From: Terriglobus sp. TAA 43
GTDB lineage: Bacteria > Acidobacteriota > Terriglobia > Terriglobales > Acidobacteriaceae
Assembly (NCBI RefSeq): GCF_000800015.1
Contig: NZ_JUGR01000001.1
Location: 2,852,001 to 2,916,000, forward strand
Direction of reading: 5' to 3'
DNA: 64,000 nt
Part shown: positions 1-64,000 of the stretch, one piece after another
Layout: every line of letters starts with the position of its first letter
How positions within the stretch are numbered: position 1 is the stretch's first letter
Notes under the pieces: generated by a model
What the model was told of the DNA's origin: nothing
The model's database searches: none
Seen by the model: the letters and a program-made list of their open reading frames with translations, nothing else
Program-made: the position numbers and the translations under genes

Positions 1-795
1 GGTGTTCTTCGCGCGGGCTTTTCCATCGCGTATCAGGAAGTGTCCGGCGGCAAGCTGCCAGTCCGGACGTGGCAACTGGCAGCTTGTCACCGTACCGTCG
101 ATGATCTCCATCTGCTGCGGCCCGGTACGGATGACTTCACGGCCGGTGAACAGGAAAGGATTATCTGTGGTGTAGGTAGTGCTGCGGATTGTCTGCACTA
201 CGCCGCCAGTCTGCAATACACCGGTCGCCGGCTTCACGCTGGTCGTCAGTTTTACGCCAATGGAGCCGGACACGTTGTACATGCGACCGTTTTCCGTATG
301 GATGTTCAGCAGCGCGCGGCTGGCCTGCATGCTTTCACGGCCACTGTCCGCCGTGATGTGCACGTGGCCTTCAGCTTCCGCGTCACCGGTGGTCTGGTCA
401 TAACGGATGTGGTCAGCTTCCAGTCGATAGTCGCCGTAGGTGACCACCACGTTGCCATCCAGCAGCAGCATGTTGCCATTTCGGCTCTGGCGGTCGCTAT
501 CGATGGTGATCTTTTTTGCTGAAGGCTCCGGCACAGGGACGGCTGTGGGAAACCGTTCCGTGCCCGGATCCTGCGGCAGATCGCGCGATTGCGGCGTTGC
601 GGCAGAGGATGTATCCGCAGGGGGTTCCTTGGCAGTTACCTGCTGTGCCGTCGCAGACACTCCAAACGCTGCTGCCAAAGTGATACACCAGCAAATACAG
701 GCTTCGCGCACGGATGCGAAGCCAGGCGGCAACACCCCGGAGCGCGTGCTGGATGTCTGCGTTACGTTCTTCCGGAAAATGGCGTTGCTGCTCAC
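1..795 (-). CDS. lptD: LPS-assembly protein LptD/OstA, N-terminal part (runs off the window)
   Basis: This is the first 265 codons of an outer-membrane LPS-assembly protein; the beta-barrel part lies beyond the left edge. A GTG start at 795 gives an N-terminal signal with a hydrophobic stretch around residues 31-44 ending in SATAQQ. After a Pro/Ser-rich linker comes the OstA/LptA-like jellyroll, recognisable by GNMLLLDGNVVVTYGDYRLE and then LEADHIRYDQTTGDAEAEGH, about residues 98-140. LptD takes LPS from the periplasmic bridge and inserts it in the outer leaflet. It is transcribed divergently from the RDD gene with only 31 bp between starts, so a promoter pair must be compact or overlap the coding ends. 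The exact start is uncertain because the frame stays open upstream. Confidence 0.85.
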   Translation of the reverse strand, partial: MSSNAIFRKNVTQTSSTRSGVLPPGFASVREACICWCITLAAAFGVSATAQQVTAKEPPADTSSAATPQSRDLPQDPGTERFPTAVPVPEPSAKKITIDSDRQSRNGNMLLLDGNVVVTYGDYRLEADHIRYDQTTGDAEAEGHVHITADSGRESMQASRALLNIHTENGRMYNVSGSIGVKLTTSVKPATGVLQTGGVVQTIRSTTYTTDNPFLFTGREVIRTGPQQMEIIDGTVTSCQLPRPDWQLAAGHFLIRDGKARAKNT

Positions 796-826
796 TGAAG
801 TTTCTATTCTACGAAAGTGAGACGCC

Positions 827-2188
827 TTGAGCACCGCGAGCCCTCTCCCCCTGCAGCCGCTACCCGCTGGCACCGTTTCTGAAGAGGAAGCACGCGCCCT
901 CAAGCGTGAGATTGCCAACCGCCTGGCCGAGCACCGCCAGCGCCGCGGACGTCCCTCGGAGATGCAGACCTCGCTGCCGATTGAGGTCCCCGCACCACGT
1001 CATCGCGTTGCGGACTCTGTGGCCGCCCGTTACGCCCGATCCGTTTCCTATAGTGACTTTCTAAAGCAGGAAGCAGAGGCCGCCATCCGGCAGGCCGAGG
1101 CAGCCGCCGAGGTGGCTCGCCGCAATGCTGAGGCCATTGCCGCCGCGCAGCAGCAGCTTCTGGAAGAGATTGAGCAGTGGAACGAACCGGTAGCGCCCCA
1201 GCCGGAAGCGCATGGCCCTGCCGAGGTCATCACCTTTGCTGCGCCGGTGGAGACGGAATCGCCGCTGGGAGTTTCTGAAGCTGTTACGGAATCCCGGATT
1301 GTGGCGGTCGACGAGCCCGTGAGCGTTCCGGCACCGCAGATCGCAGAACCTGCTGCAGCGCCCGTTGTGGCGCAGTCTGTGGTTGCAGCGCCTCCTGCTC
1401 GTCCGGATTTTGCGCAGGTGTTCACCGCTGCGGTCAATGAGATTCAGGAACGACCAGCAACCCTGGCTGAGCGCCTGGGGCTGGCTACCGGACCGTTGGA
1501 TTCTGCTGTAGCCCTGCCGACGAACCTGATTGAATTTCCTCGCCAGCTTGTGGCCGCACGCAAGGCTCGTCCGCGTCTGGCGGAAGGTCCTCTGCGTGAA
1601 GAAGCAGATGCCGCGCCAGAGCGTGCGCAGCTTCGCATCTTTGAGGTGGAAGCCAGTGCCGTCTCAACGGAGCCTGTGATCGAAAGTATTCTGCCGGAGT
1701 GGCACACCATCCGTCTGGATGTGGATGCGTCGGTGCGCATGGCAGAGTCGCCCGATGCACAGATCTCATTCGCTATGCCGCTTTATGTGGCACCGGGCAG
1801 CCAGCGCATGATGGCGTTCCTGGTGGATGCCTGCTGCGTTGTCACTGGATTCCTGATGGCGGTAACGGTGGCGGCTTACGCTTCGCCGGTTCTGCCCACG
1901 GGACTGTCTGCGGTGTTGGCTTCGGTGGTCACATTGTTTGCCTTTGCCATTGGCTACCAGGCACTGTTCTTCTCACTGAGCGGCACCACGCCGGGTATGC
2001 GCTATGCGCGCATTGGCTTCTGCACCTTCAGCGACGAAAATCCCACGCGCAAGGCAATGCTGCATCGCATCTTTGCTCTGCTGCTGGCAGGTATGCCACT
2101 GGGGCTGGGACTGCTGTGGGCGTGCATGGATGAAGAGAATCTCGGATGGCACGACCGCATCTCGCGCATGTATCCGCGTGGATACTAA
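827..2188 (+). CDS. RDD family membrane protein with long charged N-terminal region
   Basis: A 453-aa protein whose last ~130 residues form an RDD-type membrane domain: YVAPGSQRMMAFLVDA, two hydrophobic segments, GTTPGMRYARIG, and a third segment ending at LGWHDRISRMYPRGY. The first ~310 residues are Ala/Glu/Pro rich, with a probable coiled coil near residues 77-120 (many EA and AAEA heptads), and are likely cytoplasmic. The start is a TTG, the only start giving the full N-terminus; the next Met is residue 46. RDD proteins are mostly of unknown role, some acting in ion homeostasis. It is followed 26 bp later by the GT39-type glycosyltransferase, so the two probably share a transcript. The N-terminal extension is unusual for the family. 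Confidence 0.75.
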   Translation: MSTASPLPLQPLPAGTVSEEEARALKREIANRLAEHRQRRGRPSEMQTSLPIEVPAPRHRVADSVAARYARSVSYSDFLKQEAEAAIRQAEAAAEVARRNAEAIAAAQQQLLEEIEQWNEPVAPQPEAHGPAEVITFAAPVETESPLGVSEAVTESRIVAVDEPVSVPAPQIAEPAAAPVVAQSVVAAPPARPDFAQVFTAAVNEIQERPATLAERLGLATGPLDSAVALPTNLIEFPRQLVAARKARPRLAEGPLREEADAAPERAQLRIFEVEASAVSTEPVIESILPEWHTIRLDVDASVRMAESPDAQISFAMPLYVAPGSQRMMAFLVDACCVVTGFLMAVTVAAYASPVLPTGLSAVLASVVTLFAFAIGYQALFFSLSGTTPGMRYARIGFCTFSDENPTRKAMLHRIFALLLAGMPLGLGLLWACMDEENLGWHDRISRMYPRGY

Positions 2189-2214
2189 CGCGTTCGCGAT
2201 AGGCTGAAGGGGCC

Positions 2215-4137
2215 ATGGCGTATGAGCTTACCCCGAGCCGTAATCGCAAAATCCTCATCGCGCTGTGGCTGTTTCTCTATGCTTCGTTTGCGCTGATTGT
2301 GCCGCCACTGCTGAACGATGCGGACTCTGTGCATGCGGAAGTGGCGCGCGAGATGATTGTGCGCCGCGACCCCGTCACGCTGTACGCCAACGGTATCCGC
2401 TACCTGGAGAAAGCGCCCCTTCTGTACTGGTCGATGGCAGCCAGCATGGAGTTGTTCGGCGTTGGGGCAGTTGCAGCACGACTGCCGCTGGCTCTTTTCG
2501 CGTTGGCACTGTTTCTGGTAACTGAGAGCTTCGCACGTCGTGCCTTTCGTAGCGCGCGCGCAGGTTTCTATGCAGCGATGTTATTGCTGCTGTGCTTCGG
2601 CATCTTTATCTTCACGCGCATCCTGATACCCGACGTCATCGTGTGTCTTTGGTTGACGGCATCGCTGCACTGCTTCTGGATCACGGAGCAGCAGGGCGAG
2701 CAGCCGTGGCGTCTGCCTGCCATCGGGTTTGGTGCGGCGTGCGCGCTGAACCTCCTCACCAAGGGATTGATCGGCCTCGTCTTTCCCATTGGCACCATCG
2801 TCCTGTACCTGTTGATCACGCGCGGTTTCGCTGGGACTCTGCGGCGTCTGTGGAAGCTGCATCCCATCTCGGCGCTGGTGACGTTTCTGCTGATAGGTGC
2901 ACCGTGGCATATCGCTGCCGGACGTGCGAATCCCACTGAAGGACATCCCGCAGGATTAACGCATCCCGGCCACATCTTTCCGTTGTTTTGGAAGGGCTGG
3001 CTGGTGGGCGAGCCTTCGTATGGCAACGTGCACGGTTGGACGTGGTTCTACTTCATGAACGAGTATCTGCTGCGTTACCTGAACCTTCGCGTGCCGCGCG
3101 ACTACGCCACCGTGCCGCTGCTGCTGTTCTGGGGGCTATTGCTGGTGTGGATGATGCCGTGGAGCGCGTTTCTATTCAAGGCAGTTGGCGCTGCACCATG
3201 GCGTGCATTTCGTTCGCGCGGCGTTGCGCTGTCGTTAGATAGCGAACAGAAAACATTGCTGCTGTTGACCATCGCGGGCCTGTTGCCGCTGGTGTTTTTC
3301 TCCTTCTCTACACGGCAGGAGTATTACGTTCTGCCCTCGCTGCCATTCTTTGCGATGTTGATTGGCGGCTGGCTGGATCGTGAAGCGACCGAGGTTGAGG
3401 ATGGAGTCATTCCGGCGACGCTGGGACAGAGCGGGCAGCGCATCGCGACTGTTTTATTGGCCTTCGGAACTCTTGCGTCGTTCGCGTGTGTGTTCTTTCT
3501 GGCGCATGCGAACGAGCCTCCGCCAACGTTCGAACTGGCCACCATGCTGCAGCGGCATCCCGGGTTTTATGGATTGTCTTTCGGGCACGTTTTCGACCTG
3601 AATGCAAATGCAATGGGCGCGTTTCGCGATCCGTTGACACTCACAGCGGTTGCGCTCTTCGGTGGCACGCTGATCGCATGGTGGCTGCGAAAAAACTATC
3701 GTCCGCATCACGCCAATATCGTTCTTGGCATTGCCACAGCCATGTTTCTTGTGGCCGCTCATAAGGGATTGCAGACCTTCGCCCCCGTACTCAGTAGCGA
3801 ACGGTTGGTGCGGACAATTCAGCCGGATCTCCGGCCTGATGATCTGATTGTGATCAACGGCGAGTACGAATCAGGATCGACGCTTGGTTTTTATCTGCAT
3901 CGCGATAACATCCACATCTGGAATGGGCGGTCATCGAGTCTCTGGTACGGCTCGTTCTTCACGGACGCGCCAGAAATCTTCGAGACCGACGCATCCATGC
4001 GCCTGCGCTGGACGGGCGTGCAACGGATCTTTGTGTGGACAGAGCCGGGCAAGCTTCCCGCCTTGCCCGGCCGGACTTACATCGTGGCAGAGGGCGGCGG
4101 AAAACAGATCATCAGCAACCGTGACACGGTCTACTAA
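2215..4137 (+). CDS. Glycosyltransferase family 39/ArnT-like membrane protein
   Basis: A 640-aa polytopic inner-membrane protein of the PMT/ArnT superfamily, which moves sugars from polyprenyl-phosphate donors to lipid or protein acceptors on the periplasmic side. The first periplasmic loop carries the acidic site NDADSVHAEVAREM (D35, D37), and YLEKAPLLYW matches the family's E-K-x-P-L-L-Y-W motif. About 10-12 hydrophobic segments follow, then a soluble C-terminal domain of roughly 130 residues. ATG start with AAGGGG upstream. Next to lptD, a role in lipid A or surface-glycan modification is a fair inference, but the substrate cannot be read from the sequence. Its TAA overlaps the TAG of the convergent trpE by 3 bp. 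Confidence 0.8.
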   Translation: MAYELTPSRNRKILIALWLFLYASFALIVPPLLNDADSVHAEVAREMIVRRDPVTLYANGIRYLEKAPLLYWSMAASMELFGVGAVAARLPLALFALALFLVTESFARRAFRSARAGFYAAMLLLLCFGIFIFTRILIPDVIVCLWLTASLHCFWITEQQGEQPWRLPAIGFGAACALNLLTKGLIGLVFPIGTIVLYLLITRGFAGTLRRLWKLHPISALVTFLLIGAPWHIAAGRANPTEGHPAGLTHPGHIFPLFWKGWLVGEPSYGNVHGWTWFYFMNEYLLRYLNLRVPRDYATVPLLLFWGLLLVWMMPWSAFLFKAVGAAPWRAFRSRGVALSLDSEQKTLLLLTIAGLLPLVFFSFSTRQEYYVLPSLPFFAMLIGGWLDREATEVEDGVIPATLGQSGQRIATVLLAFGTLASFACVFFLAHANEPPPTFELATMLQRHPGFYGLSFGHVFDLNANAMGAFRDPLTLTAVALFGGTLIAWWLRKNYRPHHANIVLGIATAMFLVAAHKGLQTFAPVLSSERLVRTIQPDLRPDDLIVINGEYESGSTLGFYLHRDNIHIWNGRSSSLWYGSFFTDAPEIFETDASMRLRWTGVQRIFVWTEPGKLPALPGRTYIVAEGGGKQIISNRDTVY

Positions 4138-5651
4138 CGCGAACGCGCGCGTTCAATTGCCCGCACCACAGCCTTCGATTTGTTCACCGTCTCTTCGTAC
4201 TCGGTCTGCGGAACGGAGTCTGCCACTACGCCGCCACCGGACTGAATGTAGCCGTCCTTGCCGTGCATGAAGAGGGTGCGGATGGCGATGCAGCTATCCA
4301 GGTTGCCGCTGAAGTCCGCATAGAAGATGCTGCCGCCGTAGACGCCCCGGCGCGTGGGCTCCAACTCCTCAATGATCTCCATGGCGCGAATCTTCGGCGC
4401 GCCGCTGAGCGTACCTGCCGGGAAGCAGGATCTGAACGCATCAATCGGCGCAAGATCGGGACGCAGCTTGCCCTCAAGCGCGCTCACCAGGTGCATCACG
4501 TGCGAGTAGCGCTCAATGAACATCAGCTTCTTCACTTCGACTGAACCGAATTCACTGACGCGGCCCAGGTCATTGCGCCCCAGGTCGACCAGCATGACGT
4601 GTTCGGCGGTTTCTTTCGTGTCCTTCAGGAGATCTTCTTCCAGTCGCCGATCGCTCGCCTCGTCATCGCCACGGGGGCGTGTTCCTGCAATGGGATGATA
4701 TTCAATCTGCCCACTGTGGACGCGTACAAGCAGCTCAGGTGATGAACCCACAATGTGCGCAGGGGTCTCTGTCTTTGCGCCGGGCTTCTTCATAGGGAAG
4801 CGCAGGAAATACATATACGGCGACGGATTCACGATGCGGAGCGAACGATAGATCTCAAACGGATCCACGCCGGGCTTGCAGTCGAAGCGCTGCGACAGCA
4901 CGCACTGGAAGATGTCGCCCGCGGCCACGTAATCCTTCACCTTTGCCACTGCCTTCATGTAGTCGCGCTTGGCGGTGCGAGGCGTCAGTTGCAGCGGACC
5001 CAGCGGCTTGTGCTTTCTCGCAACAGGCAGCGGTCCAGCAAGCTGCTTCTCCAGGCGATCCAGACGGCGAACCGCCTTCGCATATGCCTTCTCCGCATCC
5101 GGTTCGCGCTTCAGATCGGCCGTGATGATCAGGAAGATTTCCTTCTTCACATGATCGAAGGCAAGCACTTCGTCGAAGAACATAAGGCATGCATCGGGGA
5201 CGCCGAGTTCGTCCTTCGCGGTCTCTGGAAGACGTTCAATCTGTCGCACCACGTCATACGCAAAGAACCCAACGGCGCCTGCGGTGAACGGTGGCAGGCC
5301 GGGTAGCTTTGCGGGTTTGTGCTCGCTCAGCGCAGACTTCAGCTCGTGGAAGATGTCGCCTTCATACTGCCGAGTCTTCTTGCCGTCGATCGCCGTGATG
5401 GCGCGGCCACGCGATTCCAGCTTGCGATACGGACGGATGCCGATGAAGGTGTAGCGGCCAATGCGTTCGCCGCCTTCGACTGACTCCAGCAGGAACGCTT
5501 CCGGTTCTTCTGCGGCAATGCGCAGGAAGGCGCTTACCGGCGTCTCCAGATCAGCGGTGACCGTGCGGTAGACGGGAATGAGCGTGTGCTTCTTCTTCAC
5601 GAGCGCGAGGAAGCTCTTCAGATCGGGCGTGGCGGAAATGGTGCGTGGCAT
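4134..5651 (-). CDS. trpE: Anthranilate synthase component I
   Basis: A 505-aa chorismate-utilising enzyme making anthranilate from chorismate, the first step of tryptophan synthesis. The N-terminal lobe carries the tryptophan feedback site LLES at residues 54-57. The catalytic domain has VGSSPELLVRV, PIAGTRPRG, the Mg-binding EHVMLVDLGRNDLGRV and FPAGTLSGAPKIRAMEIIEE. Length and motifs fit TrpE rather than PabB. No trpG or other trp gene lies next to it: downstream is a convergent glycosyltransferase, upstream (41 bp) a VWFA gene on the same strand. The glutaminase subunit must be encoded elsewhere. The Shine-Dalgarno is weak. Confidence 0.93.
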   Translation of the reverse strand: MPRTISATPDLKSFLALVKKKHTLIPVYRTVTADLETPVSAFLRIAAEEPEAFLLESVEGGERIGRYTFIGIRPYRKLESRGRAITAIDGKKTRQYEGDIFHELKSALSEHKPAKLPGLPPFTAGAVGFFAYDVVRQIERLPETAKDELGVPDACLMFFDEVLAFDHVKKEIFLIITADLKREPDAEKAYAKAVRRLDRLEKQLAGPLPVARKHKPLGPLQLTPRTAKRDYMKAVAKVKDYVAAGDIFQCVLSQRFDCKPGVDPFEIYRSLRIVNPSPYMYFLRFPMKKPGAKTETPAHIVGSSPELLVRVHSGQIEYHPIAGTRPRGDDEASDRRLEEDLLKDTKETAEHVMLVDLGRNDLGRVSEFGSVEVKKLMFIERYSHVMHLVSALEGKLRPDLAPIDAFRSCFPAGTLSGAPKIRAMEIIEELEPTRRGVYGGSIFYADFSGNLDSCIAIRTLFMHGKDGYIQSGGGVVADSVPQTEYEETVNKSKAVVRAIERARSR

Positions 5652-5691
5652 GGCGGCTGAACTAATGGTACTGGACTGTCCGCATCGCCGT

Positions 5692-6630
5692 TCAGGGATT
5701 CGTGAAGAAGCCGTTGCGCGACTGCACCCGCAGCGATTTGTCCTTTGTCTTCAGTTCCAGCTTGTGGAACTGTTTTGGCGTCGTGTCGGAGGGTAAGGCG
5801 TAGCCGATTTCGTATTGTGTGCGCAGTTCCTGCGCGATGTCCCCAAAGATATGTTTGAGCGTTGTGCCAGCGCTAACTCGGTACACATGACCACCGGTCG
5901 CAGAAGACCAAGCCACCAGGTTTTCCATGCCGGGATCGCCGCCGGGGCGGACAGGGGAGTTGGCAAAGCCACGCTGCGGAAGGTCGTTCCACGCGCTATA
6001 GGAGACAGCGTAGATAGGCACGTTGTCGCGCTGTGCTTCGGCAATGGCATCGGCGCGTTTCGTGACACTGCCATTGTCACCGCCATCGCTGATAAGAATG
6101 ATGGCTTTGCGTCCACGAATCTTCGCGAGCAAATCTTTGCTAAGGCCGTAGATGGCATCATTCAGGCGAGTGGCGGTAGCCGCCCTCTGGTCGTAGTGCA
6201 GCCCATACAGCGCTAGATGCAGCTTGCCGGGGTCGTTAGTCAGATCGCTGTGAGCAAGGACATTCGCGTTCACCTCGATCAACGCAGCACGATCCTGTGG
6301 TCGTCCAAGCACGGTTTCAAAGAAGACATCGCAGGCGCGTTGTTCGTCATCAATGAAAGTGCGTTGACTGCCGCTTGTGTCGATCATCACGACGAAGGTC
6401 AGCGGTAGTTCATTACCTTGCGAGAAGTACTGAATCGCTTGCTCTTTGCCGTCCTGTTTCAGCGTGAAGTCGTCTTTGGTAAGGCCGGTGCGTGGTTCGC
6501 CCGTCTTATCTGTAACAACCGCAGACACTTCCACCAAGCGTGATGTGACATGCAATGTCTCGACTGGCGCTTCCTGTGCCAATGCAGGCAGTGCAACGAG
6601 CAACACCGGGATGAGTGTGAGAAAGCGCAT
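5692..6630 (-). CDS. Secreted VWFA-related protein (Acidobacteria type), copy 1
   Basis: A 312-aa exported protein with a cleavable signal (MRFLTLIPVLLVALPALAQ) and a von Willebrand factor A domain. The metal-site start is seen as VVMIDTSGSQ (DxSxS-like, here DTSGS), after the DKTGEPRTGLTKDDF region typical of the acidobacterial VWFA-related family TIGR03436. I chose ATG 6630 over the upstream in-frame GTG at 6642 because GGAA sits just upstream of it and the paralogue starts the same way. It is highly similar over its length to the next gene upstream, so the pair is a tandem duplication. The function is unknown; VWFA domains bind metal and mediate protein-protein contacts outside the cell. 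Confidence 0.85.
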   Translation of the reverse strand: MRFLTLIPVLLVALPALAQEAPVETLHVTSRLVEVSAVVTDKTGEPRTGLTKDDFTLKQDGKEQAIQYFSQGNELPLTFVVMIDTSGSQRTFIDDEQRACDVFFETVLGRPQDRAALIEVNANVLAHSDLTNDPGKLHLALYGLHYDQRAATATRLNDAIYGLSKDLLAKIRGRKAIILISDGGDNGSVTKRADAIAEAQRDNVPIYAVSYSAWNDLPQRGFANSPVRPGGDPGMENLVAWSSATGGHVYRVSAGTTLKHIFGDIAQELRTQYEIGYALPSDTTPKQFHKLELKTKDKSLRVQSRNGFFTNP

Positions 6631-6716
6631 GGATGATTCCACTGCGATTCAGAGCCTGTTCAGGTCGGGCGCGACATGGCGCCTATGCAATGGTACGTGC
6701 CAGCGCCCGCTATTGT

Positions 6717-7676
6717 TCAGGGATTCGTGAAGAAACCGCTGCGAGCCTGCACGCGCAACGATTTGTCCTTCGTCTCCAACTCCAGTTTGTGGAACTGTTT
6801 GGATTTGGTGTTCGCAGGTAATGTGTAACCGATTTCGTACTGCGTGCGCAGTTCTTGCGCAATGTTTTCGAAGATGTGTTTCAAGGTAGTTCTACGAGTC
6901 ACCTCGTAGACATGGCCACCTGTCGCGACGGACCACTCCTTGAGGTTCGTGAGACCTGGATCTGCAGCGCTTCCAGCAAGAGTCACGCCGGAAAGTCCGC
7001 CGATACCCCCTTGGGGCATCATGTCGGTTCCGCTCCACGCACTGTAGTCGACAGCATAAACCGGCACGTTGTCCCGTTGCGCTTCAGCGATGGCATCTGC
7101 ACGGGAGACTGTGTTTCCCAAAGCGCCGCCATCGCTGATGAGGATGATTGCCTTGCGGCCGCGTACCTTTGACAGCACGTCTTTGGACAGGGTCCAGATG
7201 GCATCGTTAATGCGGGTCGCGGTACTCTCTTTTTCATCAAAATGCAGGGCCGCCAGCGATAGATGAAGTTTTGCCGGGCTATTCGTCAGTTCGCTGCGTG
7301 CCGTGATCTTTGCATTCACTTCTACGAGAGCGGCCCGGTCCTGAGGCCGACCCAGTGCGGTCTCAAAGAAGACATCGCAAGCGCGCCGTTCATCGTCAAT
7401 GAAGCTGCGCTGGCTACCACTGGTGTCGATCATCAGGATAAAGGTCAGCGGCAGCTCATAAGCCTGCGAGAAGTAACGGATGGGTTGTTCTTTGCCGTCC
7501 TGCTTCAGAACGAAGTCGTCCTTGGTGAGGCCAGTGCGCGGTTCGCCGGTTTTATCTGTGACTACAGCGGAGACTTCCACCAGGCTCGATGTCACATGCA
7601 GTGTCTCCACCGACGCTTCCTGCGCAAGTGCAGGAAGTGTAAGCAACAGCATCGGGAAGAATGCGAGATAACGCAT
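6717..7676 (-). CDS. Secreted VWFA-related protein (Acidobacteria type), copy 2
   Basis: A 319-aa paralogue of the neighbouring VWFA gene, with the same order: signal peptide (MRYLAFFPMLLLTLPALAQ), SAVVTDKTGEPRTGLTKDDF block, VWFA core starting LILMIDTSGSQ, and the C-terminal LRTQYEIGYTLPANT and VQARSGFFTNP motifs. The copies differ most in a loop near residues 205-235, where this one has a Gly/Met-rich insertion (GTDMMPQGGIGGL). It begins 6 bp after the dehydratase stop, so it probably belongs to the molybdopterin-dehydratase transcript. The local duplication is older than a recent event because differences are spread along the whole length. No catalytic function is visible. Confidence 0.85.
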   Translation of the reverse strand: MRYLAFFPMLLLTLPALAQEASVETLHVTSSLVEVSAVVTDKTGEPRTGLTKDDFVLKQDGKEQPIRYFSQAYELPLTFILMIDTSGSQRSFIDDERRACDVFFETALGRPQDRAALVEVNAKITARSELTNSPAKLHLSLAALHFDEKESTATRINDAIWTLSKDVLSKVRGRKAIILISDGGALGNTVSRADAIAEAQRDNVPVYAVDYSAWSGTDMMPQGGIGGLSGVTLAGSAADPGLTNLKEWSVATGGHVYEVTRRTTLKHIFENIAQELRTQYEIGYTLPANTKSKQFHKLELETKDKSLRVQARSGFFTNP

Positions 7677-7682
7677 GGGCGA

Positions 7683-8657
7683 TTACACCGCGTGACTAAG
7701 AACCTGCGAGTAAAGAGACGTGTCCACGTTGCCGCCGCTCAGGATGACAGCGGCGGGGCCGGGCTTGCGAGCGGAATCCATCAGCAGTGCCGCCAGTCCT
7801 AGCGCGCCTGCTCCTTCTGCGACGTTATGCGTTGCAGCGAAGTAGAGTCGCATGGCTTCTGCCACTTTCGCTTCCGGAACTTCTATAAAGCGCGCCACGC
7901 CTTTGCGCATTGCTTCCACAGCTTCTGCATTGGGTTTGCGGCAGGTTACGCCATCGGCAATCTTTGCGGTTACGGGAGCTTCTACGACCTGTCCAGCAGC
8001 CACGCTCAGCACGGTTGCGCGTGCTTCTGTTGAAGTGACGCCGACGATCTCTGTGGCCAAACCAAGTCCATCGCGCACGGCAATTGCACCGCAAATGCTG
8101 GAACCCATGCCCACAGGAACATACAGTGTGGCGATCTGCGGTTGCGCCTCCAGCAGTTCGAGATGCAGCGTTGCAACGCCGGTGATCAGGACGCGGTGCA
8201 CACCGGAAACCATGTGCCAGTCGTGCTCGGCAGCAAGCGCGACAGCATGGTCCATTGCGGCCTGATAGTCATCGCCATGTTCGATCAATTCAGCGCCCTG
8301 GGAACGCATGGCTGCATTCTTCTCCACACTGTTGCCATGCGGAACCACTATGACAGCGCGCAGTCCATGTTTGCGCGCGGCAATGGCAATGGATTGGCCA
8401 TGATTGCCTCGCGTGGCGGAGATGACGGTGGTGACTGCAGGCTCGCGGCGTCGTAGCGATTCCATGTACACCAACCCACCGCGTACTTTGAATGCGCCAA
8501 CGGGCGAATGATTTTCATGCTTCACCCAAAGCTCTGTACCCGCGGCGGCCTCAAGCTGCGGCCAGCGAATCTGCGGCGTGGGCGTGAGCACGTCGTATAC
8601 ATGACGCGAAGCTTCGCGAATGGTGGCAAGATCGGGCATCAGTGCTTGCTCAGGCAT
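7683..8657 (-). CDS. PLP-dependent threonine/serine dehydratase-like enzyme
   Basis: A 324-aa fold-type II PLP enzyme of the threonine dehydratase group. The PLP lysine is K57 in SPVGAFKVRGG, and the phosphate-binding glycine loop is seen only as SGGNVD near the C-terminus. There is no ACT regulatory domain, so it is the short, catabolic-type or threo-3-hydroxyaspartate/serine-racemase-like form; the exact substrate cannot be told. Its start overlaps the stop of the upstream molybdopterin oxidoreductase by 8 bp, indicating translational coupling. A second Met at 8639 is an alternative start. Confidence 0.82.
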   Translation of the reverse strand: MPEQALMPDLATIREASRHVYDVLTPTPQIRWPQLEAAAGTELWVKHENHSPVGAFKVRGGLVYMESLRRREPAVTTVISATRGNHGQSIAIAARKHGLRAVIVVPHGNSVEKNAAMRSQGAELIEHGDDYQAAMDHAVALAAEHDWHMVSGVHRVLITGVATLHLELLEAQPQIATLYVPVGMGSSICGAIAVRDGLGLATEIVGVTSTEARATVLSVAAGQVVEAPVTAKIADGVTCRKPNAEAVEAMRKGVARFIEVPEAKVAEAMRLYFAATHNVAEGAGALGLAALLMDSARKPGPAAVILSGGNVDTSLYSQVLSHAV

Positions 8658-10836
8658 GTGTTGCGATCATCTCCTCTGCGGAAGGTTCTTTTACCGCGCG
8701 CGAAACCTGCACGTTAACGGCGTAAAACGTAGCTCCGCCGCCAATATCGGTTACACGTTCGCTGGTGAGTACGTTGACTCCGTGACCGTCATGCGACAGC
8801 TTGTTCCAGCCCAGCGATGTGGCAACTGTTCCTTTGACCACGCGTCCCGTGAAAGCAACCTGCAGATGAATGGAGCCGCGCTCATTTGTTACTTCCACTT
8901 CATCGCCTTCGTGTAGGTCGCGTGCTGCGGCATCGTCCGGATGCATCTCCACAATGTTCAAACCGATGCGCGAGCCTTCCATGCCGCGATGTTTTGGCAT
9001 GTTCGCAAAGGTAGAATTCATCCAATTGTCTGCTTTGCGTGCCAACATGCGTAGCGGTTGCGTGCTATCTCTACGCTCCGGTGCTGCGACGTACGCTGGC
9101 AATGGATCAAGCCCCTGTTCGCGTAAAGATTCGGAGTAGAACTCACCTCTGCCGCTGGGCGTTCTGAACCACGATGCGTCGGTAAAAGGCATAAACTCGC
9201 CGCGTTCATTGCGCGGCAGCTTCAATTGCATCATGTTTCCGTGCGCCTGCAACGCCTCCATGGTGATGCCTTCGTGCCAAGGATGTTGCGTGTCCAGCGC
9301 CTGCCGGATGAGATCGTGTTCCGTGTCGTGGAAGCACGACTCGTCGAATCCCATACGCTGTGCGAGTTGGCCAAACAGCCACGCATTGCTGCGTGCTTCG
9401 CCCTGTGGCTGCATGGCCCGCAAAGAGAGCTGTGCCACGTAATGGCCGTAGGCGCCTTGTACGTCATCCTGCTCCAGGAACGAAGGCGATGGCAGAACGA
9501 TGTCCGCGTAGTCTGTCGTGTCGGTCAGGAAGCAGTCATGGACCACGGTGAAGAGATCATCGCGACGCATGCCCCGCAGCACTGCGTTCTGATTGGGCGC
9601 AACGGCTCCGGGGTTGGAGTTGTAAACAAACAGCGCATGCACGCGTGGCGCATCCAGTTCCGTCAGTGCATGGCCAAGCTGGCTCATGTTCACCATGCGA
9701 GCTTCGCGATGCAGGGGACTCGCATGCATCAGTTCCGGCATTTGCAGCTTCGCGGAGTTGAAGCCAAAGGCATTCGATGAAGACAACATCACGCCCCCGC
9801 CATGATGCCTCCATGCACCTGTCAGTAAGGGCAGCATTCCCACGGCGCGCGCGGCTGTGCCACCGTTGTCCGTGCGCTGGATGCCGTAGTTCATGCGGAT
9901 GACAGCAGGCTTTGTCGTGGCGTAGCGGCGCGCCAGCGTGACGATGGTTTCCGCGTTGATACCGCAGATTTTCGCTACGTTTTCCGGTGCGTATTCCGCA
10001 GTCATCACACGTTCACGCAACGCCTCAAAACCGTGCGTGCATGCGGCAATGTAGTCGCGGTCTTCCAGGCCATCGCGCAGAATCACATGCATCATGCTCA
10101 TGGCCAGCGCGGTATCTGTTCCCGGCGTGAGTGCGATGTGTTCATCTGCCAGCTTTGCTGTCTTCGTCTGATACGGATCGATCACAACAAGACGAGCGCC
10201 ATTGCGCCGTGCCTCTTCCACAAACGGCCACAGGTGGATGCTGTTGCCGTGCAGGTTCGCGCCCCACGCAAGGATGAGTTTTGCGTATACGAAGCTCTGC
10301 GGTTCCGGCCCAATGCGCACGCCGTATACCGCATTCAGCGCGGCTGATCCTGCACTGGCGCAGATGGTGCGATCAAGCTGCGACGCCCCAAGCCGATGAA
10401 AGAAGCGGCGATCCATGGACCCGAAGCCGAGCTGGCCAATGGTACCCGCATAGCTGTAGGGCAGCACCGATTCAGGCCCGTGCTCGTTGCTGATGGCTTG
10501 CAGGCGTTGTGCAATGGTATCCAGCGCCTCGTCCCACGAGATGCGCTCGAATGCTGCAAACTCTTCGCCATGCCTCAGCGGACCTTTCGGTACGTCCGCT
10601 TTGCGTTTCATCGGATGCAGAAGGCGGTCGGGCGCATAGACACGGTCAAGATACCGCGCCACCTTTCCGCAGAGAAACCCACGCGTGACAGGATGTTCTG
10701 GATCGCCAGTGATGCGGACCACGCGTTCCGTTGCATTATCGATCGTGGCGATGATGCCGCAACTGTCCGGGCAGTCCAGCGAGCAGGTCGCATGGACTGT
10801 GCGTGTTGCCGACGCGAGTTGGTTCCCGCTGCCCAT
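8650..10836 (-). CDS. Molybdopterin-dependent oxidoreductase (formate dehydrogenase-like, COG0243)
   Basis: A 728-aa enzyme of the DMSO reductase family with all three family regions: an N-terminal [4Fe-4S] site (C18, C22, C26 and C56, in CSLDCPDSCG and FLCGKV), the large molybdopterin domain, and a C-terminal dinucleotide-binding domain (EVTNERGSIHLQVAF). The start at 10836 is chosen because the longer open frame would run over the divergent gene and lacks family sequence. No Tat signal precedes the cysteines, so it is probably cytoplasmic. No partner electron-transfer subunit is adjacent; the next gene is a PLP dehydratase, translationally coupled. The substrate is unknown: related proteins are annotated as formate dehydrogenases or biotin sulfoxide reductases without proof. 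Confidence 0.85.
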   Translation of the reverse strand: MGSGNQLASATRTVHATCSLDCPDSCGIIATIDNATERVVRITGDPEHPVTRGFLCGKVARYLDRVYAPDRLLHPMKRKADVPKGPLRHGEEFAAFERISWDEALDTIAQRLQAISNEHGPESVLPYSYAGTIGQLGFGSMDRRFFHRLGASQLDRTICASAGSAALNAVYGVRIGPEPQSFVYAKLILAWGANLHGNSIHLWPFVEEARRNGARLVVIDPYQTKTAKLADEHIALTPGTDTALAMSMMHVILRDGLEDRDYIAACTHGFEALRERVMTAEYAPENVAKICGINAETIVTLARRYATTKPAVIRMNYGIQRTDNGGTAARAVGMLPLLTGAWRHHGGGVMLSSSNAFGFNSAKLQMPELMHASPLHREARMVNMSQLGHALTELDAPRVHALFVYNSNPGAVAPNQNAVLRGMRRDDLFTVVHDCFLTDTTDYADIVLPSPSFLEQDDVQGAYGHYVAQLSLRAMQPQGEARSNAWLFGQLAQRMGFDESCFHDTEHDLIRQALDTQHPWHEGITMEALQAHGNMMQLKLPRNERGEFMPFTDASWFRTPSGRGEFYSESLREQGLDPLPAYVAAPERRDSTQPLRMLARKADNWMNSTFANMPKHRGMEGSRIGLNIVEMHPDDAAARDLHEGDEVEVTNERGSIHLQVAFTGRVVKGTVATSLGWNKLSHDGHGVNVLTSERVTDIGGGATFYAVNVQVSRAVKEPSAEEMIATHA

Positions 10837-10901
10837 GTGATGATTGTAGAAGTTTCGTGCAGTAAAAGAGAATGGCCAAATCCGCAGGAGGCTTTCCGGC
10901 A

Positions 10902-11375
10902 ATGCGTCGCATCTTCCGCAGTGTGGTTTTTGCAATCGCAGTGGTGACCGCGCCGCTGTGTGCCGTGGCGCAGCGCACCGAAGGCGAACAGATGAAGGTG
11001 CTGCCACAGGCGGAACTGGATGTGGTGAAGGTGTTGCTGTCGCAGGAGCGTGCATGGAACGCAGGCGACATGAACGCATTCCTCAGCAGCTACGAGAAGA
11101 CACCCGCACTGATCGTGATCAGCAATGGCGTGGCACACGGATTTGAAGATGTGGAGGCCACGTACAAGAAGAATTACCCTGACCGCGCGAGCATGGGCAA
11201 TCTGACTTTCAGCGACCTTGAACCACACATCCTGGATGATCGTTTTGCCATGGCCACCGGCAGGTATTCGCTGGAACGCGTGAAGAACAAAGGCGGTAAT
11301 GCGTCTGGCACGTTCTCTCTGGTGTTGGAGAAAACTGCGCAGGGATGGAAGATCATTTTGGATCACACCACCTGA
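10902..11375 (+). CDS. Secreted SnoaL-like/DUF4440 protein
   Basis: A 157-aa protein with a signal peptide (MRRIFRSVVFAIAVVTAPLCAVAQ) and an NTF2-like cone fold of the SnoaL/DUF4440 type: EVLL-like helix with QERAWNAGDMNAFLSSY, LIVISNGVAHGFEDV, and final strands SLVLEKTAQGWKIILDHTT. ATG 10902 has AGGAGG about 10 nt upstream, better than the open frame start 30 nt earlier. Such proteins are small ligand-binding or isomerase-like domains; no function can be assigned here. It is divergent from the molybdopterin gene with a 65-bp gap that must hold both promoters. Confidence 0.8.
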   Translation: MRRIFRSVVFAIAVVTAPLCAVAQRTEGEQMKVLPQAELDVVKVLLSQERAWNAGDMNAFLSSYEKTPALIVISNGVAHGFEDVEATYKKNYPDRASMGNLTFSDLEPHILDDRFAMATGRYSLERVKNKGGNASGTFSLVLEKTAQGWKIILDHTT

Positions 11376-11383
11376 TTTTCCGC

Positions 11384-12325
11384 ATGAGTGATGTGCCGCG
11401 AACAGCGCGACGGGTGCATCCTAAAGATATGCGCGTTCACGAAGTGAAGACCTCCACCCTGAAGCTTGTGTACGAAGAGGGTGGTCCGAAGAATGGCAGG
11501 CCGCTGATGCTGGTGCATGGCTGGCCGGATTCGCCGCGAACCTTTGACAAGCTGCTACCTGCACTCCATGGCGCAGGGTATCGGACCGTTACGCCGTATC
11601 TGCGCGGCTATGGCCCAACAGAGTTTCGTTCGCCATTGCTTGGCCGCAAGCCGCGCCGTACGGGGCAGGCTGTCGCATTAGCACAGGATGTCCTTGATCT
11701 GGCGGATGCGCTGAAGTGGAAGACTTTCGATTTCGTTGGTCATGATTGGGGCGCGCGCGTTGGCTATACGCTCGCGGCGCTGCATCCGAGGCGGCTGAAT
11801 CGCATGGTGACGTTGTCCGTTGCGTTTCAACCGGGTTCGCTGAAAGCTCCGAAGTTGTCGCAATCCGAGGCGTACTGGTACCAGTGGTTTCTGTGCACCA
11901 AGCCGGGCGAGGCTGCGTTTCGCGCCGATCCGCTGGCCTTCTGCAAACGCCAGTGGCAGACATGGGGGCCGGAGGATTGGTTCTCAGAACAGGAGCTGGC
12001 CGCCGCTGCGCAATGCTGGACGAACAAGGATTTTGTCGACGTGGTATTGCACTACTACCGTGTGCGCTGGGGACATGCTGAGCCCGATCCACAATACGCC
12101 GTGCTGCAGGCGCGATACGATGCAACGGTGACGCTCGATGTACCGACGCTGTTGATCCACGGCATGGAAGATTACTGCGTGCTGCCCGAAACCACCGACG
12201 GTGCGGGAAGACACTTCACCAATGGCTATCGCCGCATATTGCTGGAGGGCGTCGGGCATTTCCCGCAGCGTGAGCAGTCGGGCGCGGTAGCCAATGCAAT
12301 TCTGCAACATCTGTTGGAGCAGTAA
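11384..12325 (+). CDS. Alpha/beta hydrolase, epoxide hydrolase type
   Basis: A 313-aa alpha/beta hydrolase. The oxyanion region is HGWPDSP, the nucleophile elbow is GHDWGA (Asp nucleophile, as in epoxide hydrolases and haloalkane dehalogenases), a probable acid lies in HGMEDYC, and the catalytic His is in EGVGHFPQ. The cap domain (about residues 130-220) is Trp/Tyr rich. The HGxP form favours epoxide hydrolase over dehalogenase; the substrate is not known. There is no good Shine-Dalgarno; ATG 11384 is chosen over 11429, which remains possible. It lies 8 bp after the SnoaL-like gene and 2 bp before acylphosphatase, so the three are probably co-transcribed. Confidence 0.82.
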   Translation: MSDVPRTARRVHPKDMRVHEVKTSTLKLVYEEGGPKNGRPLMLVHGWPDSPRTFDKLLPALHGAGYRTVTPYLRGYGPTEFRSPLLGRKPRRTGQAVALAQDVLDLADALKWKTFDFVGHDWGARVGYTLAALHPRRLNRMVTLSVAFQPGSLKAPKLSQSEAYWYQWFLCTKPGEAAFRADPLAFCKRQWQTWGPEDWFSEQELAAAAQCWTNKDFVDVVLHYYRVRWGHAEPDPQYAVLQARYDATVTLDVPTLLIHGMEDYCVLPETTDGAGRHFTNGYRRILLEGVGHFPQREQSGAVANAILQHLLEQ

Positions 12326-12327
12326 GA

Positions 12328-12633
12328 ATGAGTGAACAGGAAGAAGGTCTGATCGTGCGGCATTACCAGGTAGAGGGCCGCGTGCAGGGCGTTGGCTTTC
12401 GCTGGTTTGTGCAGCGCGAGGCAGCGGAAATTGGCCTGAGGGGGTGGGTGCGCAACTCCCCGCATGGCCATGTTGAGGCGGTCGCTGCAGGTTCACCGGA
12501 GCAAATTGCGGAACTGGAGACGGCGCTGAAGCGCGGAAGTCGCGGATCGCGTGTGGATCGTATCCGCATCCATAATCTGGAAGACAGCGAAGCGGCGGCA
12601 CTCAGGGAGTTCCGCATTGAAGGTGCTGTTTAG
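12328..12633 (+). CDS. acyP: Acylphosphatase
   Basis: A 101-aa small cytoplasmic enzyme that hydrolyses carboxyl-phosphate bonds such as acetyl phosphate. It has the family signature YQVEGRVQGVGFRWFV with the phosphate-binding Arg in GFRWF, and the catalytic Asn in GWVRNSPHGHVE. The length is normal for the family (90-100 residues) with a short N-terminal extension. It starts 2 bp after the hydrolase stop, so it is translated from the same message. Confidence 0.93.
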   Translation: MSEQEEGLIVRHYQVEGRVQGVGFRWFVQREAAEIGLRGWVRNSPHGHVEAVAAGSPEQIAELETALKRGSRGSRVDRIRIHNLEDSEAAALREFRIEGAV

Positions 12634-12668
12634 GCCTTCCACAAGACAATTTTTAGATCTCACAAATC

Positions 12669-12693
12669 AAGGCGTGGTCACTGACTACGCCTT
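12669..12693. terminator. Stem-loop between acyP and the convergent DUF2188 gene
   Basis: AAGGCGTGGT and ACTACGCCTT pair (one G-T) around a CACTG loop. It overlaps the stop codon of the DUF2188 gene and lies 35 bp after acyP. There is no clear T-run on either side, so termination activity is uncertain. Confidence 0.35.
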
Positions 12694-12894
12694 GCGCCAT
12701 TTATCCGGACCGCCGCCTGCTGTGTGGCGAACGCGCTCCACGTCCGGATGATCAGAAGGATTCAGTTCCTTCACTTTCGCAATTGCTTCTTCCTGCGTGG
12801 CGAAAAGGGCACTGGCGCGTTCTGATCCCTTTGCACGCACCGCGAACTGGCCGTCCTCATTCTTCTCCACGAAATAGTGTTTTTCCGTCGACAT
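12685..12894 (-). CDS. DUF2188 family small protein
   Basis: A 69-aa protein matching DUF2188: [20 protein letters not shown], then [18 protein letters not shown] and a basic tail. The family shows a short beta-sheet with a repeated W/F-x-V pattern; its function is unknown. ATG 12894 is preceded by AAGGAG with 7-nt spacing; the in-frame GTG 6 nt upstream would be too close to it. It is monocistronic, divergent from apt with a 74-bp gap. Confidence 0.75.
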
Positions 12895-12968
12895 GGCCAC
12901 ACTCCTTTTTCGCTGAGATGCGTGGATACCTCCATGTGTATCCCCGCCGCCCTCGTTACAATAACTGC

Positions 12969-13508
12969 ATGTCCCACCTCATCAACTGCGAACCTCTGAA
13001 GGACCTCATCCGCACGGTCCCTGACTTTCCCAAACCCGGCATCCTCTTTTACGACATCACCACGCTACTGAAGGACAAAGCTGGCTTTGCGCAGATGATT
13101 GACGCCTTTGCGGCGTATTACATCGACAAGCAGATCGACCTGGTTCTGGGTATTGAGGCCCGTGGCTTCATTTTTGGACCGGCGATGGCGTATCGCCTGA
13201 ATGCTGGCTTTGTGCCTGTGCGCAAGCCAAAGAAGCTGCCCGCACCCACCGCTCGCGTGACCTATGACCTGGAATACGGTTCGGATTCGCTGGAAATCCA
13301 TCTGGATGCCATCCAGCCCGGACAGCGCGTGGTCATTGTGGACGACCTGCTGGCAACCGGTGGCACCATGCAGGCCACGGTGCAGCTTGTGAAGCAGCTT
13401 GGTGGCGAGATTGCCGGCGTGGCATTTGCCGTGGAACTGGACTTCCTGAAGGGCCGCCAGAAGTTCCCGGACATCGATGTCTACTCCCTGCTGCACTACA
13501 ACGAGTAG
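12969..13508 (+). CDS. apt: Adenine phosphoribosyltransferase
   Basis: A 179-aa type I phosphoribosyltransferase that makes AMP from adenine and PRPP (purine salvage, cytoplasmic). The PRPP-binding motif is [13 protein letters not shown] near residues 117-131, and the N-terminal [20 protein letters not shown] is the APRT hood/adenine-site signature. The start at 12969 gives the usual family length; the open frame upstream is not APRT-like. It is followed by a strong intrinsic terminator. Confidence 0.96.
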
Positions 13509-13542
13509 CGTTCAGCGAAGATCAACTCGCACTTGTTCACGT

Positions 13543-13584
13543 AAAAATCCCGAAGCACTCTCAACGGAGTGGTTCGGGATTTTT
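13543..13584. terminator. Bidirectional intrinsic terminator between apt and the lactonase operon
   Basis: An inverted repeat with arms AAAAATCCCGAAGCACTC and GAGTGGTTCGGGATTTTT (one mismatched pair) around a 6-nt loop. The A-run on one side and T-run on the other make it work on both strands, as fits convergent apt and lactonase genes. Confidence 0.9.
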
Positions 13585-13607
13585 CGTTGCGTTCAGGATT
13601 CGTTTTC

Positions 13608-14654
13608 TCAGCCAAACACAATGCAGCTTGGCGATTTGACCGCCGTGCCAGAGACCGTCGGCTGCAGGAATCCTGTTGCTTCATCGATGGGGAACACAAG
13701 CACTTCGTCCGTGACCTGATTGGCGCTCAGGAACCAGCGGCCCGTGGGATCAATCGCAATGTGGCGCGATTCCTTACCGGGGTTGGCGAGCCGCTGCACT
13801 TCCAGCAGTCCACCTGTTTCCGGGTGAATTGCGTACACCACAAAGTCTTCATGCACGCGGTTGGAGGCATAGAGGAAGCGCAGATCCTTGCCGAAGATGA
13901 TTTCGCTGGCGCGCACATCCACCTTGGAAACACCCGGCGGCAGCGTGCGCACAGTGGACAGCGTCGTCAGCGTCCCTGCGGCTGCATCCCACGCAAGCTG
14001 GTCAATGGTGCAGCCCATTTCGTTGATGTTGTAAACCCACACGCCGTTCGGGTGAATGGCAACGTGACGCGGGCCTTCGCACGGCGTGGCCAGCCATGCG
14101 CCGTATTCGCTGAGCTTGCCGCTGGGACGATCCACTTTCAGAATGCGGATGCGGTCACAACCAAGGTCGTTGATGAAGACGTAATTGCCGCAGGGCGAGA
14201 ACGTCGCATCGTGCGCGTAGCTGTGGTCCTGGCGCTTTGGATCGGGACCGTGTTCCGCGGCGTCAAACGTCGCCAGCGTTTCCGGTGTCAGCAATCCGCC
14301 GAGCGAGAACTGGAAGGATGCTGCTGATCCGCTGAGATAGTTCGCGGCGACAACCACGCCGTCACGCTCGTCAAAAGCCACGGCGTTTTGTCCGCCGGTG
14401 GCGGCGCGGCTCTGCTGCGTTAGCTTTCCATCAGCGCCCACGGCAAAGGCGATCATCTCCCCGGGTACACCGTCACCCGATGGCTGCGATGTGGTCAACA
14501 GGCTGCCGTTTCCGGCAAAGCGCAGCCAGCTTGGCTTGGGCACATCGGAAACCAGTCCCGGCTCGGTCAGCAGACCGCGCTCCGAATCGAAGGAGGCTGT
14601 ATAGATGCCGCGGCCACCGCTGCTGGTGCCAATGAAAACACGTTCCTGACTCAT
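13608..14654 (-). CDS. YbhE/6-phosphogluconolactonase-like beta-propeller protein, copy 1 (no signal)
   Basis: A 348-aa seven-bladed propeller of the lactonase family (PF10282). Signature blocks are HSYAHDATFSPCGNYVFIND, LGCDRIRILKVD, GPRHVAIHPNGVWVYNINE and ESRHIAIDPTGRWFLSAN. Unlike the two paralogues upstream it begins directly with MSQERVFIGT and has no export signal, so it is probably cytoplasmic. AGGAG precedes the ATG. It is last in a four-gene minus-strand operon (31-bp gap). The family name comes from E. coli Pgl, but many members have untested activity; I would not claim 6-phosphogluconolactonase. Confidence 0.85.
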   Translation of the reverse strand: MSQERVFIGTSSGGRGIYTASFDSERGLLTEPGLVSDVPKPSWLRFAGNGSLLTTSQPSGDGVPGEMIAFAVGADGKLTQQSRAATGGQNAVAFDERDGVVVAANYLSGSAASFQFSLGGLLTPETLATFDAAEHGPDPKRQDHSYAHDATFSPCGNYVFINDLGCDRIRILKVDRPSGKLSEYGAWLATPCEGPRHVAIHPNGVWVYNINEMGCTIDQLAWDAAAGTLTTLSTVRTLPPGVSKVDVRASEIIFGKDLRFLYASNRVHEDFVVYAIHPETGGLLEVQRLANPGKESRHIAIDPTGRWFLSANQVTDEVLVFPIDEATGFLQPTVSGTAVKSPSCIVFG

Positions 14655-14685
14655 TGCTTCTCCTGCTTCTTATGATGCGTTGTTT

Positions 14686-15843
14686 TCAGGCAAACATCAG
14701 ACAGCTTGGCCCGGCAATCTGCACCTGCGAGGCGCGCTCGCCCAGTTTTCCTGTCGCGGTGTCGATGGGGAAGACCGAAATGTCGCCGGAGAACTGATTG
14801 GCGCTTAGGAACCACTTGCCACTGGCGTCAATGGCCATATGGCGCGACTCGTGGCCGGGATTCATCCGCTCCTGGATGAGATTCAGTGCGCCCGTTGTGG
14901 AATCAATCGCAAAGACAGCGAAGCTCTCATGGATGCGGTTTGATGCGTACAGGAAGCGGAAGTCCTTCGAGAAACACATCTCGCACGAACGCGACTGGTC
15001 CTTGCCGGGTGCACCGTTGGGGATCGTGCTCCATGTGCCCTTGGTGGTCAGCACGCCATGAGTGGGGTTCCATAGAAGCTGGTCTACGCTCGATCCCATT
15101 TCGTTGATGTTGTACACCCACTTGCCGTTGGGGTGGAACACAAGATGGCGGGGGCCTGCGCCTGCCGTGCCTTCCCAGTGATCTGGCTTATGCGGCTCTA
15201 GTTTTGCGGTTGCGTGATCGAGGCGGAAGACGTGAATGCGATCGCAGCCCAGATCGTTCACGAAAACAAAGTTGCCATCCGGCGATGTGAGTCCGGAATG
15301 AGCGTGTGCGCTCGTCTGGCGATCCTTGTCAGGGCCGTGCTCGCTGGCAGGGAACTGGATGAAGCTGACCTCGCTCAGCTTGCCGTTCGCATCCACCTGG
15401 AACGACGAAACGTTGCCGGGGCCGTAGTTGGAGATGAAGACCGCACGCGCATCCTTCGATACGCCGATGTGACATCCGCCGCCATCCTGCGAAAACGCGC
15501 GGCCGAGTTCGGAGATGGAATGGCCGTTGCCAATGCGATAGCTCACCGCCACGGAGACGCGCTTGCCTGTTGCGTTCGGTGCGGTGGCTTGCGCGAAGAG
15601 CATGCCTTTTGCAGTGGCGAGGAATCCGGGGCTGTCGATCTTTGCGATCAACTCCGGCTGTGTCAGTTTGCCGTCAACAAACTGTGCAGCGAAGATGCCG
15701 GGGCCAATACCGGAACCGTCACGCGCGGTGTTGGCTGTTCCAATGAAAAGCCGCTGCCCCTTTGCCTGTGCTGCGGCACCACGCACCATCATTGAGGCTC
15801 CTACTGCCGCCGATCCCGCCAGAAACTCACGCCGTGTCTGCAC
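14686..15843 (-). CDS. Tat-exported lactonase-family beta-propeller protein, copy 2
   Basis: A 385-aa lactonase-family propeller with a twin-arginine signal (QTRREFLAGSAAVGASMMV...AAAQ), so it is exported folded. The propeller blocks SAHAHSGLTSPDGNFVFVND, LGCDRIHVFRLD, GPRHLVFHPNGKWVYNINE and ESRHMAIDASGKWFLSAN match its neighbours. GTG 15843 is chosen because AAGGAG lies 8 nt upstream; the GTG at 15852 abuts that site. It probably acts in the periplasm on a sugar lactone or related ester, but this is by family only. Gaps are 27 bp to the upstream unknown gene and 31 bp to copy 1. Confidence 0.86.
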   Translation of the reverse strand: MQTRREFLAGSAAVGASMMVRGAAAQAKGQRLFIGTANTARDGSGIGPGIFAAQFVDGKLTQPELIAKIDSPGFLATAKGMLFAQATAPNATGKRVSVAVSYRIGNGHSISELGRAFSQDGGGCHIGVSKDARAVFISNYGPGNVSSFQVDANGKLSEVSFIQFPASEHGPDKDRQTSAHAHSGLTSPDGNFVFVNDLGCDRIHVFRLDHATAKLEPHKPDHWEGTAGAGPRHLVFHPNGKWVYNINEMGSSVDQLLWNPTHGVLTTKGTWSTIPNGAPGKDQSRSCEMCFSKDFRFLYASNRIHESFAVFAIDSTTGALNLIQERMNPGHESRHMAIDASGKWFLSANQFSGDISVFPIDTATGKLGERASQVQIAGPSCLMFA

Positions 15844-15870
15844 CCGCTTCACTCCTTTTTCAGCGAAGCC

Positions 15871-16137
15871 TTATTCAGACACTTCGCTCACACGCAGTTT
15901 TTCGTCCCTACCAAGATAGCCCTTGCGGCGCAGCCAGTCCTCCATGCGGTCGTGCAGCAGGTCCAGTGGTACACGCAGTCCCGCTTCCATCAGGCCGTCG
16001 GCGAGGGGCAGCGTGTCGTCAAATATCGCGTCGTTGGTGAAATTGCGCATTGCGAAGCTGTCCAATCCCCTAAGTGGAACAGGAGAGGCGGTGCCGTCCT
16101 CACGGACGACTTCCAGCGCAATGCGACGAACGAACAT
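15871..16137 (-). CDS. Unknown 88-aa protein inside the lactonase operon
   Basis: I do not recognise this protein. It is acidic, soluble and has no signal or membrane segment. The visible features are MFVRRIALEVVREDG, a central NFTNDAIFDDTLPLADGLME block and a basic helix DRMEDWLRRKGYL. It sits between lactonase copies 3 and 2 with 24- and 27-bp gaps on the same strand, so it is probably co-translated with them. No strong Shine-Dalgarno is seen. It might be a cytoplasmic accessory or regulator. Confidence 0.6.
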   Translation of the reverse strand: MFVRRIALEVVREDGTASPVPLRGLDSFAMRNFTNDAIFDDTLPLADGLMEAGLRVPLDLLHDRMEDWLRRKGYLGRDEKLRVSEVSE

Positions 16138-16161
16138 GGGTGCGATGGTAGCGCATTCGCG

Positions 16162-17301
16162 CTAAGCCCAAAGGACGAAGCAGGCACCCGGCAGTTTGAT
16201 GCTGCTCACCTGCGCGCTCAACAGGCCTGTCTTGGGATCGCGCGGCAAGACAGACACATCATTGCTGCGCTGGTTGGCTGCAATCAGCCAGTGTCCTGTG
16301 GCGTCCAGCGTGATGCAGCGGTTCTCCACGCCTTGCGATGGCAGGAACTGGATGCGCCGCAGCGTTCCGTCCGGCTGCACCGCGTAGGTGACGAAGCTCT
16401 CCAGCGTGCGCACGCTGCAATAGAGAAAACGGTTGTCAGCTGACAGCGCCATGTCTGCCGTGCGGCACTTTGGCGGCGCGTCCACTGGAAGGGTGCTCAC
16501 GCTTTCGCGCAGTTTCAGCGTGCCACGCTTCGCGTCCCACTCCAACAGATCGACGGTATTCGTGAGTTCGTTGTTGCAGTAGATCCACTTACCGTTGGGA
16601 TGAAATACAAGATGCCGTGGTGCAGAGCCTGGCGCTGCTGTGTAGAACGGTGGGTCATGCGGTGTCAGCTTTGCCGTCTCCGCGTCGAATGCGTAAACGT
16701 AAATGCGGTCGCAGCCGAAGTCGTTCACGAGCACAAAGCGGCCACCGGGCGCGGTCAGAATGGAGTGGCATCGGCTGTGCGGTTGCGCGGGCTGTGGGCC
16801 GTGGTGATCCGTGCCGTATTCGATGTGTTCAACGTATGGCGATAGCTCGCCGTTGTGATCAATACGGTAGGTGCTCACGTCGCCGCTACCCCAGTCGGCC
16901 ACCATGGCCACGCGTCCGCTGGGGTCAATGGAAATAAAGTTTGGGATGTTGCCCTTGGCCGTCTGCTGATTGATGGAGCGCAACGGCTGTTCTGCATTGC
17001 CGGTAATCTCGAAACCCTGAACCGCTGCAATACCGTCCACTGTGGCGGTCGTGTAAAGACGATTGCGCTGGTGCGGATTCAACGTCATGGAGTCGTTGCC
17101 GGGAAGCTTTGCTGCCATCTCCGGCGGGGCGAATGTCCCGGTCTTCGCATCGAACGAGGTCTGGAAGATGCCTTGCGCCTCTTTGCCGGTGGTGCCGATG
17201 AACGCTGCTTTGCGGTGGAGCGATAGCGCTGGTTGGATGGCAAAGGAGCGTAGGGCAAAAGCAGTAGCAGGCAGGCCAAAGGCAAAGTGACGACGATTCA
17301 T
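16162..17301 (-). CDS. Tat-exported lactonase-family beta-propeller protein, copy 3
   Basis: A 379-aa member of the same propeller family and the most divergent of the three. It begins MNRRHFAFGLPATAFAL, a twin-arginine signal, and has HSRCHSILTAPGGRFVLVND, FGCDRIYVYAFD and PRHLVFHPNGKWIYCNNE. ATG 17301 has GGAG 8 nt upstream, so the longer open frame is rejected. It is first in the operon, so the promoter should lie in 17302-17434. Blades carry His and Asp at the places used for metal or substrate binding in this fold, but no activity is proven. Confidence 0.85.
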   Translation of the reverse strand: MNRRHFAFGLPATAFALRSFAIQPALSLHRKAAFIGTTGKEAQGIFQTSFDAKTGTFAPPEMAAKLPGNDSMTLNPHQRNRLYTTATVDGIAAVQGFEITGNAEQPLRSINQQTAKGNIPNFISIDPSGRVAMVADWGSGDVSTYRIDHNGELSPYVEHIEYGTDHHGPQPAQPHSRCHSILTAPGGRFVLVNDFGCDRIYVYAFDAETAKLTPHDPPFYTAAPGSAPRHLVFHPNGKWIYCNNELTNTVDLLEWDAKRGTLKLRESVSTLPVDAPPKCRTADMALSADNRFLYCSVRTLESFVTYAVQPDGTLRRIQFLPSQGVENRCITLDATGHWLIAANQRSNDVSVLPRDPKTGLLSAQVSSIKLPGACFVLWA

Positions 17302-17434
17302 CGCGAGGGCTCCGGGGACGCGCCACCAGCATACGCCCTCATGCAACTCGCTACGTGGTTGCAGATGTTGTTCATAGCAAACAGTGGAGGAGCGCCGAAG
17401 CGCTCCTCCCGTATTCACTGAACTTAAATGCGAT

Positions 17435-17869
17435 TTACAGAGCGCCGCCGTCGGCAGGCAGATGCCCGGCATATTCTTCCGGCTTCACGTTGTCATCAAT
17501 CACCGGCAGCGTAGGCAGGTTGCCGGTCGATCCAGCTTCATCGACGACGGACTTCACGTTGGCCAGCACTTCATCGATGGTCATGGTGTACATCTCGCGG
17601 CCGTTGTCGTAGCCATTCTGGATGATGGTCTTCAGATACTTGCCTGCGGCCTGTGCGGCAGCGTAGTCGGTGATGACGAAGCCAGTGGCGCGCTTCATCT
17701 GTACCCAGGCCACGTTGGGCATGGCAATCCAAACCGGGCGTCCGCTGACGTCAAAGCGAATGTCCGTGGCGTCCGCGTGGCGCGTGGCAATGGCGACAAC
17801 CGTGCCCTTCCAGACGCAGTGCAGCTTTTCTCCGGTCCACTTATCTTCGACGGTGAAATCCTCGTACAT
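17435..17869 (-). CDS. Unknown 144-aa protein
   Basis: I do not recognise this protein. It starts MYEDFTVEDKWTGEKLHCVW with GAGG about 10 nt upstream of ATG 17869, and has no signal or membrane helix. The first half is beta-rich (WKGTVVAIATRHADATDIRFDV, VWIAMPNVAWVQMKR), the second half helical, with an acidic, Pro-rich tail. It is monocistronic, 133 bp upstream of lactonase copy 3 on the same strand, so it could lead that operon. The gap of 236 bp to the divergent multicopper oxidase must contain both promoters. Confidence 0.6.
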   Translation of the reverse strand: MYEDFTVEDKWTGEKLHCVWKGTVVAIATRHADATDIRFDVSGRPVWIAMPNVAWVQMKRATGFVITDYAAAQAAGKYLKTIIQNGYDNGREMYTMTIDEVLANVKSVVDEAGSTGNLPTLPVIDDNVKPEEYAGHLPADGGAL

Positions 17870-18105
17870 CAGCAGGGGTCCTCTCGTAGCGGGTGCTGGT
17901 TCCAGACTAAGGATTCCTCCGGCGATGGGCAAGCGTCGCAGCCCGGATTGCCCAGATACATGACATCTTGTTCATCTTGAGGCCTAAAACAGAGAAATTG
18001 GCCAAAACAGGGCTTCTCGGACTGGAAGTGTCCGATGGGGTGCGGGTTAGCGTAGAGATACCAGAACAGCTCCCTCATCGCTGTCCTCTTCTGAAGGAGC
18101 CCTTA

Positions 18106-19461
18106 ATGCACTCCCGCACATGGAATCGTCGCGAATTCATGATGGCTACCGGTGCGACTGCCTGTCTGGGGGCGCTCGATTCTCGTGCACAGGCAACACC
18201 GGATTACACCGTCACCATTGATGCCTGTACGGTGGAGGCTTCGCCGAAGCATGTTGTGCGCACCGTGGGGTACAACGGCCAGGTTCCTGGCCCGTTGCTG
18301 CGGCTGCGCGAAGGACGAGCCAGCACGATTCGCGTAGTGAATCGCACGAAGTCGGAGGAGATTGTGCATTGGCACGGCCTGCATCTTCCCCCTGCGACTG
18401 ATGGCGCGATGGAAGAGGGAACGCCCATGGTGGCGCCGGGTGCCATTGTGCAGTTCCAGATGACGCCGCAACCGGCAGGGTTCCGCTGGTATCACACGCA
18501 TACCTTTGCCGGGAATGATCTACGGAAGGCTCAATACAGCGGCCAGCACGGATTTCTGTACGTGGAGTCGGCAAATGAACCGGGTAACTATGACGCCGAA
18601 CATTTTCTGGCGCTGCACGACTGGAACGGATATCTGACCGGCGGCGACGACGGTTCGATGAATCCCACGTATGACATCAGCACAGTGAACGGCCGCATGC
18701 TCGGCTATGGTGAACCCATTCGCGTGAAGCAGGGGCAGCGTGTTCTGTTCCACATCCTGAACTCTTCGCCCACTGAGGTGCACTGGGTAGCGCTGGCTGG
18801 ACATACGTTTCATGTCATTGCACTGGATGGCAATCCAGTCGCTACGCCTTCTACGGCTACGATGCTTCGCCTTGCGCCTGCAGAGCGCGTGTCCGCGTGG
18901 GTTGAGATGGATCATCCGGGCGTGTGGGTGCTGGGTGAGGTCCGCAAACACATTCAGGCGGCTGGCATGGGCACGGTCATTGAGTATGCCGGAAGCACGA
19001 AGAAGCCTGCGTGGCTCCAGCCTGCGTCGCTGGCATGGGATTATGCGCAGTTCGGCACCGCCGACGCAGATGCGGCGATCACTTCGGAAGTAGAGGAGAT
19101 TCCGCTTGTACTGGAGAGCCGTTTCAAAGGGCATGGGTCGCAGGAACGATGGATGATCAACGGCAAGTCGTATCCGGATACCGACATGCCTGTGCTGGTG
19201 CAGGGCCGTCGCTACCGTCTGCGTTTTCAGAACAAGAGCATGGACGACCACCCGATGCATCTGCATCGCCACACATTTGAGCTGAAGGAACTGGCTGGTG
19301 GTAAGCGGACCCGCGGTGTCATGAAAGACACCGTGCTGGTACCGTCGGGAGCTGAGACGGCGGTGGAGTTTACCGCGTCCAATCCAGGCCTTTCTCTGTT
19401 GCATTGTCACCAGCAAAACCACATGGATCTGGGCTTCATGATGGTGTTCCGCTATGCCTGA
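18106..19461 (+). CDS. Tat-exported multicopper oxidase
   Basis: A 451-aa three-domain multicopper oxidase. It has a Tat signal (WNRREFMMATGATACLGAL) and all four copper motifs: HWHGLH, WYHTHTF, HPMHLHRH, and HCHQQNHMDLGFM with the type 1 Cys and an axial Met. Electrons from a substrate pass from type 1 copper to the trinuclear site, where O2 becomes water. ATG 18106 has GAAGGAG 6-7 nt upstream. No Met-rich loop as in CueO is seen, so laccase-like, metal-oxidase or nitrous-type roles stay open. It overlaps the next gene by 8 bp, so that product is probably a partner. Confidence 0.9.
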   Translation: MHSRTWNRREFMMATGATACLGALDSRAQATPDYTVTIDACTVEASPKHVVRTVGYNGQVPGPLLRLREGRASTIRVVNRTKSEEIVHWHGLHLPPATDGAMEEGTPMVAPGAIVQFQMTPQPAGFRWYHTHTFAGNDLRKAQYSGQHGFLYVESANEPGNYDAEHFLALHDWNGYLTGGDDGSMNPTYDISTVNGRMLGYGEPIRVKQGQRVLFHILNSSPTEVHWVALAGHTFHVIALDGNPVATPSTATMLRLAPAERVSAWVEMDHPGVWVLGEVRKHIQAAGMGTVIEYAGSTKKPAWLQPASLAWDYAQFGTADADAAITSEVEEIPLVLESRFKGHGSQERWMINGKSYPDTDMPVLVQGRRYRLRFQNKSMDDHPMHLHRHTFELKELAGGKRTRGVMKDTVLVPSGAETAVEFTASNPGLSLLHCHQQNHMDLGFMMVFRYA

Positions 19462-20284
19462 GAAAACGGCACAGCGGTGGACGAAGGCGCGCGGCTGGTT
19501 GCTGACGGCGATAGCCACGGCAGGACTGTGTGCCTCACGCAGTGTCGTGGCGCAGGGAAATTACGAGATCCAGGTGTATGGCTCGGACACAGTGCTACCG
19601 GGCAACACGATGCTGGAACTGCACTCGAACTTCACTGCGAAGGGCCAGCGTTACACGCTGCAGGGCGTTTACCCCACGAATCATCAACAGCACGAAACCA
19701 TCGAGATTACGCAGGGGTTGAATGGCTGGTCAGAGGTAGGCTTTTACATCTTCACCAGCGAACAGGATGGGCATGGCCTCCAGTGGGTGGGCGATCATAT
19801 CCGCCCACGCGTCCGTGTACCGGATAGCTGGCATTGGCCCATCGGCGTCAGCCTGTCGACCGAAGTCGGCTATCAACGCGCGGTCTACTCCCCGGATACA
19901 TGGACATGGGAGATCCGGCCGATTCTCGATAAGTCGGTTGGGCGTTGGTACTTTGCATTGAATCCAGCGCTGGAACGTACGTGGCACGGACCAGATGTCG
20001 GTCAGGGCTTGGGTTTTGCGCCCGGTGTGAAGGTCAGCTATGACGTAAATCGCGCAGTCAGCATTGGGCCGGAATACTATGCGGATTACGGTAGGCTGGG
20101 ACGGTTTGACAATCTCCATAACCAGCAGCAGCAGATTTTTCTGGTCACGGATCTGAACGTGTCGCCGAAATGGGAGATCAATTTCGGCGCAGGACTCGGT
20201 GCCACAGCGGCAACCGATCACCTGATTGTGAAGTTCATTCTTGGGCGCCGGTTTTCCTGGAAGAAGCCGTCTGAGGTGGAATAA
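19454..20284 (+). CDS. Putative outer-membrane beta-barrel protein coupled to the multicopper oxidase
   Basis: A 276-aa exported protein with a signal peptide ending in SRSVVAQG. The mature part shows alternating aromatic/polar strands typical of a barrel (FYIFTSE, VSLSTEVGYQRA, GRWYFALNPALER, VSIGPEYYADYG, INFGAGLG) and ends LIVKFILGRRFSW, although a clean C-terminal Phe is missing. It contains His-rich stretches (NHQQHETIE, DSWHWP). I do not recognise a named family. The 8-bp overlap with the multicopper oxidase gene indicates coupled translation, so it may be an outer-membrane anchor or metal/substrate channel for that enzyme. This role is inferred from context only. Confidence 0.7.
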   Translation: MPEKTAQRWTKARGWLLTAIATAGLCASRSVVAQGNYEIQVYGSDTVLPGNTMLELHSNFTAKGQRYTLQGVYPTNHQQHETIEITQGLNGWSEVGFYIFTSEQDGHGLQWVGDHIRPRVRVPDSWHWPIGVSLSTEVGYQRAVYSPDTWTWEIRPILDKSVGRWYFALNPALERTWHGPDVGQGLGFAPGVKVSYDVNRAVSIGPEYYADYGRLGRFDNLHNQQQQIFLVTDLNVSPKWEINFGAGLGATAATDHLIVKFILGRRFSWKKPSEVE

Positions 20285-20288
20285 GCGG

Positions 20289-21050
20289 CTAATTCTGCGA
20301 GGGCTGTTCGACGGAGTCGAGAACCAGTACCTCCAGCGGCTCCTTTGCCGGAATGAGTTTCAGCCCAAGCTGTTCCTGGATCGCCCTGAAGAAACTGGGT
20401 GCGTTACTGTCTGCAGGGGCGCTGCCGTCGTCCGGCGACCATTCCAGCTTTATGTCATAACTGTCGGTCAGGCCGGTGCGGTTCACCACGACCCTGCCGG
20501 CAACCTGACCGAGTTGCTCAGCGATGATGTCCGTGGTGAGACCGGTTCCACGGAAGTACGTTTTCCCGGCGTCCCATCGCTTGCCATTGGAGGTGCTTTT
20601 CTGGAGGCGAGGCGGACCGTCGACCACCAGATCCAGCGCACTTAGCGTCTGCGTCTCCCGATGCAGCTTCAGGGCAAACCGGTCTGCGATGAGCATCTGC
20701 ACCAGTCGGCGCTTCTCGATATGCGCATCATCGCCATTCATTTCGCGCATCTTTGCGTCCGTTGCAGCGTCCGTCTTCGCTTGCAGGTCAAAACGTTCAC
20801 GGCTCATCCAGTCCGGCGTATTCAGTATGCGTTTCTCCGGCATGTCGTAGGCCCATGCAAGTAGCCCTCGCAGGGTGACATTGGAGGCGCTGAAACTTCC
20901 TCCTGCCGGATAGTTAATGTGCGTGCGTCCGTCATTCACTGCTGGCGTTGGCTTCACGGTGGACACTTCAAATCCGTTAGTGACTGCGGATACCTGGGCC
21001 ATGAGCGGCATGGTCAGCATGGCCAATAACAAGAACTTCGGACCCCGCAT
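20289..21050 (-). CDS. TIGR03435-family soil-associated secreted protein, copy A
   Basis: A 253-aa secreted protein of the family abundant in Acidobacteria. After the signal (MRGPKFLLLAMLTMPLMAQ) it has FEVSTVKPTP, the block VTLRGLLAWAYDMPEKRILNTPDW, RRLVQMLIADRFALKLHRET and the end motif FFRAIQEQLGLKLIPAKEPLEVLVLDS. AGGAGG sits 4 nt before ATG 21050. The function is unknown across the family; in some genomes members follow BlaR-like sensor or sigma genes, but none is adjacent here. It is convergent with the barrel gene (4-bp gap) and divergent from the TPR gene. Confidence 0.85.
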   Translation of the reverse strand: MRGPKFLLLAMLTMPLMAQVSAVTNGFEVSTVKPTPAVNDGRTHINYPAGGSFSASNVTLRGLLAWAYDMPEKRILNTPDWMSRERFDLQAKTDAATDAKMREMNGDDAHIEKRRLVQMLIADRFALKLHRETQTLSALDLVVDGPPRLQKSTSNGKRWDAGKTYFRGTGLTTDIIAEQLGQVAGRVVVNRTGLTDSYDIKLEWSPDDGSAPADSNAPSFFRAIQEQLGLKLIPAKEPLEVLVLDSVEQPSQN

Positions 21051-21205
21051 CGCGCCTCCTGCACCACTTTCAGGGCAGCATACCGTTGGGCACCCCGCCA
21101 GCGCCATCTCTCACTGCTAAACTTACGCTTGGCGCAGATTGCGCCGACCGATTCGCGTTCGGGCCTCGCAGAAGGCCGCTGGCGCACGCAAAAGGATTCC
21201 GACTC

Positions 21206-21943
21206 TTGGACACACCCAACCGTACCCGTACTTCGCCGCTGCCCGTTCACGCTGAAGCATCGTTCGTGACCAAGAAGGCAGGCATTCTGGACAGCCTTGC
21301 CAATAACCGCAAGCTCGCACTGAACTTGGCCATCGCTGTGGTGGTTGTCGTCGTTGTTGTGGTCGCATGCGTCCTGATGTACAACCATCGCTCGGCTGTT
21401 GCTGCGGATCAACTTTCCGCTGCCATGCAGACCTACGCCGCGCCCATCCGTTCTGCGGAGAACCCGGTTCCCGCCAGCACGCGCAGCTTCGGCTCCACCG
21501 ATGAGCGCGCGAAGGCTGCGAACGCCGAGTTCAAGGCCATTGCCGACACCTACGGCATGACCGACGCAGGCCGCAATGCACTGTATCTGGAAGGATTGAC
21601 CGCTCTGCAGACGGGCCAGAACAGCACCGCCGAGGAGCTGCTGAAGAAGTCCGCCGGTAGCTGGAACCGCGATATCTCAAACCTGGCGGGTCTGGCATTG
21701 GCTGGTCTGTACCACCAGACGGGCCGCACCAGCGACGCTGTGGCGGAGTACAACCGCATCATCGGCAAGCCATCGAACCTGGTTCCTACCGGTCTCGCCA
21801 AGCTGCAGCTTGCGGAGATGTATGACTCCGATGGCAAGTCCGCCGACGCGAAGAAGATTTACGCAGAGATCAAGGACAAGGACCCCAAGAGCGCTGCTGC
21901 TGAAGTGGCCGGCGAAAAGCTGAACGGCCCCGCCGCCCGCTAA
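21206..21943 (+). CDS. Membrane-anchored TPR protein, YfgM-like
   Basis: A 245-aa protein with a short cytoplasmic N-terminus, one membrane helix (LNLAIAVVVVVVVVVACVLM) and a periplasmic helical repeat domain whose last ~150 residues read as TPR units (NALYLEGLTALQTGQNSTAEEL, LAGLALAGLYHQTGRTSDAV, AKLQLAEMYDSDGKSADAKK). The start is set to TTG 21206, preceded by AAAGGA at proper spacing; the ATG at 21086 gives an N-terminus without sense. YfgM-type proteins help envelope protein folding near SecYEG. It is 25 bp upstream of xseA and probably co-transcribed. Confidence 0.72.
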   Translation: MDTPNRTRTSPLPVHAEASFVTKKAGILDSLANNRKLALNLAIAVVVVVVVVVACVLMYNHRSAVAADQLSAAMQTYAAPIRSAENPVPASTRSFGSTDERAKAANAEFKAIADTYGMTDAGRNALYLEGLTALQTGQNSTAEELLKKSAGSWNRDISNLAGLALAGLYHQTGRTSDAVAEYNRIIGKPSNLVPTGLAKLQLAEMYDSDGKSADAKKIYAEIKDKDPKSAAAEVAGEKLNGPAAR

Positions 21944-21968
21944 GTTACACCGCAAAAAGGAACACCGC

Positions 21969-23534
21969 ATGGCGGCTCCCGAAAAACCATCGGCAACACT
22001 GGCAGAGTTGATTCGTCGACGCTCCAGCGCCGGAAGGCCAAAGGAGCCGCCATCGCCGTCTACGGCAAAGCCCCCGGTGGCGGATCGCTTGGGGCAGTTT
22101 GGACTGCTGTTTGCCGAGCCTGAAGATGAAGTAGCCGCCCAAAGCGACGAACCGGAGACACTCCCCGAAGCAACAGAATCGAAGCCTTCTGAGCGCAGGC
22201 TATGGTCCGTTGCGGAGCTGGTTTCGGCGTTGCGTTTCCGCGTGGAGCGCGAGTATGCGGATGTGTGGGTGGAGGGCGAAATCTCCAACTGCCGCCCCGC
22301 GCCCTCGGGTCATCTGTATTTCACGCTGAAGGACGGCGATGCGCAGTTGCCAGTGGTGCTCTTCCGCCGCGAAGCTGCGCTATTGAAATTCAAACCCACA
22401 GACGGCCTTAGCGTGTTGGCCCGTGGGCGTGTCAGCGTCTTTGAAAGCCGCGGGCAGTTGCAGTTGATTGCCAACTCGCTGGAGCCGCGCGGCGCGGGCG
22501 CGTTGCAGCTTGCCTTTGAGCAGTTGAAAGCAAAACTGCGCGCCGAGGGGCTGTTTGACGAGGATCGCAAACGTCCGCTGCCACCGTTTCCTCGGACAGT
22601 TGGCGTGATTACCAGCACGCAGGGCGCTGTGCTGCGCGACATTGCCACGGTGGTGCGGCGACGCCATGCGCGGCTAAATCTCTTGGTGTTTCCCGCAACG
22701 GTGCAGGGGCCAACGTGTGGTCCGGATGTGATGCGTGGCCTGCGTTACTTCAATGACGCGCCGGAAGCGCATCGTGTCGACGTCATCCTCATCGCGCGCG
22801 GTGGCGGTTCCGCGGAAGATTTGAGTGGATTTAACGACGAGGCCCTGGCGCGGGCCATCGCGAGCAGCGACATTCCCGTTGTCTCTGCGATTGGTCACGA
22901 GACGGACTTCACCATTGCCGACTTCGTTGCGGATTTGCGTGCTCCAACACCCTCTGCCGCAGCGGAGATTGTTACCGCCGCGCAACATCGCATTGAAGAG
23001 CGTGTGCAGTCGTTGGAAGCGCGGCTGTTCCGGGCAGTTCGTTTCCAGCAGATGCATGCGCGGCAGCGTTTTCTGCGCACATCCGCGGAAGGGGCATTTG
23101 CGCGTCTGCGCGATGGGATCAACCGACGCCATCAGCGTGTGGACAGCGCTCGATTCCGTCTGGAGGCGCTTTCGCAACGGCTTTTGCAGATGCGTGCCAC
23201 ACAGCTTCGCCGGGTTTTGGAGCGATTACAGCGGCAGGATGTCCATCGCCGGGTCTTGCTGGCGACGGCGCAACAGCAGCATCTACAGCAGCGGTTGGAG
23301 CGCACTGCGGCGGGGATCATGGTCCATTCTCGACAGCGGTTGGAGCGGGCAGGAGCGCGTCTGGAGGCGCTTTCGCCCACGGCTATTCTGGAACGCGGCT
23401 ACGCTCTGGTGTATCGCGAAGACGGCTCGCTCCTGCGAGACGCATCCACCGCAGCAGCGGGAGAAACCATTACGGCACGCGTGGCGCGCGGTTCCGTCCG
23501 AGCCATTGTTAGCGGTAACCCGCGCAATCCTTAA
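21969..23534 (+). CDS. xseA: Exodeoxyribonuclease VII large subunit
   Basis: A 521-aa large subunit of ExoVII, which degrades single-stranded DNA into short acid-soluble pieces. The OB-fold follows a ~75-residue Pro/Ala/Glu-rich N-terminal extension and is seen in WSVAELVSALRFRVEREY and WVEGEISNCRPAPSGHLYF. The catalytic core has TSTQGAVLRDI, DVILIARGGGSAEDLSGFND and AIGHETDFTIADFVAD. A long Arg/Gln-rich coiled coil then leads to SPTAILERGYALVY. The small subunit gene xseB is not next to it. The extension is longer than in E. coli XseA and may be disordered. Confidence 0.95.
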   Translation: MAAPEKPSATLAELIRRRSSAGRPKEPPSPSTAKPPVADRLGQFGLLFAEPEDEVAAQSDEPETLPEATESKPSERRLWSVAELVSALRFRVEREYADVWVEGEISNCRPAPSGHLYFTLKDGDAQLPVVLFRREAALLKFKPTDGLSVLARGRVSVFESRGQLQLIANSLEPRGAGALQLAFEQLKAKLRAEGLFDEDRKRPLPPFPRTVGVITSTQGAVLRDIATVVRRRHARLNLLVFPATVQGPTCGPDVMRGLRYFNDAPEAHRVDVILIARGGGSAEDLSGFNDEALARAIASSDIPVVSAIGHETDFTIADFVADLRAPTPSAAAEIVTAAQHRIEERVQSLEARLFRAVRFQQMHARQRFLRTSAEGAFARLRDGINRRHQRVDSARFRLEALSQRLLQMRATQLRRVLERLQRQDVHRRVLLATAQQQHLQQRLERTAAGIMVHSRQRLERAGARLEALSPTAILERGYALVYREDGSLLRDASTAAAGETITARVARGSVRAIVSGNPRNP

Positions 23535-23595
23535 TATCTTGATCAACTTTCTCAAATTCCACGCCTAGAATGGATACGGCAGGAATCAGACACGA

Positions 23596-24945
23596 ATGAG
23601 AAAGCTCTTCGGAACAGACGGCATCCGCGCCGTTGCAGGACAAGCCCCCCTCGACCCTCGCACCGTCCACGCCGTTGGCGTCGCACTGGCGCATCATATT
23701 GCCGCCCCCGGCACGCAGCCGAAGGTCATCCTTGGCATGGACACACGCGAGTCCAGTGAATGGATCGCCGCTGCCATCACCGAAGGTCTCCGCAATGGCG
23801 GCGCGGTGGTTGAATCGGCGGGCGTTATCACCACGCCTGCGATTGCGTTTCTTACCCGTGCACACGGCTTCGCAGCGGGCATTGTCATTTCTGCTTCGCA
23901 CAATCCCTGGCAGGACAACGGCATCAAGGTCTTCGGCCCGGACGGCTACAAGCTGCCGGATGCAACCGAGCTTGCCATTGAGGAAGAGATCTTCCGCCAG
24001 TTGGAAGCGAACTCGAACCACTCGTCGATTCACACCTCGGCCCCGGCCGTCGAAGAAGCGGATCGTGCGGAGTATGTGCGTTCGTTGCTCGCCGCAGTAC
24101 CGGGACTATCGCTGGATGGCAAGCGCCTCGTGGTCGATTGCGCCAATGGCGCCGCATCCGCAGTTGCGCCGCAGTTGTTTGCGGGACTTGGAGGCGAAGT
24201 TCGCATCCGCAACGCCAGCCCCGATGGCCGCAACATCAATGTTGAGTGTGGCGCAACCAAGCCTGAAGTTGTAGCGAAGTACGTACTTGAGGACAAGGCA
24301 GACATCGGCATCACTTTTGACGGTGACGCGGACCGCGCCATGTTTGCGGATGAGAATGGTCGCGTGATTAATGGCGATGCGGTCATGCTGCTTGCTGCGC
24401 GTGATCTGCAGGCGCGCGGATTGCTGCATGACAACACGGTGGTTGCCACAACGATGAGCAACATGGGACTGGAAGCCGCATTGAAGCGCAGCGGCATCCG
24501 TATGCTGCGCGCACCCGTGGGCGACAAGTATGTTCTGGAACAGATGAAGGGCACTGGTGCGTCGCTGGGTGGCGAACAGAGCGGCCACATTCTCTTCACG
24601 GGCAAATCCACAACGGGTGACGGATTGCTGACAGCGCTGTTGCTGCTGGATATCGTGCATCGCAGTGGAAGTTCGTTAGCTAAGCTGGCGGAGGACCTGA
24701 AGACGTTCCCGCAGGTCATCGTCAACGTGAAGGTGCGCGAAAAGAAGCCGCTGGAAGGCATTCCTTCCGTTGCGGAAAAGATTCGTGAAGCAGAAAACGC
24801 GCTCGCCGATACGGGACGCGTGGTGATTCGTTACAGCGGAACCGAAGCGCTGGCACGCGTGATGATTGAAGCTGAAGACGAATCTTCCATGAAGCTCCAC
24901 GCTTCGGCAATCGCGGATGCGATTCGCGCAGAGCTTGGCGTTTAA
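23596..24945 (+). CDS. glmM: Phosphoglucosamine mutase
   Basis: A 449-aa alpha-D-phosphohexomutase that converts glucosamine-6-phosphate to glucosamine-1-phosphate for peptidoglycan and LPS precursors. The start MRKLFGTDGIRA is the family signature; the phosphoserine is S101 in ISASHNPWQDNG, the Mg site is DGDADR, the sugar loop is GGEQSGHI and the phosphate loop RYSGTEALARVMIE. Length and order are normal. Expected activation is by phosphorylation of S101. It follows xseA by 61 bp and converges on a secreted-protein gene with a 6-bp gap. Confidence 0.97.
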   Translation: MRKLFGTDGIRAVAGQAPLDPRTVHAVGVALAHHIAAPGTQPKVILGMDTRESSEWIAAAITEGLRNGGAVVESAGVITTPAIAFLTRAHGFAAGIVISASHNPWQDNGIKVFGPDGYKLPDATELAIEEEIFRQLEANSNHSSIHTSAPAVEEADRAEYVRSLLAAVPGLSLDGKRLVVDCANGAASAVAPQLFAGLGGEVRIRNASPDGRNINVECGATKPEVVAKYVLEDKADIGITFDGDADRAMFADENGRVINGDAVMLLAARDLQARGLLHDNTVVATTMSNMGLEAALKRSGIRMLRAPVGDKYVLEQMKGTGASLGGEQSGHILFTGKSTTGDGLLTALLLLDIVHRSGSSLAKLAEDLKTFPQVIVNVKVREKKPLEGIPSVAEKIREAENALADTGRVVIRYSGTEALARVMIEAEDESSMKLHASAIADAIRAELGV

Positions 24946-24951
24946 AGCGCT

Positions 24952-26682
24952 CTAGGGCGCAGGATACTCAGTCACCTGCGGTGTCTTGCGCGGCTTTGTC
25001 TCCGTGCTTCCGCCCGTGTCGTTGATCACGTTGCGGATGGCCCCAAGGTTGTCGAGAGCGACCGTGATCATGTGGTGAAAACGCACCTGCGGTGTGTTCG
25101 GTACTTCAATCGCGCGATCCAGTTCCACGTCCGGGTGGCGGAAGACGCTGTAAATGCCCAGGCCCCACGCCTCGTGCTGTTTCACGTTGTCCGCCACTTT
25201 GTATGAGGCCCAACCCTTCGCGCCGTTTGTGTCTGTCCATGCAGATTGTGTCGGCGGGTCATAGGGAATTTCGGATTGATAGAAGTAGGTGCGTCCTGCT
25301 TCACCATTCCACAGCACCTGGTACCGCTGATGGTGTTCTACGAATAGTCCGTAGATCGTCACGCGATTACCGTTGACGATAAGGCCGTTGTCGCTTTCGT
25401 TGATGTTCCAGCCCACTGTACCGGGCTTTCCATGATCGGCGCGCCAGATCCATGTGTGATCCACAATCGTGTCGTTACTGTGGATGACAAGGTTCGCGCT
25501 GGTTTTCCCAACGGTCGCTCCGCCAACGCGAAAGAACACATCATGCAGTGAGATCGGGTTCGCCGCATGAGAGCGAACGCTGTGCTGTGTTCCCACTTCG
25601 AGCAGCGAAGGTGACTTCTTTTCTCCCGCATCGAACAGCAGTCCGGAGACGGTGATGCCGCCTTCATCCGCAACGATCATCGCTTCTGTTCCTGCTGTTG
25701 GGTGCAACGTTGCGAATCCAAGACCGAGTACGACAGTGTTCGCGTGAGTTACGCGCAGTGGCTTATTGAGGTCGTATGTGCCGGGTGTCAGTAGCAGGTG
25801 TTTGCCCTGTGCCAGCGCGGTGTTTATCGTGTCTGCGGTGTCGTGTTCAGGATGTGCAATGTAGAAGTGCGACAGCGGGATGGTTCGGCCTGGAGTGTTT
25901 CCGTTGTGCCATGTTGCGCCCACGGAATCGTGTTGCAAGGCAGGTACGCGCACAGCCCATACGCCCTTCGCATCGACAAAGAGAAATGGCTTTTCACGCA
26001 CGATCGGCGTCTTCGCAACCTTCGTGTAGGGCGGTTTCGGCCACTCACCCCCAGGCATGTTGTTTGTGCCAACGAAGACCATGTTCCAGTTCGATCCAGT
26101 CCAGCGTTGCCATTCGGTGCTGCGCGAAAGCCATTGTTGTTGCGACCCGGAATCCACGGTTCCATCCACAACGGTATCGCTCATCCATCCGCCGCTGGCC
26201 CATCCATGTTGCTGGTGCAGCACCACGTCGCCATGCACGTGCATGCGGCGAAAGAAGATCGCCTGCGATACAGCCCACTGCATGATTCCGTTTGTCGGCG
26301 TGACTGAAAATCCTTCGACGCCGCGCCAGAATGTGGTGGTAGCGTTGTTGTTCTTCAACGCAGCATCGGAGTGGACATTGCCATCGATGCGCACATCATT
26401 GGGCGATGCACCTGCACCAATGACTTGTGTGTAAAAGCCCACGGGAACAGCCAGGTGATACTGGCCCGGGAGAAAGATGAACGCATAACGGCCGCTGCCG
26501 AACTCGCTGTGCTGCTGTTCGGCATAGACTGTGTCGATCTTTGCCTGCATGGTTTCTGCGCTGTCTTTGGGAGAGTAGACGAACACGTTCGGGCCCAGGT
26601 CAGGTGCCTTCGCTGTATGCTGCGCAAACGATGAGCCAGTGAACAGAAAAACTGTAGTTGTTGCGAGGATGCGCAGAAGCAT
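24952..26682 (-). CDS. Secreted parallel beta-helix protein
   Basis: A 576-aa exported protein (signal MLLRILATTTVFLFTGSSFAQ). The fold signs are those of a right-handed beta-helix: HLLLTPGTYDLNKPLRV, NTVVLGLGFATLHPTAG, ITVSGLLFDAG, ISLHDVFFRVGG, NLVIHSNDTIVDHTWIWRAD and NGLIVNGNRVTIYGLFVEHH, with a first strand set near residues 60-190. Similar proteins are annotated as pectate-lyase-like or wrongly as adenylyl cyclase in actinobacteria. It probably binds or cleaves a polysaccharide, but no catalytic residues can be named. ATG 26682 has GGGAG upstream, better than the longer frame. Confidence 0.75.
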   Translation of the reverse strand: MLLRILATTTVFLFTGSSFAQHTAKAPDLGPNVFVYSPKDSAETMQAKIDTVYAEQQHSEFGSGRYAFIFLPGQYHLAVPVGFYTQVIGAGASPNDVRIDGNVHSDAALKNNNATTTFWRGVEGFSVTPTNGIMQWAVSQAIFFRRMHVHGDVVLHQQHGWASGGWMSDTVVDGTVDSGSQQQWLSRSTEWQRWTGSNWNMVFVGTNNMPGGEWPKPPYTKVAKTPIVREKPFLFVDAKGVWAVRVPALQHDSVGATWHNGNTPGRTIPLSHFYIAHPEHDTADTINTALAQGKHLLLTPGTYDLNKPLRVTHANTVVLGLGFATLHPTAGTEAMIVADEGGITVSGLLFDAGEKKSPSLLEVGTQHSVRSHAANPISLHDVFFRVGGATVGKTSANLVIHSNDTIVDHTWIWRADHGKPGTVGWNINESDNGLIVNGNRVTIYGLFVEHHQRYQVLWNGEAGRTYFYQSEIPYDPPTQSAWTDTNGAKGWASYKVADNVKQHEAWGLGIYSVFRHPDVELDRAIEVPNTPQVRFHHMITVALDNLGAIRNVINDTGGSTETKPRKTPQVTEYPAP

Positions 26683-26760
26683 TGCGTGAAACTCTCCCAA
26701 CGAAATGGCAGCGCGCAATTGTTCACGCGCAAGATCGCCTGAGTGTAAATTGCGCGTGCG

Positions 26761-28005
26761 TTATTCCACCACGACGCGTGGCACGCGATCGCTAATGCCG
26801 CACAGAATTTCGTACACGCTGGTGCCTGCGATGCGGGCCTGCTCGTTAGCTCCTACAAACTCCGACCCCATGCTGCCAACCAGAACAACTTCATCACCAA
26901 TCTTGGTCTGTGGAAGATGTGTCACGTCCACAACCGTCAGGTCCATGGACACGCGGCCCAGAATTGCAGCGCGCCTGCCATGCAGTAGTACGAATCCACC
27001 TGCATCTTCGGTCGATGAAGAAAGCCCGCGGCGGAATCCATCTGCGTAGCCCACTGGCAACAGAGCCACCCGCATCGGCCTCCTGGCGATGAACGTCGAG
27101 TTGTAGCCAATGGTAGTTCCCACGGTAATGTCGCGCAGGCTCACCACGCGCGTCTTCCATGTCATCACGGGCTGTAGTGAACAGCCGACATGCGCTTCTG
27201 GGAAGCCGCCCTCCATGCATAGTTCCAGCGGAAGTGTGTAACCGTACAGTGCAAGGCCCGCGCGCGTCATCGCCTGTGCGCCCAGCATGCCTGCCAGCGC
27301 TGGAATCGCGGCGGGCATGTAACCACTATCCGTAGCGGATGTGTTGCCCGCATGGACATAGGCAGGCGCGAGCCCTGCTGCGGCTACTTGTTCCAACGCA
27401 AGCCTGAAGTCGCGCATCTGGTGACGGTCCTGCGGATCGTCGGCGATTTCAGTCGACGCAAGATGCGTCATCACACCTTCCAACAGCAGCGGTGAATCTG
27501 CGGTGAAGCGCGACAGCAATTGTTGCAGCAAAGCGCCGGGAGCCACTCCCTGTCGCGACATACCGGTATCAATCTCTACGTGCACAGCAAGCGATCGCGC
27601 AGGAAGTCTACGTCGCTTTGCCTCTGCTTCCAGCAGATCGAGATGGTACGTCTCCCATACAACCGGCGTGAGAGCGTAATCGAGCACGGAGGCTTCTTCA
27701 CCAAACCAAACGCTGCACATCACCAGCAGCCGTGGTTGCGGCATGCCCTGCGGCAGAATGCCCAATGATTGCCGCACTGCAACGCCTTCTTCCACGGATG
27801 TAACACCAAGCCACTTCGCTCCGGCAGCAGCGAGAATCGGTGCGCATTCCGTAGCGCCGTGGCCATAGGCATTTGCCTTGATGACGGCCAGCATCTCCAC
27901 CTGCGGCCCCGCAGCGGCCTGCAGGGCGCAGTAGTTGGCGACAAGGCGTGAAACGGAAATCTCCGCCCAGATGGGGCGCGTGTGGCTTGGAAGTACAGAT
28001 CGCAT
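26761..28005 (-). CDS. alr: Alanine racemase
   Basis: A 414-aa fold-type III PLP enzyme that makes D-alanine for peptidoglycan. The PLP lysine is K43 in VIKANAYGHG, the second catalytic base Tyr is in GTTIGYNSTF, the C-terminal domain has LPVGYADGFRRGLS and GRVSMDLTVVDVT. Full length and motifs are normal (slightly long at 414). It stands alone, 43 bp upstream of a TIGR03435 gene on the same strand and 78 bp from the secreted beta-helix gene. Confidence 0.95.
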   Translation of the reverse strand: MRSVLPSHTRPIWAEISVSRLVANYCALQAAAGPQVEMLAVIKANAYGHGATECAPILAAAGAKWLGVTSVEEGVAVRQSLGILPQGMPQPRLLVMCSVWFGEEASVLDYALTPVVWETYHLDLLEAEAKRRRLPARSLAVHVEIDTGMSRQGVAPGALLQQLLSRFTADSPLLLEGVMTHLASTEIADDPQDRHQMRDFRLALEQVAAAGLAPAYVHAGNTSATDSGYMPAAIPALAGMLGAQAMTRAGLALYGYTLPLELCMEGGFPEAHVGCSLQPVMTWKTRVVSLRDITVGTTIGYNSTFIARRPMRVALLPVGYADGFRRGLSSSTEDAGGFVLLHGRRAAILGRVSMDLTVVDVTHLPQTKIGDEVVLVGSMGSEFVGANEQARIAGTSVYEILCGISDRVPRVVVE

Positions 28006-28048
28006 ACGGCTGTTCTGATGCTATCGTTCTGCGATTGCACAGTACAGA

Positions 28049-28858
28049 TCAGTCTGGCTTTGGCTTAGATATCGCGTCGATCACCAGCGTATCCGCGGGT
28101 GCTTTCACAGGTTGCAACTTCAGCCCGACTTGTGACTGGATTGCCGTGAACAGTCCTGGCGGAGCGTCTGCAGCGTCACTGGGCGGAGCATCGTCTGGCG
28201 CCCATTCCAGCTTCAGGTCGTAGCGTCCCTTCAGCCCTGTCTGGTCAACGATGGGTCGGTTCACGTGGAACTGCAGGATCAGCACAAGCTCGGACATGGC
28301 CGTGTTCGTGAGATTTTCCACGCGAAGCCCGGCCGCCTGGCTGTTTCTCTGATCCATCGGGCCGTCGGGTTTGCTCGTGTTCTCGATCATCTTCGAGCCG
28401 CCCTTGGCCACGGTCAACGCGAACACCGGTATCTCCCGCTGTTCGTGGTGCAGTTGCAATCCAAAGCGTTCCGCCAGGATCTTTCGCATCAAGGTCTGCA
28501 CCTGCGTCAGGCTGGGTGAGCCTTCCATGTCCGGGACTCCAGCAACATCCCAGCGCTGCGTCTCGGCCCACGCCGGCATATTGGCAATCTGCACTTTCTG
28601 CATGCCATAGCCAATCAGCAGAAGTTGCTGCACAGTGGTGCCCAGCAGCAGCACGCGCCTGCCATCCATGTTGATGTGCTGGCCGCGTGTCTCCGTAGGA
28701 TCGGTGGCTTTCACCGATGCCACTTCCCAGTCAGGATCGGCATTCGCGGGCATCGCCTTCTGTCCGAATGCTGTGGAAGGAATGCTGCAGAGCATCAGCA
28801 AGGATGCGAGCGTGGCAGGCGTGTTCCATCGCCAGATACGAGACAAAGGATTTTCCAT
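28049..28858 (-). CDS. TIGR03435-family soil-associated secreted protein, copy B
   Basis: A 269-aa paralogue of the gene at 20289. It has a signal-like segment (ASLLMLCSIPSTAFGQ), DWEVASVKATDPTETRG, TVQQLLLIGYGMQKVQIANMPAW, LMRKILAERFGLQLHHEQREIP and the C-terminal LFTAIQSQVGLKLQPVKAPA. The family function is unknown. It is probably the first gene of a transcript with alr (43-bp gap). A 98-bp gap separates it from the divergent flavin reductase-like gene. Confidence 0.85.
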   Translation of the reverse strand: MENPLSRIWRWNTPATLASLLMLCSIPSTAFGQKAMPANADPDWEVASVKATDPTETRGQHINMDGRRVLLLGTTVQQLLLIGYGMQKVQIANMPAWAETQRWDVAGVPDMEGSPSLTQVQTLMRKILAERFGLQLHHEQREIPVFALTVAKGGSKMIENTSKPDGPMDQRNSQAAGLRVENLTNTAMSELVLILQFHVNRPIVDQTGLKGRYDLKLEWAPDDAPPSDAADAPPGLFTAIQSQVGLKLQPVKAPADTLVIDAISKPKPD

Positions 28859-28956
28859 AACCGGTTATACGTGTGATCTCCGCTGATGTTCCGTGGGGAT
28901 GTTTTTGCCTGATAACGGATATGATTCGGCGTCGTTGCGGACTGCATCCAATCGAT

Positions 28957-29598
28957 ATGCCCGACAGCCGCAGTTTTGATATGACCACGCTTCCGCTTTC
29001 TGACACCTATAAGCTGCTGGCTTCCACGGTTACGCCGCGCCCCATTGCGTGGATCACCACGCTGGACGCTGAAGGCCGCGCGAATGCAGCGCCGTTTTCC
29101 TTCTTCAATGTGATCAGTTCCGATCCGCCGTTATTCTGCGTGGGCTTTTCGGCTGCGCCTGACCGCGAAGGGAAGGATACGCTGGCAAACATCCGCGCTT
29201 CTGGCGAACTGGTCATCAATCTTGTTTCGGAAGAACTGGCAGATGCAATGAACATTACCGCAACGGATGCGCCGCGTGGGCTGGACGAGCTGGTGATTGC
29301 AGGGCTTGAGATTGCGCCGAGCGAAGTTGTACTGCCACCGCGCATTGCGGCATCGCCGGTGTCGATTGAGTGCCGGACGTTTCAATGGATTGAAACCGGT
29401 GGATCGTCCACGGTGCTGATCGCGCGCGGCGAACGCTTGCACATTCGCCGCGACGTGTTTGCGAACGAGGAACGGCTCTACATCGATAACGCCAAGCTGG
29501 ACCTCATCGGTCGAATGGGCGGGGCAGGGGACTACATGCGCACCCGCGACACCTTCACGATCCACCGGATCGCCTGGAAGGACTTTCCACAGAAGTAG
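28957..29598 (+). CDS. Flavin reductase-like (FMN-binding split-barrel) protein
   Basis: A 213-aa protein of the flavin reductase-like group (COG1853). Features are YKLLASTVTPRPIAWITTLD, GRANAAPFSFFNVISSDPPLFCVGF and a later SPVSIECRTFQWIETGGSSTVLIARGE arranged as in FMN-binding split barrels. It likely binds FMN; whether it reduces flavin with NAD(P)H or serves another oxidoreductase is not visible. Start choice is weak: ATG 28957 and 28981 are both possible, and no clear Shine-Dalgarno is present. It converges on a secreted protein gene with 17 bp between stops. Confidence 0.78.
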   Translation: MPDSRSFDMTTLPLSDTYKLLASTVTPRPIAWITTLDAEGRANAAPFSFFNVISSDPPLFCVGFSAAPDREGKDTLANIRASGELVINLVSEELADAMNITATDAPRGLDELVIAGLEIAPSEVVLPPRIAASPVSIECRTFQWIETGGSSTVLIARGERLHIRRDVFANEERLYIDNAKLDLIGRMGGAGDYMRTRDTFTIHRIAWKDFPQK

Positions 29599-29615
29599 CT
29601 TCGGCCAGCGCCTGC

Positions 29616-29963
29616 TTACTTCACAGGGGTCGCTTTGAATTCACCGTCGACGCTGTACTCAATGACATTGACAGTGCCGGCGATGGTGCCGTCGCTGTTC
29701 AGCTTGCCGTTGAATTTCAGTGATGCCTGATCGCCCTTGGCCTGCCAGGTGACGTTGCTGCCATCTACGGAACCCACGAAGTCGGACATATCGCCGCAGG
29801 CGCCGGTCAGTTTCTTGTCTTCCTGCGTCCATTTGCAGGAGAAATCGCGTTCGTTGCCCATCACGCTAATGTGGACGTTCCACTGTCCGCTCACGGACGG
29901 TGCCTGGGCCAGGGCTGCGGTTGAAAACGTGAACAGGAGTGCGGCTGCGATGCGTGTCTGCAT
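29616..29963 (-). CDS. Small secreted beta-rich protein, unknown
   Basis: A 115-aa exported protein with signal MQTRIAAALLFTFSTAALAQ and a mature domain starting VSGQWNVHISVMGNERDFSC, then a repeated G-x-V/K-x-W pattern (FVGSVDGSNVTWQAKGD, LKFNGKLNSDGTIAGTVNV). Two cysteines could form a disulfide. The strands alternate as in lipocalin-like or calycin folds, but no family can be named. GAGGAAAGG upstream supports ATG 29963; the frame open further upstream is not coding in appearance. Confidence 0.68.
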   Translation of the reverse strand: MQTRIAAALLFTFSTAALAQAPSVSGQWNVHISVMGNERDFSCKWTQEDKKLTGACGDMSDFVGSVDGSNVTWQAKGDQASLKFNGKLNSDGTIAGTVNVIEYSVDGEFKATPVK

Positions 29964-30185
29964 TATGGTGTGTTCCTTTCCTCGAACCGAGGGGATGCGA
30001 AACCTGCGATTACTGCACCGCATGTTTTCTGACAATACGGATCGGGCGGCTCGGAATGTTCCTTTCGCATCGCAACGAATGCACCTGTGCAAAATTACGC
30101 TGTGATATCTCGCAGCAGGCAGTCTGTCGGGGATTCCGATAAAATCAACCCCGTTGCGCACATCGCGCCGTAGAGGAACATAACG

Positions 30186-30770
30186 ATGGCATCCCAGATG
30201 GCAAATATCCCCGCGCTGAAAGAGCTGCACGGACAGCTCAGCGCCCGCATGACCAAGGCTGTGGAAGATTTCCGCACCAACCTGCTGGCTGTCCGCACCG
30301 GTCGCGCCAGCGTGCACATGCTGGACAACATCCGCGTGGACTACTACGGCAGCGAAATGCCCATCAACCAGCTTGCGCAGTTGTCTGCGCCGGAACCGCA
30401 GCAGATTGTGGTGCAGCCTTTCGATGTGGGCACTGTGGGCCTGATTGAAAAAGCCATTCGCACCAGCGGTCAGGGGTTCAACCCCATGCACGATGGCAAG
30501 ATCATCCGCGTTCCCATTCCTCCCATGACGGAGGAGCGTCGCCGCGATGCCGTGAAGCAACTTTCCGGCATCCTGGAAGATCACAAGACCGCAATCCGTA
30601 ACATTCGCCGCGACGGCAACGAGAGCGTGAAGAAGTCCTCCAAGGACAAGCTCATCAGCGCTGACGATGAAAAGCGCGCCACGGAAGAGATTCAGCAGAT
30701 GACCGACGCGCAGATCAAGCAGTTGGACGATATGTTCAAGGTCAAGGAAAAGGAACTGATGACGGTTTGA
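30186..30770 (+). CDS. frr: Ribosome recycling factor
   Basis: A 194-aa RRF that, with EF-G, splits post-termination ribosomes. It has the helical bundle with LRTGRASVHMLDNIRVDYYG (the Arg in TGRAS at the rRNA contact) and a C-terminal DELMTV-like end. It is 9-10 residues longer at the N-terminus (MASQMANIPALKEL) than E. coli RRF. The usual partners pyrH and tsf are not present in this window. An intrinsic terminator follows 24 bp after the stop. Confidence 0.96.
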   Translation: MASQMANIPALKELHGQLSARMTKAVEDFRTNLLAVRTGRASVHMLDNIRVDYYGSEMPINQLAQLSAPEPQQIVVQPFDVGTVGLIEKAIRTSGQGFNPMHDGKIIRVPIPPMTEERRRDAVKQLSGILEDHKTAIRNIRRDGNESVKKSSKDKLISADDEKRATEEIQQMTDAQIKQLDDMFKVKEKELMTV

Positions 30771-30794
30771 TCCGCCGCCAGTTTCAAACAGCAG

Positions 30795-30830
30795 AAAGGC
30801 CGTTACCTCTAGGAGGTAACGGCCTTTTTC
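30795..30830 (+). terminator. Intrinsic terminator after frr
   Basis: A 15-bp perfect stem, AAAGGCCGTTACCTC with GAGGTAACGGCCTTT, around a 3-nt loop (TAG) and followed by TTC. It is nearly palindromic, so it may also terminate purS on the other strand. Confidence 0.92.
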
Positions 30831-30845
30831 AATCGTTTTCCGCGA

Positions 30846-31091
30846 CTATTCTTCGAGCCGGTAGGTGTATTCCTCAATCACGGGGTTGGTCAGAACCTCA
30901 TTGGCAATGCGCTCAACCTCGGCCTTGGCGGCGTCGCCGGTTAGGCTGTCGGCGAGGGTCAGCACAAAGTATTTGCCCTGACGGACGGACTCGACCTGCG
31001 GGTGGTGCAGGCGGCGGAGGGCGTTGGCAATCGTCTGCCCCTGGGCATCGAGAACCGTGGTCTTCAACGTGACGTAAACATGGGCGCGCAT
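30846..31091 (-). CDS. purS: Phosphoribosylformylglycinamidine synthase subunit PurS
   Basis: An 81-aa small subunit of the FGAM synthase complex (purL/purQ/purS type), in purine synthesis. The sequence RAHVYVTLKTTVLDAQGQTI then VRQGKYFVLTL and the end VIEEYTYRLEE matches PurS in length and order. PurS dimers bridge PurQ glutaminase and PurL. Neither purQ nor purL is adjacent, so the complex is split on the chromosome. The start at 31091 is set by the family N-terminus. It is divergent from ppa across 173 bp. Confidence 0.9.
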   Translation of the reverse strand: MRAHVYVTLKTTVLDAQGQTIANALRRLHHPQVESVRQGKYFVLTLADSLTGDAAKAEVERIANEVLTNPVIEEYTYRLEE

Positions 31092-31264
31092 GCCCGGATT
31101 ATAGCGATTTCGGCCATCTGACGCCTTTTGGTTCTCACCCGAAAGGGTGGTTTGGAGATAGCTGGCGCGGAAGGTAAACTGATCGGGTGTTGCCGAAGCC
31201 CTACCCCGGGGCGTATTGTTCCCGGCGACCACACCTTCTCGACAAAGAGGCCCCAAAGATCTTT

Positions 31265-31795
31265 ATGCCGAACTATTTGAAGTTGCCAGTTGGCGCCAAA
31301 GCGCCAAAAGTCGTAAACGCGGTCATTGAAATCCCCTACCAGGGCCGCATGAAATTCGAATACGACAAGCAACTGGAAGTCTTCCGGCTGGACCGCAATC
31401 TGTACAGCCCGGTGCATTACCCCGGCGATTACGGCTTCCTGCCTTCCACGCTGGGCGACGACGGCGATCCGTTGGATGTGTTGGTTCTGGTCGATGAACC
31501 CAGCTTCCCCGGCTGCCTGCAGGAAGTGCGTCCCATCGGTTTGATGGAGATGATTGATGGCGGCGAAGGCGACGAAAAGATCCTTGCCGTGGGTTGCGCG
31601 AACCCGCGCTTCTTTGACATCACCAGCTACGAACAGATTCACCCGCACAAGCTGAAGGAGATCGTCCACTTCTTCTCCACCTACAAGGACCTCGAAGGCA
31701 AGACGGTGAAGATCGAAGGCTGGAAGCCGGTCGATTACGCGTACGAAGTCATTGAGAAATCCATCAAGGCTTACGCGGAAAAGAACGCAAAGTAA
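31265..31795 (+). CDS. ppa: Inorganic pyrophosphatase
   Basis: A 176-aa soluble family I pyrophosphatase that hydrolyses PPi to phosphate and pulls biosynthetic reactions forward. Key sites are FRLDRNLYSPVHYPGDYGF, the Mg-binding DGDPLDVLV (D-x-D-P-x-D) and a later KEIVHFFSTYKDLEG. Length is normal. The frame is open upstream but the family N-terminus, MPNYLKLPVGAKAPKVVN, starts at 31265. It precedes a nucleoside hydrolase gene by 19 bp. Confidence 0.95.
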   Translation: MPNYLKLPVGAKAPKVVNAVIEIPYQGRMKFEYDKQLEVFRLDRNLYSPVHYPGDYGFLPSTLGDDGDPLDVLVLVDEPSFPGCLQEVRPIGLMEMIDGGEGDEKILAVGCANPRFFDITSYEQIHPHKLKEIVHFFSTYKDLEGKTVKIEGWKPVDYAYEVIEKSIKAYAEKNAK

Positions 31796-31814
31796 GACCA
31801 AAGGAAAACACGAT

Positions 31815-32795
31815 ATGCGATTGGCCGCACTTGCACTCATCTTTGCCGCAAGTGCGGCCAATCTGTCTCTGGAAGCGCAACAGGCTCCAAAAGCGCCTGT
31901 GCCGGTGATTCTGTCCACGGACACAGGCAACGAGGTAGACGACCAGTGGGTGATCCTCTACCTTCTGACCGATCCGGCATTCGATGTGCGTGGCATCCTG
32001 TCCGCGCAGGCGCCCACCCTACCTGATCCTTCCGCGCATTGGACACTCGGTGTTCTCCGTGACGAGGTCGAGGACCACATGGGGCTGACGGTGCATCCGC
32101 CGCTGCTGGAAGGCGCCAGCACACCCATGCAGGATGCTTCCACGCCTCAGCCCAGCGCGGCCGCGCGCTTCCTGGTGGAGCAGTCGAAGGGATTTTCTTC
32201 ATCGAACCGGCTCACGGTACTCACCATTGGAGCAGCCACGGACACGGCTTCTGCGTTGCTGGTCGACCCGACCCTCGCAGACCGCATCCGCATCGTGGCG
32301 ATGGGATTTACCAACCTCAAGCCAGAAGGTGCGGCGGAGTTTAACGTGCTGAACGATCCGCATGCGTGGCAGGCGATTCTGAAATCGCATGTGCCTGTGG
32401 TGATTGGTACGGGCGAAGTCTGCCGCCGCGATCTGTCCATGGGCTACGCTCAGGCGCAGCAGATGCTCGCAAACCACGGCCCCCTGGGCGCGTGGCTGTG
32501 GGATGAATATCGCGTCTGGTACTTCTCGCATGTCAAACCTGTACGCTCCACGGACTTCACCCACAATCACGTGATCTGGGACATCATCACAGCGGCGTAT
32601 GTGCGAGGACTGGTGACAACGCGGGTGGTACCTCGACCTTCGCTGACCGATGACACGCGTTTTGCTGCAGGGCAGAACGGCGCGACGTGGGAAACCATTA
32701 CGCACGTGGATACGGCAACGCTGTGGAAGGACTTCTTCGTCGATCTGGATCGCTTCACCGCAACCCACACATTGCCGCCTTACCAGCCGCGTTAA
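31815..32795 (+). CDS. Secreted nucleoside hydrolase-like protein
   Basis: A 326-aa IUNH-fold protein with an export signal (MRLAALALIFAASAANLSLEAQQ). The metal site is STDTGNEVDDQW, a variant of the usual D-T-D-P-G-x-D-D, in which one Asp is replaced. Other family parts are LTIGAATDTASALL and FNVLNDPHAW; later FTHNHVIWD carries the catalytic His region. It may hydrolyse nucleosides or related N-glycosides in the periplasm; the variant site makes the substrate unsure. AAGGAAA precedes the ATG. It follows ppa in the same direction. Confidence 0.8.
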   Translation: MRLAALALIFAASAANLSLEAQQAPKAPVPVILSTDTGNEVDDQWVILYLLTDPAFDVRGILSAQAPTLPDPSAHWTLGVLRDEVEDHMGLTVHPPLLEGASTPMQDASTPQPSAAARFLVEQSKGFSSSNRLTVLTIGAATDTASALLVDPTLADRIRIVAMGFTNLKPEGAAEFNVLNDPHAWQAILKSHVPVVIGTGEVCRRDLSMGYAQAQQMLANHGPLGAWLWDEYRVWYFSHVKPVRSTDFTHNHVIWDIITAAYVRGLVTTRVVPRPSLTDDTRFAAGQNGATWETITHVDTATLWKDFFVDLDRFTATHTLPPYQPR

Positions 32796-32830
32796 ATGCG
32801 CAGAAACGCTGAAGAAACTAACATAGAGGT

Positions 32831-34261
32831 ATGAAGCCTCGATCTCCGCTCTATGTCACCTCGCTGATTGCGGGTGCGTTCTTCATGGAGAACCTGGACG
32901 GCACCGTGATTGCCACGGCGCTGCCGCAGATGGCGAAGAGTTTCCATGCCAGCGCTGTCAGCCTGAACATTGGCATGACGGCGTACATGCTCACGCTGGC
33001 CGTGCTGATTCCCATCAGTGGATGGGTAACGGATCGTTTCGGATCGCGGTCGGTGTTTGCTGCGGCAGTGGGCATCTTCACTGTGGCGTCGCTGCTGTGC
33101 GCAGTGTCGCGAAATCTTACAGAGTTCACGCTGATGCGCATTCTGCAGGGAATGGGCGGCGCGATGATGGTGCCGGTGGGCCGCTTGATTGTGTTGCGCG
33201 AAACGCCCAAAGACAAGCTGGCGCAGGCGATTGCATACATCTCGTGGCCCGGCTTAACGGCCCTTGTGTTGGGGCCACCGCTGGGTGGATTCATTACCAC
33301 CTATGCGAGCTGGCACTGGATCTTTTTGATGAATGTGCCACTCGGTATTGCCGCTCTCATCCTTGCCATGTTGTGGATTGAAAATGTTCGCACCGAGGAG
33401 CGGCATCCCTTTGATTGGGGCACATTCGCGCTCGGTGGCATTGCATCCGCAGGCAGTGTGTACGCAATGGAACTGCTGGGCGGAGGCGAGACGCGCTGGC
33501 CTGTACCGGTGACCATGCTCGTGCTCAGTTTGTTGTGCGGTGTGTTGGCGATTGTCTATGCGCGACGCAGGCAAGAGACTTCGCTGATTGATTTTGAATC
33601 CATGCGGAATAAGACCTATTCGCTCTCGATCTACGGCGCCAGCGCGTTTCGAGTTGCGGTATCGGTCTTACCGTTTCTTTTGCCGCTTATGTTTCAGATT
33701 GCTTTTGGCCTGAACGCATTTCGCAGCGGCCTGTATCTGCTGGCGCTATTCGGCGGCGATCTCAGTATGAAATCGATCGTCCTGCCATTGCTTCGGCGGT
33801 TCGGCTTCCGCCGCATCCTCATTGTGAACGGAATCCTCACGGCGCTCTCAATGGTGGTGTGTGCGTTTCTGTCACCGTCCACGCCGGTGGTACTGCTTCT
33901 GCTGGTGTTATTTGTGCATGGCGCATGCCGCTCCATGGAATTCACATGCCTTACTACGCTGGCCTATTCAGAGATTCCGCCAGAACGCATGAGCCGCGCC
34001 AACGGCTTCCTGAGTGCCATCATGCAGTTGAGTGTTGGTATGGGAGTGGCGGTGGGCGCGGTGACGCTGCGTTCTGTGGCGCACGCACGCGGACATTCAG
34101 CAGCCACGCCGCATCTTGCAGATTTCCGCTGGGCCATCCTTCTCATGTCGATCGTTGCGTTGGGGCCGGTGTTTGATAGCCTCGCTCTTCCGCACGATGC
34201 AGGTGCAGACACCAGTGGCCATCAACCAGAGATTGCAGAAGCAGAATCAGCACTGATCTAA
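32831..34261 (+). CDS. MFS transporter, DHA2 (EmrB/QacA) drug exporter type
   Basis: A 476-aa inner-membrane proton antiporter with about 14 hydrophobic segments. Motifs are NLDGTVIATALPQMAKSF in helix 1 (the D-x-T-I/V-V-x-x-A-L-P sign of DHA2), WVTDRFGSRSVF (motif A) and LGPPLGGFI (motif C). It probably exports drugs or toxic metabolites. No membrane-fusion (EmrA) gene or TetR repressor is adjacent. It runs 36 bp after the nucleoside hydrolase and ends at a stem-loop. Confidence 0.88.
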   Translation: MKPRSPLYVTSLIAGAFFMENLDGTVIATALPQMAKSFHASAVSLNIGMTAYMLTLAVLIPISGWVTDRFGSRSVFAAAVGIFTVASLLCAVSRNLTEFTLMRILQGMGGAMMVPVGRLIVLRETPKDKLAQAIAYISWPGLTALVLGPPLGGFITTYASWHWIFLMNVPLGIAALILAMLWIENVRTEERHPFDWGTFALGGIASAGSVYAMELLGGGETRWPVPVTMLVLSLLCGVLAIVYARRRQETSLIDFESMRNKTYSLSIYGASAFRVAVSVLPFLLPLMFQIAFGLNAFRSGLYLLALFGGDLSMKSIVLPLLRRFGFRRILIVNGILTALSMVVCAFLSPSTPVVLLLLVLFVHGACRSMEFTCLTTLAYSEIPPERMSRANGFLSAIMQLSVGMGVAVGAVTLRSVAHARGHSAATPHLADFRWAILLMSIVALGPVFDSLALPHDAGADTSGHQPEIAEAESALI

Positions 34262-34267
34262 AAGGAA

Positions 34268-34293
34268 AAGGGCATAGCGAAAGCCATGCCCTT
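34268..34293. terminator. Stem-loop terminator between MFS and SDR genes
   Basis: AAGGGCAT and ATGCCCTT pair with an inner GC/GC step and a GAAA tetraloop. The minus-strand read has a T-rich tail after the hairpin (TTTTCCTTTTAG), so it mainly terminates the SDR gene and may stop MFS reading too. Confidence 0.7.
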
Positions 34294-34312
34294 CGTTACA
34301 TTCGTTAGCTGC

Positions 34313-35083
34313 CTATCCGTTCGGCCGAGCAGCAACCATGCGTTCGTTAAAGGTGCGGAAGAAGTTTGCGTAATCACCGTTTTCTGCAGCAAAACGAAGT
34401 GGCTTTACGCGATCAATGATGACTTCCTCCACATTCGGCTGATCGCGCAGGATGGCGAACGTGTCATGCAGATAGTCCGCCAAAGGCATCGCAGCAGGAT
34501 CGTTCTTCTGGCGGTCACCCATTAGTTCTGTCTGCACATACGGCGGAACGATTTCGATTACCTGAACGCCCGTGTCTCTCAACTGGAAACGCAGCGACTG
34601 CGTATAGCTGTGAATCGCCGCCTTCGTTGCGCAGTAGGTCGGCGTCATGGCGAGCGGCACATAGGCCAATCCGCTCGTGACGGTCATTACGGTTGCAGAT
34701 GGTTGCTTCAACAGATGCGGCAGCAGGGCGGAGTTCAAACGGATGGGCCCCAGCAGATTCGTTGCAATCGTGGCTTCGGCATCTTCCGCGTTGCCGTCGG
34801 CCAACTTTTCGTTCCGCATGATGCCGGCGTTATGCAGCACGGCATTCAGCTTCGGATACTTCGCGATCAGATCGTTTGCGAACGTCTTGGTAGCCTCTGC
34901 GCTGTCAATGTCCAGCACCTCGGCGCTCATGCCAGGGTTTGCTGCGACCACTTCATCGAGAACAGACTTGCGGCGTCCTGCGATGATGACGTGGTTGCCT
35001 TCTTTGTGAAATGCCTCGGCCAGTCCGCGACCAATACCGCTGCCGCCGCCGGTGATCAGAATTGTGTTGTCTTTGATCTGCAT
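34313..35083 (-). CDS. Short-chain dehydrogenase/reductase
   Basis: A 256-aa classical SDR, an NAD(P)H oxidoreductase. The cofactor motif is TGGGSGIGRG, then LHNAG and the catalytic YCATK (Tyr-x-x-x-Lys) with a preceding Ser. It resembles DltE-type oxidoreductases (LADAFHKEG-like start, FAILRDQPNVEEVIID end), but the substrate is unknown. ATG 35083 has GGAG 9-10 nt upstream. It is a single gene, convergent with the MFS exporter. Confidence 0.87.
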   Translation of the reverse strand: MQIKDNTILITGGGSGIGRGLAEAFHKEGNHVIIAGRRKSVLDEVVAANPGMSAEVLDIDSAEATKTFANDLIAKYPKLNAVLHNAGIMRNEKLADGNAEDAEATIATNLLGPIRLNSALLPHLLKQPSATVMTVTSGLAYVPLAMTPTYCATKAAIHSYTQSLRFQLRDTGVQVIEIVPPYVQTELMGDRQKNDPAAMPLADYLHDTFAILRDQPNVEEVIIDRVKPLRFAAENGDYANFFRTFNERMVAARPNG

Positions 35084-35221
35084 GGTGTCTTCTCCCGCAA
35101 TGCTATGCAAGATTATGCGCCATGCCCGAATGTTTTTCTGTGAACGAAAAAAAGGGGCAGTGTTTAGGCTGCCCTCTTGCCAAAACCAAATTGTGCTGCG
35201 GTGACCACCGGATGGCGGGGG

Positions 35222-35413
35222 TCAGCTCGCTGATCGAAGACGACTTACCAAGCTTGAGAGCGCGGGTTGTTGCATGCGGTACATTTTCTCCTCCAGCGCT
35301 TGGGTGACAAAGTGATTGAGAGATATCCCCTGTTGACGGGCAAGGTCTTCAGCTTGCTGCCTCAAGGAGAGTGCGATTTTAACCGGTATGTTTTCGTGCC
35401 GTAGGGGATCCAT
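35222..35413 (-). CDS. Solitary ribbon-helix-helix protein A (HicB/Arc-like)
   Basis: A 63-aa protein with the RHH pattern: a beta strand (NIPVKIALSL), helix A (RQQAEDLARQQ), a turn GISLNHF, then helix B (VTQALEEKMYRMQ). The N-x-H-F turn is typical of HicB-type antitoxin domains. No HicA or other toxin gene is beside it, so it may be a stand-alone DNA-binding regulator. AAGG precedes the ATG at good spacing. A very similar gene lies at 48786 on the other side of the tad operon. It could regulate the surface genes between them (inference). Confidence 0.75.
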   Translation of the reverse strand: MDPLRHENIPVKIALSLRQQAEDLARQQGISLNHFVTQALEEKMYRMQQPALSSLVSRLRSAS

Positions 35414-35556
35414 AAGTGCCTTAAAGAGAACTCAACGCAGAAATCGCCGCAACCAAAGTTTTCCTATATTAGGCGCGGCTGTGAAAAAGTCAAACTAATA
35501 GGTACACATTAAGTAAGTTATTCCAAAGTTCTGGGAATAAGTGTCGGGTATCCAAC

Positions 35557-37881
35557 TTATGCTGCAGGTAACCGAACTACCTCGGATGGCATCAAGCTTT
35601 TCTGTTTTAGAAGACCAAAGAAAGTCTCTACCTCCACCGGTCTGCTGTAGAGATAGCCTTGCGCAATGCGGCATCCGAAGCGCAATAAAGTTTCCGCTTC
35701 GAATTCCGTTTCCACACCTTCCACTGAGACGCTCATACCCAATGCCTCGCTCATTCCTAAGATGAATTGAATGATCTTGCCGTTCACGGGCGAATCGATG
35801 AGAGACCGAACAAAGCTCTGATCAATTTTCAACGTATCAACAGGGAACTTCTGAATGTAACTCAGGGAGGAGTAACCAGTGCCGAAGTCGTCGAACGCAA
35901 TCTTCACGCCGAGGTTCCGGATTCTCTGCAGAAGCGGGCCCATCAATGCGGGCTCGCTCATCAGGATGCTCTCTGTAATCTCCAGTTGCAATTGGTTCGG
36001 CGGCATGTTGGTCTCTTCCAGCGTCTGCACCAGGAGGTCAAAATATCCGGGCAGCTCCAATTGCTTCGACGAAACGTTGAGAGAGAGCAAAAGAGGCTTT
36101 GATGACCTTTCCTGGAACTTATGAAAGTCACCACATGCCTTGCGAAGCACCCAGTTTCCGATCTCGACGATGTGTCCTGTCTCTTCGGCGAGGCGAATGA
36201 AAGTATAGGGCCCGAGCAGCCCCCTTACTGGATGTTGCCAACGGATCAACGCTTCTGAGCCATAGATCGAACGATCCTGCATATCCACGAGAGGCTGATA
36301 CCACAATACAAATTCTTCTTCTGCGATGGCCCGTTTCAGCTCTTTGCGATCTTCAATGGCACGCAGCATGTTGGCGTACATCTCTTGAACGAAGACCGCG
36401 ACCCGAGCCCCGCCTTCACGCTTGGCGCAATACATGGCCAAGTCGGCGTCGCGAAGTACCGAGTCCGGATCGGTATAGCCGCTGTCAATCGTGCATAAGC
36501 CAATAGAGGCGGAAAGATGAAGTGAGTTTCCTGCAATCTCAAAAGGCCGTTCCACAACCGTCAGAACCTGATGCGCAAACCGCAGCGCGCAGCCAGCGTC
36601 TGAAGCGCAGTTGAGAAGGACGGCGAATTCATCACCGCCAAGTCGCACCGGCACATCTTCTTGGGTCGCAAGTGTCCGCAAACGCTTTGCTACTTCCTTT
36701 AGTAGCGAGTCGCCCTGTCCATGCCCCAGCATGTCATTCGCGGATTTAAAGTTATCCAGATCGATATACAACAGTGCGTGGTAAGCGTAAGCGCGAGCGC
36801 CCTTCTTATGGAGTAGTGTGCGCAACCGGTCATTCAAGTAAGTACGGTTGTTCAGGCCTGTTACAGGATCGCTAAATGCAAATGCGGCTAACTTCGCTTC
36901 CACGCGCTTTCTCTCTCGGATCTCCTCCAGAAGCGCCTCATTCTGCATCCGTATTGCTCTCTGCTCCGCCAAAGCATTCGCAATCTCTTTTTCCTGTTCA
37001 GCCTCCGCCAGCCCGCGACTCCATCGGATACTGCGCCAGTACAGAAATAATCCCGCATGAGCGACGCACAGTAGCAACACCGCGATCGCAATTGCAATCG
37101 GCGCGATGAATGGCGGCGTCTGAAATTGGGTGGATCCTGCAAGAGGCAGGATGTGTTGCGGCGAGGGTGCCCGACGAACCCACATCCATATCAAGTAGGT
37201 CGCCAGTGCGGCAGGCGCCAGGCTCGCGATCGGATACGCAAAGCGCGGGCCGCGCCATGGTGTCGCAGACCTCCTCAACAACATCGCGACGACCACCTGG
37301 CAAAGAAAGCACACTGCCGCTGCAAGCAGAAATGTAGCCGTCAAATTTAAAGGACGCAGGGGATACCGGACGCCCGACGCGACCAACAACAACAGTTGCG
37401 AACAGAGGATAGTCGCCGCTTCCAGAAGGCTCGATGGCAAGAGCAAACGCAGTCGTACGTTTTCGCGGGTGACACTGCGGAAGGCGACAGTCCGGCCACC
37501 TATGGTTATCAGCAAAGCCAGCGTGAACAGCAGGAAATCAAAGGACGTTCCCTGCGGGACCTGGAACAAAGACAGGAAGCAAAGCTGAACACAGAAGCGG
37601 CAATAGCCTGCCGTAACACCTGCCCCAATTGTCCAAATCTCTCTCTGCTTTTCCGCCACAGAGATAAGTGCCTCAGCAAACCGGAACGCACTGAACATGG
37701 TGAGCAACATCAACAGGAAGCCAGCGCCAACACCATGCGGTTGGTGGCTGAATATGAGTTGCAATCCCTGGGTTTCGAACGCTGGGTACAAGTTACAGCT
37801 TCCTTTCTGTCTATCCCACTTATCGGCGCATGACGGGATCGAGTGATTGTGTGCCTTGCCGATCAAGTCACTTAAGTTCAC
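35557..37881 (-). CDS. Membrane GGDEF-EAL c-di-GMP enzyme
   Basis: A 774-aa bifunctional protein. About seven hydrophobic segments in residues 40-300 form a membrane sensor of unclear type; a short coiled coil follows. The GGDEF domain has an intact RLGGDEFAVLL, but where RxxD (inhibitory I-site) is expected there is TQED, so product inhibition is probably lost. The EAL domain has EALIRWQHP, LEITES, DDFGTGYSS, LKIDQSFV and EGVET, all needed for phosphodiesterase activity. Thus synthesis and breakdown of c-di-GMP are both possible. GTG 37881 is chosen (AAAGGA 8 nt upstream). It is divergent from the flp-tad operon. Confidence 0.93.
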   Translation of the reverse strand: MNLSDLIGKAHNHSIPSCADKWDRQKGSCNLYPAFETQGLQLIFSHQPHGVGAGFLLMLLTMFSAFRFAEALISVAEKQREIWTIGAGVTAGYCRFCVQLCFLSLFQVPQGTSFDFLLFTLALLITIGGRTVAFRSVTRENVRLRLLLPSSLLEAATILCSQLLLLVASGVRYPLRPLNLTATFLLAAAVCFLCQVVVAMLLRRSATPWRGPRFAYPIASLAPAALATYLIWMWVRRAPSPQHILPLAGSTQFQTPPFIAPIAIAIAVLLLCVAHAGLFLYWRSIRWSRGLAEAEQEKEIANALAEQRAIRMQNEALLEEIRERKRVEAKLAAFAFSDPVTGLNNRTYLNDRLRTLLHKKGARAYAYHALLYIDLDNFKSANDMLGHGQGDSLLKEVAKRLRTLATQEDVPVRLGGDEFAVLLNCASDAGCALRFAHQVLTVVERPFEIAGNSLHLSASIGLCTIDSGYTDPDSVLRDADLAMYCAKREGGARVAVFVQEMYANMLRAIEDRKELKRAIAEEEFVLWYQPLVDMQDRSIYGSEALIRWQHPVRGLLGPYTFIRLAEETGHIVEIGNWVLRKACGDFHKFQERSSKPLLLSLNVSSKQLELPGYFDLLVQTLEETNMPPNQLQLEITESILMSEPALMGPLLQRIRNLGVKIAFDDFGTGYSSLSYIQKFPVDTLKIDQSFVRSLIDSPVNGKIIQFILGMSEALGMSVSVEGVETEFEAETLLRFGCRIAQGYLYSRPVEVETFFGLLKQKSLMPSEVVRLPAA

Positions 37882-38122
37882 GCCCACTGTCCTTTTGTAG
37901 CTTGGAAATCGCCACGTTACCGTTGCTCTTTAGTGGCGATATCACCCCTGATATCAAAACCCGGATTTATTTGGATATCGGTAACTCCCTGTGGTGACCG
38001 ATGTCCATTCTCGTTGCAAGATAGTGGAACAGTTCCTCTGAATTTGGCTTCTGCGCTGGTGATTCAGCCGGACAGAAGAATCAGAGGCATAACAATAACC
38101 CCCACGCTTCAAGGAGAACAAC
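37882..38122. promoter_or_regulatory. Divergent control region between the GGDEF-EAL gene and flp
   Basis: 241 bp without genes. It holds three GATATC sites at 37938, 37950 and 37974, and a GGAACAGTTCC palindrome at 38026-38036. It ends with AAGGAG upstream of flp. The first two GATATC sites match an element upstream of the giant lipoprotein gene. I see no convincing -35/-10 pair or riboswitch. Confidence 0.6.
37938..37967 (+). promoter_or_regulatory. GATATC-N6-GATATC element, copy 1 (flp/GGDEF-EAL)
   Basis: GATATC at 37938 and at 37950, exactly 12 bp apart, with AAAACC-CGGAT following. The second copy lies at 49489-49518. The direct repeat at about one helix turn suggests binding of a dimeric regulator on one DNA face. 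Confidence 0.5.
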
Positions 38123-38299
38123 ATGACGCTTCGCATTTGGAAAGATCTCGTACAGGACGAATCAGGACAGGACCTAATTGAATACGCATTGATCGCCGGA
38201 CTTATTGGCGCAGTCTGTGTCGGAACACTGCAAACGTTCGCCACTGCCCTTCAAGGTGTGTTCACGACAATCTCTGCGCATTTCACCGCTATCACCTAG
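38123..38299 (+). CDS. flp: Flp-type major pilin
   Basis: A 58-aa type IVb prepilin. The leader ends in QDESG (G15), followed by QDLIEYALIAGLIGAV: a Glu at position +5 and Tyr at +6 after the Gly, exactly the Flp cleavage/assembly motif. A single hydrophobic helix and a short Thr/Phe tail follow. It is the subunit of the Flp pilus, processed by the adjacent TadV peptidase. AAGGAG lies 6-7 nt before the ATG. It is the first gene of the tad operon and is short enough to be missed by 60-residue filters. Confidence 0.93.
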   Translation: MTLRIWKDLVQDESGQDLIEYALIAGLIGAVCVGTLQTFATALQGVFTTISAHFTAIT

Positions 38300-38370
38300 T
38301 CCACAGACGAAGCAGCTTCTTTTCGGCTATATGCCCTTGTTCCATATTTCTGCCCGGAGGTAACGCGGCG

Positions 38371-38907
38371 ATGATATCGCATGCAATCGTGTTGCAGTCG
38401 TACACCGCTGCGGTGGCACTTTGTGCCGCAGTTATGGATGTGCGATCGCGCCGCATTCCGAATTGGTTCACGCTCCCCACTCTTATTGGGGCACTCGTAC
38501 TGCAGGTAACCACTGGAGGCCTGCATGCACTCGCGCTATCGTTTGTAGCGTCCGTGCTTGCAGGCTCTCTCTTCCTTGTGCTGTTTCTGGCAGGAGGAAT
38601 GGGCGGAGGAGATGTGAAGCTTATCGCTGCAATTGCAGCGGGCGTTGGTCTCTCGAACACGGGAGCACTTCTCGCACTCACCGCACTCTGTGGTGGGATC
38701 ATGGCCATCGTTGTCATCGTGTGGCGTGGGCGCGTTTGGCAGTCCGTGCAAAATGTTGGCCACATCATGGCGCATCATTGCGAGAACGGTCTGGAGCCTC
38801 ATCCGGAACTGAACGTTCGCAATAACCGCAATCTTCGTCTGCCGTATGCATTGGCCATCACAGCCGGTACGCTGCTGACGATTTCTCTCCAGAAGGTCGG
38901 ACAATAA
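38371..38907 (+). CDS. tadV: Prepilin peptidase TadV/CpaA
   Basis: A 178-aa inner-membrane aspartic peptidase (A24A family) that removes the Flp leader. Catalytic Asp residues are D23 in VMDVRSRRIPNWF and D81 in GGGDVKLIA. It has 4-5 hydrophobic segments and lacks the N-methyltransferase part of PilD, as usual for CpaA. A linear C-terminal extension (about residues 130-165, hydrophilic and His-rich) is longer than common. It lies 71 bp after flp and 1 bp before cpaB. Confidence 0.93.
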   Translation: MISHAIVLQSYTAAVALCAAVMDVRSRRIPNWFTLPTLIGALVLQVTTGGLHALALSFVASVLAGSLFLVLFLAGGMGGGDVKLIAAIAAGVGLSNTGALLALTALCGGIMAIVVIVWRGRVWQSVQNVGHIMAHHCENGLEPHPELNVRNNRNLRLPYALAITAGTLLTISLQKVGQ

Positions 38908-38908
38908 C

Positions 38909-39736
38909 ATGCAACCACGGCGGCTCCTCATTGCACTTACCGTTGCAATCATTGTCTCGGGACTATTTACGCTTTGGCTCGGCACCAGGCTGTCGCATCA
39001 GGCCAGAAATTTCGAAAGCTTAAAGTATGTTGCGCTCGCCAAGAACCTTGATCCTGGACAAGTCATTGGCGCAGATGATCTCAAGCAGATTTCATGGCCT
39101 GCGGGTGTGCCTTTGCCCGGTGCCTTTGTGCGCAAGGATGAGGTTGTCGGTAAGTCGGTGCTATATCCCTTGCAGGAAGGCGAGCCCCTGACAGCGCGTC
39201 AGCTTGCAACCAGCGCCGGTCTTTCCGCCCGTATCCCTGCCGGTATGCGAGCCATCTCACTCAAGTCGAATGAAGTGGTGGGTGTCGCCGGATATCTTCT
39301 TCCCGGCACTCACGTAGATGTACTGGTGACGGTGCACGCCGCTTCGTCCGCTGACCCCATCACATCCGTCGTATTGCAAGACGCGCAGGTACTTACTGCA
39401 GGCGAGAAGATGCAGCCCGACCCGGATGGTCACGCCAGCAAGGTTGATGTAGTCACGATCCTGGTGTCGCCCGACGACGCAGAGAAAATCGTGCTCGCCA
39501 GCACACAGGGAACTGTTCACTTTGTTCTCAGAAACGGCGGAGACCATGCCGTGGCAACGAATGCTCCGATGAATCTTTCCGCATTGGGTGTTCAGGCGAC
39601 TTCCACGGCTGCACCCGCCGCCGTCGCTCACGTATCTCCACGCGGACAATCTCAGCCGATGCATACCAAACCGACGCCCGCCACATACAGTATCCAGGTT
39701 CGCCGCGGCGATAAAGATTCCGTGGAGACCTTTTAA
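38909..39736 (+). CDS. cpaB: Flp pilus assembly protein CpaB/RcpC
   Basis: A 275-aa protein anchored by one N-terminal helix. A SAF domain (AKNLDPGQVIGADDLKQISWP) and the RcpC/CpaB domain (VVGVAGYLLPGTHVDVLVTVH, LQDAQVLTAGEKMQPD, VTILVSPDDAEKIVLA) follow, then a Pro/Ala tail. It is thought to link the secretin to the peptidoglycan or the inner membrane in Tad systems. Its stop overlaps the rcpA start codon by one base. Confidence 0.92.
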   Translation: MQPRRLLIALTVAIIVSGLFTLWLGTRLSHQARNFESLKYVALAKNLDPGQVIGADDLKQISWPAGVPLPGAFVRKDEVVGKSVLYPLQEGEPLTARQLATSAGLSARIPAGMRAISLKSNEVVGVAGYLLPGTHVDVLVTVHAASSADPITSVVLQDAQVLTAGEKMQPDPDGHASKVDVVTILVSPDDAEKIVLASTQGTVHFVLRNGGDHAVATNAPMNLSALGVQATSTAAPAAVAHVSPRGQSQPMHTKPTPATYSIQVRRGDKDSVETF

Positions 39737-41235
39737 TGTACCGTCTCAATCCGCTTCATCGCTCCGCCCTATGTTTCGCTCTCCCGGCAATTATGTTGTC
39801 AGCATTCGTTCATGCAGAGCGTCCGCAGCCACACGCCCTTGCAGCCGGCACCGATGCGGAGAAGAGCAGTGTCGCTTCCGCTCAACCGGCATCCACGTCC
39901 GGTCACAGCGCGCCTTCGACAAGACAATCGGCGGTATCGGGAATGGAGAGCGCAGTGCTCTCCGATGCGCCAACGCATCTTCTCATTGGTCGGTCAGCAT
40001 ACGTCACTTCACAGAAACGGCTCTCGCGGGTGTACATCACCAACCCGAACGTGCTGTCCGCGTATACGGCCACACCTAATGAAGTATTGGTCACCGCAAA
40101 AGAGCCAGGCGTAAGTTCCCTCATGATCTGGGATGAGAGCGGGGAGGCGCACACCTACTTCTATTCGTCTGATGTGGAAACAACTTTGTTGGAGAGTGTG
40201 TTGAAGTCGGCTCTGCCGAACGAAAACATTACGGTGCGCGCCGACGGCTCGCGCGTTCTTCTGTCGGGAACCGTCAGCAATGCGACGTCTTATCAAACTG
40301 CGGAGAAGCTTGCCGCTCAATACTCAAAAGATGTGTCCAACGCTATCGTTGTGAATCCCGCAACAGCACGCCAGGTTCGTCTGCACGTCCGCATGATTGA
40401 GGTGGATCGGACGAAACTGGAGCAGCTAGGTTTCAACCTGTTTAGTTCGGGTGGGAATACGTTAGCGCAAAGTACTACTTCGCAGTTTCCCTCCAGCCTC
40501 ACCACTACGACAGGTAGCAATAGCAGCAGTGGTGGTAGTAGCGGTAGCACCTCCACGGTAGGTAATAAGACTGTCTCTATCACCAACCCGTTGAATTTTC
40601 TCCTCTACAACGCAGATCTGAATCTTGGTGCCATGATTCAGGACCTGGAACAGCGGAATGTTCTCCAGATTCTTGCAGAGCCGAATATCACCACACTCAG
40701 TGGAGAGAAAGCCAACTTTCTGGCAGGCGGTGAATTTCCATTTCCCGTGGTGCAGGGAGGCATAAGTGGCCTCACATCCATCACAGTTCAATTTCGTCCT
40801 TACGGTGTGAAGCTTGAGTTTCTTCCGCAGGTGAACGCCGATGGTTCCATTGCCCTGAAGGTTGCGCCAGAAGTAAGTGCGTTGGATTACACGAATGCCG
40901 TGCAAATCAGCGGCTACACCATCCCCGCTATCTCAAGCCGCCGAGCAGACACTCAAGTCGTATTACATGACGGACAGACGTTCGCAATTTCCGGGCTGTT
41001 GGATCAACGTACGACAGACCAGCTTGGACGTACGCCTGGAATCGCGAACATTCCGATACTTGGCAATTTGTTTAAGAGCAAAAACATTAATCACTCTACT
41101 TCAGAGCTTTTGGTTCTTGTCACACCAGAGATTGTTGATCCATCGAAAGAGCAGGTAAAAGAACCGGCTCTGGCAGTGAAGATGCTGGACCCTACCAACT
41201 TTGACGACAAGATGCAGAAGAACCCAAAACACTAA
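39736..41235 (+). CDS. rcpA: Flp/Tad outer-membrane secretin RcpA/CpaC
   Basis: A 499-aa secretin with a signal peptide (ALCFALPAIMLSAFVHAERP). It has an N-terminal domain GRSAYVTSQKRLSRVYITNP, a BON-like part (VRADGSRVLLSGTVSNATSYQTAEKLA), a Gly/Ser/Thr linker and the secretin core: NLGAMIQDLEQRNVLQILAEPN, GGEFPFPV, GVKLEFLPQVNADGSIALKVAPEVS, and SELLVLVTPEIVDP. It forms the outer-membrane pore for the pilus. No RcpB/TadD pilotin-like gene is present in the locus. Confidence 0.94.
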   Translation: MYRLNPLHRSALCFALPAIMLSAFVHAERPQPHALAAGTDAEKSSVASAQPASTSGHSAPSTRQSAVSGMESAVLSDAPTHLLIGRSAYVTSQKRLSRVYITNPNVLSAYTATPNEVLVTAKEPGVSSLMIWDESGEAHTYFYSSDVETTLLESVLKSALPNENITVRADGSRVLLSGTVSNATSYQTAEKLAAQYSKDVSNAIVVNPATARQVRLHVRMIEVDRTKLEQLGFNLFSSGGNTLAQSTTSQFPSSLTTTTGSNSSSGGSSGSTSTVGNKTVSITNPLNFLLYNADLNLGAMIQDLEQRNVLQILAEPNITTLSGEKANFLAGGEFPFPVVQGGISGLTSITVQFRPYGVKLEFLPQVNADGSIALKVAPEVSALDYTNAVQISGYTIPAISSRRADTQVVLHDGQTFAISGLLDQRTTDQLGRTPGIANIPILGNLFKSKNINHSTSELLVLVTPEIVDPSKEQVKEPALAVKMLDPTNFDDKMQKNPKH

Positions 41236-41275
41236 AAGACACACCGGATGTTGGGTGTGAAGAAGGATGCAGGCA

Positions 41276-42514
41276 ATGTATCAATTGAACGGAACTCTCG
41301 ATGTCGTTGTGCTCACAATCGGAACGGAAGAGCGCGTCACACGGGAACTTCTGGACGTCGTGAACATGCGCAATTGGTCAAGCAGTGCATTCCACTTTGA
41401 GCGCTATCTTACTTCGCTCCGCCACCCATCCATTGGGCAGTACATCTCGTCCTCAAACGGTTGTCTGGCCTTTGTCGACTATGATCGCAATCCTGATGAG
41501 GCCGCGGAGACAGCACAGTATCTTTCGAAGGTCTATCCGGGCAAAGTTCTTATTGTTGCTGTGGGCAAGCGGCCCTCGTCGACCGCCATTCTGGTTGCGA
41601 TGCGCGCAGGCTGCAGCGAATACTTCACCAAACACTCTCCTCCGCAGGAACTGGATGTATTGCTCGATCGCTTCCAGCAACAGTGCTTCACCGAGGTAGA
41701 AAGCCACGCCACAAACGGCGCAGTGCTTTCCGTTCTTGGAGCCAAGGGCGGCGTTGGAGCCACCAGCATCGCAGTGCATCTTGCCACGTACCTTGCGCAA
41801 TATCACCAGCGGAAAACGCTGCTCATTGACCAGCAGCAGATGCTAGGTCACGCTTGCGTCTATCTCGGTATCGACGGAGAACACCATACGCTTGGGGAGG
41901 TCGTTCGCAATCTCAAACGCATGGACAGTGAATTACTTCGCGGCTTCGTTGCGCATCATTTCAGCGGTCTCGATGTGCTGTCGTCGCCGGATGCATCCAG
42001 CGATCAGGACCTCGTTCCTCCGCAGGAATTCGTACGCACCCTTGAATTTCTGCGAGGCGAATATGACTACGTCATCCTGGATTGCGATCGCAGGCAGCCG
42101 GACCTCTGGCCCAGCCTGGCGACTGCTTCGTCCGAGATTCTGATGGTTGCCACACCAGAAGTGGCCGCGGTGCGTGATCTTTCCCGCATTGCCGATGGTC
42201 TCGTTGTGACAGAAGGTACGTCCTCAAAGCTGAAGGTTATTCTCAATCGCTACAACGCCCCGCACGCACTGGCAGCCGATCAGATCGAAAACGTTCTTAA
42301 GCTTCCCATCGCGCTCAAACTTCAAGACAGCCCGGGCGAAATGGTCTTTGCCTCCAACTCAGGAAAGACGCTTAAATACCCAGGCCCAAGCCAGCTTGCG
42401 ACCGCTCTGCATGGATGGAGCAGCAAACTTGCAGACATCAATGCAAAACCTGCATCAGCGCGCAAGCAGGATAAGTCTGTTTCGCGATGGCGGCAGCTTA
42501 TGCCCGCCTGGTAA
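41276..42514 (+). CDS. tadZ: TadZ/CpaE localisation ATPase
   Basis: A 412-aa protein with an N-terminal receiver-like domain (DVVVLTIGTEERVTRELL, ILVAMRAGCSEYF) and a C-terminal ParA/MinD ATPase domain. The deviant Walker A is LGAKGGVGATSIAVHLA, and LDCDRRQPDLWPS holds the Walker B region. It places the Tad machine in the cell. ATG 41276 has AGAAGG 9 nt upstream and is preferred to the ATG at 41267, which overlaps that site. Confidence 0.9.
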   Translation: MYQLNGTLDVVVLTIGTEERVTRELLDVVNMRNWSSSAFHFERYLTSLRHPSIGQYISSSNGCLAFVDYDRNPDEAAETAQYLSKVYPGKVLIVAVGKRPSSTAILVAMRAGCSEYFTKHSPPQELDVLLDRFQQQCFTEVESHATNGAVLSVLGAKGGVGATSIAVHLATYLAQYHQRKTLLIDQQQMLGHACVYLGIDGEHHTLGEVVRNLKRMDSELLRGFVAHHFSGLDVLSSPDASSDQDLVPPQEFVRTLEFLRGEYDYVILDCDRRQPDLWPSLATASSEILMVATPEVAAVRDLSRIADGLVVTEGTSSKLKVILNRYNAPHALAADQIENVLKLPIALKLQDSPGEMVFASNSGKTLKYPGPSQLATALHGWSSKLADINAKPASARKQDKSVSRWRQLMPAW

Positions 42515-42597
42515 ACGTGCATCACCGATCCAACAAGGAAATCAAGAAGCCAATGGCAGTGAACAGCATGATCACGATCGATGAGGGGGAAGTCGCA

Positions 42598-43896
42598 ATG
42601 CCCATTCGTCATAGCATCTCGGAGGCCACCCAGCAGGAGGTGAAGTCGGCGGTGCATCGTGAGTTGCTGAAGAGGCTTGATCTTGAACGCCTCGCCGAGT
42701 TCAATGAGACGCGCTCCAGCCAGCAGCAACTCTTTGCCATCATTCACCGCATCGTTACGGAACAAAACATTCCGTTGAGCGCGGCGGAGCGCGATCGCCT
42801 GACGCAGGAGGTTCTGAACGAGGTTTTCGGTCTCGGACCTATCGAACCCCTGCTCCACGATCCCACGGTCAGCGACATCCTGGTCAACACCTGGGACTCA
42901 GTGTATGTAGAGCGTCGCGGTCTTCTGGAGAAGACCAACATTGTCTTCAAGGACAATCGCCACCTGATGCACATCATTGAGAAGATTGTGTCCGCGGTAG
43001 GCAGGCGCGTTGATGAGATGTCGCCCATGGTGGACGCTCGTCTTCCGGACGGCTCCCGCGTAAACGCCATCATTCCGCCGCTCGCCATTGACGGGCCTAT
43101 CCTTTCAATCCGCCGGTTCGGCAATACACCTCTCACTGCGGAAGATCTGATCCGTTCGAAGATGCTTGCTCCTGCAATGCTTGAGGTTCTTCGCATTGCT
43201 GTTGAATCACGGTTGAACATCGTGGTTTCCGGTGGTACCGGCGCAGGCAAGACGACGCTGCTGAACGTGTTGTCTGGATTCATCTCTGAACGGGAGCGCA
43301 TCGTTACCGTAGAAGACTCCGCAGAACTTCTGCTTCGTCAGGAGCACGTCGTGCGTCTTGAAACGCGCCCGCCGAACCTGGAAGGACATGGTGCTATTCG
43401 TCAACGCGAACTGATCATGAACGCGTTGCGTATGCGTCCCGATCGCATCGTAGTGGGCGAGGTTCGCGGCGAAGAGACACTCGATATGTTGCAGGCCATG
43501 AATACAGGCCACGATGGTTCTCTCACCACCATCCACGCAAATTCTCCGCGCGATGCGGTGGCCCGCCTTGAAACCATGGCAATGATGGCCAATGTCGGTC
43601 TTCCGGAAAAAGCGATTCGTAATCAGATTGCATCGGCTGTCCACCTCATCGTGCAGGTGGCCCGCATGAGCGATGGCTCACGCCGCATTACACACATTGC
43701 AGAAGTCGCGGGGACACAGGCAGACATCGTAGCGCTGAATGATCTTTATCTCTTTGAACGTATGAGCACTGGATCCGCCGGTAAAGTGGCCGGCCGCTTT
43801 TACTCGCCGGGCGTCCTTCCCCGCTTTGCGGGCAGGCTTCATGACACCCCGCCTCACGTCATTGCTGAGCTTCTGAACGTGAGTGTGGAGGTCTAG
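42598..43896 (+). CDS. tadA: Tad secretion ATPase TadA/CpaF
   Basis: A 432-aa secretion ATPase that powers Flp pilus assembly. Sites are Walker [37 protein letters not shown] (Asp box), Walker [13 protein letters not shown] and the His box [17 protein letters not shown]. The N-terminal domain includes [19 protein letters not shown] 42598 has GAGGGGG 8 nt before it; a start at 42553 would add 15 residues and is possible. It follows tadZ after 83 bp, part of which may encode the longer N-terminus. Confidence 0.95.
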
Positions 43897-43900
43897 CGAC

Positions 43901-44863
43901 ATGTGGCTTTCTCTTTGCTTCATTCTGCTCACATCGATCATCTTCGGTGCCGTAGTATATGGCACCAAGCCGTCGAGGGTAGCCACGGAAGCAGAGGTGC
44001 GTCTACAGACCCTGGTCGTCCTCACAAAGCCGTCGCAAGCGAAGACGCCACAGGCCAGCCTCGAGAAAAAGATCCCGAGTTCGTACTTCTGGTTAGAGAA
44101 GCGTCTCGAAGGTACTCGTGTGCTGCGATACATTCGAGTGCTGCTATTACAGTCCAGAAGCGACTGGAGTCCTGGCGGAGTGATTCTCTCTGTCCTCGGC
44201 CTGCTTGTTATGTTGCCGTTGCTAACGGGCCTCGCAACCGGAAACCCCATCCTCATGGTCGCTGCATTTGTTTGTTCCTTTGCGCCGGTGCTTTGGCTCC
44301 GCACGAAGCGGCAGCGCCGCATCAAGGACTTTGAAACCGCACTTCCGCAAGCGCTGGAGATGTTTGCGCGTTCGCTGCGTGCAGGCCACGCCATCCCGGT
44401 TGCGATTGGCGTGCTTGCAGAAGAAGCGCCGCTTGCTGTCCGTCAGGACTTCGCAGAGGCGCACCGCGATCAGAACTATGGGTTGCCCATTCGCGATGCA
44501 TTCACTGCCATGCTGGAACGTGTTCCATCGCGCGATCTGCGAATTTTTATTACGGGGCTTCTCATCCAGAAAGATACGGGTGGAAATCTTCCAGATGTAA
44601 TGGATCGCATTGTGGCCGTCATTCGCGATCGTGTGCGCATACAGGGAGAGGTGCGTACGCACACTGCGCAAGGTCGGCTCACGGGTTGGATTCTTTGCCT
44701 GCTACCCATAGCGCTGTTGTTGGTCATCAACGTTATGAGCCCGGGATATTCGCGCGTCCTCTTTCACGATCCGATGGGGCGCAAACTCCTCTACACCGGC
44801 GCCGTGCTCTTATGCCTCGGTATCATTACCATTCGCCAGATCATCCGCGGGATTGAAGTGTGA
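43901..44863 (+). CDS. tadB: Tad inner-membrane platform protein TadB
   Basis: A 320-aa type II secretion F-domain protein. It has an N-terminal helix, a central helix pair (LGLLVMLPLLTGLATGNP), the cytoplasmic block FETALPQALEMFARSLRAGH and GLLIQKDTGGNLPDVMDRI, and two C-terminal helices. It forms the pilus platform with TadC. GGAGG lies 9 nt before ATG 43901, inside the end of tadA, so the two are translationally coupled. Confidence 0.93.
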   Translation: MWLSLCFILLTSIIFGAVVYGTKPSRVATEAEVRLQTLVVLTKPSQAKTPQASLEKKIPSSYFWLEKRLEGTRVLRYIRVLLLQSRSDWSPGGVILSVLGLLVMLPLLTGLATGNPILMVAAFVCSFAPVLWLRTKRQRRIKDFETALPQALEMFARSLRAGHAIPVAIGVLAEEAPLAVRQDFAEAHRDQNYGLPIRDAFTAMLERVPSRDLRIFITGLLIQKDTGGNLPDVMDRIVAVIRDRVRIQGEVRTHTAQGRLTGWILCLLPIALLLVINVMSPGYSRVLFHDPMGRKLLYTGAVLLCLGIITIRQIIRGIEV

Positions 44864-44867
44864 TCCC

Positions 44868-45761
44868 ATGAACCTTCTCTTTATATGTTCCGCGGGCTTC
44901 GCCGTCTTTTTCATCATTCTGCTTCTTGCCACACCTGTATTGCTGAAGAAGTCAGCCGATGCAGATCGTCTGCGGCACCTGATCCACCCAAACCAAGTCA
45001 TCACAAAAACATCCTCACCACACCTCAAAGAACTTGTAGCGCGTTGGACCGCGGTTTTGCGTCCGCGCGCCGGCACTCGCCGAAGTGAACAGGCAAGAGA
45101 AAAGCTGGAAGCAGCAGGCCTGCGGACATCCATGCAGAGGGACACCTACGCATCGGTGCAAGGGATCGCACCTTTGGCCGGCCTTTTTCTTGGTACCTTT
45201 GTTCGCGGAAATATGATGCTGGCCTGTGTCGTGCTGGGTGCCATCGGCTATCTCGGGCCAGATATCTGGTTGCGACGACGTATTCGTTTGTACAAGGCGA
45301 AGCTTCTCCGCTCTCTTCCAGATGCGTTGGATCTGCTGAACATCTGCGTGGAAGCTGGACTCGGTCTGGATCTCGCGATGCTGCGCGTGTCGGATGAGCT
45401 GGCACTAAGTCATCCGGAGTTACATACAGAGTTCCAACGCGTGCAGTTGGAGCAGCGCGTGGGTGGCGTAAGGATGGACGCCTGGAAACGGTTCGCAGAA
45501 CGATCCGACATAGAAGAAATCAGATCGTTCGTTGGAATGCTCGTACAGTCCGAGCGATTTGGAACTCCCATTGCACGTTCACTGAGTCGCTTTGCAGATG
45601 ACTTGCGCACGCAACGTAGACAGGGGGCCGAAGAAGCCGCCGCCAAAACCCGCGTCAAGATCGTTTTTCCCCTGGTCTTCTTTATCTTTCCCTGCCTGTT
45701 CCTCGTGTTACTGGCACCGGCGATCATCAGCCTGTTTGGAATTTTCAAAGACCTTCAATAA
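44868..45761 (+). CDS. tadC: Tad inner-membrane platform protein TadC
   Basis: A 297-aa F-domain protein, partner of TadB. It shows an N-terminal helix, SLPDALDLLNICVEAGLGLDLA, GMLVQSERFGTPIARSLSRFADDLR and a C-terminal helix FPLVFFIFPCLFLVLLAP. ATG 44868 is 4 bp after the tadB stop; a TTG at 44853 would overlap it and is less likely. Spacing supports coupled expression. Confidence 0.93.
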   Translation: MNLLFICSAGFAVFFIILLLATPVLLKKSADADRLRHLIHPNQVITKTSSPHLKELVARWTAVLRPRAGTRRSEQAREKLEAAGLRTSMQRDTYASVQGIAPLAGLFLGTFVRGNMMLACVVLGAIGYLGPDIWLRRRIRLYKAKLLRSLPDALDLLNICVEAGLGLDLAMLRVSDELALSHPELHTEFQRVQLEQRVGGVRMDAWKRFAERSDIEEIRSFVGMLVQSERFGTPIARSLSRFADDLRTQRRQGAEEAAAKTRVKIVFPLVFFIFPCLFLVLLAPAIISLFGIFKDLQ

Positions 45762-45808
45762 CTCAACCGTTCGACCTAAACGAAGTATCCACATAAGGAG
45801 ATAGCCCA

Positions 45809-45901
45809 ATGGACATGACAACAATGATTCGCATCGCAGCGGGTGTTCTGGCAGTTTTGATTCTCGGCGTGATCGTCTATCGTCGCCGCAGATCGGCATA
45901 A
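45809..45901 (+). CDS. 30-aa single-helix membrane microprotein in the tad operon
   Basis: A very short gene: MDMTTMIRIAAGVLAVLILG, then VIVYRRRRSA. It has one helix and a basic end, so by the positive-inside rule the C-terminus would face the cytoplasm. AAGGAGAT lies 6-7 nt before the ATG, the best Shine-Dalgarno in the operon, and the next gene starts 2 bp after its stop. No known family. It sits between tadC and the DUF192 gene. It may be a small structural or regulatory part of the Tad platform; this is inference. Confidence 0.65.
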   Translation: MDMTTMIRIAAGVLAVLILGVIVYRRRRSA

Positions 45902-45903
45902 CG

Positions 45904-46302
45904 ATGCGGCACAGGCGCATAATCTCTGTCCACACTTTTGCTGAAGATGCTGTCGTTGCCTCAAGCGTTGTGGTGGCAGATACTTCCATCAGCCGCGCGG
46001 TGGGTCTGTTGGGGCGCACACATCTTCAACAGGACGAGGGCATTTGGATCAAACCGTCTTCGGGCGTGCATACCATCGGTATGCGATTTCCCATTGACGT
46101 GATTGGCCTGGACAAACAGCTTCGCATCGTACGCCTTTGGCCTTCACTCAAACCGTATCGCGTCACAGCGATTGTGCCGTCGATACGGACTGTCCTCGAA
46201 CTAGCCTCAGGCAGGATCGTTGAATCCGGCCTGCGGCTTGGGGACCAACTTCGCATTCAGGAGTCCGCCCTTTTTGATGAGGCGTCTATTCCAACTTCGT
46301 GA
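45904..46302 (+). CDS. DUF192 protein in the tad operon
   Basis: A 132-aa DUF192 (COG1430) protein: VADTSISRAVGLLGRTHLQQDEGIWI, then GVHTIGMRFPIDVIGLD and LKPYRVTAIVPSIRTVLELASG. The pattern M-R-F-x-I-D-V/I is the family mark. There is no signal peptide, unlike many family members. The function is unknown. It starts 2 bp after the microprotein stop and overlaps tadG by 26 bp, so it is in the tad transcript. Confidence 0.82.
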   Translation: MRHRRIISVHTFAEDAVVASSVVVADTSISRAVGLLGRTHLQQDEGIWIKPSSGVHTIGMRFPIDVIGLDKQLRIVRLWPSLKPYRVTAIVPSIRTVLELASGRIVESGLRLGDQLRIQESALFDEASIPTS

Positions 46303-47698
46303 CGATAGCGGACAGGTGTTGGTGATCACCGCCCTTTGTATGGTGGTGCTCATCGGATTTCTGGGTTTGGCTGTTGATATCGGGTCCGTCCGCCATGAGC
46401 AGCGTCGTCTGCAGAATGCTGCGGATGCGTCTGCGCTTGCAGCAGCGCTTGAAGTTCGCGTATGCGGTAGCACGCCCAACTGCGCGGCCATGCAGACAGC
46501 TGCACAGAATGCCCTGGTAGAAAACGGGTACACAGGCAGCAGCGCTCTCATCACTGACTGTGCCAGCAGCCCAGGCTCCGGCCTCACCATCACGTTGCAC
46601 AATCCCCTGTGCCCTGGCAGTTCTGACCCGAACAAGTCTCGATACAACTACGTGGAAACTCAGGTCTCAGAAAAAGCTCCGCTCTACTTCTCGCGTATCT
46701 TCGGCTTCACCGGCTTCAACCTTAGTGCACGCGCAGAAGCAGCACGAGGCGTTGGTGGGCCGTGTATTTATGCACTCAACCCCAGCGCGTCGGGCGCGTT
46801 GAATGTTGGTGTTGGTGTTGGCTTTCGATCCAACTGTGGTGTTGTTGTTGAATCCAGCAGCCGCAGTTCTGTTAACTGTCTCGTAGGCCTCGGTGTCACC
46901 GCGCCTTATGTCCAGGTCTCTCCAACCGGGGGCGGTGCCAGCCTTCTGTGTCTTGGGAGTACTCATGTCACGCAAGCTCCCGTACCGGTTCCTGCAGATC
47001 CGCTCGCATATCTTCCTGCTCCCCCGAATGCGAACGATCCCTGTGGGACGAGTAGTGGCAATGTCTACAACGGTTCGCAGAGTGCGGTGCAACTGGGATT
47101 GCTTGCAGGTCTTACAGGTAATGTCACTTTTAATCCTGGTGTCTACTGCGGTGGTATCTCCATTACAGCCGCCTTATTGTCCAATATCACCTTCAATCCC
47201 GGTACATATATCTTGCGCAATGGCCCTGTGTACTCTCTTCTTGGCATTCGCACCGGCACCGCAAGCGGATTCACGATGACCGTTAGTGTCCTGAGCAGCA
47301 TTGTTGGCAACGGGGTCACGTTTTATAACGAGGGCGATGCAGGAAGCTTCTCGCTCACAGCCAGCTCTTTGCCGTTACAGCTCTCCAATTTTCAACTCAC
47401 TGCGCCAACAAGCGGGAATTATGGTGGCATCCTTTTTTGGCAAGCGAGCGGAGTCCAAAATACAGGAACGTTTCTGGCAACGCTGCTCCAAGGGTCTCGC
47501 GTGGATGGTGTGATCTATATGCCGAGTGCGCTTGTTACCTATGGCGTGAGTGTTGCCGGAGGCGCGTCTAAATACAACGGCATCGTTGCGGATCGTGTGC
47601 AGTTCACAGCGAACGTCCTGAGCGTTATAAGCAATGATTATTCCACTCTCCTGAGTGGAGCACCATTCAATGGAGATCGCTCGGAGCTTGTGCAATGA
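46277..47698 (+). CDS. tadG: TadG-like pilus-associated protein with beta-helix-like C-terminus
   Basis: A 473-aa protein with the TadE/G start: DDSGQVLVITALCMVVLIGF and GLAVDIGSVRHEQRRLQNAA, then ADASALAAALE. The rest (about 400 residues) is Gly/Ser/Thr-rich with repeated F-N-P-G-x-Y units (NVTFNPGVYCGGISI, NITFNPGTYILRNG), which suggests a beta-helix or beta-sandwich exposed outside. There is no VWFA domain as in canonical TadG. Start is ATG 46277; upstream starts are less likely. Its stop overlaps the next gene by 4 bp. Confidence 0.82.
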   Translation: MRRLFQLRDDSGQVLVITALCMVVLIGFLGLAVDIGSVRHEQRRLQNAADASALAAALEVRVCGSTPNCAAMQTAAQNALVENGYTGSSALITDCASSPGSGLTITLHNPLCPGSSDPNKSRYNYVETQVSEKAPLYFSRIFGFTGFNLSARAEAARGVGGPCIYALNPSASGALNVGVGVGFRSNCGVVVESSSRSSVNCLVGLGVTAPYVQVSPTGGGASLLCLGSTHVTQAPVPVPADPLAYLPAPPNANDPCGTSSGNVYNGSQSAVQLGLLAGLTGNVTFNPGVYCGGISITAALLSNITFNPGTYILRNGPVYSLLGIRTGTASGFTMTVSVLSSIVGNGVTFYNEGDAGSFSLTASSLPLQLSNFQLTAPTSGNYGGILFWQASGVQNTGTFLATLLQGSRVDGVIYMPSALVTYGVSVAGGASKYNGIVADRVQFTANVLSVISNDYSTLLSGAPFNGDRSELVQ

Positions 47699-48180
47699 AC
47701 CTGCGCAATTTGCGTCTTCATCTTGTTTCGCGATCTGCCACGTTCGCACTGCGGCAGGATGGCAACAGCCTTATTGAAACGGCGCTCGTCCTTCCCGTAT
47801 TGCTTCTTCTGCTTGCGGGAGCAGTGGACATAGGCCGTGCCTTCCGTGCTGCCATGATAGTGAACGCAGCGGCACGCACGGGTGCTGCATACGGTATTCA
47901 TTACCCCACAGACACCGCAGGCATGATGCTTGCGGCAAAGACAGATACATCCACCCTTGTTACTGTGACGCCCACCGCAACGTACGGATGCGAATGTCCA
48001 GGCGGAGGGACCAGCGCGATTGCTTCCTGTGCGTCCGAGCCATCGTGCCCTTCAGGAATGAACAGTGTGTATTACGTGGAATTGGACACCACTGCGACAT
48101 ATACGCCTATGCTCCCGTGGCCGGGTATCTCCAGGACCATTCCCCTCACGGCAAAGGTGAGACTACGTGCTTCGCGATAG
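47695..48180 (+). CDS. tadE: TadE-like minor pilin 1
   Basis: A 161-aa pseudopilin. LRQDGNSLIETALVLPVLLL carries the TadE motif (E in S-L-I-E-T-A-L), followed by AGAVDIGRAF and MIVNAAARTGA. The body has four cysteines (CECPGG, CASEPSC) that could form disulfides. Processed by TadV, it probably helps pilus initiation. It overlaps the tadG stop by 4 bp and the next tadE by 14 bp. Confidence 0.85.
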   Translation: MNLRNLRLHLVSRSATFALRQDGNSLIETALVLPVLLLLLAGAVDIGRAFRAAMIVNAAARTGAAYGIHYPTDTAGMMLAAKTDTSTLVTVTPTATYGCECPGGGTSAIASCASEPSCPSGMNSVYYVELDTTATYTPMLPWPGISRTIPLTAKVRLRASR

Positions 48181-48670
48181 ACACTTTCGTACGAGTGAAC
48201 TCTTCCGCGAGGAAACGGGCAACACGCTGCTCGAGACCGCTCTTTGTCTCAGCGTTGTGCTCCTGGTCATCCTCGGAATTATGGAATGTTCGTTGGCTGT
48301 CTATACAGAGCACTATGTGGAATCAGCCGCTGCCAGCGGAGCACGCTACGCCATGGTACGCGGCGGCACATACAGTGGAATCTCATGTGGCGCGGCTACT
48401 TCGTACTATTGTCAGGCAGGCACGAGCGACATACTGAACTACATCAAAGCAAACGCGGCACCAGGGATTAAGGTGTCCAATCTATCTGTCACAGCATCAT
48501 GGCCGGGAACAGCAGGAACGAGTAGTGCATGCGATACCGCACAGGGAAGCAATAGTCCAGGATGCCTGGTAACTGTAACCGTTAGTTATCCATTTACCTT
48601 CATGCTTCCCATTCCGTTGCATAAAGGCATTACCTTGCTTGCAAGCCGTTCCACAATTATTTCTCAATAA
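48167..48670 (+). CDS. tadE: TadE-like minor pilin 2
   Basis: A 167-aa TadE paralogue: FREETGNTLLETALCLSVVL with the conserved Glu, then GIMECSLAVYTEHYVESAAASGARYAM. The C-terminal domain has three to four further cysteines. It begins with a GTG inside the end of the preceding gene. It is the last gene of the tad operon; there is no terminator with a T-run after it. Confidence 0.85.
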   Translation: MLRDRHFRTSELFREETGNTLLETALCLSVVLLVILGIMECSLAVYTEHYVESAAASGARYAMVRGGTYSGISCGAATSYYCQAGTSDILNYIKANAAPGIKVSNLSVTASWPGTAGTSSACDTAQGSNSPGCLVTVTVSYPFTFMLPIPLHKGITLLASRSTIISQ

Positions 48671-48785
48671 GCCACTCAGCTTCGAATCGAGTACCAAATA
48701 CACATAAGTTAGTAAGCGGTAACGTGCGCCAGTAAGTTATTTCTGAAGAGCTGTGCGACAGTATGTTCGGAGAGACGTAAGCAAG

Positions 48786-49010
48786 TCAGAATCGACGCAC
48801 CATTGGTGTCTGCATCGACAAGCCAGAGGGCGAAGTCTTACCTTGCTGCCGCAGCCAGCTTTCATGCTCCATGCGACTTATCTTTTCTGCCACAGCCAGA
48901 CTAATGAAGTGGTTGAGCGAGATACCTTCCAGACGTGCAAGATCGGTGGCTTGCAGGCGTACTGACGGACTCAGACGCAGGGGAAAACTTAATACTTTCT
49001 TCTGTTCCAT
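48786..49010 (-). CDS. Solitary ribbon-helix-helix protein B (HicB/Arc-like)
   Basis: A 74-aa RHH protein: strand VLSFPLRLSPS, helix A VRLQATDLARLE, turn GISLNHF, helix B ISLAVAEKISRMEH, then a basic tail. It shares the A-R-x-x-G-I-S-L-N-H-F-x-x-x-A-x-x-E-K-x-x-R-M pattern with the gene at 35222. AAGGG precedes the ATG. No toxin gene is adjacent. It is divergent from the giant lipoprotein gene over a 637-bp gap and convergent with tadE, so it is placed to act on surface genes. Confidence 0.75.
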   Translation of the reverse strand: MEQKKVLSFPLRLSPSVRLQATDLARLEGISLNHFISLAVAEKISRMEHESWLRQQGKTSPSGLSMQTPMVRRF

Positions 49011-49367
49011 AGACCCTTTTCACATTGCACACTCGCGGCAAACTAAGACCGATTTGGTGTGCGTTTTCATCGCTTCATCCCTCGTGAAGACAAGAGCGAT
49101 GCTGGTGCGTTCTGAACCAATCTATCTATAAGTACGGGGGATATTGGTATGACCAGCGATCAATCATCGCATGGGGAGTCTTTCGTTTATCGCCCAGTAC
49201 CCGACATTATTTGCGATGTGTTCTGTTGTGTTCCGTCAGTAGTGATATCGGCGGGAACATTAGAGTTGATCTTCGAGCGCTCCCTTCAGTGAATAACCCT
49301 GCTATGTTCCGTCCGTCTGCGCATTTACAGCAACGCAGTGGCGAAAAAAAGGACAGTTGAGATGCAT

Positions 49368-49396
49368 GCGAGTAGTTCCAAAATGGAACTACTCGC
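49368..49396. repeat. 12-bp perfect inverted repeat upstream of the giant lipoprotein gene
   Basis: GCGAGTAGTTCC pairs with GGAACTACTCGC around AAAAT. It could be a regulator site or an RNA hairpin in a long leader. There is no T-run after it. Confidence 0.8.
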
Positions 49397-49488
49397 TAAC
49401 TTATCGGACTAGTTCTGCGGTTACTTCCACGCACAGTGAGTGCTTGGTTAGAACTATGCACCATCCCCTATAGGTCGCGAGACCCCCT

Positions 49489-49518
49489 GATATTCCCAGT
49501 GATATCAAAACCTCGGAA
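49489..49518 (+). promoter_or_regulatory. GATATT-N6-GATATC element, copy 2 (giant lipoprotein)
   Basis: GATATT at 49489 and GATATC at 49501, 12 bp apart, followed by AAAACCTCGGAAT. It matches the element at 37938 in spacing and flanking bases. It lies about 140-160 bp before the start codon. Confidence 0.5.
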
Positions 49519-49647
49519 TATGATTTCCAACGCATTTTTCGGGGTTTTTTGCAAGTTATGGTTGCATTCGACGACAGGATCCTGAGCGCCGCCAAGAGCT
49601 GTGCTTTTTCCTTCGCAAACTCTCCCAGGAACGCCGTTGGAGGTACC

Positions 49648-52600
49648 ATGCTTGATCTGCCCAGTGTCCTCGAAAAAAGACCAATACCGTTATTACGCGG
49701 AAGGCTGTTGTTAGTTCAGCTCGCCGTATTCCTTGTGTGCTTTGCCATGGCAGGCTGCGGTGGTGGTTACGCCGGCGGTGTTGTCCCAAGCCTGGCATCT
49801 TCAAAAGTCATCATCGATGGCGGCCAAACGTTCATGGAAGTGGCCACCAATCCTGCGAATCTTCCTCTCACCTGGTCACTGTCGGGTACAGGATGCTCCG
49901 GACAGACGTGCGGCACGTTGAGCGACGGCTCTGCATTAGGCGCAACCTATGTCGCTCCCAATGTGACGCAGCAGATCACGGTGACGCTTACAAGCACGGT
50001 CACCGGAACTCAGAGTTCCAGCACCACCACCATCGTTGTGAATCCGGATCCACAGATAACCGGTACGGCGGCGGATGCGACGGTAGGAACGGCATACAGC
50101 ACAACATTCGCTCTGACGGGTGGAACGCCCACACTCAAGTGGCTTCCCGTGAAGGGCACTCTGCCTGCGGGTCTCAGCTTTAGCACCACCACTGGAATTC
50201 TGTCCGGCACCCCGACGGCTGCCGGAACAAGCACGTTTACGCTTCAGGCCGTTGACTCCAGCGATGTGCCTTTCACGGTGACGTCGACGATCACCCTGAA
50301 GGTGAACACGAGTTCCAGCAATTCCTCGCTGCAGGCGGTAGGTGCCACGCCCGATGGCACAGTGAATGTGTCCTACGTTGCTGTGTTGCAGGCTAGTGGC
50401 GGCACGAGTCCGTACAACTGGAGCATTGCAAGCGGAACGCTTCCAGCAGGCCTGAATCTCTCTGCTACCGGCATCATCTCCGGCACACCGACGGCGGCAG
50501 GAACATCCACCTTCACCGCGCAGGTAAAGGATGCCGCAGGTGCAATCGCAACGCTCAACCTCACGCTGAAGATCAACGCTGCATCGTCGGGTGGAACGCT
50601 TACCATCGCCACTTCCACGTTGCCCAGCGGCACGGTGCAGATTGCTTACGCTGCCAGCATCACCATCACTGGTGGTACGGCGCCCTACACTTGCTCGGTT
50701 GATTCTGGTTCGCTTCCTGCGGGTCTCATACTGGGTAGCAACTGCGCAGTCACCGGCATTCCCACAACAGCAGGCACCAGCACATTCACGGTGCATGTCA
50801 CTGACGCCGCCAGCCCGTCCAACTCCGGATCGGGTTTGATCACCATCGTCATCAATCCTGCGTCGGCAGTGCTTGTTCTCGCGTCGCCTCCTCCAGCAAC
50901 CGTCGGCCTGCCTTATAGCGGCGCTGTCTCGGTAACGGGTGGCACTGCACCGTATCACTGCGTGCTTGCCTCGGGTGCTATGCCTGCAGGTCTCACGCTC
51001 GGTTCGGATTGTGTCATCAACGGAACACCGCTGGTTGCGGGTACCACGTCCATCGGCGTCACAGCAACCGATTCCACGAACCCGGCAAACATCACCACGG
51101 CCACTGTTACCGTCACGGTGCAGGCTCCGCTCATCACGCTCACCATTACAGCTCCGCCCGTTGCGGTTGTTGGCGTGCCGTATGTCGGAACCATCCTGGT
51201 CGCAGGCGGCACCGCGCCGTATCAGTGCACGCTGGTCTCGGGTACGTTGCCCAATGGACTCACCCTGGGCTCCAACTGCGTCATCACCGGAACGCCGCAA
51301 ACACCGGGTACATCCACGGTAGGCATTACGGTTACTGACTCTGCGAACCCGCCCAATACCAAGACAACCACCGTCAACATCACTGTGATCGGAAGTCTGC
51401 TCACGCTAACCATCACCGCACCTCCGGTCGCAGTGGTGAACGTGCCTTATGTTGGCCTGGTCACCGTTGTTGGCGGCATCGCTCCCTACACGTGCACGGT
51501 GGCATCGGGCACACTGCCTGCCGGTCTCACGCTGAACGCCAACTGCGTGATCACCGGTACACCCACCACACCTGGCGCATCCACGGTCAACATCACAGCC
51601 ACGGATTCCGCCAACCCTGCAAACACCAAGACGTCCCCGGTCACCATCACGGTGCAGGGCGCGTTGATTACCCTCACACTCACGGCACCTCCAGTGGGTG
51701 TGGTGAACGTGCCGTACGTCGGCGTCATCCTCGTACTGGGTGGAACGCCGCCGTACACCTGCTCCGTGTCTTCGGGCACGTTGCCTCCTGGCCTCACGCT
51801 GCACAGTGACTGCACCTTCGTGGGCACGCCGACCTCGGCAGGTACGTTCTCGGTCAATGTCTCTGTCCACGACTCTGCCAGCCCCGTCAACTCCACGACT
51901 GCCGCTGTGCCAATCACCATCCTTGGCGCAACGTCGTCACTCATCCTTACCGGACCGGCAAACGCTACAGTTAGCACACCGTATAGCGGAGCTATCAGTG
52001 TTACGGGCGGAACCGCACCGTATACCTGCGTAAAGAACAGCGGCAGCCTGCCAGCAGGCCTGACGATGGCCGCAAACTGCGCCATCACTGGCACGCCCAC
52101 CACGGCTGGTACGTCCACCTTCAATGTCACGGCAACCGACTCGGCCAGCCCGGCCCAAACGGGCACCGCGAATATTGTCATGACCGTCAATCCGATCAGC
52201 CCGCTGTCGCTGACCGGCGGTCTGCCTAACGCAACGCTCGGTGTGGCCTACACGCAGACGCTGCAAGCAACGGGCGGACTCCCGCCGTACACCTACACCG
52301 TCACCTCCGGATCGCTGCCAGCGGGTCTCTCGCTGAACGGCACCACGGGTGTGGTTAGCGGAACACCAACCGCGGTGGGCGCAAGCAGCTTAACCATCAC
52401 AGCAACCGACAGCCAGTCCACACCGCAGCAAGCCAGCCTCCCGCTGACCATGCAGGTGCTCTATCCCTCCACACCTTCTGACGCTCTTCTCAAGGGCCCC
52501 TACGCGTTCCTCTTCCAGGGCTATGACGATGTGTTGGTGGGCGTCCTCGCATACCAGACCGCAACCGTCGGCAGCATTACCGCAGATGGCAACGGGCTGC

Positions 52601-54081
52601 TCACGGCTGGCGAACTGGATAGCAACCACCAGTCCTCCAACCCGACGGGCAACACCATCTCCACCAGCAACCTGCTTGGCACGTACACCCTGGGTACAGA
52701 TGGTCGCGGAACACTTGCCGTAACCACTCTGAACGCAGACGGTACTGCAGGTAACACCACACTCTACTCAATCGCTCTGAAGCTGCCCACGGCTCCGGCC
52801 ACGGCTGCATCGAGCGGCAGCATGATTGAGTCCGATGGCAGCATCCTGGTCGCAAGCAAGGGATCCGGAACGCTGCTGGCGCAGAACGCCAATGTGTACG
52901 GCAACGGTCTCACCGGCGGCTATGCCTACGGTGTCTCCGGCGATACACCGTGCATTCCAACCTGCACCATCGGCCTGATCGCTGGACCGGTTGCCTCGGT
53001 CGGACAGTTCACTGCCAACGGCGGAACCATCACCGGTGTCAGCGATACAAACATTGCCAGCACCAACTACGCCAGCTCCACACTGGCAGGCGCCAGCTCT
53101 GCCGCGGACACCAATGGCCGCGTCGGTCTGACACTGACCAGCTCGAAGCTCTCGGGACTGGCTTACCCAACTCACTACGCCGTGTACCTCGTGGATCAGA
53201 CCCACGCGTTCCTCATGTCCACGGACAAGCACTCGTCCTATGTGCTGCAGGCTGGCACTATTCAATCGCAGTCTCAGACCACGTTCAGCAACGCGTCGCT
53301 CAATGGTCCGTTCGTTGGCTATGAGAACGCGGCAATCAACCCGGGCATCATTGGCACCGCGCTCGATAGCGTACTCAATCTGTCCTCGGCCAACGTTATC
53401 CGTGGCACGGGCAACAACAACGGTACCTGCACCACCACCAACGCGGATTCAGCCGGTCTTACGGGCCTGGTCAACACACTGACTGGTCTCGGTGGCAACA
53501 ACAACCTGCTGAACTACGTTCTCGGTACCTATCAGTCCACGGGCAACAGCGCCTGCGCTGTCTCCTCTAACGGACGCGTTGTCTTCAACTATCCCGCACC
53601 CGATCCATCCCTCCTGACACCTATTCTTCAGTTGTTGGGTCTGACGGGTAACCCTCCCCCGCCTCGTGTGGTTTACCTCACGGGCAACAACTCCGGCTAC
53701 TTCCTGGAGACGGGCTATGCAGGTCTCGGCCACATGGAAGCGCAGGCAGCCGGTCCGTTCACTCTGGCAAATCTGAATGGCACCTATATCTATGGCACGG
53801 TCCCGGCCTCCAGCCTGGCCACCATCGACGGTGACGGTGCGTTCAGTGCGGACGGTGCAGGAAACCTCACCTATACGACGGACACCAATATCGGTGTGGG
53901 CAACCTGAACATCCTGCAACTGGGTATCAGCGGTAGCGCAACCTACAGCCTTACGGATGCAGCTGGAGGACGCTATCTGCTGAACGACGGAAGTGTGGTT
54001 TACGCTCTGTCGCCAGGCCGGTTCGTGGTACTGAAGGGTGGCTCGCTTAGCACCGCTCCGTACACGGCAATCCTGTACTAA
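49648..54081 (+). CDS. Giant Ig-like-repeat lipoprotein (putative adhesin)
   Basis: A 1477-aa surface protein. A lipoprotein signal ends FAMAG-C37, followed by GGG. Then come nine tandem repeats of ~88-90 residues (He_PIG/putative Ig type), each with the pattern T-V-x-x-x-Y, G-G-T-x-P-Y, L-P-A-G-L and I-x-G-T-P-x-x-x-G. In repeats 3-8 there are two Cys, after P-Y-x and in (N/D)-C, able to form one disulfide each; repeats 1, 2 and 9 lack them. The last ~500 residues have three modules starting L-(K/N)-G-(P/T)-(Y/F). It is probably a stalk carrying a head domain. GGAGG is 4 nt before ATG 49648. It is followed by a U-less hairpin and ompA-like gene. Confidence 0.85.
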   Translation: MLDLPSVLEKRPIPLLRGRLLLVQLAVFLVCFAMAGCGGGYAGGVVPSLASSKVIIDGGQTFMEVATNPANLPLTWSLSGTGCSGQTCGTLSDGSALGATYVAPNVTQQITVTLTSTVTGTQSSSTTTIVVNPDPQITGTAADATVGTAYSTTFALTGGTPTLKWLPVKGTLPAGLSFSTTTGILSGTPTAAGTSTFTLQAVDSSDVPFTVTSTITLKVNTSSSNSSLQAVGATPDGTVNVSYVAVLQASGGTSPYNWSIASGTLPAGLNLSATGIISGTPTAAGTSTFTAQVKDAAGAIATLNLTLKINAASSGGTLTIATSTLPSGTVQIAYAASITITGGTAPYTCSVDSGSLPAGLILGSNCAVTGIPTTAGTSTFTVHVTDAASPSNSGSGLITIVINPASAVLVLASPPPATVGLPYSGAVSVTGGTAPYHCVLASGAMPAGLTLGSDCVINGTPLVAGTTSIGVTATDSTNPANITTATVTVTVQAPLITLTITAPPVAVVGVPYVGTILVAGGTAPYQCTLVSGTLPNGLTLGSNCVITGTPQTPGTSTVGITVTDSANPPNTKTTTVNITVIGSLLTLTITAPPVAVVNVPYVGLVTVVGGIAPYTCTVASGTLPAGLTLNANCVITGTPTTPGASTVNITATDSANPANTKTSPVTITVQGALITLTLTAPPVGVVNVPYVGVILVLGGTPPYTCSVSSGTLPPGLTLHSDCTFVGTPTSAGTFSVNVSVHDSASPVNSTTAAVPITILGATSSLILTGPANATVSTPYSGAISVTGGTAPYTCVKNSGSLPAGLTMAANCAITGTPTTAGTSTFNVTATDSASPAQTGTANIVMTVNPISPLSLTGGLPNATLGVAYTQTLQATGGLPPYTYTVTSGSLPAGLSLNGTTGVVSGTPTAVGASSLTITATDSQSTPQQASLPLTMQVLYPSTPSDALLKGPYAFLFQGYDDVLVGVLAYQTATVGSITADGNGLLTAGELDSNHQSSNPTGNTISTSNLLGTYTLGTDGRGTLAVTTLNADGTAGNTTLYSIALKLPTAPATAASSGSMIESDGSILVASKGSGTLLAQNANVYGNGLTGGYAYGVSGDTPCIPTCTIGLIAGPVASVGQFTANGGTITGVSDTNIASTNYASSTLAGASSAADTNGRVGLTLTSSKLSGLAYPTHYAVYLVDQTHAFLMSTDKHSSYVLQAGTIQSQSQTTFSNASLNGPFVGYENAAINPGIIGTALDSVLNLSSANVIRGTGNNNGTCTTTNADSAGLTGLVNTLTGLGGNNNLLNYVLGTYQSTGNSACAVSSNGRVVFNYPAPDPSLLTPILQLLGLTGNPPPPRVVYLTGNNSGYFLETGYAGLGHMEAQAAGPFTLANLNGTYIYGTVPASSLATIDGDGAFSADGAGNLTYTTDTNIGVGNLNILQLGISGSATYSLTDAAGGRYLLNDGSVVYALSPGRFVVLKGGSLSTAPYTAILY
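50055..52465 (+). repeat. Nine in-frame Ig-like repeats within the giant lipoprotein
   Basis: About 265 bp per unit. Units 4-7 are the most alike (shared APPVAVV and YVG words), so recombination between them could change length. The repeats are coding, not CRISPR. Confidence 0.85.
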
Positions 54082-54088
54082 CCACCGC

Positions 54089-54130
54089 GATGAGGAGTGA
54101 GGTTGGCATGACCAACCTCACTCCCTCATC
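54089..54130 (+). terminator. Long hairpin between giant lipoprotein and OmpA-like genes
   Basis: GAGTGAGGTTGG pairs perfectly with CCAACCTCACTC around CATGA; an outer GATGAG/CTCATC extends it. No T-run follows, so it may be an mRNA stabiliser or partial stop lowering ompA-like expression. Confidence 0.55.
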
Positions 54131-54169
54131 CGAAGGTTTCCAAGGTCCTCGTTCAGAAAGGATTTTCGA

Positions 54170-55270
54170 ATGACTCGCATCATGGCTGCACTTCTTGTTG
54201 CATCCGTTGCATCTCCCCTGGCCTTTGCGCAGGCGCGCCCCAGCGGTGCTGACTGGTCCGCTCCCCGCACCACACTTTCCGTCGGTTACGCAAAAGTTCG
54301 CTCCAACGCACCTCCGGGCCAGTGCAACTGCTTCGGCGCCGATGGCGGATATGTCTCCGCTGCATACTCTCTTCTTCCGTGGTTCCGCATTGCTGGTGAA
54401 GTCACGGGCAGCCATGCAAATCACATTGGAACGCTTGGTCAGAATCTGACGTTGCTCACCTATACCGCCGGGCCACAGGTGGTTGTGCCCGCAGGTCGCT
54501 TTGAGTTCTTCGGTCATGGACTCTTCGGCGCCGCGCATGGCAGTGACTCTTATTTCCCATCGGGTAATACGGTCAGCAGCTCTGCCACCAGCTTTGCGAT
54601 CAGTACCGGCGGTGGACTCGACATTGGTCTTACACGCCACATTGGTGTCCGTGCGGCGCAGGTTGAATATCTGCGAACAAGCTTTCCAAACCAAGGAAAC
54701 AACCGGCAGAATCACACGGTGTTTAGCGCGGGCCTTCTGTTCCGGTTTGGCAGCGCATATCGCGATGATTCCGCACGCAACGATGCGTACAAGGTGCAGC
54801 GCGACATGGAGAAACAGGCGCATGACGCGAAGGCAGAACCGCAGGTCGCAGCAGCAACACCACCACCACCGCCTCCACCTCCTGCGACTTCCACGACCAT
54901 CAAGGCCCCTGCGTCGGCAGATGTCGATTTCGACCGCAGCGTAGAGAGCGCCTACTTCGATTACGACAGCTACGAACTCCGGCCCGATGCTCTGGCTGCT
55001 GTGCTGAAGGATGCGACGTTCCTTAAATCACATCCTGATCTTGAGGTTGTTGTTGCGGGATATGCCGATGAACGTGGAACTGCGGAGTACAACCTTGCGC
55101 TGGGACAGAAACGTGCACAATCTGTGCGTGATCAGCTCATCGCCGACGGTGTATCACCAGCCAAGCTGGACGTTGTCAGTTATGGCAAGGAAAAGCCATC
55201 ATGCAGCGATGAGACTGCCGCGTGTTTTCAAAAGAACCGTCGCGCCTCACTGGAGAACCACTCGCGATAA
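54170..55270 (+). CDS. OmpA-family outer-membrane protein
   Basis: A 366-aa protein with a signal peptide (MTRIMAALLVASVASPLAFAQ), an N-terminal eight-strand-like barrel (TLSVGYAKVRS, FRIAGEVTGSH, GLDIGLTRHIGVRAAQ, VFSAGLLFRFG), an eight-Pro linker and a C-terminal OmpA/Pal peptidoglycan-binding domain (VESAYFDYDSYELRPDA, VVAGYADERGTAEYNLALGQ, ACFQKNRRA). The Asp and Arg for diaminopimelate binding are present. It may anchor the outer membrane to the wall near the giant adhesin. AAAGGA precedes the ATG. Confidence 0.9.
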   Translation: MTRIMAALLVASVASPLAFAQARPSGADWSAPRTTLSVGYAKVRSNAPPGQCNCFGADGGYVSAAYSLLPWFRIAGEVTGSHANHIGTLGQNLTLLTYTAGPQVVVPAGRFEFFGHGLFGAAHGSDSYFPSGNTVSSSATSFAISTGGGLDIGLTRHIGVRAAQVEYLRTSFPNQGNNRQNHTVFSAGLLFRFGSAYRDDSARNDAYKVQRDMEKQAHDAKAEPQVAAATPPPPPPPPATSTTIKAPASADVDFDRSVESAYFDYDSYELRPDALAAVLKDATFLKSHPDLEVVVAGYADERGTAEYNLALGQKRAQSVRDQLIADGVSPAKLDVVSYGKEKPSCSDETAACFQKNRRASLENHSR

Positions 55271-55310
55271 ATCGCTGGTGCTTTGAACCATTTGATCTGT
55301 GCCAATGAAA

Positions 55311-55342
55311 GGTGGAGGGCCGTGTAAAAGCGGCTCTCCACC
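55311..55342 (+). terminator. Hairpin after the OmpA-like gene
   Basis: GGTGGAGGGCCG pairs with CGGCTCTCCACC (one G-T) around TGTAAAAG. No T-run follows. It lies before the HD-GYP start, supporting that gene's ATG at 55393 rather than the frame start at 55312, inside the stem. Confidence 0.55.
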
Positions 55343-55392
55343 CAGGAAAGGATGAAGGCCGAGGAGCTCAGCAACTCTCGTCTTCTTCGAAT

Positions 55393-56811
55393 ATGTACCT
55401 CGACGCTCCCGATTACACGTTGAATCAAATGCGGAGGAAGACTTCCTTGTTGAAGTTTCCACCCAGCCCCCTAATATTCAGTGAGCTTGTCGCGTCGCTC
55501 ACGTATGCCTTCGACCTTGGCTCGAGCGAACATTCTGGACACACCCTGCGCACCTGCGTTCTGGGTATGAATTTAGGGCGGAATATCTGCCCTTCGCTGG
55601 AATGGATGAGCGAACTCTACTACGCACTGTTGCTGAAGGATGTAGGAACAACGAGCAGCACCGTCGACATCTGCGAGCGAATGGGAATGGACGAGCCACT
55701 CTGCCGGCTTGCGCTGCGGGTCTTCGATTGGTCAAAACCCACGTGGCCGCAGATCCGTTTTGTTTTACGGTATGCCTTTCGCAGCAAGCCCCTCTTTTCA
55801 AGATGCAAGCACGTGTTGCGCCTTCTACGGAATCGACGTCTCGTGTGGCAGTCTGCCCGCCAGCGCGGTGTTACCAGCGAACTGATCGCACGTAAGTTCG
55901 ACCGTTCCGAAGCAACGATCGACGCCATACGCTGTGTCGACGAGCGGTGGGATGGATCGGGAGGGCCGGCGGGACTGAGCAAGGACGAAATCCCACTGAT
56001 GGCGCAGGTATGCTCCATTGCGCAGACCCTTGAATCGCTGGAAACCGTGCTGGGACGCGAAGAAGCAGTCCGTATCATTGAAGACCGCTCAAGTACCTGG
56101 TTTGACCCAGGACTTGTTGCACTTGTCGTCATCATGCATGAGGAAGGCACCCTTTGGGACGGAGCCGATACGCCCGACCTCATGCGAGAGGTCCTTTCGC
56201 GCGATCCAGCGCCGGAAAGGATTGCCTCCGACGACGCATTTGAGAACGTCTGCTCCGCATTTGCAGACATGATTGACGCCAAATCGCACTACACGTTTAT
56301 GCATTCGCAGAACGTCGCCCTGTTGACGGAGGCGATTGCACGGCAGCTGCAACTCGATGAAGAGAAGATCACGTCTCTGCGTCGCGCTGCCCTGCTGCAC
56401 GATATCGGCATGCTCGGCATTTCGAATTCCATTCTGGATAAAGAAGGCCCGCTCACAGAGCAGCAGTGGGCCGCAGTGCGCGAGCATCCCAAACACAGCT
56501 ATGACCTTCTGCGAAAGGTGCGTGGTTTTGAGAGCATCGCGCGCATCACACGCGATCATCACGAGCGTCTGGATGGTTCCGGTTATCCGCAGGGACTCAC
56601 AGCAGAGAACATTGATCTGTGCGCCCGTATCCTCAGCGTCGCGGACGTGTATGACGCCGTCCGATCACCGCGTGCTTATCGCGACCAGTTGGAACCGGAG
56701 CTGGTTCTGCAAATCATGGAGAAGTTGACGCCCCATCAACTGGACGCCGAATGCGTTGCAGCTCTGAAACGCATCCTGGTAGAAGCGAAGCACCACGACA
56801 TAGCGATTTGA
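55393..56811 (+). CDS. Tandem HD-GYP protein with degenerate first domain
   Basis: A 472-aa cytoplasmic protein. The N-terminal half (about residues 30-280) resembles an HD-GYP fold that has lost its sites: LLKDVG where LLHDIG is expected, and ERWDGSGGP for HERxDGSGYP. The C-terminal half is intact: HSQNVALL, AALLHDIGMLGISNSILDK, HPKHSYDLL and DHHERLDGSGYP, then LSVADVYDAV. It should break c-di-GMP to GMP. With the GGDEF-EAL gene 19 kb away it brackets the pilus and adhesin genes. The start is uncertain; 55432 is an alternative. Confidence 0.88.
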   Translation: MYLDAPDYTLNQMRRKTSLLKFPPSPLIFSELVASLTYAFDLGSSEHSGHTLRTCVLGMNLGRNICPSLEWMSELYYALLLKDVGTTSSTVDICERMGMDEPLCRLALRVFDWSKPTWPQIRFVLRYAFRSKPLFSRCKHVLRLLRNRRLVWQSARQRGVTSELIARKFDRSEATIDAIRCVDERWDGSGGPAGLSKDEIPLMAQVCSIAQTLESLETVLGREEAVRIIEDRSSTWFDPGLVALVVIMHEEGTLWDGADTPDLMREVLSRDPAPERIASDDAFENVCSAFADMIDAKSHYTFMHSQNVALLTEAIARQLQLDEEKITSLRRAALLHDIGMLGISNSILDKEGPLTEQQWAAVREHPKHSYDLLRKVRGFESIARITRDHHERLDGSGYPQGLTAENIDLCARILSVADVYDAVRSPRAYRDQLEPELVLQIMEKLTPHQLDAECVAALKRILVEAKHHDIAI

Positions 56812-56908
56812 ATACGATTGTTCAGGGAAGACGACGGTATCTGACCTTCGCATCAGCCATAATCTGGCAGCCAACCGATTGGGTTTGCGATGGAGGATGT
56901 TGAAGAAA

Positions 56909-56985
56909 TGGTAGGCACGAATGGATTCGAACCATCGACCTCTACCGTGTCAAGGTAGCGCTCTAACCAACTGAGCTACGCGCCT
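56909..56985 (-). tRNA. tRNA-Val (GAC)
   Basis: Read on the minus strand: acceptor AGGCGCG pairs with CGTGCCT (one G-U), D-arm GCTCAGTTGGTTAGAGC, anticodon stem CTACC/GGTAG with loop TTGACAC (anticodon GAC), T-loop TTCGAAT, and an encoded CCA end. It decodes GUC and GUU. It stands alone, with no tRNA partner or integrase nearby. Confidence 0.95.
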
Positions 56986-57091
56986 GCGTTTGAAAGGGGA
57001 TTGCACCCCAGGGCTGCCCGGGCGGGCTGCCGACTTATCCAGTGTAACTCTCGCCATCCCCCGTGGCAAACGGTCGTCGGCATGGGCAGGC

Positions 57092-57700
57092 TTACTGGCC
57101 CTCACTCGATGAGCTCGATGAACGTCCTGTTTGCGGCCGTAGCTTACGCGCGATCAGGCGTTGCATATGCCCCGCCTGATCTTCTGTCAGGCACCGGATC
57201 GGCAGGCCGGAAAAGCCTTCCTCATGCAGAAACACCACCACGCGATTGCCTCGCCGCGTTCCTGTAACGCTCGTCCACGGCAACAACGAATATTCTGTCT
57301 GTGCTTTGAGGTGAATCCGGGAGTGGGTATTGTCCGCGGCATCCTCTTGATCCGCAGCGCGCACGCACCATCCGCTCTCCTGCAGAATGGCTTCGCACTT
57401 TCCTGTTGGAACCGGAGCCGCTGCAGCTTTGCGCCGTCGGCGCTTCAAAACCATTCCAACGATCCAAAGAATGACGCAAAGGCCACCCATCCCCAGCAAA
57501 AGTGGCAGCTCGACGCCTGCGCCGGTCAATGCGCCCTGATGCCGCATACTCAGCAAGCCGCTGAGAGACGCGCCGACCAGCGGAACAAGGATGACGGCAT
57601 ACGTGGTGCCTGCGATGCCACCACGATGCCGTTGACGCTCCGTCGCCAGCCGCATGGCCTCGTCCCATTCCGCCTGTGTCCATTGGTAAACAACACGCAT
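57092..57700 (-). CDS. Membrane protein, YcxB-like
   Basis: A 202-aa protein: a soluble start MRVVYQWTQAEWDEAMRLA, two membrane helices (TTYAVILVPLVGASLSGLL, LPLLLGMGGLCVILWIVGMV), a basic stop and a C-terminal domain with EYSLLPWTSVTGTRRGNRVV then FLHEEGFSGLPIRCL, like the PH-like end of YcxB. A Ser-rich tail (RSSSSSSEGQ) ends it. The function is unknown. ATG 57700 has AAGGA upstream. It is divergent from the phosphatidyltransferase gene (156 bp). Confidence 0.68.
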   Translation of the reverse strand: MRVVYQWTQAEWDEAMRLATERQRHRGGIAGTTYAVILVPLVGASLSGLLSMRHQGALTGAGVELPLLLGMGGLCVILWIVGMVLKRRRRKAAAAPVPTGKCEAILQESGWCVRAADQEDAADNTHSRIHLKAQTEYSLLPWTSVTGTRRGNRVVVFLHEEGFSGLPIRCLTEDQAGHMQRLIARKLRPQTGRSSSSSSEGQ

Positions 57701-57856
57701 CGTGCCAGAGTCCTTCCACCGGACTATATCGGCTCTCCGCTGGAAAAAGAGAACAGAGAGTTCCACAGAAGTCACAAGACCCTGTCTCCAAAGACAATCT
57801 CTGCCTCGCGGCGTTCGCCGTAGATATGATTGAGGTGATTCCTTTCCCGGGACAGT

Positions 57857-58435
57857 ATGAACTCGCTCCTTCGACAGCTTCGCGCCGCGCCAAATCTGCT
57901 GACACTTCTACGTCTGCTGGCGGTGCCGTTTCTGGTAGAGGCGATTCTGGCCCAGCACGAGGAGATTGCCCTGCTGATCTTCGTGGTGGCGGGCGCCACA
58001 GACGCGGTAGACGGCCGCCTGGCTCGCAGACTAAACCAGACCACGCGTCTGGGCCAGTATCTGGACCCCATCGCCGACAAGTTGATGCTCTCCACGCTCT
58101 TCCTGACAGTCACCTGGGTAGGGTTGGTTCCTAAATATGTGACAGTGTTGGTATTTGCACGCGATATCGGCATTCTCTGTATCAGCATCCTGCTCTTTTT
58201 CACGGGCACCATGCGGGATTTCCGTCCTTCCGCGATCGGCAAACTGAACACTCTGGTCCAGGTCTTCACCATGCTGCTGGTCTTGCTCACGGCCGTAAAA
58301 ACCACTATGACCCTGACCGAATTGCGCCACTGGCTGCTGGTGGGCATCGCCTGGCTGGCACCGCTTTCCGCCGCGCAATACGCCTGGACGGTCTTCCATC
58401 GCATTGGAACGGACCCGCTGGAGAGCCTCGCATAA
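57857..58435 (+). CDS. CDP-alcohol phosphatidyltransferase (PgsA-like)
   Basis: A 192-aa inner-membrane enzyme with the exact family motif D-G-x2-A-R-x8-G-x3-D-x3-D, seen as DAVDGRLARRL followed by GQYLDPIADKL. Four to six helices surround it. The size and opening LRAAPNLLTLLRLLAVPFLV are like phosphatidylglycerophosphate synthase PgsA, though cardiolipin- or inositol-type acceptors cannot be excluded. It starts an operon with the next gene (1-bp gap). Confidence 0.9.
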   Translation: MNSLLRQLRAAPNLLTLLRLLAVPFLVEAILAQHEEIALLIFVVAGATDAVDGRLARRLNQTTRLGQYLDPIADKLMLSTLFLTVTWVGLVPKYVTVLVFARDIGILCISILLFFTGTMRDFRPSAIGKLNTLVQVFTMLLVLLTAVKTTMTLTELRHWLLVGIAWLAPLSAAQYAWTVFHRIGTDPLESLA

Positions 58436-58436
58436 C

Positions 58437-58958
58437 GTGATTTTCCATCGCCTGGAAAATGGTCGTCGGAAGGCCACCTGGTCCTTTTGGGTGACGCTCC
58501 TGGCATTGCTCACATTCCCAGCCACTTGGAAGTTCTGGGTTGTCATTCCTTGGCAGATCGCTCATCCCGACTCAAGCTCTTCCATACGAGTGAAAGAACC
58601 ATTCCCGTGGATGCGTGTTGCGGCAAATGACGCGGTATTTGTTAGGTTTAACTCCATGTCCCCGTTATGGGGACACAAATATTCGACGGCAACTGTGGGA
58701 TTATCGCTGCATCCTGATGCGTACGTTACAGACGAAGCCTGGGGCCAGCACTACAGACACGCTCTGGAACAAGAGGGCGGTACCGTTAAGATTACGAAAC
58801 CGAAGTCAGGGCTAGTGTGTGTGAGCACTTTGGGAAACGAAATCGTAATGCGGTGTCACTCCAGGAAAGGCATGATCCTCAAATATGACGGCTCCGCTGC
58901 GCATTCGATGGAAGCAGTGAATATCCTCGCCCGAGCTTCAGTTTCGGGCAATCTTTAA
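58437..58958 (+). CDS. Unknown protein with one N-terminal membrane helix
   Basis: A 173-aa protein; I do not recognise it. A helix TWSFWVTLLALLTFPATWKF follows a short basic start. The rest is soluble and periplasmic in likely topology, with FPWMRVAANDAVFVRFNSMS, SLHPDAYVTDEAWGQHY and VCVSTLGNEIVMRCHSRKGM. GTG 58437 is chosen, one base after the phosphatidyltransferase stop; an ATG at 58404 would overlap that gene by 32 bp. Base use is more A/T-rich than its neighbours. Confidence 0.6.
   Translation: MIFHRLENGRRKATWSFWVTLLALLTFPATWKFWVVIPWQIAHPDSSSSIRVKEPFPWMRVAANDAVFVRFNSMSPLWGHKYSTATVGLSLHPDAYVTDEAWGQHYRHALEQEGGTVKITKPKSGLVCVSTLGNEIVMRCHSRKGMILKYDGSAAHSMEAVNILARASVSGNL
58929..58949 (+). 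terminator. Possible terminator at the end of the unknown gene
   Basis: GCCCGA pairs with TCGGGC, loop of 9 nt, then AATCTTTAATAATTATTC. It overlaps the last codons. The stem is short, so activity is uncertain. Confidence 0.35.
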
Positions 58959-58988
58959 TAATTATTCTTAAAGAACGCGGTTTTGCCA

Positions 58989-59017
58989 TTGCCACTCTGT
59001 TTCCACAGGCCTACACT
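58989..59017 (+). promoter_or_regulatory. Putative sigma-70 promoter of the isc operon
   Basis: TTGCCA at 58989 and TACACT at 59012 with a 17-bp spacer. The start site would be near 59024, 38 bp before the regulator ATG. An Rrf2-type site could overlap it, but none is evident. Confidence 0.55.
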
Positions 59018-59061
59018 GGAAACATGCCCGTGGTGTATCTACCCGCTGGCTTTTGACCTTT

Positions 59062-59544
59062 ATGCTGCGGTTGACCAAAAAAGCGGATTACGGCCTGATG
59101 GCCCTGAAGTATCTTGCCGAGCAGGCTGTCCTGACGGGCAAGACGGGGTCGGCCAGTGCCCAGTCCGCCAAGGACATTGCGGAGGCGTATCACATCCCTC
59201 CTCAGCTTCTGGCCAAGATTCTGCAGACGTTAACCCGGCAGGGCATTCTCGTTTCGCACGCTGGAACCAACGGTGGCTATGCGCTGGCGCGTTCGGCTGC
59301 TGAAATCAGTGCGTTTGAGGTGATCCGTGCCATTGATGGCCCGCTGTTCATCACCTCTTGCATCACCATTCATGGCACCTGCGACCTGGCCGGTCATTGC
59401 ACCATCAAAGAACCGCTACGCAAGGTGAATGACAGCATCAAGGAACTGCTCAGCGGCATCACGATTGCCGATCTGGCGGAACCGCAGGACACCGCCGTTC
59501 CAGCCAATACGCTGGGCGGAGGCCTTGTCTCCATCGCTCTTTAG
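59062..59544 (+). CDS. iscR: Rrf2-family iron-sulfur regulator (IscR/SufR-like)
   Basis: A 160-aa Rrf2 regulator. Winged helix: LRLTKKADYGLMALKYLAEQ, AYHIPPQLLAKILQTLTRQG, GTNGGYALAR. Three Cys sit in ITSC...GTCDLAGHC, spaced as in [2Fe-2S]-binding IscR. It probably senses iron-sulfur status and represses this operon. ATG 59062 is chosen over the TTG at 59053. It is 73 bp upstream of iscS. Confidence 0.9.
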   Translation: MLRLTKKADYGLMALKYLAEQAVLTGKTGSASAQSAKDIAEAYHIPPQLLAKILQTLTRQGILVSHAGTNGGYALARSAAEISAFEVIRAIDGPLFITSCITIHGTCDLAGHCTIKEPLRKVNDSIKELLSGITIADLAEPQDTAVPANTLGGGLVSIAL

Positions 59545-59617
59545 AACCCATAAACATTAGGCACGCGCAGCAAACTTGCACCACTTGCTCGGAAACGGAT
59601 CAGGAGAAGAAACAAGC

Positions 59618-60886
59618 ATGAGCCTCGCCACGGAAATCGAACTGCTGGAATCCACACCGGCCCATAAGGGCGTTCAGCTGCCCATCTACATGGACAACCA
59701 CGCCACCACCGCGCTCGATCCGCGCGTGCTGGAAGCCATGCTGCCGTACATGACCAAGATCTACGGCAACGCTGCCAGCCGCAACCACCAGTTCGGCTGG
59801 GAAGCCGAGCAGGGTGTGGACAAGGCGCGCGAACAGATCGCCAAGCTGATCAACGCTACCCCGAAGGAAATCATCTTCACGTCCGGTGCTACTGAAGGCA
59901 ACAATCTTGCCATCAAGGGCGTTGCGGAGATGTACCGCGAAAAGGGCAACCACATCATCACCCAGGTGACAGAGCACAAAGCTGTTCTCGACACTTGCAA
60001 GCACCTGGAAAAGCGCGGCTACAAGGTCACCTATCTGCCCGTTGAGGCAGACGGCCTGGTCGACGTGAAGAAGATCGCGGAAGCCATCACGCCGGAGACC
60101 ATCCTCGTCTCCATCATGTACGCTAACAACGAAATCGGCGTGATCAATCCCATCGCCGAGATCGGCGCTCTCTGCCACGAGAAGAAGATCCTCTTCCATG
60201 TGGACGGCGTTCAGGCTGTGGGCAAGATCCCGGTTGACGTGCAGAACGACAACATCGATCTGCTCTCCATGTCGGGCCACAAGATCTACGGACCGAAGGG
60301 CGTAGGCGCGCTGTACGTTCGCCGTCGCAATCCGCGTGTTCAGCTCGTCTCGCAGATTGATGGTGGCGGCCACGAACGCGGCATGCGTTCCGGCACGCTC
60401 AACGTTCCCGGCATCGTCGGCCTTGGTAAGGCCTGCGAAATCGCTGGTGAAGAGATGGAAGCAGAGACCAAGCGCCTGACCGAGCTCCGCGACTACATGA
60501 AGGCGAAGTTTGAAGCCGCTCTGGACTACGTTCACGTCAACGGCAACATGGAACACCATCTGCCCGGCAACCTGAACATGAGCTTCGTCTACGTGGAAGG
60601 CGAGAGCCTGCTGATGGGCATCAACGACATCGCAGTCTCCTCCGGTTCGGCCTGCACCTCGGCCACGCTGGAGCCCAGCTACGTGCTCAAGGCCCTCGGC
60701 CTCGGCGACGACGTTGCACACAGCTCCATCCGCTTCGGCCTCGGCCGCTTCAACACCAGGGAAGAAGTGGACTACGTCAGCGACAAGCTCATCGACACGG
60801 TGCTGAAGCTCCGCGAACTGAGCCCGCTGTACGAGATGGTCAAGGAAGGCATCGACCTCGATAAGGTCGAGTGGACTGCCCACTAA
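59618..60886 (+). CDS. iscS: Cysteine desulfurase
   Basis: A 422-aa PLP enzyme that takes sulfur from cysteine for Fe-S assembly. PLP lysine is in [11 protein letters not shown]; the persulfide Cys is in [14 protein letters not shown], a flexible loop of the long IscS type. Further sites are [12 protein letters not shown] and [14 protein letters not shown] ~20-residue N-terminal extension precedes IYMDNHA. AGGAG is before ATG 59618. It belongs to the isc cluster. Confidence 0.95.
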
Positions 60887-60895
60887 GGAGTCCCG

Positions 60896-61093
60896 ATGAA
60901 GGAGCCGACCGGCAAGACCTGGCTGACCACCATGTTGTTTACATGGGTTTCCAGCATCGCCGCCGGCTACTTCTTCCACACGCCACTTACCTGGCGTGAG
61001 GCGTTTAAAACATTCGACTACGCCGTCGCATTTGCGACCGTAGTCTGGCTCATCGCCCTGGCCCGTTGGCACAGGGGAATCATCAAGGGTTAG
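60896..61093 (+). CDS. Small two-helix membrane protein between iscS and iscU
   Basis: A 65-aa protein with two helices: WLTTMLFTWVSSIAAGYFF and YAVAFATVVWLIALARW. There are no cysteines. AAGGAG lies 5 nt before the ATG, and the gap to iscS is 9 bp, so it is expressed with the isc genes. No family recognised. A link to iron-sulfur assembly is only positional. Confidence 0.65.
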   Translation: MKEPTGKTWLTTMLFTWVSSIAAGYFFHTPLTWREAFKTFDYAVAFATVVWLIALARWHRGIIKG

Positions 61094-61167
61094 CGTCCGG
61101 CAGGGTTTTGCACTGAAAACTGACCGGAAGGCATCTAATTAACGTATTCGCTCGACAGGAGACGAAC

Positions 61168-61584
61168 ATGGCATACAGCGATAAGGTAGTCGATCACTAC
61201 GAGAATCCGCGGAACGTTGGAACGCTCGACAAGAATTCCACCGAAGTGGGCACCGGCCTGGTTGGCGCACCGGAGTGCGGCGACGTGATGCGTCTGCAGA
61301 TCAAGGTCAATCCGGACACGCAGGTTATTGAAGACGCAAAGTTCAAGACCTTCGGTTGCGGTTCGGCCATCGCTTCGTCGTCGTTGGCGACGGAGTGGGT
61401 CAAGGGCAAGACCATTGCCGAAGCCCTCGCCATCTCCAACACGGAGATCGTGAAGGAACTGGCGCTGCCGCCGGTTAAGATTCACTGCTCGGTACTGGCA
61501 GAAGACGCCATCCGCGCAGCCATCGGCGACTGGAAGAAGAAGAACGTCGCAGTCGAGCCGGAACTGACCGCAGCAGCGAACTAA
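61168..61584 (+). CDS. iscU: Iron-sulfur cluster scaffold IscU
   Basis: A 138-aa scaffold. It has the three ligand Cys: APECGDVM with the nearby Asp, FGCGSAIAS, and VKIHCSVLAED. Start MAYSDKVVDHYENPRNVG is typical. The LPPVK site for HscA binding is present. A short tail ends in Ala-rich residues. CAGGAG precedes the ATG. Confidence 0.96.
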   Translation: MAYSDKVVDHYENPRNVGTLDKNSTEVGTGLVGAPECGDVMRLQIKVNPDTQVIEDAKFKTFGCGSAIASSSLATEWVKGKTIAEALAISNTEIVKELALPPVKIHCSVLAEDAIRAAIGDWKKKNVAVEPELTAAAN

Positions 61585-61595
61585 GCATTGGATTC

Positions 61596-61623
61596 GGCGG
61601 GACAGGCAGATGCCTGTTCCGCC
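61596..61623. terminator. Hairpin between iscU and the convergent DUF4242 gene
   Basis: GGCGGGACAGGC pairs with GCCTGTTCCGCC (one G-T) around AGAT, 11 bp after iscU. No T-run follows on either strand. Confidence 0.5.
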
Positions 61624-61626
61624 GCG

Positions 61627-61899
61627 TCACTCTGCGGTGACGGGACTGATGGTGTCCTTGATCGGCTCCACGGAGTCGGCAGGGAAGCCGCCCAATCGAG
61701 CGTGTTCGCGGATCAGTTCAGCATTCGGTGCAACGTAGACGCAGTAGATTTTGTTCGGCGTCACGAAAGACTCGACCCACTGAATCTCCGGCCCCAGACT
61801 GCGCAGCACCGAGCAGGATGTCTGTGAGATAGCTTTTAGCTGCTCCGCCGTCAGGTCGCCCGCGCCCGACAACGTTCTTTCAATCAGAAACTTCGGCAT
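61627..61899 (-). CDS. DUF4242 family protein
   Basis: A 90-aa protein: MPKFLIERTLSGAGDLTAEQ, then QTSCSVLRSLGPEIQWVESF and KIYCVYVAPNAELIREHA-RLGGFP, matching DUF4242, a small ferredoxin-like fold that may bind metal. The function is unknown. It lies on the opposite strand inside the isc gene set. ATG 61899 gives the family start. Confidence 0.8.
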   Translation of the reverse strand: MPKFLIERTLSGAGDLTAEQLKAISQTSCSVLRSLGPEIQWVESFVTPNKIYCVYVAPNAELIREHARLGGFPADSVEPIKDTISPVTAE

Positions 61900-61963
61900 G
61901 CGAAACTCCATTCAGCACTCGCTGCCAACATAGCAGCGCTCGTTGATTGGTGTCGCAACAAAA

Positions 61964-62578
61964 ATGCAGCTTCCATCGCCAAAACCCGTGAACCGCAACA
62001 CCTGCCGTAGCGGAGTCATCGCCCTGGTTCTCGTGTTTCTGGCGTCCACCATGGGTGCGCAGCAAGTGGTTCAGCGGGGCACCTTCGGTCATCCCGGTGC
62101 CGTGTTCGACGAGACGGAGCAGTGGACCACGCCGCTTGCTCTCGCGGAAGATCACGACGTCGTCATCTATATGCCGGACACGTCTACACCGCAGTGGCTG
62201 CAGCGCAACTACGACAGATATCTCAACAAGGGTACGTACATCCTGTCGCTGTTCACGTTCTATCGCACGCCGGCAGCTTGCCGTGCAAACCAGATTGCAT
62301 GGGGCCTGGGCGATGCAGCACACCTGAATGCCTGCATCGACATTGCCTACCGGGTGCGCCGTGCGTTGATTGATCCAGTGTCCAAGTCCATTACGTTAGA
62401 GGTGGCGGCCATGGTCGATCAAAACGGCAACATTCAGCCCTCCACCTTGCAGGAAGACCACGTGTTTCGCACCTGGGACCAGCTCGACACCAACACGCAG
62501 GCCGCGCTGAAGAAGGCCGATGACCTCATCAGCCATCAGATGAAGATTTACGACGCGCGCCAACAGAGCCTGCGCTAG
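61964..62578 (+). CDS. Unknown secreted protein in the isc region
   Basis: A 204-aa protein with an N-terminal hydrophobic signal (SGVIALVLVFLASTMGAQ). The mature part has VIYMPDTSTPQWLQRNYDRY, a CRANQIAWGLGDAAHLNAC loop with two Cys, and a C-terminal helix. I do not recognise the family. It lies 15 bp before iscA on the same strand, but its own promoter region overlaps that of the divergent DUF4242 gene. Confidence 0.65.
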   Translation: MQLPSPKPVNRNTCRSGVIALVLVFLASTMGAQQVVQRGTFGHPGAVFDETEQWTTPLALAEDHDVVIYMPDTSTPQWLQRNYDRYLNKGTYILSLFTFYRTPAACRANQIAWGLGDAAHLNACIDIAYRVRRALIDPVSKSITLEVAAMVDQNGNIQPSTLQEDHVFRTWDQLDTNTQAALKKADDLISHQMKIYDARQQSLR

Positions 62579-62593
62579 GAAAGGATTGCCAAT

Positions 62594-63070
62594 ATGTCCG
62601 TAGTAGGAATCAGCAGCACGACCAGCAACGAAATGAGCGCACCTGCCCCAACTGCGGGTGCAGCACCTGTGTACTCCAGCCCCATTGTTCCGCCTGTCTC
62701 CGCCCCTCCGGAGAATGCAAAGGCGCAGAATATTCAGGTCACGGAGAAGGCGTTGAAGCGCATCCGCTCTGCCATGCAGAAGGAAGGCGTCTCCGCCGAA
62801 CAAGGCGGTCTGCGTGTGGGCATCACGGGTGGTGGCTGCAGCGGTCTCTCGTACAACATCCGTTTCGATTCGCAGGCCCGCGAGCGTGATCGCGTGTACG
62901 TCTACGAGCAAGAAGGCGACAAGGTGCAGATCTTCGTCGACCCCAAGAGCTTCCTCTACCTGAGCGGTATGACGCTCGACTTTGAAGAGACGCTCATGCG
63001 TCAGGGCTTCAACTTCATCAACCCGCACAGCACCAAGAGCTGCGGCTGCGGATCGTCGTTCACCGCGTAG
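62594..63070 (+). CDS. iscA: A-type Fe-S carrier IscA/ErpA-like
   Basis: A 158-aa protein. The last ~108 residues are a normal A-type carrier: IQVTEKALKRIRSAMQKEG, GITGGGCSGLSYN and the C-terminal SCGCGSSF, giving the three Cys that hold the cluster. The first ~48 residues are a Pro/Ala/Ser-rich extension not found in typical IscA. It moves Fe-S clusters to target proteins. GGAAAGGA is upstream of the ATG. Confidence 0.9.
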   Translation: MSVVGISSTTSNEMSAPAPTAGAAPVYSSPIVPPVSAPPENAKAQNIQVTEKALKRIRSAMQKEGVSAEQGGLRVGITGGGCSGLSYNIRFDSQARERDRVYVYEQEGDKVQIFVDPKSFLYLSGMTLDFEETLMRQGFNFINPHSTKSCGCGSSFTA

Positions 63071-63098
63071 ATTTAGTAGATGAGGCGCTTCTGAAGTT

Positions 63099-63380
63099 TT
63101 AAAGAACTTCGTCCTGGATGAGCAAAGTCTGTTGTCGTTTCCGAAATCGGAGATATCGCCGTACAAACGTGAGAATCGCGGTCAATAGCCCAAAAAAGAC
63201 TGCGGCGACGATACCAACGAAAGCTGCGCCTAACGCATTCTGTCCATCATTTGGATAGAGCCGGTCGAAATACCATACTGAGGCGTAGCAGGATGATATG
63301 CACCCGACTGGCGCAGCAAAAATGCCTATTCCGATAGCGACGGCAAGATCTTTTGCAAGAGCCTCTCGCACATAAGACAT
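63099..63380 (-). CDS. Unknown small membrane protein
   Basis: A 93-aa protein with two hydrophobic segments (LAVAIGIGIFAAPVGCISSC, ALGAAFVGIVAAVFFGLLTAI) and a very basic C-terminal end (FVRRYLRFRKRQQ). The function is unknown. It is on the opposite strand within the isc set; it is divergent from the GNAT gene with 15 bp between starts, too short for two normal promoters. Confidence 0.55.
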   Translation of the reverse strand: MSYVREALAKDLAVAIGIGIFAAPVGCISSCYASVWYFDRLYPNDGQNALGAAFVGIVAAVFFGLLTAILTFVRRYLRFRKRQQTLLIQDEVL

Positions 63381-63395
63381 GGTGGCATTCTAAAC

Positions 63396-63878
63396 ATGAC
63401 GCTTAGAAAGGCTTCCGCTGTTCTGAGGGAAATTCATCTCGACTACCTCCATACCGCCGAGCATCCCGTCTGCCGCGTCCCTGCGCGCTACTACCGCATA
63501 GTGAACATGGCAGGCGAACACGTCGGCGATATCAATCTCCGCCTGGACACCACGGAAGCCATCACGCGCTACGCAGGTCACATCGGTTACGAAGTACTGC
63601 AGGAGCATCGCGGCCATCGCTACGCTGCACAAGCTGTGCGCATGCTGATCCCCGTTGCGCGAGAACACAACATCGACGTGCTCTGGATCACCTGCGATCC
63701 GGAAAACACCGCATCCCGTCGAACCCTTGAACTGGCCGGTGCGGAATACGTTGAGACTGCGAACGTGCTCTACAACCACGCCATTTTTCTCGCAGGCCAT
63801 CCGCGCAAATGCCGTTATCAGCTTGCCACTTCGCCTGAAACGGATGCGACACAGATACCATCAGAAGAGAAGCCATGA
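63396..63878 (+). CDS. GNAT acetyltransferase
   Basis: A 160-aa GNAT protein. The acetyl-CoA loop is QEHRGHRYAAQAVRML (Q/R-x-x-G-x-R/G-x-A), preceded by HIGYEVL and followed by IDVLWITCDPENTASRRTLE. The substrate is unknown; RimJ/RimL-like or small-molecule types are possible. Its stop overlaps the hscB start (ATGA), so the two are translated together. Confidence 0.85.
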   Translation: MTLRKASAVLREIHLDYLHTAEHPVCRVPARYYRIVNMAGEHVGDINLRLDTTEAITRYAGHIGYEVLQEHRGHRYAAQAVRMLIPVAREHNIDVLWITCDPENTASRRTLELAGAEYVETANVLYNHAIFLAGHPRKCRYQLATSPETDATQIPSEEKP

Positions 63879-64000
63879 CCTACTTCGAAGTCTTCAGCCT
63901 GCCCACAAAACTCGCGCTCGACACCGCATCGCTTGAGAAGAGCTTTTACAAGCTTTCGCGTGAGTTTCACCCGGATCGCTTCGCCTCCAAATCCGCAGAG
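63875..64000 (+). CDS. hscB: Co-chaperone HscB, N-terminal part (runs off the window)
   Basis: The first 42 codons of a J-protein: MTYFEVFSLPTKLALDTASL then the J-motif HPD at residues 32-34 (SREFHPDRFASK). The start matches HscB, which brings IscU to the HscA chaperone. The remainder and hscA should lie just beyond the right edge. Its presence fits the isc operon. Confidence 0.88.
   Translation, partial: MTYFEVFSLPTKLALDTASLEKSFYKLSREFHPDRFASKSAE

Follow-up and report, generated by a model that had tools for sequence, protein, structure and literature searches.

Does the cysteine pair that recurs through a very long predicted lipoprotein of Terriglobus sp. TAA 43 reflect a disulfide built into each of its middle domains, and what sort of structure would such bonds serve? 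The gene lies in a 64,000-nucleotide stretch of contig NZ_JUGR01000001.1 that was analysed as a whole (the window, whose positions are used throughout). It runs on the forward strand from an ATG at 49648 to a stop ending at 54081 and encodes 1477 amino acids. Its sequence begins with a signal peptide and lipobox (49648-49758; LAVFLVCFAMAG-C, ending ..CFAMAGC), the lipid cysteine being residue 37. Pfam finds nine stretches of He_PIG (PF05345; E 1.1e-83, 276.2 bits against a gathering cut-off of 24), which bears out the nine Ig-like repeats of the original prediction. All nine of these matches exceed the Pfam cut-off in a genome-wide profile search, and no other Pfam family matches the lipoprotein at E <= 0.001. 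Promoter and terminator signals, when scanned for, were no more frequent than in shuffled sequence.

We delimited the domains by HMM segmentation, with structure models covering domains 2-4, 8 and 9. Domains 1 (50029-50292), 2 (50308-50568) and 9 (52183-52446) are free of cysteine, with W at the first cysteine site in domain 2 and Y in domain 9. Pairs occur in domains 3 (50581-50841; Cys 349/366), 4 (50848-51108; Cys 438/455), 5 (51115-51375; Cys 527/544), 6 (51382-51642; Cys 616/633), 7 (51649-51909; Cys 705/722) and 8 (51916-52176; Cys 794/811), so that the count of cysteines per domain reads 002222220. This is the distribution that had been proposed from the letters alone, namely a pair in each of repeats 3-8 and none in the first two or the last. 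The contexts, PYxC and (N/D)C, are also those proposed, and the six pairs, which follow each other with a period of 89 residues, always span 17.

To see how the pairs behave in relatives, we assembled 29 orthologues and three paralogues and cut their domains in the same way. Sixteen of the 24 strongest matches (E <= 2.1e-115) were used, comprising the window, the five genomes of loci L042-L046 and ten new ones; matches weaker than this set were not taken as orthologues. The other eight (G195, G141, G121, G109, G177, G203, G133 and G111) have frames of the same length as named loci and were omitted as presumed duplicates; since G121 and G109 are equal in frame length, the pair might include one additional, uncounted orthologue. 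A lipobox was recognised by pattern in 27 of the 29 orthologues, the exceptions being a truncated protein (L057) and one recovered only with another pattern (L103). Gly directly follows the lipid cysteine in 26 of these 27 proteins, a feature that in Acidobacteriota is hardly informative on location.

Among 281 He_PIG domains of the orthologues, 186 contain two cysteines, 95 contain none and not one contains a single cysteine. The same holds for the 34 domains of the paralogues (28, six and zero), so that all 315 domains taken together carry either both cysteines (214) or neither (101). This both-or-neither pattern far exceeds chance. When the domains are aligned, the first cysteine falls in one column in 214/214 cases and the second in another column in 214/214; the spacing ranges from 14 to 18 across the family, and the pair is always kept. 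Cysteine-less domains most commonly have W or Y at the first site. Moreover, the number of mature cysteines other than the lipid cysteine, which ranges from 8 to 30, is even in all 27 orthologues with a recognised lipobox. The same genome encodes a VKOR protein (E 4.9e-17) and three DsbA-family matches, which are oxidative-folding genes. The disulfide suggested earlier for each middle repeat is thus strongly supported by sequence-based evidence: all-or-none cysteines, even totals, an export signal and the means of oxidative folding.

We next asked how the cysteine-bearing block arose. In a FastTree domain tree built with the cysteine columns masked, two changes suffice between the cysteine and cysteine-less states. 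We rejected many independent co-gains for this reason, and the co-occurrence is best described as about one origin of the cysteine type followed by perfect joint retention. Its copy number differs between species, from 2 to 12 domains per protein, and array length changes mainly within the cysteine block. The array of L097 has 15 He_PIG domains. Seven (L051) and six (L099) cysteine-less domains precede only two cysteine domains in another two proteins, so the staple is unnecessary for building a long array. L098 has only one cysteine-less domain ahead of the block, and in L102 a single cysteine-less domain, similar to that protein's own domain 2, sits inside it.

Sequence identities were compared for 26 of the 29 proteins, leaving aside the truncated L057 and the short, diverged L098 and L103. 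Cysteine domains have a mean identity of 0.66 within a protein, reaching 1.00, and of 0.57 between proteins, where at most the first four cysteine domains of each protein entered. The cysteine repeats of the Terriglobus sp. TAA 43 protein average 0.53, and those of L044 reach 0.89. Domains 1 and 2 are 0.57 identical to their own kind across species, as against 0.47 to each other within a protein.

A model of domains 2-4 (pLDDT 91.9) gives a cadherin-like beta-sandwich, and its fold matches, with Z of about 9 to 12, include 4ogz, 4nzj, SraP and cadherins. The match to 4nzj, which PMC6936399 names as a He_PIG structure, has Z 11.2 and rmsd 2.2 over 84 aligned residues; that to SraP (4m00) has Z 10.9 and rmsd 5.7 over 170. 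Strand C of the model comprises residues 128-134 (with Cys 129) and strand E residues 147-150 (with Cys 146). The He_PIG fold is described as having the sheets A'GFC and BDE (PMC6936399), and the paired cysteines are accordingly predicted to lie on opposite sheets, the first where strand C begins and the second just ahead of strand E.

The idea of a rigid middle with flexible ends is not borne out. The cysteine-less domain 2 is modelled with the same confidence as the cysteine domains 3 and 4, for which reason we rejected "flexible ends" as a description. The C-terminal end (residues 937-1477, 52456-54078), which had been overlooked, makes up about a third of the lipoprotein, is not an Ig repeat and consists, by internal similarity, of four diverged, beta-rich copies of roughly 130 residues rather than of a loose tail. 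The model of this region has intermediate confidence (pLDDT 74.8); a PDB sequence search with this region returned zero matches up to E 1, and among the matches listed in fold searches with the model most fall on its two He_PIG domains. Model confidence at the junctions is 74 between domains 2 and 3 and 83 between 3 and 4, and the gaps left by the HMM envelopes are 5 residues long before domain 2, 4 after it and 2 at all later junctions, including that before domain 9. The junctions around domain 2 may therefore be slightly looser, a mild hint of flexibility near the N-terminus.

Taken together, we think it probable that this is an exported, cadherin-like lipoprotein stalk whose middle domains each carry a strand-C to strand-E disulfide and act as a spacer of adjustable length. 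After export the protein would receive its lipid at Cys37 and fold outside the cytoplasm, where the nine He_PIG domains would make up a cadherin-like string. The two cysteines of each of domains 3-8 would oxidise to one cross-sheet disulfide, replacing the W or Y typical of the first site in cysteine-less domains, and this type of domain would have spread by tandem duplication after its approximately single origin. The cysteine block would then be a hardened spacer, adjustable in length, between the lipid anchor region and the conserved C-terminal module. Display of the stalk at the cell surface is plausible.

The adjacent gene (54170-55270, forward strand) encodes an OmpA-family protein with an outer-membrane beta-barrel domain and an OmpA C-domain (Pfam OMP_b-brl and OmpA). 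Such a gene adjoins the lipoprotein gene downstream in 27 of the 28 loci that cover downstream DNA, and its product probably cooperates with the lipoprotein at the outer membrane. This partner also gives weight to another reading, in which the disulfides are real but the lipoprotein spans the periplasm and, with the OmpA-family protein, tethers the outer membrane to the wall. The OmpA C-domain is of a wall-binding type and is found in the window partner and in 24 of the remaining 26 adjacent ones; in addition, lipidation does not decide between the inner and outer face, and disulfides form in the periplasm. However, nine He_PIG and five other domains (and the 15 He_PIG domains of L097) in extended form would probably be too long for a normal periplasm, and a range of 2 to 12 cysteine copies would be odd if the gap had a fixed width. 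We consider this reading rather unlikely, though it deserves to be kept in mind.

The other neighbour is a Tad/Flp pilus locus (38371-48670, forward strand), in which Pfam identifies a prepilin peptidase, RcpC/CpaB, a secretin, a T2SSE ATPase (TadA by position), two T2SSF proteins, a TadG-like protein and two TadE proteins. It also includes a ParA-type ATPase that is TadZ by position and, inside the locus, a DUF192 gene. Because the lipoprotein gene comes after this locus in the window, it could encode a dedicated Tad component, whether a tip, anchor or alignment protein. Tad genes are indeed near the lipoprotein gene in nine of 29 loci, some of them with short flanks, so the gene is not a constant member of Tad loci. 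Three arrangements occur: upstream on the same strand, downstream on the same strand, and downstream on the opposite strand. Searches with five Tad/T2SSF proteins gave no match (E <= 1e-5) in the flanks covered for the remaining 20 loci, several of which are short or one-sided (e.g. L050, L054, L057 and L101), whereas the OmpA-family gene is nearly constant. This difference (9/29 against 27/28) led us to reject a Tad component as the leading interpretation, and we regard such a role as unlikely.

If the cysteines were instead unpaired within their domain, they might bind a metal or form cross-links between adjacent chains of a filament. The sequence alone is compatible with this, as are the even totals, and an Asp that is invariant in each domain of alignment A2 (D75, D166 and D255 in the first row) could serve as a ligand. 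Yet this Asp also occurs in cysteine-less domains and so does not travel with the cysteines, and the columns of A2 that are nearly invariant include neither His nor Glu. The occurrence of exactly two cysteines per domain at fixed positions of the fold and the presence of oxidative-folding genes further argue against this alternative, which seems to us quite improbable. Least credible of all, and already disfavoured, is an unselected lineage accident propagated by tandem duplication, since despite the mere two state changes in the domain tree none of 214 cysteine-type domains has lost one partner at a mean between-protein identity of 57%.

How does the stalk favoured here, with its stapled middle domains, compare with known systems? 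The lipoprotein resembles the known He_PIG, cadherin-like systems (4nzj and SraP 4m00) in its nine PF05345 matches and in its model. We compared by eye 95 He_PIG domains from 24 other family loci, and the strand-C to strand-E pair was absent from them, in contrast to the six domains of the lipoprotein. No description of cysteine-paired He_PIG stalks turned up among the open-licence PMC papers listed in our searches, as judged by titles and abstract openings. Periscope Proteins are stalk proteins of variable length (PMC9704523, PMC8201768), and the likeness lies in a one-chain tandem array of individually folding domains whose variable copy number would set the reach. The lipoprotein differs from these in its N-terminal lipobox and its Acidobacteriota host, its copy-number variation is known between species, and its cysteine repeats, at an average of 53%, lack the high identity of Periscope repeats.

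Intimin/invasin-type Ig-repeat stalks and isopeptide-bonded pili are likewise robust stalks of tandem domains, the pili adding a covalent bond (PMC9704523). In contrast to intimin- and invasin-type stalks, the lipoprotein itself contains no barrel recognised by Pfam, the barrel being encoded in the separate OmpA-family gene, and it has cysteine pairs in place of isopeptide bonds. Rib domains, too, are Ig-like tandem surface domains and have been compared structurally with He_PIG; according to that comparison (PMC6936399) they are without strands equivalent to D and E, which would leave no place for the cysteine pair seen here.

More tentatively, these proteins might represent a redox-hardened, length-tunable He_PIG surface periscope of Acidobacteriota, with a separate staple site in other lineages, a possibility that we hold with some doubt. 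If this were so, stalk length would be set by copy number and toughness by extracytoplasmic oxidation, mainly the disulfide-stapled domains would have been duplicated, and display would involve a dedicated OmpA-family partner. In other lineages of the phylum the staple appears to sit at a different place of this fold, linking an N-terminal cysteine to one in the F-G loop; this would count as a distinct second solution. The family offers a clean natural experiment in covalent reinforcement of tandem Ig stalks, with one fold present in one chain with and without the proposed staple and in 2 to 12 cysteine-paired copies. Provided that the bonds form, the effect of stapling on unfolding force, reach and protease resistance becomes directly askable. 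The surfaces of these soil bacteria are little studied, and the near-constant gene pair provides a concrete candidate partner in the OmpA-family protein.

Three further cysteine pairs, 83/88, 1102/1106 and 1261/1303, had escaped the original prediction. The two C-terminal pairs are invariant in 14 of 14 aligned orthologue C-termini. Pair 83/88 (CSGQTCG) lies in the N-terminal region ahead of domain 1 (49780-50028, boundary approximate), and a CxxxxC or CxxxC motif was seen by eye, uncounted, at the same place in the orthologues inspected.

The lipoprotein gene occupies 49648-54081 (+), with its ATG at 49648 and its stop codon ending at 54081, exactly as originally predicted, and encodes a product of 1477 aa. 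Its N-terminal sequence is a predicted lipoprotein signal (LAVFLVCFAMAG-C) with Cys37 as the lipid Cys, and nine stretches of the protein match the putative Ig domain He_PIG (PF05345), the only family that Pfam found in it. The original prediction held that six of nine repeats each carry a Cys pair, perhaps a disulfide, and that the first two and the last carry none. We confirmed all six pairs (349/366, 438/455, 527/544, 616/633, 705/722 and 794/811), in PYxC (first Cys) and (N/D)C (second Cys) contexts; the members of each pair are 17 residues apart, successive pairs are always 89 aa apart, and HMM segmentation likewise left domains 1, 2 and 9 Cys-less.

We asked if this pairing exceeds chance. 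The set of 29 orthologues comprised the window protein, five relatives (L042-L046), 13 from named genomes and 10 more, with eight further strong matches excluded as presumed duplicates. Because the 13 and the 10 were searched with the C-terminal region rather than the repeats, and the search yielding the 10 also recovered the window and the first five, the set is unselected for Cys content. The 13 are all from Acidobacteriota: Edaphobacter, Granulicella, Silvibacterium, Occallatibacter, an uncultured Terriglobus, and genus-less Acidobacteriaceae, Acidobacteriales and Acidobacteria. By HMM segmentation, 186 of the 281 He_PIG domains in the 29 orthologues have two Cys, 95 have none, and none has any other number; by arithmetic, two independent sites with these frequencies would give about 126 single-Cys domains among the 281. 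Three same-genus paralogues with a different C-terminal region follow suit (28 domains with two Cys, six with none, zero with one). When aligned, 214/214 first Cys share one column and 214/214 second Cys share another. Spacing within the 186 domains is 14 (n=14), 15 (n=36), 16 (n=81), 17 (n=53) or 18 residues (n=2), so the loop drifts while the pair persists. Besides the lipid Cys, the number of mature Cys is even in 27/27 proteins with a recognised lipobox (range 8 to 30). We consider it very probable that disulfides form within the Cys-paired domains. We rejected many independent co-gains of the pair, as only two state changes are required on a FastTree domain tree with the Cys columns masked. 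The same tree indicates that the Cys type arose about once, after which both Cys were retained jointly.

The model of domains 2-4 is confident (pLDDT 91.9, pTM 0.57) and cadherin-like, and its PDB neighbours include, among those listed, 4ogz, 4nzj, SraP and many cadherins. According to an excerpt of PMC6936399, the He_PIG fold has one sheet made of strands A', G, F and C and a second made of B, D and E. Model Cys129 lies within strand C (128-134), and Cys146 is one residue ahead of strand E (147-150). Provided that successive strands from C to E run in alternating directions, C and E begin at a common pole, where the paired Cys should therefore face each other across the modelled sandwich, a matter of topology and not of measured distance. 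Cys-less domain 2 was modelled as confidently as Cys domains 3 and 4, and among 90 parsed Cys-less orthologue domains (5/95 were unparsed) the first Cys site is mostly W (29) or Y (27). The gaps between HMM envelopes flanking domain 2 are 5 and 4 residues, versus 2 at all later junctions, and model confidence is lower at the 2/3 junction (74) than at the 3/4 junction (83).

The last He_PIG domain ahead of the C-terminal region is Cys-less in 29/29 orthologues, and at least two Cys-less domains precede the Cys block (the Cys-paired domains) in 26/27, a count that omits one truncated protein (L057) and one short, diverged one (L103); the exception, L098, has one. Cys-domain copy number varies from 2 to 12. 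In the 26 of 29 proteins used for this comparison, Cys domains resemble each other more closely inside one protein (identity 0.66, up to 1.00) than across proteins (0.57), while domains 1 and 2 each share 0.57 with their counterparts in other species versus 0.47 with each other. These sequence identities indicate that duplication acts mainly within the Cys block. Exceptions are L051 and L099, with seven and six Cys-less domains ahead of two Cys domains, and L102, which has a single Cys-less domain within its Cys block that resembles its own domain 2. L103, from the window's genus, is an 873-aa frame in which only three He_PIG domains occur, their Cys pattern being 220; no OmpA-family gene lies next to it.

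The 541 aa C-terminal to the repeats (52456-54078) are built from a beta-rich unit of ~130 aa in four diverged copies, recognised by internal similarity (pairwise BLAST E 1.6e-6 to 0.11) and strands in the model; neither a Pfam nor a PDB sequence match was found for this region. Its Cys pairs 1102/1106 and 1261/1303 are invariant in 14/14 aligned C-termini. Stretches related to the unit are present in 88/200 genomes of the order.

An OmpA-family gene (54170-55270, +) lies directly downstream, as in 27/28 loci with downstream DNA. The one exception is L103; L054, whose sequence reaches no further than the stop codon, falls outside the 28. The OmpA C-domain was also matched in 25/27 of these partners, excepting L050 (contig end) and L057 (short frame). 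Upstream in the window is a Tad/Flp pilus locus (38371-48670, +) with a DUF192 gene inside; Tad genes are close to the lipoprotein gene in 9/29 loci, in three different arrangements. Beyond the Tad locus, the minus strand encodes a GGDEF-EAL protein (35557-37887); on the other side, the OmpA gene is followed by an HD-domain (HD-GYP-like) protein (55312-56811) and a tRNA gene (56912-56985, minus), the window's sole Rfam match at gathering scores. Because the genome (4.95 Mb, 99.88% complete) encodes VKOR and three DsbA-family matches, extracytoplasmic disulfide formation is plausible.

We propose that the lipoprotein would be an exported, lipid-anchored stalk bearing the conserved C-terminal region, its middle domains each locked by one disulfide and its length depending chiefly on how many domains are locked, and that the OmpA-family neighbour probably cooperates with it. 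We lean modestly towards display at the surface, and give partnership with the OmpA-family protein an even chance. The He_PIG domain, its fold and the concept of a variable-length stalk are already known; for a Cys-paired He_PIG stalk, no description turned up in the open-licence PMC literature searched, judged on titles and abstract openings. Unlike those of Periscope Proteins, whose tandem repeats are highly identical according to an excerpt of PMC9704523, the repeats here are not highly identical.

The Cys type was absent, by eye, from 95 He_PIG domains in 24 other family loci, and was present in 9/103 domains of 30 high-scoring PF05345 loci across the phylum, both samples being small and score-selected; all nine belong to the orthologue fragments L122 and L123. 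In the window's genome, the Cys type is found in a paralogue (L039, G000:C1:983k) and not in two other He_PIG proteins (L040, L041). This paralogue has two Cys-less and then 11 Cys-paired He_PIG domains and a different C-terminal region; its relatives L047 and L048 have 13 and 4 Cys-paired domains, and all three lack the Cys-less last domain, unlike the orthologues. Other Acidobacteriota He_PIG arrays (among L105-L134, e.g. L106, L111, L112, L115 and L128) carry a different pair, an N-terminal 'CPxI' Cys and an F-G loop 'NGCTG' Cys. By a crude pattern, 45 of 94 domains have both of these, 33 have neither and 16 have one only, several of the last looking like pattern misses and a few seeming real.
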